This document shows, piece by piece, positions 1-33,452 of a stretch of DNA of 33,452 nucleotides. How positions within the stretch are numbered: the first letter of the stretch is position 1; each line of letters opens with the position of its first letter. The notes under the pieces are model-generated. The model searched no databases and had not been told where the DNA came from. It saw only the letters and a program-made list of their open reading frames with translations. Made by a program: the position numbers and the translations under genes. The stretch covers positions 1-33,452 of the forward strand of contig JABIHC010000168.1 in the NCBI GenBank assembly GCA_018649825.1. Direction: 5' to 3'. The DNA comes from Methanobacteriota archaeon (GTDB taxonomy: Archaea; Thermoplasmatota; Poseidoniia; Poseidoniales; Poseidoniaceae).

Positions 1-1
1 A

Positions 2-934
2 ACTGCATTGCGAATGATGGCCAGCGTATTGGGTTATGACCACGGTGCAGAAAATGTAGCAATCGTCAATTCAACCGGATGCTCAACAGTTTATGGCAGT
101 ACATATCCATACAACCCTTGGAATTTACCTTGGACAAATTCATTGTTTGAAAATGGCCCAACAGATGCGATGGGAGTTAGAATTCGTTGGGACCAAATCG
201 GCTGGCAAGAAAAGAAATTGTGGGTGATTGGTGGTGATGGTGCAATGTATGATATTGGTTTTGGAGCATTGTCGCGTATGCTTTCTAGTGGCATGAATAT
301 TAAGGTATTAGTATTAGATACTCAGGCTTATTCAAACACAGGAGGTCAAACTTCTACTGCATCTTATATGGGCCAAGATGCTAAGTTTTTCAATCATGGT
401 TCGGCTGTTTCAGGAAAACAGGAATTTAGGAAAGAACTAGGCGCCATTGCTGCTATGCATCCAAATGTATATGTTGCTCAAACAGTAACCAGTTTGCCTA
501 ATCATTTCTATCGAGCAATCCGTGAAGCAAATGCTCATCCCGGTCCGGCAGTGGTTTCGGTATATACGACCTGTCAGCCTGAGCATGGGGTCGCAGATAA
601 TGCAGCATATGCACAAGCCAAATTAGCACTAAAAACTCGGGCTTGGCCAATTTTCATTCATGATCCAAGCAAAGGCCCTCGTTATCAAGACCGTTGGGAT
701 CTTCGTGGTAATCCAAGCATGAAACGAGATTGGCACCGAGTAAAGGATGAAAATGGTGAATGGGAAGATGTGAAGTTCCGTGATTTTGCTGTGACAGAGG
801 GGCGCTTTAGAAAACAATTTGACAAAGAAGGAACTCCTTCTGAAATATTACTACGTTCTGAGGATGATCGCCTTGCCTTTTGGAATCGTCTTCAGGACAT
901 GGCTGGAATTGACAGAGTTATTGTTGAAGAATAA
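2..934 (+). CDS. Pyruvate/2-oxoacid:ferredoxin (flavodoxin) oxidoreductase, TPP-binding C-terminal part; 5' truncated by window edge
   Basis: Frame is open to the window edge. Contains GGDGAMYDIGFGALSRML, LVLDTQAYSNTGGQTS and NVYVAQTV motifs typical of the PFOR/NifJ thiamine-diphosphate domain. Confidence 0.9.
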   Translation, partial: TALRMMASVLGYDHGAENVAIVNSTGCSTVYGSTYPYNPWNLPWTNSLFENGPTDAMGVRIRWDQIGWQEKKLWVIGGDGAMYDIGFGALSRMLSSGMNIKVLVLDTQAYSNTGGQTSTASYMGQDAKFFNHGSAVSGKQEFRKELGAIAAMHPNVYVAQTVTSLPNHFYRAIREANAHPGPAVVSVYTTCQPEHGVADNAAYAQAKLALKTRAWPIFIHDPSKGPRYQDRWDLRGNPSMKRDWHRVKDENGEWEDVKFRDFAVTEGRFRKQFDKEGTPSEILLRSEDDRLAFWNRLQDMAGIDRVIVEE

Positions 935-1204
935 TAAAAGATTTTTGACATTTGAAATTGTGTTGTTATAGTTTTTCAAGTAAAGTTATTGTTTACAAAT
1001 TAGACGTTTTTGAAACTTTTATAATGGTTAAAATATATTATTTAATTAACTAAATAATTGTATTCGGGGTTGGGAAAAAACGGCGCAATTATTGGCCGCC
1101 TCGACAATACAGATTTCATATTGGAATCATAACTTTACCCATCATGTTCGGGTATTTTTTTATAGGCTTCTTTCTGTCTCTATTAAGTCCCGTGAGGCGA
1201 GAAT

Positions 1205-4200
1205 ATGATGGCATCAACCAGTGATAAGGAAATTGTATTCAACACCGAAGGATGTATTGGACTTGATTTCAAACGCTTACACACAACAGAAGGAATTGAT
1301 CCGTTTTCTCAGATTGAATGGGAAATAAGAGAGATGTCTTTTGAGGAAGAAGCGGGCTCACCAGTATTGGAATTTCGCATCCCTAAAAACTGGTCTGAAA
1401 TAGCAGGGCGTATTGTTGTTAGGAAATATATGCGAAAGCGCGGGATTGCAACATGTCTAAAAAGAATAGAAACCGATGATATGCCAGTTTGGTTGTGGCC
1501 GAGCCAACCCGATGAGGAGGCATTGGACGAATTACCAGAGGGGGGAAGGATTCGCGGTGAAAATGATGTTGAGGATGTCATTAGAAGACTCGTTGGCGCT
1601 TGGACATTTTGGGGATGGAAGGGGAATTATTTTGCTTCTGAAACGGATGCACTTGTTTTTCATGATGAATTGAGTTATATGTTGCTCAATCAAATGATGG
1701 CACCAAATAGTCCTCAATGGTTCAATACCGGTTTGCATTGGGCATATGGATTAGAAGGGCCCGCAGGTGGGCATTATTGGGTTGACGAAGGAGGAAACTC
1801 TCATCTTTCATCAAATGCTTATGAGCACCCTCAGCCTCATGCTTGTTTCATTCTATCAGTAAAGGATGATTTGGTCGGCGATGGAGGGATTATGGATCTT
1901 TGGCGTCGCGAGGCTCGGTTGTTCAAGTACGGATCTGGGACTGGAAGTAATTATTCACAAATTCGAGGCAAGGGGGAATTACTCTCTGGAGGAGGACAAA
2001 GTTCAGGTCTCATGTCATTTTTGCAGGTTGGTGATAGAGCTGCAGGCGCAATAAGAAGCGGAGGAACAACTCGGCGAGCTGCGAAAATGGTTATTTTGGA
2101 TGTTGACCACCCAGACATTGAATCTTTTGTTAATTGGAAAAAGGTAGAGGAAGAAAAGGTTGCCTCATTGGTTGCAGGAAGTACAACAATCAAGCGATGC
2201 TTGTTGGAATTAAATAATTCATTATCCAAGGGCGAAAAAGCAAAATCATCGCCCATTATTGCAGAAATTGTTCAGAATTCACTTGAAGAAGGTGTGCCTG
2301 CTGGATTATTACAAAGGGTATTACACGGTAAAGGTAAATTCTCGCCAGAAGATGTCGAAATGTTTGATACAGATTGGCAAGGAGAGGCATATTCAACAGT
2401 TAGTGGACAAAATAGCAATAATTCTGTTCGCCTAAGTAATAATTTCATGGACGCTGTAGAGGAAGATAAAGCATGGAAACTCAGGCCGCGGGCCGGTTTT
2501 TCCGAAGAAGAGCAACCTTCTAAAGAGATAAGTTCAACAAAGTTATGGGATGATATTTCCGAAGCAGCTTGGTCTTGTGCAGACCCTGGTGTTCAATTCC
2601 ATGACACCATTAATGATTGGCATACTTGTCCTGAATCAGGAGAAATAAAGGGAAGTAATCCATGTTCAGAATATATGTTTATTGATGATACGGCATGTAA
2701 TCTTGCTAGCCTAAATTTAGTTTCATTTATGGATGATAATGGCAATATTGACCATGATGCAATTGAAAGGGCAACTCGGATGCTGACCGTTGTTCTTGAC
2801 ATTAGTGTGAGTATGGCACAATTCCCTTCCGAAGAAATAGCAATTCGTTCATGGGAACACAGAACACTTGGCCTTGGACATGCAAACATAGGCTCCTTGT
2901 TAATGCGTCAAGGGATTTCATACGATGATCCACGTGCAAGGGCATTTGCCGCAGCCATTACCTCATTAATCGGTGCAACCTCTTGGGCAACAAGTGTTGA
3001 ATTAGCTAAGCATCTCCATCCTTTCCCAAAGTATGAATTGAATAAGGAAGCAGTAAATCGCGTATTACGTAATCATCGCCGAGCAGGAAATGTGACTAGC
3101 TCTGAAGAATACGAAGGATTGAGTGTCACCCCAGTAGAAATAGATTGGCAATTAGCACCTCAAAATTTAGTTGAAAGGAGCAGGGTGATGTGGGATGCCA
3201 CAGTAATGGGCGCTGAGGATTATGGAGTTAGAAATGCACAAGTTACCTGTATCGCCCCAACTGGAACTATTGGATTATTAATGGATTGTGATACAACTGG
3301 ACTTGAACCCGATTACGCATTAGTAAAATACAAATCGCTCGCCGGCGGCGGAAGTATGAAAATAGTAAATACTGCAGTGCCATCTGCATTATTGAAATTG
3401 GGGTATTCAATTGAAGTCGCCGAGCAAATTCAAGAGTATGTAATGGAAAAGGGAACAGTAGAAGGTTGTGAATTGATTAGTGCAGAACATCTATCTGTTT
3501 TTGATTGTGCAACACCAGTTGGTGAAGGAACACGCTCATTGAAATGGTCCTCGCACGTGAGTATGATGGCCGCCATCCAACCTTTCATTTCGGGAGCCAT
3601 TTCAAAAACTATCAACATGCCTTCTAATGCATCCCCTCAGGACATTAGTGACGCATACAAATTGTCTTGGAAATCAATGGTTAAAGCATGTGCAGTTTAT
3701 CGCGATGGAAGTAAATTATCCCAGCCCCTGAATACTGCATTAACTCAAGCATCTCCTGCACCAGCAAGAACAAAGCAACGATTGAATTCTTATATTGCAG
3801 AGCGTATGAAACTACCTCCAAGAAGGACAGGATATACTCAAAAAGCCAAGGTTGGCGGACACAACATTTACCTGCATACTGGTGAATATGCAGATGGCAA
3901 AGTGGGAGAAATTTTTATTGATTTACATAAAGAAGGTGCTGCATTCCGTTCTGTGATGAATAGTTTTGCCGTAGCAGTAAGCCTTGGCCTTCAATATGGA
4001 GTTCCCTTGGAAGAATTTGTTGATGCCTTTGTATTTACTCGTTTCGAGCCAAATGGACCAGTTGTTGGAAATGACCGAATAAAAATGGCTACGAGTATCG
4101 TCGACTATATTTTCCGCGATTTGGCAATAAATTATCTCGGACGCCGAGATCTTGCCCATGTTCTCCCCGAAGATTTAGAATCAGATAGTATTAGATTACC

Positions 4201-4420
4201 TGATCAATCAGATTTGGGAGTCAAGATTCCTGAAAGTAGAGGTGTTCAAATGCGACTCGATAGCATACCCCAAACTTCAACAGAAGAATCCAAGGCAGAC
4301 AGTGCACGAAAAGAAGGTTTTACTGGAAACCCATGTCCGGAATGCCATGGTTTTACACTTGTTAGAAATGGAACTTGTGAAAGGTGTGTTAGTTGCGGTG
4401 CAACTACTGGATGTAGTTGA
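1205..4420 (+). CDS. nrdJ: Adenosylcobalamin-dependent (class II) ribonucleoside-diphosphate reductase
   Basis: 1071 aa; [60 protein letters not shown]-terminal zinc-ribbon-like CPECHG...[14 protein letters not shown] tail. Confidence 0.95.
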
Positions 4421-4446
4421 ATAATCACTCAATATTAGTGATTATT
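4420..4446. terminator. Perfect 10-bp inverted repeat between convergent nrdJ and cysN; candidate bidirectional terminator
   Basis: AATAATCACT-caatatt-AGTGATTATT, located at the stop codons of the two convergent genes. Confidence 0.55.
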
Positions 4447-5759
4447 AGCGAAGCGACAGTATCATTTGTCGCTGGATCAATAAGTATTAGGCGTCCAGTT
4501 GTTTTGTTATTTTCAAAAGTGTCGAGGGCAATAGGATTAGTAAATTCAAAACTGGCTTTTCCAAGGTCATTTAACTGAAGTTTATCCACTTCAATATCAA
4601 TATTTAAGTTGCTAAGATTAATGACTTCATCAACAGAAGAAACAATACATTTTCCTTGTGCTCCTGCATGAATGAAATCAAAGATTTTGCCTTTTTTCAT
4701 GCTATCTTCAGTCATCCAAAACACCATACCTTGGGCCTTTGTGGCCAATAATGGTTGCTTATTTTGTGGAGAAATGGTACTACCTCTGCCGCAGTCAATT
4801 GCATCACTAAGCGAAATACTTACTGCCGTCCCTGCATTTGCACTTGTAATTTCATTTTCAAAGGTGTGAATTGAGTTAATTGTTGTACATTGTTTACTTG
4901 GTAAGGCAATAACTTCCATACCTTTGCAAAACGCCCCTCCGCTAATAGTTCCAGCATAACGCCTACTTTTATGGTCGCCATCATTGTTTGGCTTGATTGT
5001 TGTTTGAACTGGAAATCTTGGACAACTGGTATCATTTTCGTAAACAATTGCTTCATTTTCAATAATATGAAGAAGTGTATCTCCCCCATACCAGGGCATA
5101 TTTTCTCCTTTATCGACAACATTGTCTCCTTCAAGAGCTGAAATTGGTATCATGTGGGTATTGGCGAAGTTAAGATGTGATGCTAATTCGTTTAGTGCCA
5201 CAGTTACCTCTAGGAATCGATCTGATGAATAATCTACTAAATCCATTTTATTAATACAGAAAACTATGCTAGGTACTCTCAATAAAGAGCAGATAAACGA
5301 GTGTCTTCTTGTTTGCTCGGTAATACCAAATCTCGCATCAATGAGTAATACTGCTAAGTCCGCAGTTGATGCTCCTGTAATCATATTCTTAGTATATTGA
5401 ACGTGCCCAGGACAATCTGCAATGATGAATCTCCTCTTGTCGGTTGCAAAAAATCTTCTCGCTACATCAATAGTGATTCCTTGCTCTCTTTCAGCCCTTA
5501 AACCATCGGTAATATGAGCAAGATCTTCGCCATTTTCTAGGCGTTTTATTTGATTAAGAAATAGGGCCTTAGAGTCAAGTAATAGCCTTCCGATGAGAGT
5601 GCTTTTACCATCATCTACACTTCCTGCAGTAATGAATTGAAGCAAACCATGGTCAACTAATTCACCCCCTTGTCCTGCATCAGTTGTGATTTCTTCATCA
5701 GCAACCATTGGAATAATCTCCTCCTCTGAATTTTTTGTATTGGATGGCAAAATACTCAA
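4425..5759 (-). CDS. cysN: Sulfate adenylyltransferase large subunit (GTPase)
   Basis: GSVDDGKSTLIGRLL P-loop, DCPGHVQYTKNMITGAS, NKMDLVDYS; adjacent to cysD with ATGA overlap. Confidence 0.95.
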   Translation of the reverse strand: MSILPSNTKNSEEEIIPMVADEEITTDAGQGGELVDHGLLQFITAGSVDDGKSTLIGRLLLDSKALFLNQIKRLENGEDLAHITDGLRAEREQGITIDVARRFFATDKRRFIIADCPGHVQYTKNMITGASTADLAVLLIDARFGITEQTRRHSFICSLLRVPSIVFCINKMDLVDYSSDRFLEVTVALNELASHLNFANTHMIPISALEGDNVVDKGENMPWYGGDTLLHIIENEAIVYENDTSCPRFPVQTTIKPNNDGDHKSRRYAGTISGGAFCKGMEVIALPSKQCTTINSIHTFENEITSANAGTAVSISLSDAIDCGRGSTISPQNKQPLLATKAQGMVFWMTEDSMKKGKIFDFIHAGAQGKCIVSSVDEVINLSNLNIDIEVDKLQLNDLGKASFEFTNPIALDTFENNKTTGRLILIDPATNDTVASLIITNIE

Positions 5760-6682
5760 AAATATCCCTCCTTTTTCCGATCTTCCATTGCGGTTTCACT
5801 ACCAAGGTCATCTGCTCTACTCTCTCGTTCAGTAACGGTAGATTTTGCAATTTCAGATATTACTTGTGAAACCGAAGATGCTTCAGAAACCACGCATCCC
5901 GTGCAGATAATATCTCCAATAGTTCTAACTCTTATGGGCAATATCTTTGACTCTTCATGAGGAAGTTTCGGCTCGATATCATTCACTGGAAGCCATTGTC
6001 CGTAGCGCATGAAAACCTCTCTTTGATGGCTAAAATATATTGATGGGACTTCTAATTTTTCGGATTCAATATATGACCAAATGTCTAATTCGGTCCAATT
6101 GCTTAAGGGAAAGACTCTTACATTTTCTCCCAAATTTACTCGTGCATTGTACAAATTCCATAATTCGGGGCGTTGTTTCCGAGGCTGCCATTGGCCAAAA
6201 CGGTCTCTAAATGAAAAAATTCTTTCTTTTGCTCTTGCTTTTTCTTCATCCCTTCTCGCCCCCCCTATTGCTGCATCATACATCCCTTCAGCAAGTGCAG
6301 CAAGCAAGGTTGGTGATTGTAGTCTATTTCTGCTGATAACTCCGGGGATTGGCTTGGCAATACCCTTTTCAATTGCTTCTTCAACAGTTTTTACAAATAG
6401 TTTTGCATTCAATTCTTTTGCTCTTTTATCTCTAAATTCAATAACTTCATCAAAATTATGTCCAGTATCAATATGTAATAGTGGAACCGGAAATGGAGCA
6501 GGCCAAAATGCTTTTTGCATTAATCTAAGCAGGCAAATAGAATCCTTTCCACCTGAAAATAGTATGACTGGATTAGCAGCTTGAGCAACAATCTCACGCA
6601 AAATGTGAATTGCTTCTGCTTCGAGACGCGCTAATGTTTCAGCACTTGATGCAGCATTATTTTTCACATTTAATAACATCAA
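5756..6682 (-). CDS. cysD: Sulfate adenylyltransferase small subunit
   Basis: LFSGGKDSICLLRLMQKAF PP-loop, HIDTGHNFDEVIEFRD, GGARRDEEKARAKERIFSFRD; C-terminal MEDRKKEGYF. Confidence 0.95.
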   Translation of the reverse strand: MMLLNVKNNAASSAETLARLEAEAIHILREIVAQAANPVILFSGGKDSICLLRLMQKAFWPAPFPVPLLHIDTGHNFDEVIEFRDKRAKELNAKLFVKTVEEAIEKGIAKPIPGVISRNRLQSPTLLAALAEGMYDAAIGGARRDEEKARAKERIFSFRDRFGQWQPRKQRPELWNLYNARVNLGENVRVFPLSNWTELDIWSYIESEKLEVPSIYFSHQREVFMRYGQWLPVNDIEPKLPHEESKILPIRVRTIGDIICTGCVVSEASSVSQVISEIAKSTVTERESRADDLGSETAMEDRKKEGYF

Positions 6683-6706
6683 TATCCCCCATCTTTCTGC
6701 ATAACA

Positions 6707-7516
6707 TTATTGGTGAAGTCCACATTCTTTGGTATCACTATTCTCCCACCACCAACGCCCATCACGAATACCTTCTCCAGAACTTACTGCCTTTGTACAA
6801 GGGTCACAACCAATGGAAGTGTATCCAGATTCATATAGGGTGTTAATGGGAATATTGCGTTTCTTGATTTCAGCATCAACTTCTTCTATAGTCCAATCAA
6901 ATAATGGATTTAATTTGGCCAAATCATTTCCACTTGCAGGTGTAAATACGCTAAGTGTTGTTCTAGTATCCCCCTGCCCTCTCCTTAATCCAGTAATCCA
7001 AATGTCTAAGCCCTCTATGGCCCTTGATAATGGTTGCAATTTACGAGCATTACAACAAGCCTTTCTTGCCTCTATGCTATCCCGATAAGTATCTTCACCC
7101 CATTCTTTTACAAGTTGTTCAACTTCCCCCGTAGTAGGTTTATACCACTCTATTGTACAATTACTGTGTATTGAAAAATCCTCGGCGCATTCAAGGGTTT
7201 CCTTTGGTAATTTCAGTGTATCAATTGCAAAAATCCTTGCCTCTGGGTTGATATTTAATATCATATCAGCAATAAGCAGATCCTCTTTACTAAAACTACA
7301 TGCTAGAGATACTTTTGGGTGATAGAGGGTTAGAATTTTTTTAATTCTTGCCTCGGCACTTAGCGAAAGAAGATCTTTTTCAAGGTTTTTTGTTGAGGGC
7401 GACCCAATATGCACGCCCTTCATACACTTGCGTAGAAGGGCCTTTGCATCCTTATTTTCCCGAACATGTAGTATTGATATTCCAATAATTCTACACTCCA
7501 TACTTATTATTTCCAA
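6707..7516 (-). CDS. cysH: APS/PAPS reductase with Fe-S type cysteine motifs; true start may be internal (Met codon at 7421-7423)
   Basis: CSFSKEDLLIADMIL, KACCNARKLQPLSRAI, WITGLRRGQGDTR, SIGCDPCTKAV; CC...CxxC pattern. Confidence 0.9.
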   Translation of the reverse strand: MEIISMECRIIGISILHVRENKDAKALLRKCMKGVHIGSPSTKNLEKDLLSLSAEARIKKILTLYHPKVSLACSFSKEDLLIADMILNINPEARIFAIDTLKLPKETLECAEDFSIHSNCTIEWYKPTTGEVEQLVKEWGEDTYRDSIEARKACCNARKLQPLSRAIEGLDIWITGLRRGQGDTRTTLSVFTPASGNDLAKLNPLFDWTIEEVDAEIKKRNIPINTLYESGYTSIGCDPCTKAVSSGEGIRDGRWWWENSDTKECGLHQ

Positions 7517-7629
7517 TCATTAGTTTGAGCACAAATAGCAATGTCGCTTTAAAGCAGAAACAAATCATCATTCCTAAACCGAACATATGAGGGATTATTG
7601 ATAGGGAGCAAGCATTCTCCTTGGGTATT

Positions 7630-8652
7630 ATGGAGTGGCGCAAAGCACACCGCGTGGGCCGGAGCAGCACCGCCGTCACATTGCCATTTGAGTGGGTTGT
7701 AAAAAATAATATTTCACCTGGCGATGATTTGCAAATTCACGAGTCGGATGAAAATACTTTGCTAATTTCAACAAGCATGGATACAAAAGATGATTCTTCT
7801 AGCAGGAATTTTGAAATTCGCTCCAATACGCCTCCTGAGCACCTTTCTCGTTTGTTGATTGGTTCTTATGTGGTTGGAGTGGTTGATATTGAATTTACTT
7901 GCACAAATTCTGATTTTGCTACTGAGCAACTCGAAGTTTTGAATAATTGCATTAGTCGCCTAACTGGTTTTTTGGTAGTAGAGCAAACCGATAGGGTATT
8001 CAAAGTACATAATTATCTTGAGCCCACGGCCACTTTGTTTAGTGAGCATTTGCGCCAATTAGTTTCTACAACCACACGGATTGTTAGAATGATTCCCGGC
8101 TTGCTTGAATCACCCGGTGATGAGAGTTTGTATCGACGAGTAAATACCATGGGTGATCAATCAGATATGCTTTATTATTTGATTGTCCGTATTCTGTTAA
8201 CTTCTCTTTCTGACCGTAATTTAATGGTTGACCTTGGGTTTGATTCCTCTCAAGAAGCAGTAGGTAGTAGGTTAATTGCAAAATCTCTTGAAGAGATTTG
8301 TGATCGTGTAGAAACAATTGCAGAATTAACCCATCATTGTGACAAAATTTGGGAAATCAGCCCAAAATTGATTAAAACTTTGAATGAAAAGATTAATCAT
8401 ATTTGCAACTTAATTGAAGTTGCCGCAGAAGGGTATTTTACTGGCTCCGTTATTCTTCCGGATTCGGCATTACAGGAACTATATGATCTTGAACAAAGCA
8501 AAAAGGGTCCTATTCAATCATTGATATCTGCTTCAACTGATGTTGAGGTCGCTACTACATTGGCTGTTGCACGGACATTAGTAACTGAAATTGCTCGCCT
8601 TACCCGAGTTATTGGTGAAGTTGCAATGAATAATTCCTTGCGAAGGATGTGA
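7630..8652 (+). CDS. AbrB/SpoVT-type DNA-binding domain fused to PhoU-like domain; regulator (ORF track start 7621 is TTG; ATG at 7630 preferred)
   Basis: N-terminal MEWRKAHRVGRSSTAVTLPFEWVVKNNISPGDDLQIHE (AbrB-like), followed by a helical PhoU-like region. This architecture is common in archaea. Confidence 0.8.
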   Translation: MEWRKAHRVGRSSTAVTLPFEWVVKNNISPGDDLQIHESDENTLLISTSMDTKDDSSSRNFEIRSNTPPEHLSRLLIGSYVVGVVDIEFTCTNSDFATEQLEVLNNCISRLTGFLVVEQTDRVFKVHNYLEPTATLFSEHLRQLVSTTTRIVRMIPGLLESPGDESLYRRVNTMGDQSDMLYYLIVRILLTSLSDRNLMVDLGFDSSQEAVGSRLIAKSLEEICDRVETIAELTHHCDKIWEISPKLIKTLNEKINHICNLIEVAAEGYFTGSVILPDSALQELYDLEQSKKGPIQSLISASTDVEVATTLAVARTLVTEIARLTRVIGEVAMNNSLRRM

Positions 8653-8656
8653 TTAT

Positions 8657-9172
8657 ATGAATAATACTAATAATATTGATTCTAGCGTTGAGCCAATTCG
8701 AAGAAGTTCTCCAGTTATTCTTGGATTTTATGGCCGTTCCAATTCAGGAAAAACAACTCTTCTTGAAGTAATAATTCCTATGTTAAAAAACATGGGACTT
8801 CGAGTTGCAACGATAAAACAAACTCATCACAAAGTTAGTGCTGACACTAAGGGCAAAGACACATGGAGGCATCGTCAAGCAGGTGCTGACCCAGTGATAT
8901 TATCTTCATATGTCGAAACGGCATTATTCATGGGACACAAATTATCTCTTGAGGAGATGATTAGAATGCTTACTTATGTAACACCTGTTGATATTATATT
9001 ATTAGAAGGTTGGAAACATGAGGATGTTCCAAAGGTATTCATCGGCGGTGAAGGTGAGGAAATGCCTGGCACCCTCCTTCATTACAATGATGAACCTAGC
9101 GAAGTCCTCAATCTAATCCGAGAAATGATGCAAAACAAACAACTTTCTAAACTATCTCCTAGCAATAATTAA
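8657..9172 (+). CDS. mobB: Molybdopterin-guanine dinucleotide biosynthesis adaptor protein MobB
   Basis: GFYGRSNSGKTTLLEVIIPML P-loop, VATIKQTHHKVSADTKGKDTWRHRQAGAD, ILLEGWKHEDVPKVFI. Confidence 0.9.
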   Translation: MNNTNNIDSSVEPIRRSSPVILGFYGRSNSGKTTLLEVIIPMLKNMGLRVATIKQTHHKVSADTKGKDTWRHRQAGADPVILSSYVETALFMGHKLSLEEMIRMLTYVTPVDIILLEGWKHEDVPKVFIGGEGEEMPGTLLHYNDEPSEVLNLIREMMQNKQLSKLSPSNN

Positions 9173-9176
9173 TTTC

Positions 9177-10994
9177 TCATTTTTTGTCAATGATTTGTTC
9201 AGTAATACATTGCATTGTACACTCTGGTGGACAATTGTCTTGACCCCAAGTAGCACATTTTTCTACGCGCATTGAGGGTGGGTTGCCTGGAACGAAAAGG
9301 AGATGTATTTCAGAATCAGTTCCAGTACTTGGGCAGTGAATATTTAGTGAGGGTAAAAAGGAACCACCTGGATCTTCTATCAATCTTGATATTTCCGGCG
9401 CTCTTCGATTCGTCATCCTCTTGATAACAAGGTGCATCCAAATTAAACAAGCAAATGTAATGACTGCAAATAATAACCACGTCATAGTCCAAAGCCCAGT
9501 CCATTTCAATAGATAGCCAAATACAACAGGGAGGATAAATCCGCCCAAGCCACCAAGCACACCAACAATTCCCCCTACAACTCCAACATCATTAGGGTAA
9601 TAGACAGGAATGTGCTTGTAAACTGCTGCTTTACCTATACCCATTGCCATACCTAATACAAAGACAAAGAATGTGAAAATCCAAATATTTGCTTGGAATG
9701 TAATGAGAGATATTCCTTTAGCAAGCAACTGTTTTCTTTCTATTTCATCATTTACTTCAACCACCGGTTCCTGCCAAGTATCAACTGTTGGAATCACTGC
9801 CATATCGTCTTCATTTAGTGAAGAGGATCCCTCTTCAATTCCTAAATAGTTGTAAATTGTTTCTTCGCCAGCAGGATCTAAGACAGTAATGGTGTAATTT
9901 ATTTCATCTACTTCAATTACTGTTCCTGCTCTTTGAGCTAGGACACCTTCTCCAGCAGAGGTTATTTCCATGCGCGGAGGGAGGAGGAGTATTGAAGAAA
10001 TCAAACATGCACCAAGTACCCAATACATCACTTTGCGCGCTCCGGCTCTATCTGAGAACCACCCCCCGAATGCGCGAATGACTCCCGATGGGAAACTGAA
10101 AATTGCAGTTAACATACCTGCAGTTCCTACGCTTAAGGTATAGACATTTACATAGTAAGGTACCAACCACTGCGCAAGAGCAACGAAGCCACCGAATACA
10201 AGGAAATAGTATAATCCAAATCTCCAAACTCTAACATCTTTTAGTGGAGACAATCTCTCTTGGAGTGAAAGAGTTTTTTCTTGCTTAACTTTGCGTTCAA
10301 ATGTGCCAACCCAGAAAATAATTGCCATTAATACTAATACTGCTGCATATAATTGGGGAAGTAATCTCCACCCCTCGATATTTGCACCATTGTCTGTAAA
10401 ATTATTCAATAGAATGGGGGCGAGAATAGAAGTAATTGCTGCACCGGCATTACCGGCCCCTAAAATACCAAGAGCAGTGCCCTGCCATTTCTTTTCAAAC
10501 CAGACAGATGTATAGGCAATTCCTACTGCAAAAGTTGAACCGCATAATCCAAATCCGAGTCCTGCGAAAAAGAAGCCCCAGAAAGAATCTGCTTTACTGA
10601 CCAAAAACATTGGAATCGCTGCAATAAGCATCACAATTGTGAACATTTTCCTTCCACCGTGAATGTCGGTTAACAGACCAACGGGTAATCGGAAAATTGC
10701 CCCAGTCAGAATAGGAATTCCAATTAACCAACCTATTTGTGAATTATCCCAATCATATGCACGATTTAATACAAGAAAGGTAATTAGAACGCCGTACAGC
10801 ATCCAGCAGGCAAAATTTAGAGTGAATGCAACAGTACTCAAAGTCAAAGCTCGATTCGCCCTACTTTTGGTGGCCTCAACCCCCACATAGGTTGGAATGT
10901 TCCCACTTTCCATGGTATTCGTGTATTTCGTATTACTAATAATGTTTACACCGTTTATGTAAGTCTCATCAAATTCATTGATAATTAGATGCAA
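9177..10994 (-). CDS. narK: MFS nitrate/nitrite transporter (NarK/NNP family) with a soluble insert and Cys-rich C-terminal tail
   Basis: LPVGLLTDIHGGRKMF, AFGGWFSDRAGARKVMYW, VGVVGGIVGVLGGLGGFILP (NNP-type glycine-rich signature); adjacent to the nar genes. Start may be internal. Confidence 0.85.
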   Translation of the reverse strand: MHLIINEFDETYINGVNIISNTKYTNTMESGNIPTYVGVEATKSRANRALTLSTVAFTLNFACWMLYGVLITFLVLNRAYDWDNSQIGWLIGIPILTGAIFRLPVGLLTDIHGGRKMFTIVMLIAAIPMFLVSKADSFWGFFFAGLGFGLCGSTFAVGIAYTSVWFEKKWQGTALGILGAGNAGAAITSILAPILLNNFTDNGANIEGWRLLPQLYAAVLVLMAIIFWVGTFERKVKQEKTLSLQERLSPLKDVRVWRFGLYYFLVFGGFVALAQWLVPYYVNVYTLSVGTAGMLTAIFSFPSGVIRAFGGWFSDRAGARKVMYWVLGACLISSILLLPPRMEITSAGEGVLAQRAGTVIEVDEINYTITVLDPAGEETIYNYLGIEEGSSSLNEDDMAVIPTVDTWQEPVVEVNDEIERKQLLAKGISLITFQANIWIFTFFVFVLGMAMGIGKAAVYKHIPVYYPNDVGVVGGIVGVLGGLGGFILPVVFGYLLKWTGLWTMTWLLFAVITFACLIWMHLVIKRMTNRRAPEISRLIEDPGGSFLPSLNIHCPSTGTDSEIHLLFVPGNPPSMRVEKCATWGQDNCPPECTMQCITEQIIDKK

Positions 10995-11006
10995 TTACTA
11001 TTACTG

Positions 11007-11720
11007 TTAAACTGCAGAATTCACCACATTATTGTCAATTACAATATGAGATGATTTATACTCAACAACATGATTTCCATCTTCTGTATGCAATAGGATG
11101 CCGGTAAATATTGCATAATCATCATCATTATTTCCAAGGACGCTCTCGGCTAATGAAATTAACTCCTTGTGAATAATTTCTTGTGTTTTTTGAGTTGTTT
11201 CATAGAGGTTTGGTGTGGCAATGTGCCATAATTTTTTTCTTACCCAGCCATATTCTATGTCATTATGAGCTGGTTCGGGCGCCTCAGATAGATTCGTATT
11301 TTCAACTTCATTTGAAAGCAAATCTAATGCTCCACAGGCTCTGCTAGTATTATTCAATCCGGGGCGAAATACATCGCCAAAAGTCCCATCATTTGCAAGA
11401 CCCATGTGAGCCAAGCCGACAAGTAATATTCGTCTTTTTCCATTTACAACTGGTGCATGGTGGCTTGCGGCAGTAAGTCCTGTTACTCCAGCAAAAGGCA
11501 ATCCTGCAAGCCCAGACAAATCAAAAGCCTCTCCCCATTCATTTTTCAATTGTGAAACAAAAGGCTGACAAAGTTCATCACGACAAATAGAAATACATGC
11601 TAAAGTAGAATCAGCATCAAAACCAAATTGGCCAATAAATTCTTTGATACGAAGTAAAAAGGAAGCGCTAGATTCTGTCTTTTCACGAAGATCAAATGTC
11701 ATCAATATTACCTTCTTCAA
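11007..11720 (-). CDS. LCIB-type (limiting CO2-inducible protein B/C family) carbonic-anhydrase-like protein
   Basis: ACISICRDELCQPF, FDLSGLAGLPFAGVTGLTAASHHAP, LVGLAHMGLANDGTFGDVFRPG, RACGAL resemble LCIB family motifs, including likely Cys/His/Cys metal ligands. Confidence 0.75.
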   Translation of the reverse strand: MKKVILMTFDLREKTESSASFLLRIKEFIGQFGFDADSTLACISICRDELCQPFVSQLKNEWGEAFDLSGLAGLPFAGVTGLTAASHHAPVVNGKRRILLVGLAHMGLANDGTFGDVFRPGLNNTSRACGALDLLSNEVENTNLSEAPEPAHNDIEYGWVRKKLWHIATPNLYETTQKTQEIIHKELISLAESVLGNNDDDYAIFTGILLHTEDGNHVVEYKSSHIVIDNNVVNSAV

Positions 11721-12349
11721 TGGAAACTAATAGGGCTATCTTCTTTCTTATTTTCAATATGACAGGTTTCGCAATCATCATCATGAGTTTCTTCTTGAAT
11801 AACTTCAGGAACTTCTTCAACTCCAGCAAGCCATTTCTGCAAATCAATTGGTGCAGATGAATTGAGTAGGTTGATTAATTCGGTTTGGCTTTCGGGAGTA
11901 ACCATGCTATCCACTGCCTCGTATAGGACACTCTCTTCTGCTTGATTGTGTTGTAGTAATATTCCCTCGAGTGCAGCAGGTAAAGTCGGGTCTACATCGC
12001 CCTTTTCGGCTAAGGTTAGTAAATCGTAAAGTAATTCTTGAATGGTGTGGTGCTCCTGCCTCATTATTACAGTCGGGCCTTCTTGGGTCATTCCAGTTAC
12101 TTGTTCAAATACTGGGAAAAGGTATTCTTCTTCCCAAATAATGTGTTGAATAAGCCCTGTTGCAAATTCTTTCAATAAATCAATTGAATTAGAATAACCA
12201 TTTTTTCTGCACTTATTGAAAATACTATCAAGTCGGCTATGGTCTTTTGAAAAAAAGGCCCGAAGGCCGGCATCATTGGTATCAGCCATAGTGGTCGCTC
12301 CAGCATTTTTCATTAAACCGTTTTGATTGACATGTATGATGTGAATCAA
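11717..12349 (-). CDS. Hemerythrin-like HHE cation-binding protein
   Basis: KDHSRLDSIF, HIIWEEEYLFPVFE, RQEHHTIQELL, LLQHNQAEESVLYEAVD. Start may be at an internal Met (MADTND). Confidence 0.85.
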   Translation of the reverse strand: MIHIIHVNQNGLMKNAGATTMADTNDAGLRAFFSKDHSRLDSIFNKCRKNGYSNSIDLLKEFATGLIQHIIWEEEYLFPVFEQVTGMTQEGPTVIMRQEHHTIQELLYDLLTLAEKGDVDPTLPAALEGILLQHNQAEESVLYEAVDSMVTPESQTELINLLNSSAPIDLQKWLAGVEEVPEVIQEETHDDDCETCHIENKKEDSPISFH

Positions 12350-12378
12350 GATTTCTTAAGCCCTCTATCAAATTGCTA

Positions 12379-14037
12379 CTAGCATGAAATTTCTGCACCC
12401 TTTCGGGCGTAATACCACCAGTTTACTCCAAGACAAGATACATAGTAAGCGGCAAAACCATACATCGCATATTCTGGAACTTTAGCAGCAATTGAAACAG
12501 CGAATACTGCAGGAATGATAAATGCCCCATATGCTGCGATAGAAGATGTCCACCCCAGTACTGGGCCAACCTGTTTACGAGGGAAAATAATAGCAATCAT
12601 TCGGAATGTTGAACCATTTCCTATACCAGTTGTAGTAAACAGAATCATGAACAGAATCATAAATGAAACGAAGTGATCTTCTGGAGTTTCAGATGCCTTT
12701 GCCTTTACGATAATTAGTCCTACACAAACAGTAGCAATAATCATCACCACAGTTGCCCAATGAGTTACTCTAGCTCCGCCCCACTTATCGGCCATCCAGC
12801 CACCAGGTGGGCGTAATGCCGCACCTACCAAAGGCCCGAGGAACCCAAAAGTAAGTGCTTGATCAACATACCAAGGGTTTGGGTCACCATTAGGGAGATA
12901 TCCGAATACATCAAGGATGAGTTTGGGGAAAACAGCAGCAAAACCAATGAATGAACCAAAGGTCATAATGTATAACCATGTCATCACCCAATTATGCTTC
13001 TCTCCAAATATTTTCCATTGGTCCAAAAGACTCTCCTTTACCGCACTAGGTGTGGCATATCGCATTAGGGCGAGTGTGGTTACCACAGAAACTAGGACCA
13101 TGATAATAATTTTCACAATACCCATGAAGGATGAATCAAAAATGTCACTATTGCGCGTGGCAAGCAATACTAAAACACCAACACCGGCAGCAACATAGCC
13201 AATTGCTTCAAGCCAAAAATATTTTTTCAGCGCATTTGGTGTGTTTGCTACGTCATGCTCTGGCATATTGTTCATCCATAGCCATGCGGCAATCATGAAA
13301 AAGGCGCATAAAGGCACCCACAATAATGCGGCATTGGCTACATAAAAACCACCTGCTGCCGCTCCGGACATCCCGCCGAAAAGGGTGAACCCCATTACTA
13401 TTGGAACCGTAAACTGCATTGCACTAACACCTAAATTTCCAATCCCTGCATTGAGGCCAAGTGAAAGGCCTTGCATCTTTCGTGGATAGAAAAAGGAAAT
13501 ATTAGACATCGAGGAAGCGAATGCTCCCCCTCCTACTCCGGACATTAATGCATAAACGATTAACACCGTGAAAGAAACGTTAGGGTCTTTTAAAGCGATC
13601 CCTGCTCCAATCATTGGTAGCATCAGCAACAGTGTTGTGGCAGCAATAACATTTCGTCCTCCGGATATTTCTATCATGAAGGAATTAGTGATACGAAAAG
13701 TCGCACCAGCAAGTCCAGCCACACCAGGGAGTATGTATAGAAGGGCCTTGTATTCATCCCCCAATAATCCACCCCATCCATCGAATGAGTATAGGGATGG
13801 GTCAACATCATGAATTCCCTGGATTTTTGTGATAATTACTCCCCATACCATCCAAATAGCAAATCCTAAAAACAAATTTGGTATGGATATCCACAAATTT
13901 CGTGTTGCTATTTTCTCCCCGTGCTTTTCCCAAAACTCTTCATCCTCTGGGTCCCAATAATCAAACTGAATTCCAGAACCTGGTTCCTTTAATTGGCTTT
14001 CAATCTTTTCAGCATTTTCAGGTTCCTTTACACTCAT
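12379..14037 (-). CDS. narK: Nitrate/nitrite transporter (NarK/NNP, MFS)
   Basis: Polytopic protein with ATFRITNSFMIEISGGRNVIA, SGVGGGAFASSMSNISFFYPRKMQGLSLGLNAGIGNLGVS, LRPPGGWMADKWGGARVTHW; directly downstream of narI. Confidence 0.93.
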   Translation of the reverse strand: MSVKEPENAEKIESQLKEPGSGIQFDYWDPEDEEFWEKHGEKIATRNLWISIPNLFLGFAIWMVWGVIITKIQGIHDVDPSLYSFDGWGGLLGDEYKALLYILPGVAGLAGATFRITNSFMIEISGGRNVIAATTLLLMLPMIGAGIALKDPNVSFTVLIVYALMSGVGGGAFASSMSNISFFYPRKMQGLSLGLNAGIGNLGVSAMQFTVPIVMGFTLFGGMSGAAAGGFYVANAALLWVPLCAFFMIAAWLWMNNMPEHDVANTPNALKKYFWLEAIGYVAAGVGVLVLLATRNSDIFDSSFMGIVKIIIMVLVSVVTTLALMRYATPSAVKESLLDQWKIFGEKHNWVMTWLYIMTFGSFIGFAAVFPKLILDVFGYLPNGDPNPWYVDQALTFGFLGPLVGAALRPPGGWMADKWGGARVTHWATVVMIIATVCVGLIIVKAKASETPEDHFVSFMILFMILFTTTGIGNGSTFRMIAIIFPRKQVGPVLGWTSSIAAYGAFIIPAVFAVSIAAKVPEYAMYGFAAYYVSCLGVNWWYYARKGAEISC

Positions 14038-14074
14038 ATTATCATCTCATAATATTTACTATTATTTCTTGAAC

Positions 14075-14776
14075 TTATCTAATCCAACGACCTTGTGAAC
14101 GTATTGAAATGAATGGGCGGGTGATGTATAGGAATGGATAACTCCACATGTGAACCATCTTTGTAAAAGGAACATAGCAGAGAAATAGCATGCTGGAAAC
14201 TATGTGGACTTGAGTCAATAGAGGGGCATTCGCCATTCCTGAAGCATCAGGAGAGAAAGTGAGAATTGATTCAAGCCATGGGAATACAGTAGAGGACATC
14301 CCCCAAGTAGCATCAATAATAACTAGCCAAAGTGAAGATGAAACTGCCGTAATCAATAATATTAGAATTACATAATCTTCAACTTTACTCATTACCTTTA
14401 CTTCTTTAATAAATATTCTGCGGTACAATGCTGCAACTAATCCGTATAGAAGCATTAATCCTCCTGCCATTCCAATCCAAAGGAAATAATCAATCAGGAT
14501 AACTGGCCCCCAAAGAGCACCAATTATTCCAAGGAATAAGTGTCCAAATATAACTAATACTAGCCCCCAGTGTAAAGCTAAAGCGGCCATACCCATAGAT
14601 TCTCTACCAAAGAAACCGCTTGGGCGTGGAGTCCACTCAAAGTCTCCTCTTGAAGACCAAGACCAATGTCCTTTGAATGCTCGCCAAATTGGAGCAAAAA
14701 TAAATAGCAGTATGGTAATATAAGGCATGGCTACAAAAAACAATTCAATCCAATTCATTTTACTCATCTCCTTCAT
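14075..14776 (-). CDS. narI: Respiratory nitrate reductase gamma subunit (cytochrome b)
   Basis: Polytopic protein with conserved His (ALHWGLVLVIFGHL, VHIVSSMLFLCYVPFTKMVHMW); follows narJ. Confidence 0.92.
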   Translation of the reverse strand: MKEMSKMNWIELFFVAMPYITILLFIFAPIWRAFKGHWSWSSRGDFEWTPRPSGFFGRESMGMAALALHWGLVLVIFGHLFLGIIGALWGPVILIDYFLWIGMAGGLMLLYGLVAALYRRIFIKEVKVMSKVEDYVILILLITAVSSSLWLVIIDATWGMSSTVFPWLESILTFSPDASGMANAPLLTQVHIVSSMLFLCYVPFTKMVHMWSYPFLYITRPFISIRSQGRWIR

Positions 14777-15374
14777 TTGATTTTACTATATTTTCGCTTT
14801 CCATCAGCACCGCAACTGCTGCGGTAATGTGTGACCAAGGTTTCTTGTTTAACTTGTGGCTAAATTTTGGTAAGTGTGGTTTTACCATTGAATTGATAAA
14901 ACCTCTTCGTAGATTGCGTGACTTTGGATCTGTTTCAGCAAGTGAAATTGCCAAAAATTCACAAACGGCCGGGAAATAGTCTGGCATTTCGCCATGTTCC
15001 ATTTTTATTCCATAATGCTTGTATACGCCCGCTATTTCAATCATGTACATATTTCGCTCACTTGTACCAATTTCACCACAAGACTTTGGCGCATCAAATC
15101 CATAGTACCCAAGGTATGGTGGGGCTGTTGGCGTCATTTCAAGAGTAAAGAGATGGTCCTCTTCTTGAATGGCCCACAGTTTCTTGTGAAACATTTCAAA
15201 ATGCTCAGCAATATCTGATCGACCAGCCTCTTTCAATGATTCGCAGAGGTTAATAATTCTAGTATTTGTGGATTCTTCATCCATTTGTGAAGGGCTGATA
15301 AATAATACCGAGGCCAATAGATACGAATCTGCCAATATCTCTTCTGGCAATTGTTTGGATGTTACTGGCATCAC
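14760..15374 (-). CDS. narJ: Nitrate reductase chaperone NarJ (TorD-like)
   Basis: Position between narH and narI; helical protein of 204 aa containing EMTPTAPPYLGYYGFDAPKSCGEIGTSERNMYMIEIAGVYKHYG. Confidence 0.88.
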   Translation of the reverse strand: MMPVTSKQLPEEILADSYLLASVLFISPSQMDEESTNTRIINLCESLKEAGRSDIAEHFEMFHKKLWAIQEEDHLFTLEMTPTAPPYLGYYGFDAPKSCGEIGTSERNMYMIEIAGVYKHYGIKMEHGEMPDYFPAVCEFLAISLAETDPKSRNLRRGFINSMVKPHLPKFSHKLNKKPWSHITAAVAVLMESENIVKSNEGDE

Positions 15375-16919
15375 TTAAATCACCTGATCTCCCTGTTCAT
15401 CAATGTGCATGTATTCTCTTCTCTTCATCTTTAGAGGGTTCATCTTGTCAAATCCAGCAAAGCCTCTTTCCATGAATGGGCTTGTGTCTCTGTCGAGTTC
15501 GCGGTGGGTTGTTGGTACAATGAATCTTTCATCAAGGAAAGCCAAAGCGAGTAAGCGATGGATGTCTATTGCATCTTGTTCCGTCAATCCGACTGCCTTG
15601 AGAATTTCAAGATCAGGTTTTCCTTCAACACGTACGCTACGACGATATTTTCGTACTGCGAGTTGCTTCAACAAGGTATTCTCAACTTCACTAATGTTTC
15701 CAGCAGAGAATAATGAAGCCAAATACTTGATTGGCACTCGGAAGTTTTCTAATGTTGGTAAGACTGAGTTTTCACCTGCTGCAGAGTGGAGGCCATTGTC
15801 ATCAAGAACAGATGCAACTGGACTTTCTGGTGGGATGTAGAATAGACTTGGTACTGTTCTGAACTCAGGGTGAAGCGGTAATGCAATTTCCCATTTTACG
15901 AACATAGGATAGATTGGGGATTTTTGTGCCGCTTCCATGAATGTTTCGCCAATACCTTGCTTCTTTGCTTGAGCAATAACCTCGGGGTCATTTGGATCAA
16001 GTAGAATGCTGCGGTGAACTGCGACGAGATCTTTTTCATCTGCGGTTGCTGCTTCAACGACTCTATCTTGGTCAACCAATATTGGTCCCATATAACGTAT
16101 CTTGCCAGGGCAAGAGTGGAAACATGCAGGTGGTTGTCCAGTTTCAAGACGTGGGTAACAGAGGAGACACTTCTCCATTTTTCCAGATCTCCAATTGTAA
16201 TATGGCTTTTTGTAAGGGCAAGCAGATACGCAGTATCTCCAACCTCTACATCGGTCTTGGTCAATCAAGACAACGCCATCTTCTTCGCGCTTGTGTGCTG
16301 CACCTGATGGGCATGCACCTACACAAGCCGGATTAGCACAGTGGTTACAGATACGTGGCAAGTAAATCATAAACGAATCTTGATATTGTAAGTAAGCATC
16401 CTTTTCTTGTTGATTCATGCTATCGAAGTTTACATCCCATTGCCCGGTTACATTTGTTCCAGCAGCATTGTCTTCCCAATTAACACCCCAATTTGGCTTG
16501 ATGTTTTCTTCGCCAGTAATTTCAGACTTTGGTCGTGCAACTGGTTGTTGCTTCATTTCCTTTGCAGAATGTAAGTCTTCATAAGTGAATGTGTAGGTTC
16601 CAACATCGCTTACATAATCTTTCATTTCAGGTTGATCAGGGTTGTAAAATAAATTAGCTAATTCTAACCATTTTGGAGCAACTCGCAACTTCAATGGAGA
16701 ACTCTTTTTGCCGGTTAATACCCATCCGCCTTTCCACTCATCTTGATTTTCCCATTCTTTGGGATATCCTATGCCTGGTTTTGTCTCAACATTATTCCAA
16801 AACATGTATTTTGCGCCTTCACGATTTGTCCAAATATTCTTACAGGCTACGGTACAAGTGTTGCACCCTAGACATTTATCCATGTTGAATACCATTGCCA
16901 TTTGTTGTACTATTTGCAT
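15375..16919 (-). CDS. narH: Respiratory nitrate reductase beta subunit
   Basis: CLGCNTCTVACKNIW, CNHCANPACVGACPSGAAHKREEDGVVLIDQDRCRGWRYCVSACPYKKPYYNW, KCLLCYPRLETGQPPACFHSCPG. Confidence 0.97.
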   Translation of the reverse strand: MQIVQQMAMVFNMDKCLGCNTCTVACKNIWTNREGAKYMFWNNVETKPGIGYPKEWENQDEWKGGWVLTGKKSSPLKLRVAPKWLELANLFYNPDQPEMKDYVSDVGTYTFTYEDLHSAKEMKQQPVARPKSEITGEENIKPNWGVNWEDNAAGTNVTGQWDVNFDSMNQQEKDAYLQYQDSFMIYLPRICNHCANPACVGACPSGAAHKREEDGVVLIDQDRCRGWRYCVSACPYKKPYYNWRSGKMEKCLLCYPRLETGQPPACFHSCPGKIRYMGPILVDQDRVVEAATADEKDLVAVHRSILLDPNDPEVIAQAKKQGIGETFMEAAQKSPIYPMFVKWEIALPLHPEFRTVPSLFYIPPESPVASVLDDNGLHSAAGENSVLPTLENFRVPIKYLASLFSAGNISEVENTLLKQLAVRKYRRSVRVEGKPDLEILKAVGLTEQDAIDIHRLLALAFLDERFIVPTTHRELDRDTSPFMERGFAGFDKMNPLKMKRREYMHIDEQGDQVI

Positions 16920-16924
16920 CTATT

Positions 16925-19900
16925 TCACTCTCCCTTCAACTTGTGTAGGTCTTTTTCTTCGTAGATTACCTTGCCTTCAACAAGTGGCATCTTACGAACT
17001 ATTACACCCATATCTCTTTCTGATGGACTTGGTCCTTGATAATTAACAAAGTAAGTGAATTGGGCATATCCACCAATCATACAATTTGGATTCATCATAA
17101 CTCTTGTTGGAGCATTGTTTCCTCCGCCTCTTAAGTCGGTTGCGCCATATTTCTTCGCAAGTGGCGAGAAAGGAACATTCACGTGACGTTCATTTTGGTG
17201 ATATACAATACACATTTCTTTCTTTATTGTGTGGCTGACAACTGCTCTAGCAACTTGAATACCATTATTGGTGAATATTTCTACCCAGTCGTTATCAACA
17301 ATGCCGATTTCTTCAGCATCTTCGTTATTTATCCAGCAGAGTGGGCCGCCGCGGAATAGATTTGTCATTTGCCATGTGTCGCGGAAATTTGAGTGGATTT
17401 GCCACTTTCCGTGTGGTGTAATGAAACGAAGTAACTTACCATGTCCATTTTCCAATTCTTCCATTGGCAAGTCACCAATTGCAACTGTATCTACTGGTGG
17501 TTTGTATGTTGGCAAGGCTTCTCCGAAGTCTCTAAATCCTTGATGATCAAAGTAAATCGCTTGACGCCCAGTTAGTGTGTGCCATGGTTTTAGCCTCTCA
17601 ACATTCATTGTCCAAGGAGCATAGGTTCTACCTGGGTCTTCTAGAGCACTCCAGTGAGGAGATGTAATAGATCTTCGTGGTTGGCTTGAAAGGTCTTTGA
17701 ATGAGTGAGCGATGTCTAATTCACCTTCAACCATATCTGCAAGCGGTAGCCCTACTCTCTTCTCTAGTTCTTTGAAAATTGCGTGTGATACTTCTCCGTC
17801 ACTTTCAGGAGATATTCTCAATATTGTTTCAGCAACTTGGGCTGCACTTGAGATATCTGGGCGGCCATCCTTTTCACCAACTTGGCGATTTTCCATGAGA
17901 GCCTCATAGGTTTCAGTTAGGTCGAAGTTAATCCCTTTCGCTCCATACCCATTAGGTTTACATCCAAGGGGTCCAATGGTGGTTAACATGTCATATAGTT
18001 TGGAGAAATCTCTCTCAACAATTTTTACATTGGGGAAAGTCTTTCCAGGAATTGGATCACATTCTCCACTTCTCCAGTCTTTGATTTCGCCCAATGGCTG
18101 TGCCATTTCATCGGGCGTATCGGTTTCTAATGCAGTTAGAACAACTTCCTTTACTGGTCCGTCAAAGAATTCACCAGACATTTCTGAGAATTTCTTACCC
18201 AAAAATTTGAATGCTTCCCAATCGGATTTACATTCCCATGGTGGGTCATGTGCTGGGTTGAATGGATGGAAGAATGAATGCAAGTCAGTACACGTCAAAT
18301 CGTGCTTTTCATACCAGTGAGCAGCAGGTAGGACCACATCAGCATAATTTGCAGTTGAGTCCATTCTGAGGTTCAATGAAACGACAAGGTCTAACTTACC
18401 AACGTCAACTTCTTCGTGCCACTTTACATTCTTGATCATCTTGTGTGAACGCTCGCCACCCAATACATTATCGTGTGTACCGAGTAAGTATTTTTGCCCA
18501 TATTCTTGCCCGCGAGTGCTTGTTCCGAATAAATTTCCACGCCAAATTGTTAGTACCTTTGGATGGTTTTCCTTTGCATCAACATCTGAAAGTGCAAAAT
18601 CCATTTTTCCGTCTTGGAATTGTTTTGCAACCCATGCTGATACCTCTGCATCATCCTTACAACCGGCATCTACCGCTTGCTGATATACATCTACTGGATT
18701 CTTCTTATCGAATTGTGGATAGAATGGTAACCATCCATTGCGAACTGCAAGGTGATTAATGTCAGCAGAATGATTTCCGAATCTCTTCAAATTGTTAGCA
18801 TTAGAAGCCCAAAGAGAATCTAGAGGCATTCCATCATAGCGCCATTGATCTGTGTGAAAATATTGCCAAGAAGTACTGTTGGCTTGGCGTGGTGGCCGGT
18901 ACCAATCTGTGGCTCCTGCTAACATACCAATTGCTGCATAGTTACGGATTTTTTCCGTTCCAACATAACTGCTGAATCCCCCGCCATTGCGTCCACAGCA
19001 ACCACAAATGAGTGCCATGATTGCTTGGGCGCGGTATATAGAGGGTCCACCATGGAACCAGTGTAAGATTCCAGAGCCAGTGATGAATAATGACTTTCCA
19101 TGCGTCTTTTCAGCGTTTTCAGCCCATTCGCGTGCAACGCGGATAGCCAAATCTCTGCTGATACCGGTTTCCTTTTCTTGCCATGCAGGAGTGAAGGGTT
19201 CATCAGCATCATCGTAGTCCTTAGGATAATCTCCACTCATTCCACGAGAAACACCAAATTGGGCCATCATTAGGTCAAATACAGTTGTAACCAATTGCTT
19301 CCCATCTTTGGTTTCCACTTCGTATGCAGGGACTCCTCTTATTCGGTCAATTGCTTTATTTCCAGTAGTCCCGGTTTCTCCGAGTTCCAAAAAGGTGTCA
19401 GTAAAGTCGGGGAATGCGACCTTTACTTCTTTAGAATCTTTGTTGTCAATGAAAGAGAGTAGTGGGTCAAATTCTTCGCCAGTTAATGAGTCTTCGTGAG
19501 TCAAATTCCAACGACCCATCTGTTCTTCTTCCCAGCGGTGCCCTAGTGTTCCCATTGGGATTTTCAATTCACTATTAGCGGAATCCAATTGTAATGGCTT
19601 CCATTCGCCCTTTTCTTCTCCCTTAAATGTTGCAACATCTGATGCGCGGAGTAATCTACCATTATGATACACATCCTCTCCCTTATCGAGCATTACGAGG
19701 AACGGCATATTGGTGTATTGCTTGATATAATCAGTGAAATAACCTGATTTGCGTTCGTGGTGGAATTCCTTTAGAATAACGTGAATACAAGCATTGAGGA
19801 AAGCATTATCTGTACCTTCTTTTACTTGAACCCAAAGGTCAGCAAATTTTGTAACGTCAGAGTAATCGGGGGATAGATTAGTGATCTTTCCGCCGTTATA

Positions 19901-20695
19901 CTTGTGCTCTGAAGCAAAGTGAGCGTCGGGTGTTCTTGTCATTGGCAAATTTGAGCCCATGACAATCCAGTATGTGCTTTGATACCAATCTGCACTCTCA
20001 GGTACATCGGTTTGGTCTCCCCAAATCCAAGGCATTATGTGAGGTAGGTCGTGATACCATTCATAGAACGATAGCATTGAACCGCCCATTAATTGGTTAT
20101 ATCTTTGACCTGACGTGAATGAAACTTGACTCATTGCAGGAATTGGTGAGAATGCCGCAATATGATCTGGTCCGAACTCATCAATAGTATGAATCTGTCC
20201 AGCAGCAATTATTTCTGCTGCATCATCCCAAGTAATTCTTTTCCAACCTGCCTTTCCACGCAGACCCTTGTATGATTTAGCCTTCTCAGGGTCACCAACA
20301 ATTGATGCCCATGCTTGAATTGAAGTCATTCCTTTGTTTTTTGCAGCAGTGTAGTAATTCCATAATCGTCGGCGAACATATGGGAATTTTGGCCGAACGG
20401 GTGAATATGGATACCAGGATGCGGAAATACCTCTTTGGCAACCACGTGGTTCGTAATTTGGCGTTTCATCATTTATTTGTGGCCAATCTACCTTTTGTAA
20501 TTCCCAGCAAATAATTCCATCTTTTACGAAAACTTCCCAGCTACAGGAGCCAGAACAATTGACACTGTGGCTGGTTCTTACTGAGTAATCGTGTGCCCAG
20601 CGGTCGCGGTAGAATTTTTCCCAAGTTCTTGATTCGCTTGCTTTCTTAAACCAAGTAAAGCGTCCATTTTTGTTGTCATTTTCCATCATATTCAC
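16925..20695 (-). CDS. narG: Respiratory nitrate reductase alpha subunit, molybdenum bis-MGD, without Tat signal
   Basis: HSVNCSGSCSWEVFVKDGI, NYEPRGCQRG, FSPIPAMSQVSF, WGDQTDVPESADWY, GSNLPMTRTPDAHF; closely follows the membrane-bound NarG pattern; N-terminus MNMMENDNKNGRFTWFKK lacks a twin-arginine signal. Confidence 0.97.
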   Translation of the reverse strand: MNMMENDNKNGRFTWFKKASESRTWEKFYRDRWAHDYSVRTSHSVNCSGSCSWEVFVKDGIICWELQKVDWPQINDETPNYEPRGCQRGISASWYPYSPVRPKFPYVRRRLWNYYTAAKNKGMTSIQAWASIVGDPEKAKSYKGLRGKAGWKRITWDDAAEIIAAGQIHTIDEFGPDHIAAFSPIPAMSQVSFTSGQRYNQLMGGSMLSFYEWYHDLPHIMPWIWGDQTDVPESADWYQSTYWIVMGSNLPMTRTPDAHFASEHKYNGGKITNLSPDYSDVTKFADLWVQVKEGTDNAFLNACIHVILKEFHHERKSGYFTDYIKQYTNMPFLVMLDKGEDVYHNGRLLRASDVATFKGEEKGEWKPLQLDSANSELKIPMGTLGHRWEEEQMGRWNLTHEDSLTGEEFDPLLSFIDNKDSKEVKVAFPDFTDTFLELGETGTTGNKAIDRIRGVPAYEVETKDGKQLVTTVFDLMMAQFGVSRGMSGDYPKDYDDADEPFTPAWQEKETGISRDLAIRVAREWAENAEKTHGKSLFITGSGILHWFHGGPSIYRAQAIMALICGCCGRNGGGFSSYVGTEKIRNYAAIGMLAGATDWYRPPRQANSTSWQYFHTDQWRYDGMPLDSLWASNANNLKRFGNHSADINHLAVRNGWLPFYPQFDKKNPVDVYQQAVDAGCKDDAEVSAWVAKQFQDGKMDFALSDVDAKENHPKVLTIWRGNLFGTSTRGQEYGQKYLLGTHDNVLGGERSHKMIKNVKWHEEVDVGKLDLVVSLNLRMDSTANYADVVLPAAHWYEKHDLTCTDLHSFFHPFNPAHDPPWECKSDWEAFKFLGKKFSEMSGEFFDGPVKEVVLTALETDTPDEMAQPLGEIKDWRSGECDPIPGKTFPNVKIVERDFSKLYDMLTTIGPLGCKPNGYGAKGINFDLTETYEALMENRQVGEKDGRPDISSAAQVAETILRISPESDGEVSHAIFKELEKRVGLPLADMVEGELDIAHSFKDLSSQPRRSITSPHWSALEDPGRTYAPWTMNVERLKPWHTLTGRQAIYFDHQGFRDFGEALPTYKPPVDTVAIGDLPMEELENGHGKLLRFITPHGKWQIHSNFRDTWQMTNLFRGGPLCWINNEDAEEIGIVDNDWVEIFTNNGIQVARAVVSHTIKKEMCIVYHQNERHVNVPFSPLAKKYGATDLRGGGNNAPTRVMMNPNCMIGGYAQFTYFVNYQGPSPSERDMGVIVRKMPLVEGKVIYEEKDLHKLKGE

Positions 20696-20700
20696 CTCAG

Positions 20701-21399
20701 TTAATATTCTCCTCTTCTTCCACGGCCTTTCTTGTTAATGAAGCCCAGGTATGTCAAAATAATCATTAGTGAAACTGAACCAAGAATAATCGCATCTTGG
20801 GTCCAATCTGGCACATCAAGTCGTGCCTCGCCTTCTATCGCAGTTTGGTCAATGGACCCATCTGCGTGTAGGAAAAAGGTAGCCATATTCCAGTCATCAT
20901 CATCTGTCATTTGGCCATCTCCATTTACAGAGTTTACTCGTAGATTGAACTGTGCATCATCGGTAGAATCTGCAGTCCAATTTATTTGCCAAGTGCGTTG
21001 ATCGTTTCCAGAAGTAGAGTGTGTCGCTTCATCTCCGGCGCCGTTTACTAAAGTATTATCGTCGGCACTTGCAATTTCTCCACTGTTTACATCAAGTAAG
21101 AATCCACCACTATTACTGCCGCCAACTGCGGGTCCGCCAGTTAGGCTAATCTCAAGAGTGTAAGTCGAACCTGCAACAATTTCTTGTGCCCCACCTACTA
21201 AGGTGATTGCAGGTATTACTGAGGAATCCGATACTACGCCGTGACATGTGCAACCATCTCCTCCTGAACCGTCTGCGCTCAGGCCATTGCCCCCGCTGTA
21301 CCCACTTGTTAGTGGAGTGAATAGCAATAATGATAGTGAAAATACTATCAAAGCCGAAGTCGTTTTTCGTGAGTTATTGTTCTTTTTTTCTCCAGCCAT
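20701..21399 (-). CDS. Secreted/membrane-anchored protein with CxCH motif, Reeler/choice-of-anchor-like beta domain and C-terminal TM helix
   Basis: N-terminal signal-like TSALIVFSLSLLLFTPLTSGYS, GGDGCTCHGV, beta-rich Gly/Ser/Asp region, C-terminal DAIILGSVSLMIILTYLGFINKKGRGRRGEY. Confidence 0.7.
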   Translation of the reverse strand: MAGEKKNNNSRKTTSALIVFSLSLLLFTPLTSGYSGGNGLSADGSGGDGCTCHGVVSDSSVIPAITLVGGAQEIVAGSTYTLEISLTGGPAVGGSNSGGFLLDVNSGEIASADDNTLVNGAGDEATHSTSGNDQRTWQINWTADSTDDAQFNLRVNSVNGDGQMTDDDDWNMATFFLHADGSIDQTAIEGEARLDVPDWTQDAIILGSVSLMIILTYLGFINKKGRGRRGEY

Positions 21400-21520
21400 T
21401 TTATTCCCTCATTTTGAAGATTTGCGCCGATGGATAAACCTGCGAATCATCGGTTATTCTCTCCCATGTGGGCCCCTAACACAACCCCACTCCCGAACAT
21501 ATCCGAAATGGTATAGACTT

Positions 21521-21538
21521 GTTATTATTGATAATAAC
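21521..21538. promoter_or_regulatory. Perfect dyad GTTATTAT-TG-ATAATAAC upstream of the nar cluster
   Basis: Direct reading; 8-bp arms, 2-nt spacer. Confidence 0.45.
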
Positions 21539-21643
21539 CAAGAATCCAATATAATAACCGAGTTTTGAGATACTAACTGGTAGTATTAGGTACGATTCAA
21601 ATTATTTGCCAGCAACCCTTTCTTTTTATGTAGCAGACAGGAT

Positions 21644-21670
21644 AATTGTAGTCTACTCTAGACAACAATT
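21644..21670. promoter_or_regulatory. Dyad AATTGTAGTCTA-ctc-TAGACAACAATT (11 of 12 paired); operator or terminator of the aromatic cluster
   Basis: Direct reading; lies between tnaA-like stop (21715) and nar cluster start (21399). Confidence 0.45.
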
Positions 21671-21714
21671 TTCTTGTAATCAAACAAATACTGAATAATA
21701 ATAATTATTTTTCC

Positions 21715-23091
21715 TTAGACTTGGGCGAAAGTTGCGGTGAAATGACGCAAGAACTCTGGCGCTTCAACAATCTTCACTCCATTGATTTTGGTAGAGTTTT
21801 GTGCAACTTTCGCCATTGTATTGACTACATGTTTAAGATGACTTTCCGTATAAGTCCGCCTCGGTATTGCAAATCGCACTAACTCCAAAGGAGGATAAAT
21901 AATTTCGCCGGTATCTGGGCGTGTGTGTGCAAGCATAACAGAACCAACTTCGACACCCCTAATTCCTCCTTCAATATAGGCTTCGAGTGATAAAGCCTGA
22001 GCGGGGAATTCGCTTGCCGGAATATGAGGTAACATTGCACCCGCATCGATATAAACAGCGTGGCCACCAGGTGGGCCAACAACTGGCACCCCATTTGCAA
22101 CTAGCCCCTCGTATAACCAAGCAACTTGTTCGGTCCGATATTTTAGATAAGATTCATCACAACCTTCCTGAAGTCCGACTGCCATTGCATCAAGGTCTCT
22201 TCCAGCCAATCCCCCATAGGTAGGAAAGCCTTCGCGCATAATCAATTCATTTTTTGCCATTTTAAATAATTTCTTATCATTGAATAACAATAATCCGCCA
22301 ATGTTTACAATTGCATCTTTCTTTGCGCTAAAAGTAGCTCCGTCAGCGAGTGAAAACATATATTTTGCAATATCCTTTACACTCCATGAAGAATATTTTT
22401 CTTCTCTTAACTTTACCAGCCATGAATTTTCTGCAAAGCGGCAGGAATCAATGAATAATGGCTTATCAAATTCATCACATATTTTGCGAATACCTTCAAT
22501 GTTTTCAATTGAAACCGGTTGCCCTCCCCCTGCATTATTTGTTACAGTCACCATACAAAATGGGACATTATCTCCCTCTTCTTCGAGTAAGTGACGTAGT
22601 TTTTGAAGATCAACATTCCCTTTAAATGGATGATTTGAATTTGGGTCCCCTCCCTCTTCAATTACTAGATTTACTGGTACGGCATTTCTTGAGAGGATAT
22701 TAGCAGCGGTTGTATCGAAGTGAGTGTTGGAAGGAACAATATTATTGTCCTTTAGAGTAATTGCAGCAAGAATGCCTTCAGCAGCCCTACCTTGGTGGGT
22801 TGGCAGAAAGTAATCAAATCCAAATATTTCTTCAACATTTTTTTTAAGTCTGCGGAATGAACGTGCACCAGCATATGATTCATCGCCGCGCATTAATGCT
22901 GCCCATTGTTCTGAACTCATCGCTCCAGTACCTGAATCTGTAAGAAGATCGATCATTACTTCATCTGAAGTGAGGTTAAACAAATTATTGCCCGCCCTAT
23001 TGCAAGCCTCCTCTCTTTCCTGACGAGTGGTAATTGTAATATGCTCTATTGATTTAATTCGAAAAGGCTCAAAGGGATGTTTTTTTATCAT
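21715..23091 (-). CDS. tnaA: Tryptophanase-like PLP beta-eliminating lyase (tryptophanase/tyrosine phenol-lyase family)
   Basis: EPFRIKSIEHI, DLLTDSGTGAMS, PTHQGRAAEGIL, DSCRFAENSWL, SAKKDAIVNIGGLL, EGFPTYGGLAGRDL, RFAIPRRTYT, LRHFTATF. Confidence 0.85.
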   Translation of the reverse strand: MIKKHPFEPFRIKSIEHITITTRQEREEACNRAGNNLFNLTSDEVMIDLLTDSGTGAMSSEQWAALMRGDESYAGARSFRRLKKNVEEIFGFDYFLPTHQGRAAEGILAAITLKDNNIVPSNTHFDTTAANILSRNAVPVNLVIEEGGDPNSNHPFKGNVDLQKLRHLLEEEGDNVPFCMVTVTNNAGGGQPVSIENIEGIRKICDEFDKPLFIDSCRFAENSWLVKLREEKYSSWSVKDIAKYMFSLADGATFSAKKDAIVNIGGLLLFNDKKLFKMAKNELIMREGFPTYGGLAGRDLDAMAVGLQEGCDESYLKYRTEQVAWLYEGLVANGVPVVGPPGGHAVYIDAGAMLPHIPASEFPAQALSLEAYIEGGIRGVEVGSVMLAHTRPDTGEIIYPPLELVRFAIPRRTYTESHLKHVVNTMAKVAQNSTKINGVKIVEAPEFLRHFTATFAQV

Positions 23092-23100
23092 TGTTTCACC

Positions 23101-23859
23101 TCATAATAATTGCCCGCCATCAACCGGAAGAACTACTCCAGTGATGTGGTGTGCTAAATCTGAAAGTAGGAATACGGTTGCACTTGCAATTTCTTCCGGT
23201 TCTGCAATTCTATCATCTAAGGTATCTGCTATAGCATTATTTAAAATGTACTCCGGTAGGTTCTTTGCCATTTCAGTATTGACCATTCCTGGTGCAACTA
23301 CATTGACATTTACTTTCCAATGCCCAAGATCTTTTGCAGCGGATTTAGCCAAACCAATCATTCCTGCTTTGGAAGCCGAATATGCGGATTGACCAAACTT
23401 TCCGCGAATTCCATTGATAGAAGATATACAGACTATACTGCGGTTTTTTGGCTCCTTTCTTGCATACTTGGCAAATTCTCTAATTGTGTTCATTGCACCC
23501 GTTAGATTCACTGAAATTACTTTGTTCCAATCATCATCTTCCATTTTCCAAATTACTCCATCAGCAATTGTTCCGGCATTACAAATAACATAGTCCAAAC
23601 CCCCCATTTCTGAAATCACTTTTTCAATCATTTCAATAGTGCTTTTTGAATCACTTGCATCGCAACTCATGTCAATGAAAGGTACGTTTGCGTCTTCTAA
23701 TATTTTTCGAGTAGCTAATGGCTCTTCTTCAAAAGGCGCCCAAGTAAATGCTACAGATGCCCCAGCAGCTGCTAATTTTGCACAAATCGCCTGGCCAATT
23801 CCTCTGCTTCCACCGGTAACTAATGCTACCTTTCCTTCCATATTGATTTCAATACTCAA
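23101..23859 (-). CDS. Short-chain dehydrogenase/reductase (FabG-like), possibly 3-hydroxyacyl-CoA dehydrogenase of the pathway
   Basis: TGGSRGIG cofactor motif, NAG, YSASK catalytic motif, PVDGGQLL C-terminus. Confidence 0.9.
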   Translation of the reverse strand: MSIEINMEGKVALVTGGSRGIGQAICAKLAAAGASVAFTWAPFEEEPLATRKILEDANVPFIDMSCDASDSKSTIEMIEKVISEMGGLDYVICNAGTIADGVIWKMEDDDWNKVISVNLTGAMNTIREFAKYARKEPKNRSIVCISSINGIRGKFGQSAYSASKAGMIGLAKSAAKDLGHWKVNVNVVAPGMVNTEMAKNLPEYILNNAIADTLDDRIAEPEEIASATVFLLSDLAHHITGVVLPVDGGQLL

Positions 23860-23889
23860 AATAATCTCTCCATTTTTTCAATAATAATT

Positions 23890-25023
23890 TCAATGTGGTG
23901 GCATTAGGCTTTCAACAAATTCTTTTGACCAATTTTCACCATTTGCAATTGCTTGCCTTAGAGCGATGAAATCTATTTGTCTTGGCGCGCGACTACCGTC
24001 GGGTTGAACTTTACCACCGACATTAAATGCTCTAAATCCAGCAGCAGCCTCCACAGCCATATTCAATGCAAGCCATTCGCGGTTGGTTTCTCTATTTGCA
24101 TCCCACCAATGTAGTTTCTTCTTTCTTACACTGGAAAGGGTTTTGCGTGTACATCCAGGGAATGTATTTGCTAGGCTCCAAGATAATTTGCAAACTGCCT
24201 CATCCAATAATGTGGTGTCAACAGTACAAGATGCCATTATTTCTTTGCCCTTACTTTTTGCATCTCCTTCAAGGAAATCGCCGTAGGTGAGGCTTCCGGT
24301 TTTTTCATCAACCCAACTCAAGTTTACCATTGGATTGGCCACCCATTCGCCTTCAGGGTTTTTGAGAACTGGAACGATTTCATTTAACAATCCATAACGA
24401 TGAGCCTTGTGAGCTGACCAGTGTTCGCAAAGGATACAAGATTCCATTGAGCGAGCAAAACCGACGTATAGGTCAAGGAAATCTGTTGAGCCCCCGTCTG
24501 GTGCTGAACCATGCTTTGGTCCGGCTTGTCCGTATCTTGCCATATCTGAAGAAACGGTAAAGTCGCATGCAAGGCCCATTTCCTGACCACCTGCAATTCT
24601 CATTCCATTGACGCGATTAATAACCGGCTTTTCATTTTCCAATATTAATGAGATCATGCGATTAAATACGGCCATATAGGTGCGGTATTCTTGAGGCCTC
24701 CAAGAATAATCTCTTTCGTATTCAACGGTATTTCCGCCTGTGCAGAATGCTTTTTCTCCAACGCCAGTTAAGATTACGCAATTAACATCGGGACGGGATG
24801 ATGCCCAATCTAATGCTAAACATAATTCCCTTAGGCTAGCGGTGGTATAGGAATTGTATTGCTCGGGGTTATTTAGCCAAATCCAAGCATCAAATAATCC
24901 TTCAATTTCTTCACCGTTTGGTTTTTGTAAAGGTTTTAATTCAACTATTAACTCCTTTAAATTTAATTCTCCGTCCATTGCATGTCTTCGCCAATCTGTA
25001 TACTCTTCGCTCATTTTCTTCAC
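23890..25023 (-). CDS. oah: 6-oxocyclohex-1-ene-1-carbonyl-CoA hydrolase
   Basis: 377-aa crotonase-fold protein with the Oah/BamA-type long N-terminus (DWRRHAMDGELNLKELIVELKPLQKPNGEEIEGLFDAWIWLNNPEQYNSYTT) and RIAGGQEMGLACDFTVSSDMARYGQAGPKHGSAPDGGSTDFL. Confidence 0.9.
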   Translation of the reverse strand: MKKMSEEYTDWRRHAMDGELNLKELIVELKPLQKPNGEEIEGLFDAWIWLNNPEQYNSYTTASLRELCLALDWASSRPDVNCVILTGVGEKAFCTGGNTVEYERDYSWRPQEYRTYMAVFNRMISLILENEKPVINRVNGMRIAGGQEMGLACDFTVSSDMARYGQAGPKHGSAPDGGSTDFLDLYVGFARSMESCILCEHWSAHKAHRYGLLNEIVPVLKNPEGEWVANPMVNLSWVDEKTGSLTYGDFLEGDAKSKGKEIMASCTVDTTLLDEAVCKLSWSLANTFPGCTRKTLSSVRKKKLHWWDANRETNREWLALNMAVEAAAGFRAFNVGGKVQPDGSRAPRQIDFIALRQAIANGENWSKEFVESLMPPH

Positions 25024-25031
25024 CTCATTAT

Positions 25032-25616
25032 TTATTCAATTGAATCTACTACTTCCCTCATTGAGAGAATCATATTATGGTATTTTGAACTAGTTTTTTC
25101 TCCACCAAGTGACATCTCTGTTTCATCATAAATAGAATTTAGATTTTCTTCATCTTCTCTGCTTATCATTGATTCACCCATTGGATATAGAATATTGTTC
25201 TCCTTGTGAATGTGCATCCTTAAACTGGAAGAATATTCGTTATATGCAGCAATTACTTTTGCCATATTATTTTCCTCAAGGCCCTCATTCATCTGGCCAA
25301 GTAATCTCCTAAATGTTTCATGGTCATGTAGCATCACCGCAATAGGTCCATATTCTAAGGATAAACCTCTTTGACATAGTAGGGGGAATAATACACCTTC
25401 TTCTTTGGCGTGATGGAAACCATCGGTATATTCCTTGGTGAAATCTATTAGATTTTCCCAAATTGAATTTGGCACATTTGAACCAGACATTACCATGCTG
25501 GCTGCTTTGTCACAAATATCTAGACCAATGCAAATTAATACATGCTCGTCGACAAGCCTTCTCGTACTGTGATTCATCGCTTTTAATCCTCCTACATTTT
25601 TCAACTTACTCACCAC
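25032..25616 (-). CDS. Hemerythrin-like HHE domain protein
   Basis: LVDEHVLICIGLDI, FHHAKEEGVLFPLL, LHDHETFRRLL, MHIHKENNILYPMGE. Confidence 0.85.
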   Translation of the reverse strand: MVSKLKNVGGLKAMNHSTRRLVDEHVLICIGLDICDKAASMVMSGSNVPNSIWENLIDFTKEYTDGFHHAKEEGVLFPLLCQRGLSLEYGPIAVMLHDHETFRRLLGQMNEGLEENNMAKVIAAYNEYSSSLRMHIHKENNILYPMGESMISREDEENLNSIYDETEMSLGGEKTSSKYHNMILSMREVVDSIE

Positions 25617-25629
25617 TAATCCTCTTCAT

Positions 25630-26709
25630 TTAATAATCGGGCACCAAGATAATTCTCTTTGCACAGCACCCATCATGTACCTGCGTAAACACTTCACCAA
25701 TAGTTGAAAGTGGACGTTGTTCAGTCGTGGATTCTAAGTCAACTCCCCCTTCTAATACATGTTCGAGTAAACTGTGATATAATTCGGGTTTGCAGCCCCA
25801 ATTGCCTATTGCTTTAGCATCATGTGCCATTAAATTAGAGAGTCTAATAGTAACTTTGCCCATAGTAAAACCAACTACTGATAGCACACCGCTTGGCCCA
25901 ACCAATTCAAATGCTAATGTTTGCCCATTTGGATGTCCGCTACATTCAAAAATTCTCCAACCGCTTCTTTTCCATGAATTATTCTTTACAATCTCTTTCA
26001 CTTGTCCTTTGATTTCGCGGTTATCAAGTTCTGCGGTAACAATTGTATTTTCTATTCCAAGTTCCTTTAATCCATTTAGACGCTTTTCATCAATATCAAG
26101 ACAGATTACATTTGCGCCAATTGATTTTGCCAGTTGGGCACAATACCCTCCAACCCCACCGCATCCAACAATAATCGCAACATCTCCGAAGGATAATTGA
26201 CTTCTTTCAATTGCTTGCCAAGGGGTACTAACTGCATCTGCAATTACTGAAAGGGAGGCCAGGTCGCCTTCAAAGGATGTCGGCACCTCAACCATCCAAC
26301 GGCTTGGGACCACGATATGTGTTGCAAATCCACCATCAATATCATTGCCCGGCATCACTTGCGTTCTGCAAACATTGCTGCGGTCATTATTACAATCATC
26401 GCATTCACCACATGGTAATACTGCAGGAATAATTACTCGCTTGCCCATCCATTGTTGTGCGCTACCGCCAGTTGCAATTACAACACCTGATATTTCATGC
26501 CCCAGAATTAGAGGTAAATCGTGCTTTGTTCGCACACCATCATAGTGGAATGAAAGGTCGGTGTGGCATACACCACAACCAGCAATCTCAACAACCAATT
26601 CGTCACTGGAAAGTGCATTGGTGTCAATGGTCCATTTTCGTTCCTCGGGTTTTTCACCAACTTTGACCAATTCCCAACCAGTTGCCTCGATATTTGTCAT
26701 TTTATTCAT
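25630..26709 (-). CDS. had: 6-hydroxycyclohex-1-ene-1-carbonyl-CoA dehydrogenase (zinc alcohol dehydrogenase family)
   Basis: GCGVCHTDLSFHYDGVRTKHDLPLILGHEISGVV, PCGECDDCNNDRSNVCR, GCGGVGGYCAQLAKSIGANVICLDID; located between dch and oah. Confidence 0.88.
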   Translation of the reverse strand: MNKMTNIEATGWELVKVGEKPEERKWTIDTNALSSDELVVEIAGCGVCHTDLSFHYDGVRTKHDLPLILGHEISGVVIATGGSAQQWMGKRVIIPAVLPCGECDDCNNDRSNVCRTQVMPGNDIDGGFATHIVVPSRWMVEVPTSFEGDLASLSVIADAVSTPWQAIERSQLSFGDVAIIVGCGGVGGYCAQLAKSIGANVICLDIDEKRLNGLKELGIENTIVTAELDNREIKGQVKEIVKNNSWKRSGWRIFECSGHPNGQTLAFELVGPSGVLSVVGFTMGKVTIRLSNLMAHDAKAIGNWGCKPELYHSLLEHVLEGGVDLESTTEQRPLSTIGEVFTQVHDGCCAKRIILVPDY

Positions 26710-27502
26710 CCCCCGCGGATTTTCCGGTGCGATCTAGTTTCCATTCCGGTCTTCGCTTTTCAAGGAATGAAGTCAAGCCTTCAAAATAATCTTTATTTTC
26801 TATCAAATCAGTAATGAATCCTTCACCCATTACTCGATGCCCTGGATTGGTTTTTCCATTTTGGATATTTCTAAGATGGGCTAGAGTAAGAGAAATGATG
26901 TTAGGTGGATTTCGCAAAATAGGTTTAAGCATATTATTGGTCGTTTCACGCATTTCTTCTCTGCTAGAGATTTTATTTGCTAGCCCAATTTCGTATGCTC
27001 TTTCTCCAGAAATCATTCTTCCACTTAGGATAATTTCTTTAGCAATTCTCATTCCAACTGCATTTGGCAATTGCATCATTGCAAATGGTGGATAGCAGCC
27101 AACTGTGACTTCTGGTACACCGATTTTTGCATCTGATGTAGATATTAAGAAATCACAAGCGAAAGCCAATTCCGCTCCGCCACCCAAACAAAGCCCATGT
27201 ACCTCAGAGAGAGTAATTAGAGGGGTTTCCTGTAATCTTTCTAAAATACAAGTCATTTGTTCAATCATTGAAGATGCGACTTCTGGTAGGTGCTCTTCGA
27301 TTGATGCCCCTGCGCTGAAACCCTTTTCTCCTGCAGAATAAAGAACCATTGCTCTAATTGAAGAATCTTGCTCAATAGTATCAATAATTTGGCATAATTT
27401 ATCCAATACAGGAGCATCAACGATGTTCACTGGTGGGTTGTTGATACAGACATAAGCCGTGCTGTTTTCAACGAATAATTCTACCAGTGCCCCACTCATC
27501 AT
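26702..27502 (-). CDS. dch: Cyclohexa-1,5-diene-1-carbonyl-CoA hydratase (enoyl-CoA hydratase family)
   Basis: Crotonase fold: GFSAGASIEEHLPE, EVHGLCLGGGAELAFACDFLISTSDAKIGVPEV; overlaps had by 8 bp; pathway context. Confidence 0.85.
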   Translation of the reverse strand: MMSGALVELFVENSTAYVCINNPPVNIVDAPVLDKLCQIIDTIEQDSSIRAMVLYSAGEKGFSAGASIEEHLPEVASSMIEQMTCILERLQETPLITLSEVHGLCLGGGAELAFACDFLISTSDAKIGVPEVTVGCYPPFAMMQLPNAVGMRIAKEIILSGRMISGERAYEIGLANKISSREEMRETTNNMLKPILRNPPNIISLTLAHLRNIQNGKTNPGHRVMGEGFITDLIENKDYFEGLTSFLEKRRPEWKLDRTGKSAGDE

Positions 27503-27514
27503 ACCAGCCCCGTT

Positions 27515-27868
27515 CTATGCAATACCCTCGCCTTCACCTTTTCTGTCCCGAACATCTTCGGCCGTGTTGCCAGTTTTAGCAGGAATCGTAAATGTTGAAT
27601 TATCTTTTTGTGATTTGCTTTCTTGATCTAATTTTCTCGTCCAAACAGTTCTGAGTTCATCTCCACACTCTACTAGACAGGTGTCACAATTTTCTGTATT
27701 TGAAAAATTTTCAACATTTATTTGCGAAATACGAACTTCTTCTCCCATCTCCTCAAATAGGATTTTTATTTCCTCAACTCGATCAGTACTAATGGTGAAT
27801 CTATGAATCCATCCTTCGCTATCGGTATTACCATCATCACCATTCTTCACAGAAAAACAATTACTCAT
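27515..27868 (-). CDS. Uncharacterised 117-aa protein in the benzoyl-CoA reductase operon
   Basis: Start overlaps the end of the upstream BcrD-like gene; contains ENCDTCLVECGDELRTVW; co-directional. Confidence 0.65.
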   Translation of the reverse strand: MSNCFSVKNGDDGNTDSEGWIHRFTISTDRVEEIKILFEEMGEEVRISQINVENFSNTENCDTCLVECGDELRTVWTRKLDQESKSQKDNSTFTIPAKTGNTAEDVRDRKGEGEGIA

Positions 27869-28673
27869 TATTGCCCCTCTCTAGTTTAGCTAATCTTTGC
27901 TTACCAAGTACTGCACAACCGATTGCGCCAACGTATTGGCTCATATCGTCAGAGGGTACACTAACAACTTCTTCGCCTAATTTTTCTTTGAGAGCCTTTA
28001 CCATTGTAGGGAATCTCATTATGCCACCGACAAGAGTGTAGTGCGGTTCCATTTTCACCCTACGCATTAATTGAAATGAACGCCCAACTAGTGAGACCAT
28101 AGCCCCATGCATTATGTCAGCGGGCTTTGAACTCAAAGAAAGTTGATTGATTACTTCTGATTCAGCGAATACAGCACAAACTCCCGAGATTTCCACCTCT
28201 TTGGTAGATGTGTCAGCAAGGTCGCCTATTTCTTCAGTTTCAAAATTCATATATCTTGCCGTCTTCTCAAGGAAAGCACCGGTTCCTGCAGCACATTTGT
28301 CGTTTAATCGAAATGATTTCACTTTGGCCTTTTCGTCCATTTTACAAGCCTTCATTGTTTGTCCGCCGATATCTAGAACAGTTCTTGTTTCGGGGAAGAA
28401 CCAGTGTGCTCCTCTTGAAGCACTTGTCAAATCAGTCACTGATACATCCTTAAAATCAACTTGGTGACGCCCATATCCGGTTGAAACAACATATTCAATA
28501 TCCTCCTCATTTAAATCTGCCTTTTGAAGGGCTTGTTCAAATACTATTCGCGAAACTTGAGTTAATTTGAATCCGGTTGGCAACATGTGTCGAGAAACCA
28601 ATTCGCCCTCTTCATTCATGATTGCCACTTTGGTGTATGTTGAACCAACATCAATTCCTGCTACATGCCTCAT
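27861..28673 (-). CDS. bcrD: Benzoyl-CoA reductase ATPase subunit (BcrD/BzdP-like; ASKHA ATPase)
   Basis: [59 protein letters not shown]. Assignment A versus D is tentative. Confidence 0.8.
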
Positions 28674-29467
28674 GCAACCACCTCCGCAACTCTTACTCTA
28701 TCCATGCCAAACAAGGCAGCACCTAATGCACCCATATAGTGGGAATCCGAACTCACATTCATTTTCAATCCAAGATTTTCATTTAGTACAGATACCATTC
28801 CAAGATTATTGGCTACTCCTCCAGTGAAGGTAACTTCTTCGTTGATTCCTACTCTGCGCAATAATCCGATTGAACGAGAACTTATTGATTGATGAACTCC
28901 CATGAGAATGTCTTCGATTTTCTTGCCTTTACCAAGCCAAGAAAGAATTTCTGTTTCAGCGAAAACAGTGCAAGTTGTACTAATTCTAACTGGGCGGGTA
29001 GCCTTGAGGGCGGTTGGTCCAAGGTCATCAAGAGGAATATCAAGTGCTGACGAAGCGGCACCCAAGAATCTTCCAGTTCCTGCTGCACACTTATCATTCA
29101 TACAGAAATCCATTATTTCTCCAGTATCTGATATGGCGATGGCTTTGGTGTCTTGGCCACCCATGTCCAATACGGTTCTTGTTCCTGGGAACATGTGGGC
29201 TGCACCCCTGCCGTGGCATGAAATTTCGGTCACTTGATCATCACCAAAGGTGACTTTATATCTTCCATATCCGGTGCCAATGACATACTTGACATCTTTA
29301 GTATTTATTCCAGCATCTTTGACAGCAATTGCAAATGCATTCTCTGCGGCTTGCATTACATCAGCGCCAGTATCGGTCAGGCATCTTCCCACAATATTCA
29401 GATTTTCATCAATGATTACTGCTTTTGTTTGGGTTGAACCAACATCTACTCCTCCGGAATATTTCAT
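28670..29467 (-). CDS. bcrA: Benzoyl-CoA reductase ATPase subunit (BcrA/BzdQ-like; ASKHA ATPase)
   Basis: [78 protein letters not shown]. Assignment A versus D is tentative. Confidence 0.8.
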
Positions 29468-30765
29468 TGCTTCACCTCCGCTTCACGATTTGCTTTTCGC
29501 ATTTCAATACCTTCAAAGAAAGCATCAATTCGATTTTTCATTTGGGCTACAGAAACCACTCGCTTATCCATCATATCTGATTCAATGAATAGACTAGGTA
29601 AATCCGTCCTTTCCATTAGTTCACGACGATTATCTGCTAATCCGGTTGAACTTGTACGGCAACTCTTTATTGGATGGAAGACAATTCCTTCAATGTTGAA
29701 ACGATCTTTCAAATCCATTATTATTTCATTAGGGTGGAACATTGAATCCATTGCATCACGCACGTGAATAAGAGTTATTTCAGCGAGAGATTCAAGAGGA
29801 TTATCAATGTCATATTGGAAACCAAGGTTATTACCCCCTGAGGCGAACCACATATAGGTTGAAGAAACGAAAACTCCCCCCCAATCGGAAAATAATTTGC
29901 TGAAATCTCTAAAGATTGGATAACAAGGGACTCCAATGAAAGCTAGGCGGTGTTTTTCTTCTTCAACTGCCCCAATATTGTTTTCAACCATCCATTGCTT
30001 TTCTTCAAGAAGGCGTTCAAAGAAAATTGCTCCTTCTTCCGTGCCTCGCCAAACATTATTCACTCCAAGGTATGAAGTTCCATCAGAAAGAGCATCAAAT
30101 ACTGCAGGATTTCCTTGATTGCATTCAATGATTTCCTTCCAAGCCCTAGACATGCGATTTGAATATTCAAGAGTCTGTTTTAGTTTATCCATGTTAAATT
30201 TCTTTCCAGTAATATCTTCACAGGTCTCTATCAATTCTTCAAGTTGACCAAGAACATATCGCTTTTCACTTTCAAATTGAGGGTCACCCGGCCAAGTTTG
30301 TGTGCCATTTTGGCGTGTACCAGGGACGTCAAGGGTGAACAATGGTGTCTCAAACATTCTTTCCCATATCTCCCCCCATTTCATGTAGGTATTGCAAGCA
30401 TTAGTTAGTAGGGCTAAACCAGGAGTAGGTAGCTTACCCATGGGGTGTTCCCCACCTCGTGCTTGAATTGCATAATCCGCTTTTACATAACCACAAATAT
30501 CTGGTGAGTATCCATGATCTTCCGCCTCGTTAAGTAATTCTGCTGAGTGTTGACGAACGGCAGTTTGTAGAGATGTGATTTCAGGATAGATAATAGGTAA
30601 GTCAAAGGTGTGAAGAATTTCAGCCATACTTCCCATCACGAAGACATATGCGCCCGGTTTTCCTTCTTTTGCTGCTTGGTCTAAATTATCAAACCATTTT
30701 TTGAACAATAGATTTGCTTCTTTATTTCCTCTTCTTGCAAGGTTTTCTTTTGTTTGCATACTCAT
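29464..30765 (-). CDS. bcrB: Benzoyl-CoA reductase subunit B (BzdO-like)
   Basis: 433 aa; [95 protein letters not shown]. Confidence 0.9.
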
Positions 30766-30774
30766 AATATCGCC

Positions 30775-31962
30775 TCAATCAAATAATATATTCTCCACGA
30801 ATGTTTCTAGTTGAATCTGTAAATGATCAAAGGTTGTCATATTTTCCTCAAATTCACTTACAAAGAATGGAATATCTCTCTCTTCTACTGCTTCAATATA
30901 AGTCACCTGTTCTTCTAAACCAGGTTCACACATCTTTGCTGCAGTAATAATCACTGCTTCGGCTTTAGCAGCGTCAACCCTTTCCATCAACATTCTCTCC
31001 TTCGGCTTGTTATTATCATGCTGAACTGGGCTGTATGATGATTGCTCGATATAAGCATATGCTAATGACCTCATTGGGTCTTCTCCAGCATCAATATCCT
31101 CAGTAATCCACCTTAACCCAATTAGTAAATCATCATCAACCACATAACATGATTGGCCGATGGCCCTTAACAAGTCAAGCGGAGGTTGTTCACAGAAGCC
31201 ACCTTCAAAAACAACCCTTATTCGGTCTTGCTTTCGTCGTCCGCTTCGGTTTCGAATTTGTGGCAAAATCTGCTGCATTAATTCATTGTGTTCTTCTCTT
31301 GGAATATAACAGGCTAAACGAACAAGAGCATATGCTTCATCAATAGTAACTAACCACGGGCTATCACATTTTATTTGATATAATTCACGTAGCAGGGTGC
31401 GGTTTTTGTTGAATAATTGAATTGAATTTGCTAATGATTCCTTGGTAATTGTAACGCCCGATACTTCTTCAACTAATTTCTTCATCCTCTCGTATTCTTC
31501 AAATAAATATTGAATTGAATGCTTAGAATTAGGGTTTTGAGGCAAGTATAATATTTGACACGGGTAGTCAAAATTCCGCCCAAAAATCGCTCCAAGATTT
31601 CTTGCAGCATCACAAATGGGGTGAGTGACGAACATATCTATTTTCACTCTTCCACTGAGAACTTGTTCAAGATTGGTTTTCATAATGGAACAAAGGTAAG
31701 ACCCAAATCGACTATCTGATAGTCGGGGTTCAACAGTCGCTCCAGCCATCTTTAGAGGTAGCATTCCGGCTGCATGAGCAATTTCCTCAGGGAAGTAAAC
31801 TTGGAAGTGGCCGAGTACCTTTCCTCCATTTTTTCGCCATTCCTTTACAGTTGGCCATTCAGGGTCCTCTACTATCTCTTTTGCAAGCCATAATACTTGG
31901 TCAAGAGGTTCGTTTCTCCATCCTTGTAGAATGTCATTATTCATCTCGGTTTTCAAACTCAT
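30775..31962 (-). CDS. bcrC: Benzoyl-CoA reductase subunit C (BzdN-like)
   Basis: [87 protein letters not shown], precedes bcrB. Confidence 0.9.
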
Positions 31963-31981
31963 ATCGGGACCTCCGATGCTC

Positions 31982-31993
31982 GGAACAAGTTCC
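31982..31993. promoter_or_regulatory. GGAAC-AA-GTTCC dyad in the bcrC leader
   Basis: Direct reading; about 20 bp upstream of the bcrC start. Confidence 0.35.
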
Positions 31994-32131
31994 TACAGAA
32001 AGAAATGTAGGGTTGAATTATTGCCGAACATGTTTTGTAATGGACAGTTAAAGTGTGATACTGAGCCCCATTAGGGTATTTAGGCAAACCGAACATAGAG
32101 GGTGAATAAACGAGTATCTATACTGAATATT

Positions 32132-32167
32132 ACACCTATTTTGAGACAATTGGTAAATTATAGGTGT
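32132..32167. repeat. 8-bp inverted repeat ACACCTAT ... ATAGGTGT with 20-nt spacing, between ZIP gene and bcrC
   Basis: Direct reading; either a terminator downstream of the ZIP gene or an operator upstream of bcrC. Confidence 0.4.
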
Positions 32168-32217
32168 GTTGGAGATGATAATTGCTATTATTAATGGAGC
32201 GGCCCCAAATCAACTTT

Positions 32218-33078
32218 TTAGTGGCCAATAATTCCAAATAAATCCATTATTATCAGTATTGTAGTCATAATCATGGCTCCAATTATTACCTGTATTAATG
32301 CCAACTTTCCAGTCTCAGGATTATGTACGTCAGGCAACACATCCACTGTTGCAACATAGAGGAAAGTACCACCGCTGAATAGAATTGCAAGGCCCAAGTA
32401 ATGCTCACCGACCCCTCCTAGAAGGAAATAGGCGGCAATAATCATTATTGGCGCTGCTAAACTGAATAGCAATACGTCCTTTATTGTCTTATTTCGATCA
32501 CCCCGTTCATGCATACTGAATACTCCAACACTGAATGCAGCGGGCAATTTGTGTATGATTACACCGAGGAAGATAGATAAAGTTAGGACTGAGGATTCAG
32601 ATGCCAATGCGGCACCAATTGCCATTCCATCGGTCAATGCATGTATGCTCAAACCAAAGACAATTGAAGATGGATTGTTAGGGTGATGGACATGGTCATG
32701 ACCATGTGAATGCCCGTGATCATGATGTTCTTCGTGAAGGTCATGGCCAAATCCAAAGGCTTCTAAGATTAACATGAAGAAGAAACCGAGTAAGATTGAC
32801 CCTCCCATTATTAGAGGAGTGAAATCTTCAGATGATGTTGCATTTCCTGAATTATCTGCGCCACCACTATGGGCGCCAGAAGCGATTTCAAATCCTTCTG
32901 GAATTGCCACGAGAAGCGCAGAAGCCAATAATACTCCGGCTGCCAGCCCAGTCATCCATTTGAGGACATTTTCCTGTTCACTTATTTTCTTCCATAATGG
33001 AATAATTCCAACAATTAATGCGGTGAAAAAAGTGATGGCGGCCAGCAAGAATGCCCTGCTAAGAGAGTAATCCATCAA
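32218..33078 (-). CDS. ZIP family metal transporter with His-rich loop
   Basis: Polytopic; GHDLHEEHHDHGHSHGHDHVHHP loop; SIHALTDGMAIGAAL and VIIHKLPAAFSVGV ZIP motifs. Confidence 0.9.
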   Translation of the reverse strand: MMDYSLSRAFLLAAITFFTALIVGIIPLWKKISEQENVLKWMTGLAAGVLLASALLVAIPEGFEIASGAHSGGADNSGNATSSEDFTPLIMGGSILLGFFFMLILEAFGFGHDLHEEHHDHGHSHGHDHVHHPNNPSSIVFGLSIHALTDGMAIGAALASESSVLTLSIFLGVIIHKLPAAFSVGVFSMHERGDRNKTIKDVLLFSLAAPIMIIAAYFLLGGVGEHYLGLAILFSGGTFLYVATVDVLPDVHNPETGKLALIQVIIGAMIMTTILIIMDLFGIIGH

Positions 33079-33146
33079 ACCCTCCTCCCGTGGTTCTCAA
33101 ATAAACAATTTGCCCAAATAAGTCTAGAAAAATACGTTTAGAATAA

Positions 33147-33452
33147 TTATTTGATTAAATTTAAGTGCCATATCTCCCATCCCCCGCCACCATTTAGGAA
33201 GTCTGCTTCACCCTCAGTCGCCTTTGTCCATTCTCCGTCGGGTTCTTCCCACACTAATTCTGGCGAAAATACAATCCATTTAACTTGTGAAAGATTACCT
33301 CTATTACTGATTTGCTCTTGTGAAATTAACTCTTCCAACCATCCGGATTCCGGTGCCCTCCAATGCCCAGTGATATTTTTTGAATCATCGGGATTTACTT
33401 CTGTGTGGAAAGTGTAAAGCCAGTGCATTCCAAGTGTACTCTCATGAATAAA
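33147..33452 (-). CDS. Uncharacterised protein, C-terminal part; frame open to window edge
   Basis: Reading upstream of the ORF-track Met (33428) gives an open frame FIHESTLG-MHWLYTFH... to the window edge, so probably truncated. Confidence 0.4.
   Translation of the reverse strand, partial: FIHESTLGMHWLYTFHTEVNPDDSKNITGHWRAPESGWLEELISQEQISNRGNLSQVKWIVFSPELVWEEPDGEWTKATEGEADFLNGGGGWEIWHLNLIK

Follow-up and report, generated by a model that had tools for sequence, protein, structure and literature searches.

The window analysed here, a stretch of 33,452 nucleotides from a 2.0 Mb genome (G000) that is 85% complete, carries a nitrate respiration island on its minus strand, and within this island lies a gene of the LCIB/LCIC carbonic-anhydrase (CA) family (11007–11720, minus strand, intact ORF of 237 aa). 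In line with the sequence-only reading, the gene is surrounded by a nitrate respiration cluster: narGHJI occupies 14075–20695, and the operon order along the minus strand is narG, narH, narJ, narI, narK2, hemerythrin, LCIB and narK1. Both narG (16925–20695; TIGR01580, 1397 bits) and narH (15375–16919; TIGR01660, 659 bits) score over their cut-offs, while narJ (14760–15374) and narI (14075–14776) match PF02613 (2.5e-6) and PF02665 (3.8e-41). The two NarK-like genes between which the LCIB gene had been placed are also found. They encode nitrate/nitrite MFS transporters of the NarK2 type (12379–14037; NarU model, 3.6e-78, below the curated cut-off) and of the NarK1 type (9177–10994; TIGR00886, 3.9e-56, only 191 bits compared with a curated cut-off of 311.7). 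A hemerythrin HHE domain protein (11717–12349; PF01814, 8e-13) is encoded directly upstream of LCIB, and NarK1 follows directly downstream after 12 nt (about 60 nt in a second genome, G031). Two traits of NarK1 itself look unusual for NarK: a long insert in the second half of the protein and a C-terminal tail rich in Cys (CATWGQDNCPPECTMQC). G031, G548 and G571 have NarK1 orthologues of about the same length. Just upstream of narG, a choice-of-anchor V domain protein (20701–21399, minus strand; NF041895) is kept in all four nar islands.

Across 11007–11720 the frame of the plus strand is full of stops, and the LCIB gene is read from the minus strand. Its start may be a TTG at 11720 or, alternatively, an ATG six codons in, at 11702, which is preceded by AAGG at a distance of about 8 nt. 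With the TTG start, the gene overlaps the hemerythrin gene by 4 bp, as first described; with the ATG, the two are separated by 14 nt. In G031 they overlap by 1 nt (TAATG). All motifs from which the family had been recognised are present, namely CRDE (C46), GLAGLPFAGVTG, AHMG (H105) and ACGAL (C129).

Profile searches and structure prediction confirm this family assignment. PF18599 (LCIB_C_CA) matches with 146.3 bits (curated cut-off 25; E 1e-42), covers profile positions 5–209 of 223 and is the one family that Pfam gives the protein, with no match to the classical beta-CA profile PF00484 (Pro_CA) in the same Pfam search. Using phmmer against PDB sequences, we found LCIC (5b5x, 1.2e-22), LCIB (5k5w, 2e-21), PtLCIB4 and two more LCIB-domain proteins, and nothing credible outside LCIB-type proteins. 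AlphaFold2, run with a 14-sequence alignment and with the metal left out of the model, yielded an LCIB fold (mean pLDDT 90.6, pTM 0.89). A Foldseek search of the PDB with this model gave eight matches at E<0.001, all of the LCIB family (TM 0.68–0.82); PtLCIB4 came first (E 7.7e-19, TM 0.82), LCIB-family structures were the only ones at E<1e-10, and classical beta-carbonic anhydrases ranked next (E 0.006–0.06; CaNce103p 5.6e-3). By profile, fold and active-site residues, the window protein is a genuine LCIB/LCIC-family carbonic-anhydrase homologue.

Six active-site residues are invariant in an alignment of 14 prokaryotic homologues and are also present in the aligned algal sequences: C46 (CRDE; codon 11583–11585), D48 (11577–11579), H88 (SHHAP; 11457–11459), H105 (AHMG; 11406–11408), R119 (11364–11366) and C129 (ACGAL; 11334–11336), all on the minus strand. 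We propose C46, H105 and C129, all of which are kept, as zinc ligands 1 to 3 of a Cys-His-Cys metal site, and D48 as catalytic Asp of a C-x-D arrangement as in beta-CAs. This assignment is based on spacing and beta-CA topology: in the model, H105 would sit on the strand before C129, like the His of the beta-CA HxxC. H88 was first assumed to be a zinc ligand because of an H88A PDB entry. However, the spacing of H88 and R119 equals that of His162 and Arg194 in LCIB, which leaves C46, H105 and C129 as the metal site. H88 was dropped as a ligand because H105 fits the beta-CA topology and because a review of structural work (PMC5876011) names His162 and Arg194 of Chlamydomonas LCIB as residues of the active site for which the structures show disorder. 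From the conserved residue set we infer that the window protein binds zinc and catalyses CO2/bicarbonate conversion.

Chlamydomonas LCIB and LCIC (PF18599; 5k5w, 5b5x) belong to the same profile family as the window protein; some 200 aa can be aligned at about 30% identity, and the CRDE, SH(S/H)xP, PH/AH, RPG and ACGAL motifs are shared. In the tree (drawn open), the two archaeal LCIB proteins are joined with a support of 97/97 and fall inside an LCIB/LCIC-type clade together with Actinomycetota and Chlamydomonas proteins (94/93). Unlike its algal counterparts, the window protein is archaeal, has a length of 237 aa and is encoded in a nar operon, without plastid or pyrenoid context; no pyrenoid is expected in an archaeon. 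Diatom homologues have been described as active CAs. Among the theta-CA/LCIB homologues of diatoms, PtLCIB4 (5b5y) provides the best fold match and has the same active-site set, but a strongly supported split (100/97) separates it, together with the Armatimonadota copies, from the clade of the window protein. For the classical beta-CAs (PF00484) the fold likeness is at the edge of significance; the Cys-x-Asp and His...Cys logic of the metal site is shared, whereas the proposed His and Cys ligands are 24 residues apart in the window protein in comparison to 3 in the classical enzymes.

Within the phylum, LCIB was found in two of 390 genomes, G000 and G031. Of 319 genomes from the order, four have full-length narG (G000, G031, G548 and G571), and searches of the nar-bearing G548 and G571 detected no LCIB. 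Consequently, every LCIB of the sampled phylum lies within a nar island, yet only half of the nar islands have LCIB. In our collection the order comprises two families, which fits Poseidoniales (Marine Group II); the window's genome belongs to one (f1) and G031 to the other (f2). The neighbourhood survey thus places LCIB close to nar and on the same strand in two genomes from different Poseidoniales families. Gene order in G031 is identical to the window, with identities of 91% for NarK2, 82% for NarG, 77% for NarI, 69% for NarK1, 62% for NarJ, 60% for the hemerythrin, 45% for LCIB, 42% for SDR and 41% for HHE2. The same island in G548, from the genus of G031, contains 117 bp in place of LCIB. 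One piece of these 117 bp matches the first ~50 nt of LCIB in G031 with a local score of 47, whereas 2000 shuffles reached at most 32 when compared with the first 100 nt and at most 45 when compared with the entire gene. A second piece, not significant on its own, aligns just past the G031 LCIB stop codon. This deletion scar indicates that the common ancestor of the G031 and G548 islands had LCIB and that G548 then deleted it, which rules out an independent insertion in G031; the placement beside nar is of shared ancestry. In G571 the nar block is rearranged and without LCIB. Algal contamination is ruled out by the archaeal operon, the synteny in a second MAG, the monophyletic archaeal pair (97/97) and the GC content, which at 0.38 is slightly under that of the other measured genes (0.39–0.43). 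The association of LCIB with nar is therefore real but narrow, and LCIB is an accessory part of the island, as it was lost in one relative. Islands with the same narGHJI genes and the same kind of NarK transporters are known from Marine Group II, where nitrate reductase with NarK was described in three MAGs of the genera O3 and Q1 and attributed to horizontal transfer (PMC6461757). Carbonic anhydrase, hemerythrin and benzoyl-CoA are not mentioned in the main text of that study, and as far as our searches reached, the nar-island context is previously unreported for the known LCIB family.

Regarding function, we regard it as most likely, with a probability of about one half, that LCIB is a cytosolic zinc enzyme of the LCIB/LCIC type with a beta-CA fold, which accompanies the nar genes in their Marine Group II island and hydrates respiratory CO2. 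The CO2 released when organic matter is oxidized with nitrate would be converted by LCIB to bicarbonate and a proton. The bicarbonate could then feed carboxylases, whereas the protons would help to replace those cytosolic protons that are used by NarG and by proton-linked nitrate/nitrite transport. NarG is well established to consume protons in the reaction NO3- + 2H+ + 2e- -> NO2- + H2O, in a known topology. Hydration would accordingly be the presumed direction of the reaction, and a CA role in nitrate respiration would be the most economical one. The window's genome has no match to PF00484, PF00194 or PF00132 (beta-, alpha- and hexapeptide-type CAs) and G031 has none to PF00484 or PF00194; within a completeness of 85–88%, and with the iota, zeta and delta classes outside the search, these two genomes may have no recognisable CA other than LCIB. 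PF00484 and PF00194 are also missing from related genomes without nar and from relatives that have no LCIB, among them G011, whose genome is a single contig, so that the lineage is not generally dependent on these CA classes.

The strongest evidence against a CA role is the loss of LCIB in G548 together with the reported inactivity of Chlamydomonas LCIB/LCIC. Since LCIB is deleted in G548 and absent from the nar-bearing G571, nitrate respiration does not need it. The Chlamydomonas proteins were reported to lack CA activity in vitro, for which the disordered His162 and Arg194 are a possible reason (PMC5876011). Both points would also suit an LCIB-fold protein without CA activity that drifts as a silent passenger on a horizontally moved island, as would the 45% identity of LCIB between G000 and G031 against 91% for NarK2 and 82% for NarG. 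We nevertheless find such a passenger doubtful: despite this divergence both archaeal copies retain six of six active-site residues and an intact reading frame, and other accessory genes of the island are equally divergent (HHE2 41%, SDR 42%).

Besides hydration of respiratory CO2 in the cytosol, LCIB might, by analogy to algae, work together with the adjacent NarK1, or with a bicarbonate-moving relative of NarK1, and supply bicarbonate or protons at the membrane. The model for such a partnership is the pairing of algal LCIB with LCIA, a NAR1-family channel, or with bestrophins: a complex of LCIB and LCIA/NAR1.2 has been reported (PMC7215798), and algal bestrophins belong to the same CO2-concentrating mechanism (PMC6708349). 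The close spacing of LCIB and NarK1 in the window and in G031 is consistent with this idea, and so are several bacterial neighbourhoods. PF18599 is rare in the prokaryotes sampled (8 of 397 Actinomycetota, three of 151 genomes of the Armatimonadota phylum, none of 14 control genomes). An alignment query of genome contigs recovered six loci, G031 itself among them, whereas a single-sequence scan of these contigs, tblastn against plasmids and a scan of viral contigs found no LCIB relatives. In two Actinomycetota (G703, G647) LCIB lies directly beside an Mrp/NuoL-type antiporter operon, at opposite ends (L047, 370–9038; L048, 8579–16904). In two others, G756 and G606 (L045, L046), it stands after a Na:sulfate-type symporter gene and before a universal stress protein gene, and in G1031 (L050, 8075–9822, minus strand) it lies between a bestrophin gene (PF25539), which it abuts, and a gene for a TMEM175-type channel. 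The remaining bacterial copies are near purine, tryptophan/histidine or thiol-redox genes. These transporters fit a CO2/bicarbonate/proton role, and the adjacency is of interest because of the identity of the partners, given those of algal LCIB. It is suggestive only and could be due to chance, as a transporter neighbour in four of nine distinct contexts corresponds to p = 0.03–0.27 for assumed backgrounds of 15–30%. Moreover, G548 and G571 keep NarK1 although LCIB is missing, hence NarK1 does not need LCIB, and NarK is an MFS protein whose fold is unrelated to LCIA. Taken together, we consider a partnership with NarK1 unlikely.

A general association of LCIB with nar across bacteria was also rejected, as no nar or NarK orthologues are found near the bacterial copies, only a weak MFS match and, in L047, a NarH-like ferredoxin subunit. 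For LCIB beside the Mrp/NuoL-type subunits of L047 and L048, the DAB/DAC complexes (beta-CA-like DabA with NuoL-like DabB; PMC13144422) can serve as an analogy only: LCIB is a protein other than DabA, its neighbours here are subunits of Mrp, and a partner of this kind is missing from the window. Quite improbable in our opinion is the broader idea that LCIB proteins of prokaryotes act in general as CAs dedicated to ion transporters of the membrane (bestrophin, Mrp, anion symporters, NarK), in which case archaeal LCIB and NarK1 would form a nitrate-uptake/bicarbonate unit as the counterpart of algal LCIB–LCIA/bestrophin for anaerobic respiration instead of photosynthesis. G647 also contains a second, broken-looking LCIB copy (L072, 4190–4739) with two PF18599 pieces in different frames, flanked by two universal stress protein genes.

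Work on LCIB proteins has been confined almost entirely to those of algae, whose part in catalysis is a matter of dispute. The archaeal and bacterial homologues beside nar, bestrophins and Mrp antiporters represent small and simple versions for addressing both CA activity and the link to transporters, and could settle whether the LCIB fold is a true carbonic anhydrase that cooperates with membrane transporters. If the proposed hydration of respiratory CO2 is correct, it would add an inorganic-carbon or pH function to the nitrate respiration of abundant ocean archaea.

That LCIB instead serves the carbon metabolism of the island, with decarboxylations and carboxylations linked to a benzoyl-CoA pathway, is very unlikely: bcr/had/oah/dch-like genes do follow on the same strand beyond narG (21715–31962) in the window, G031 and G548, but LCIB is about 10 kb away from them, on the NarK1 side of the island, they are kept in G548 despite the loss of LCIB, and no carboxylase was found in the block. 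This block for benzoyl-CoA ring reduction, shared by the three genomes, is an observation in its own right and possibly more interesting than the LCIB gene. It contains had (TIGR03201, 421 bits, over the cut-off), oah (448, just under the cut-off), a dch-like gene, two activase ATPases and bcrB/bcrC-like subunits under their cut-offs, and includes a tryptophanase and a second hemerythrin. Judged from these gene assignments, it suggests anaerobic degradation of aromatic compounds coupled to nitrate in Marine Group II, for which we found no paper describing such a block. A tyrosine phenol-lyase was considered as a phenol source for a carboxylation role and was rejected, because the enzyme encoded at 21715–23091 aligns as tryptophanase-like (D, V) at the positions that we take to discriminate between the two enzymes.
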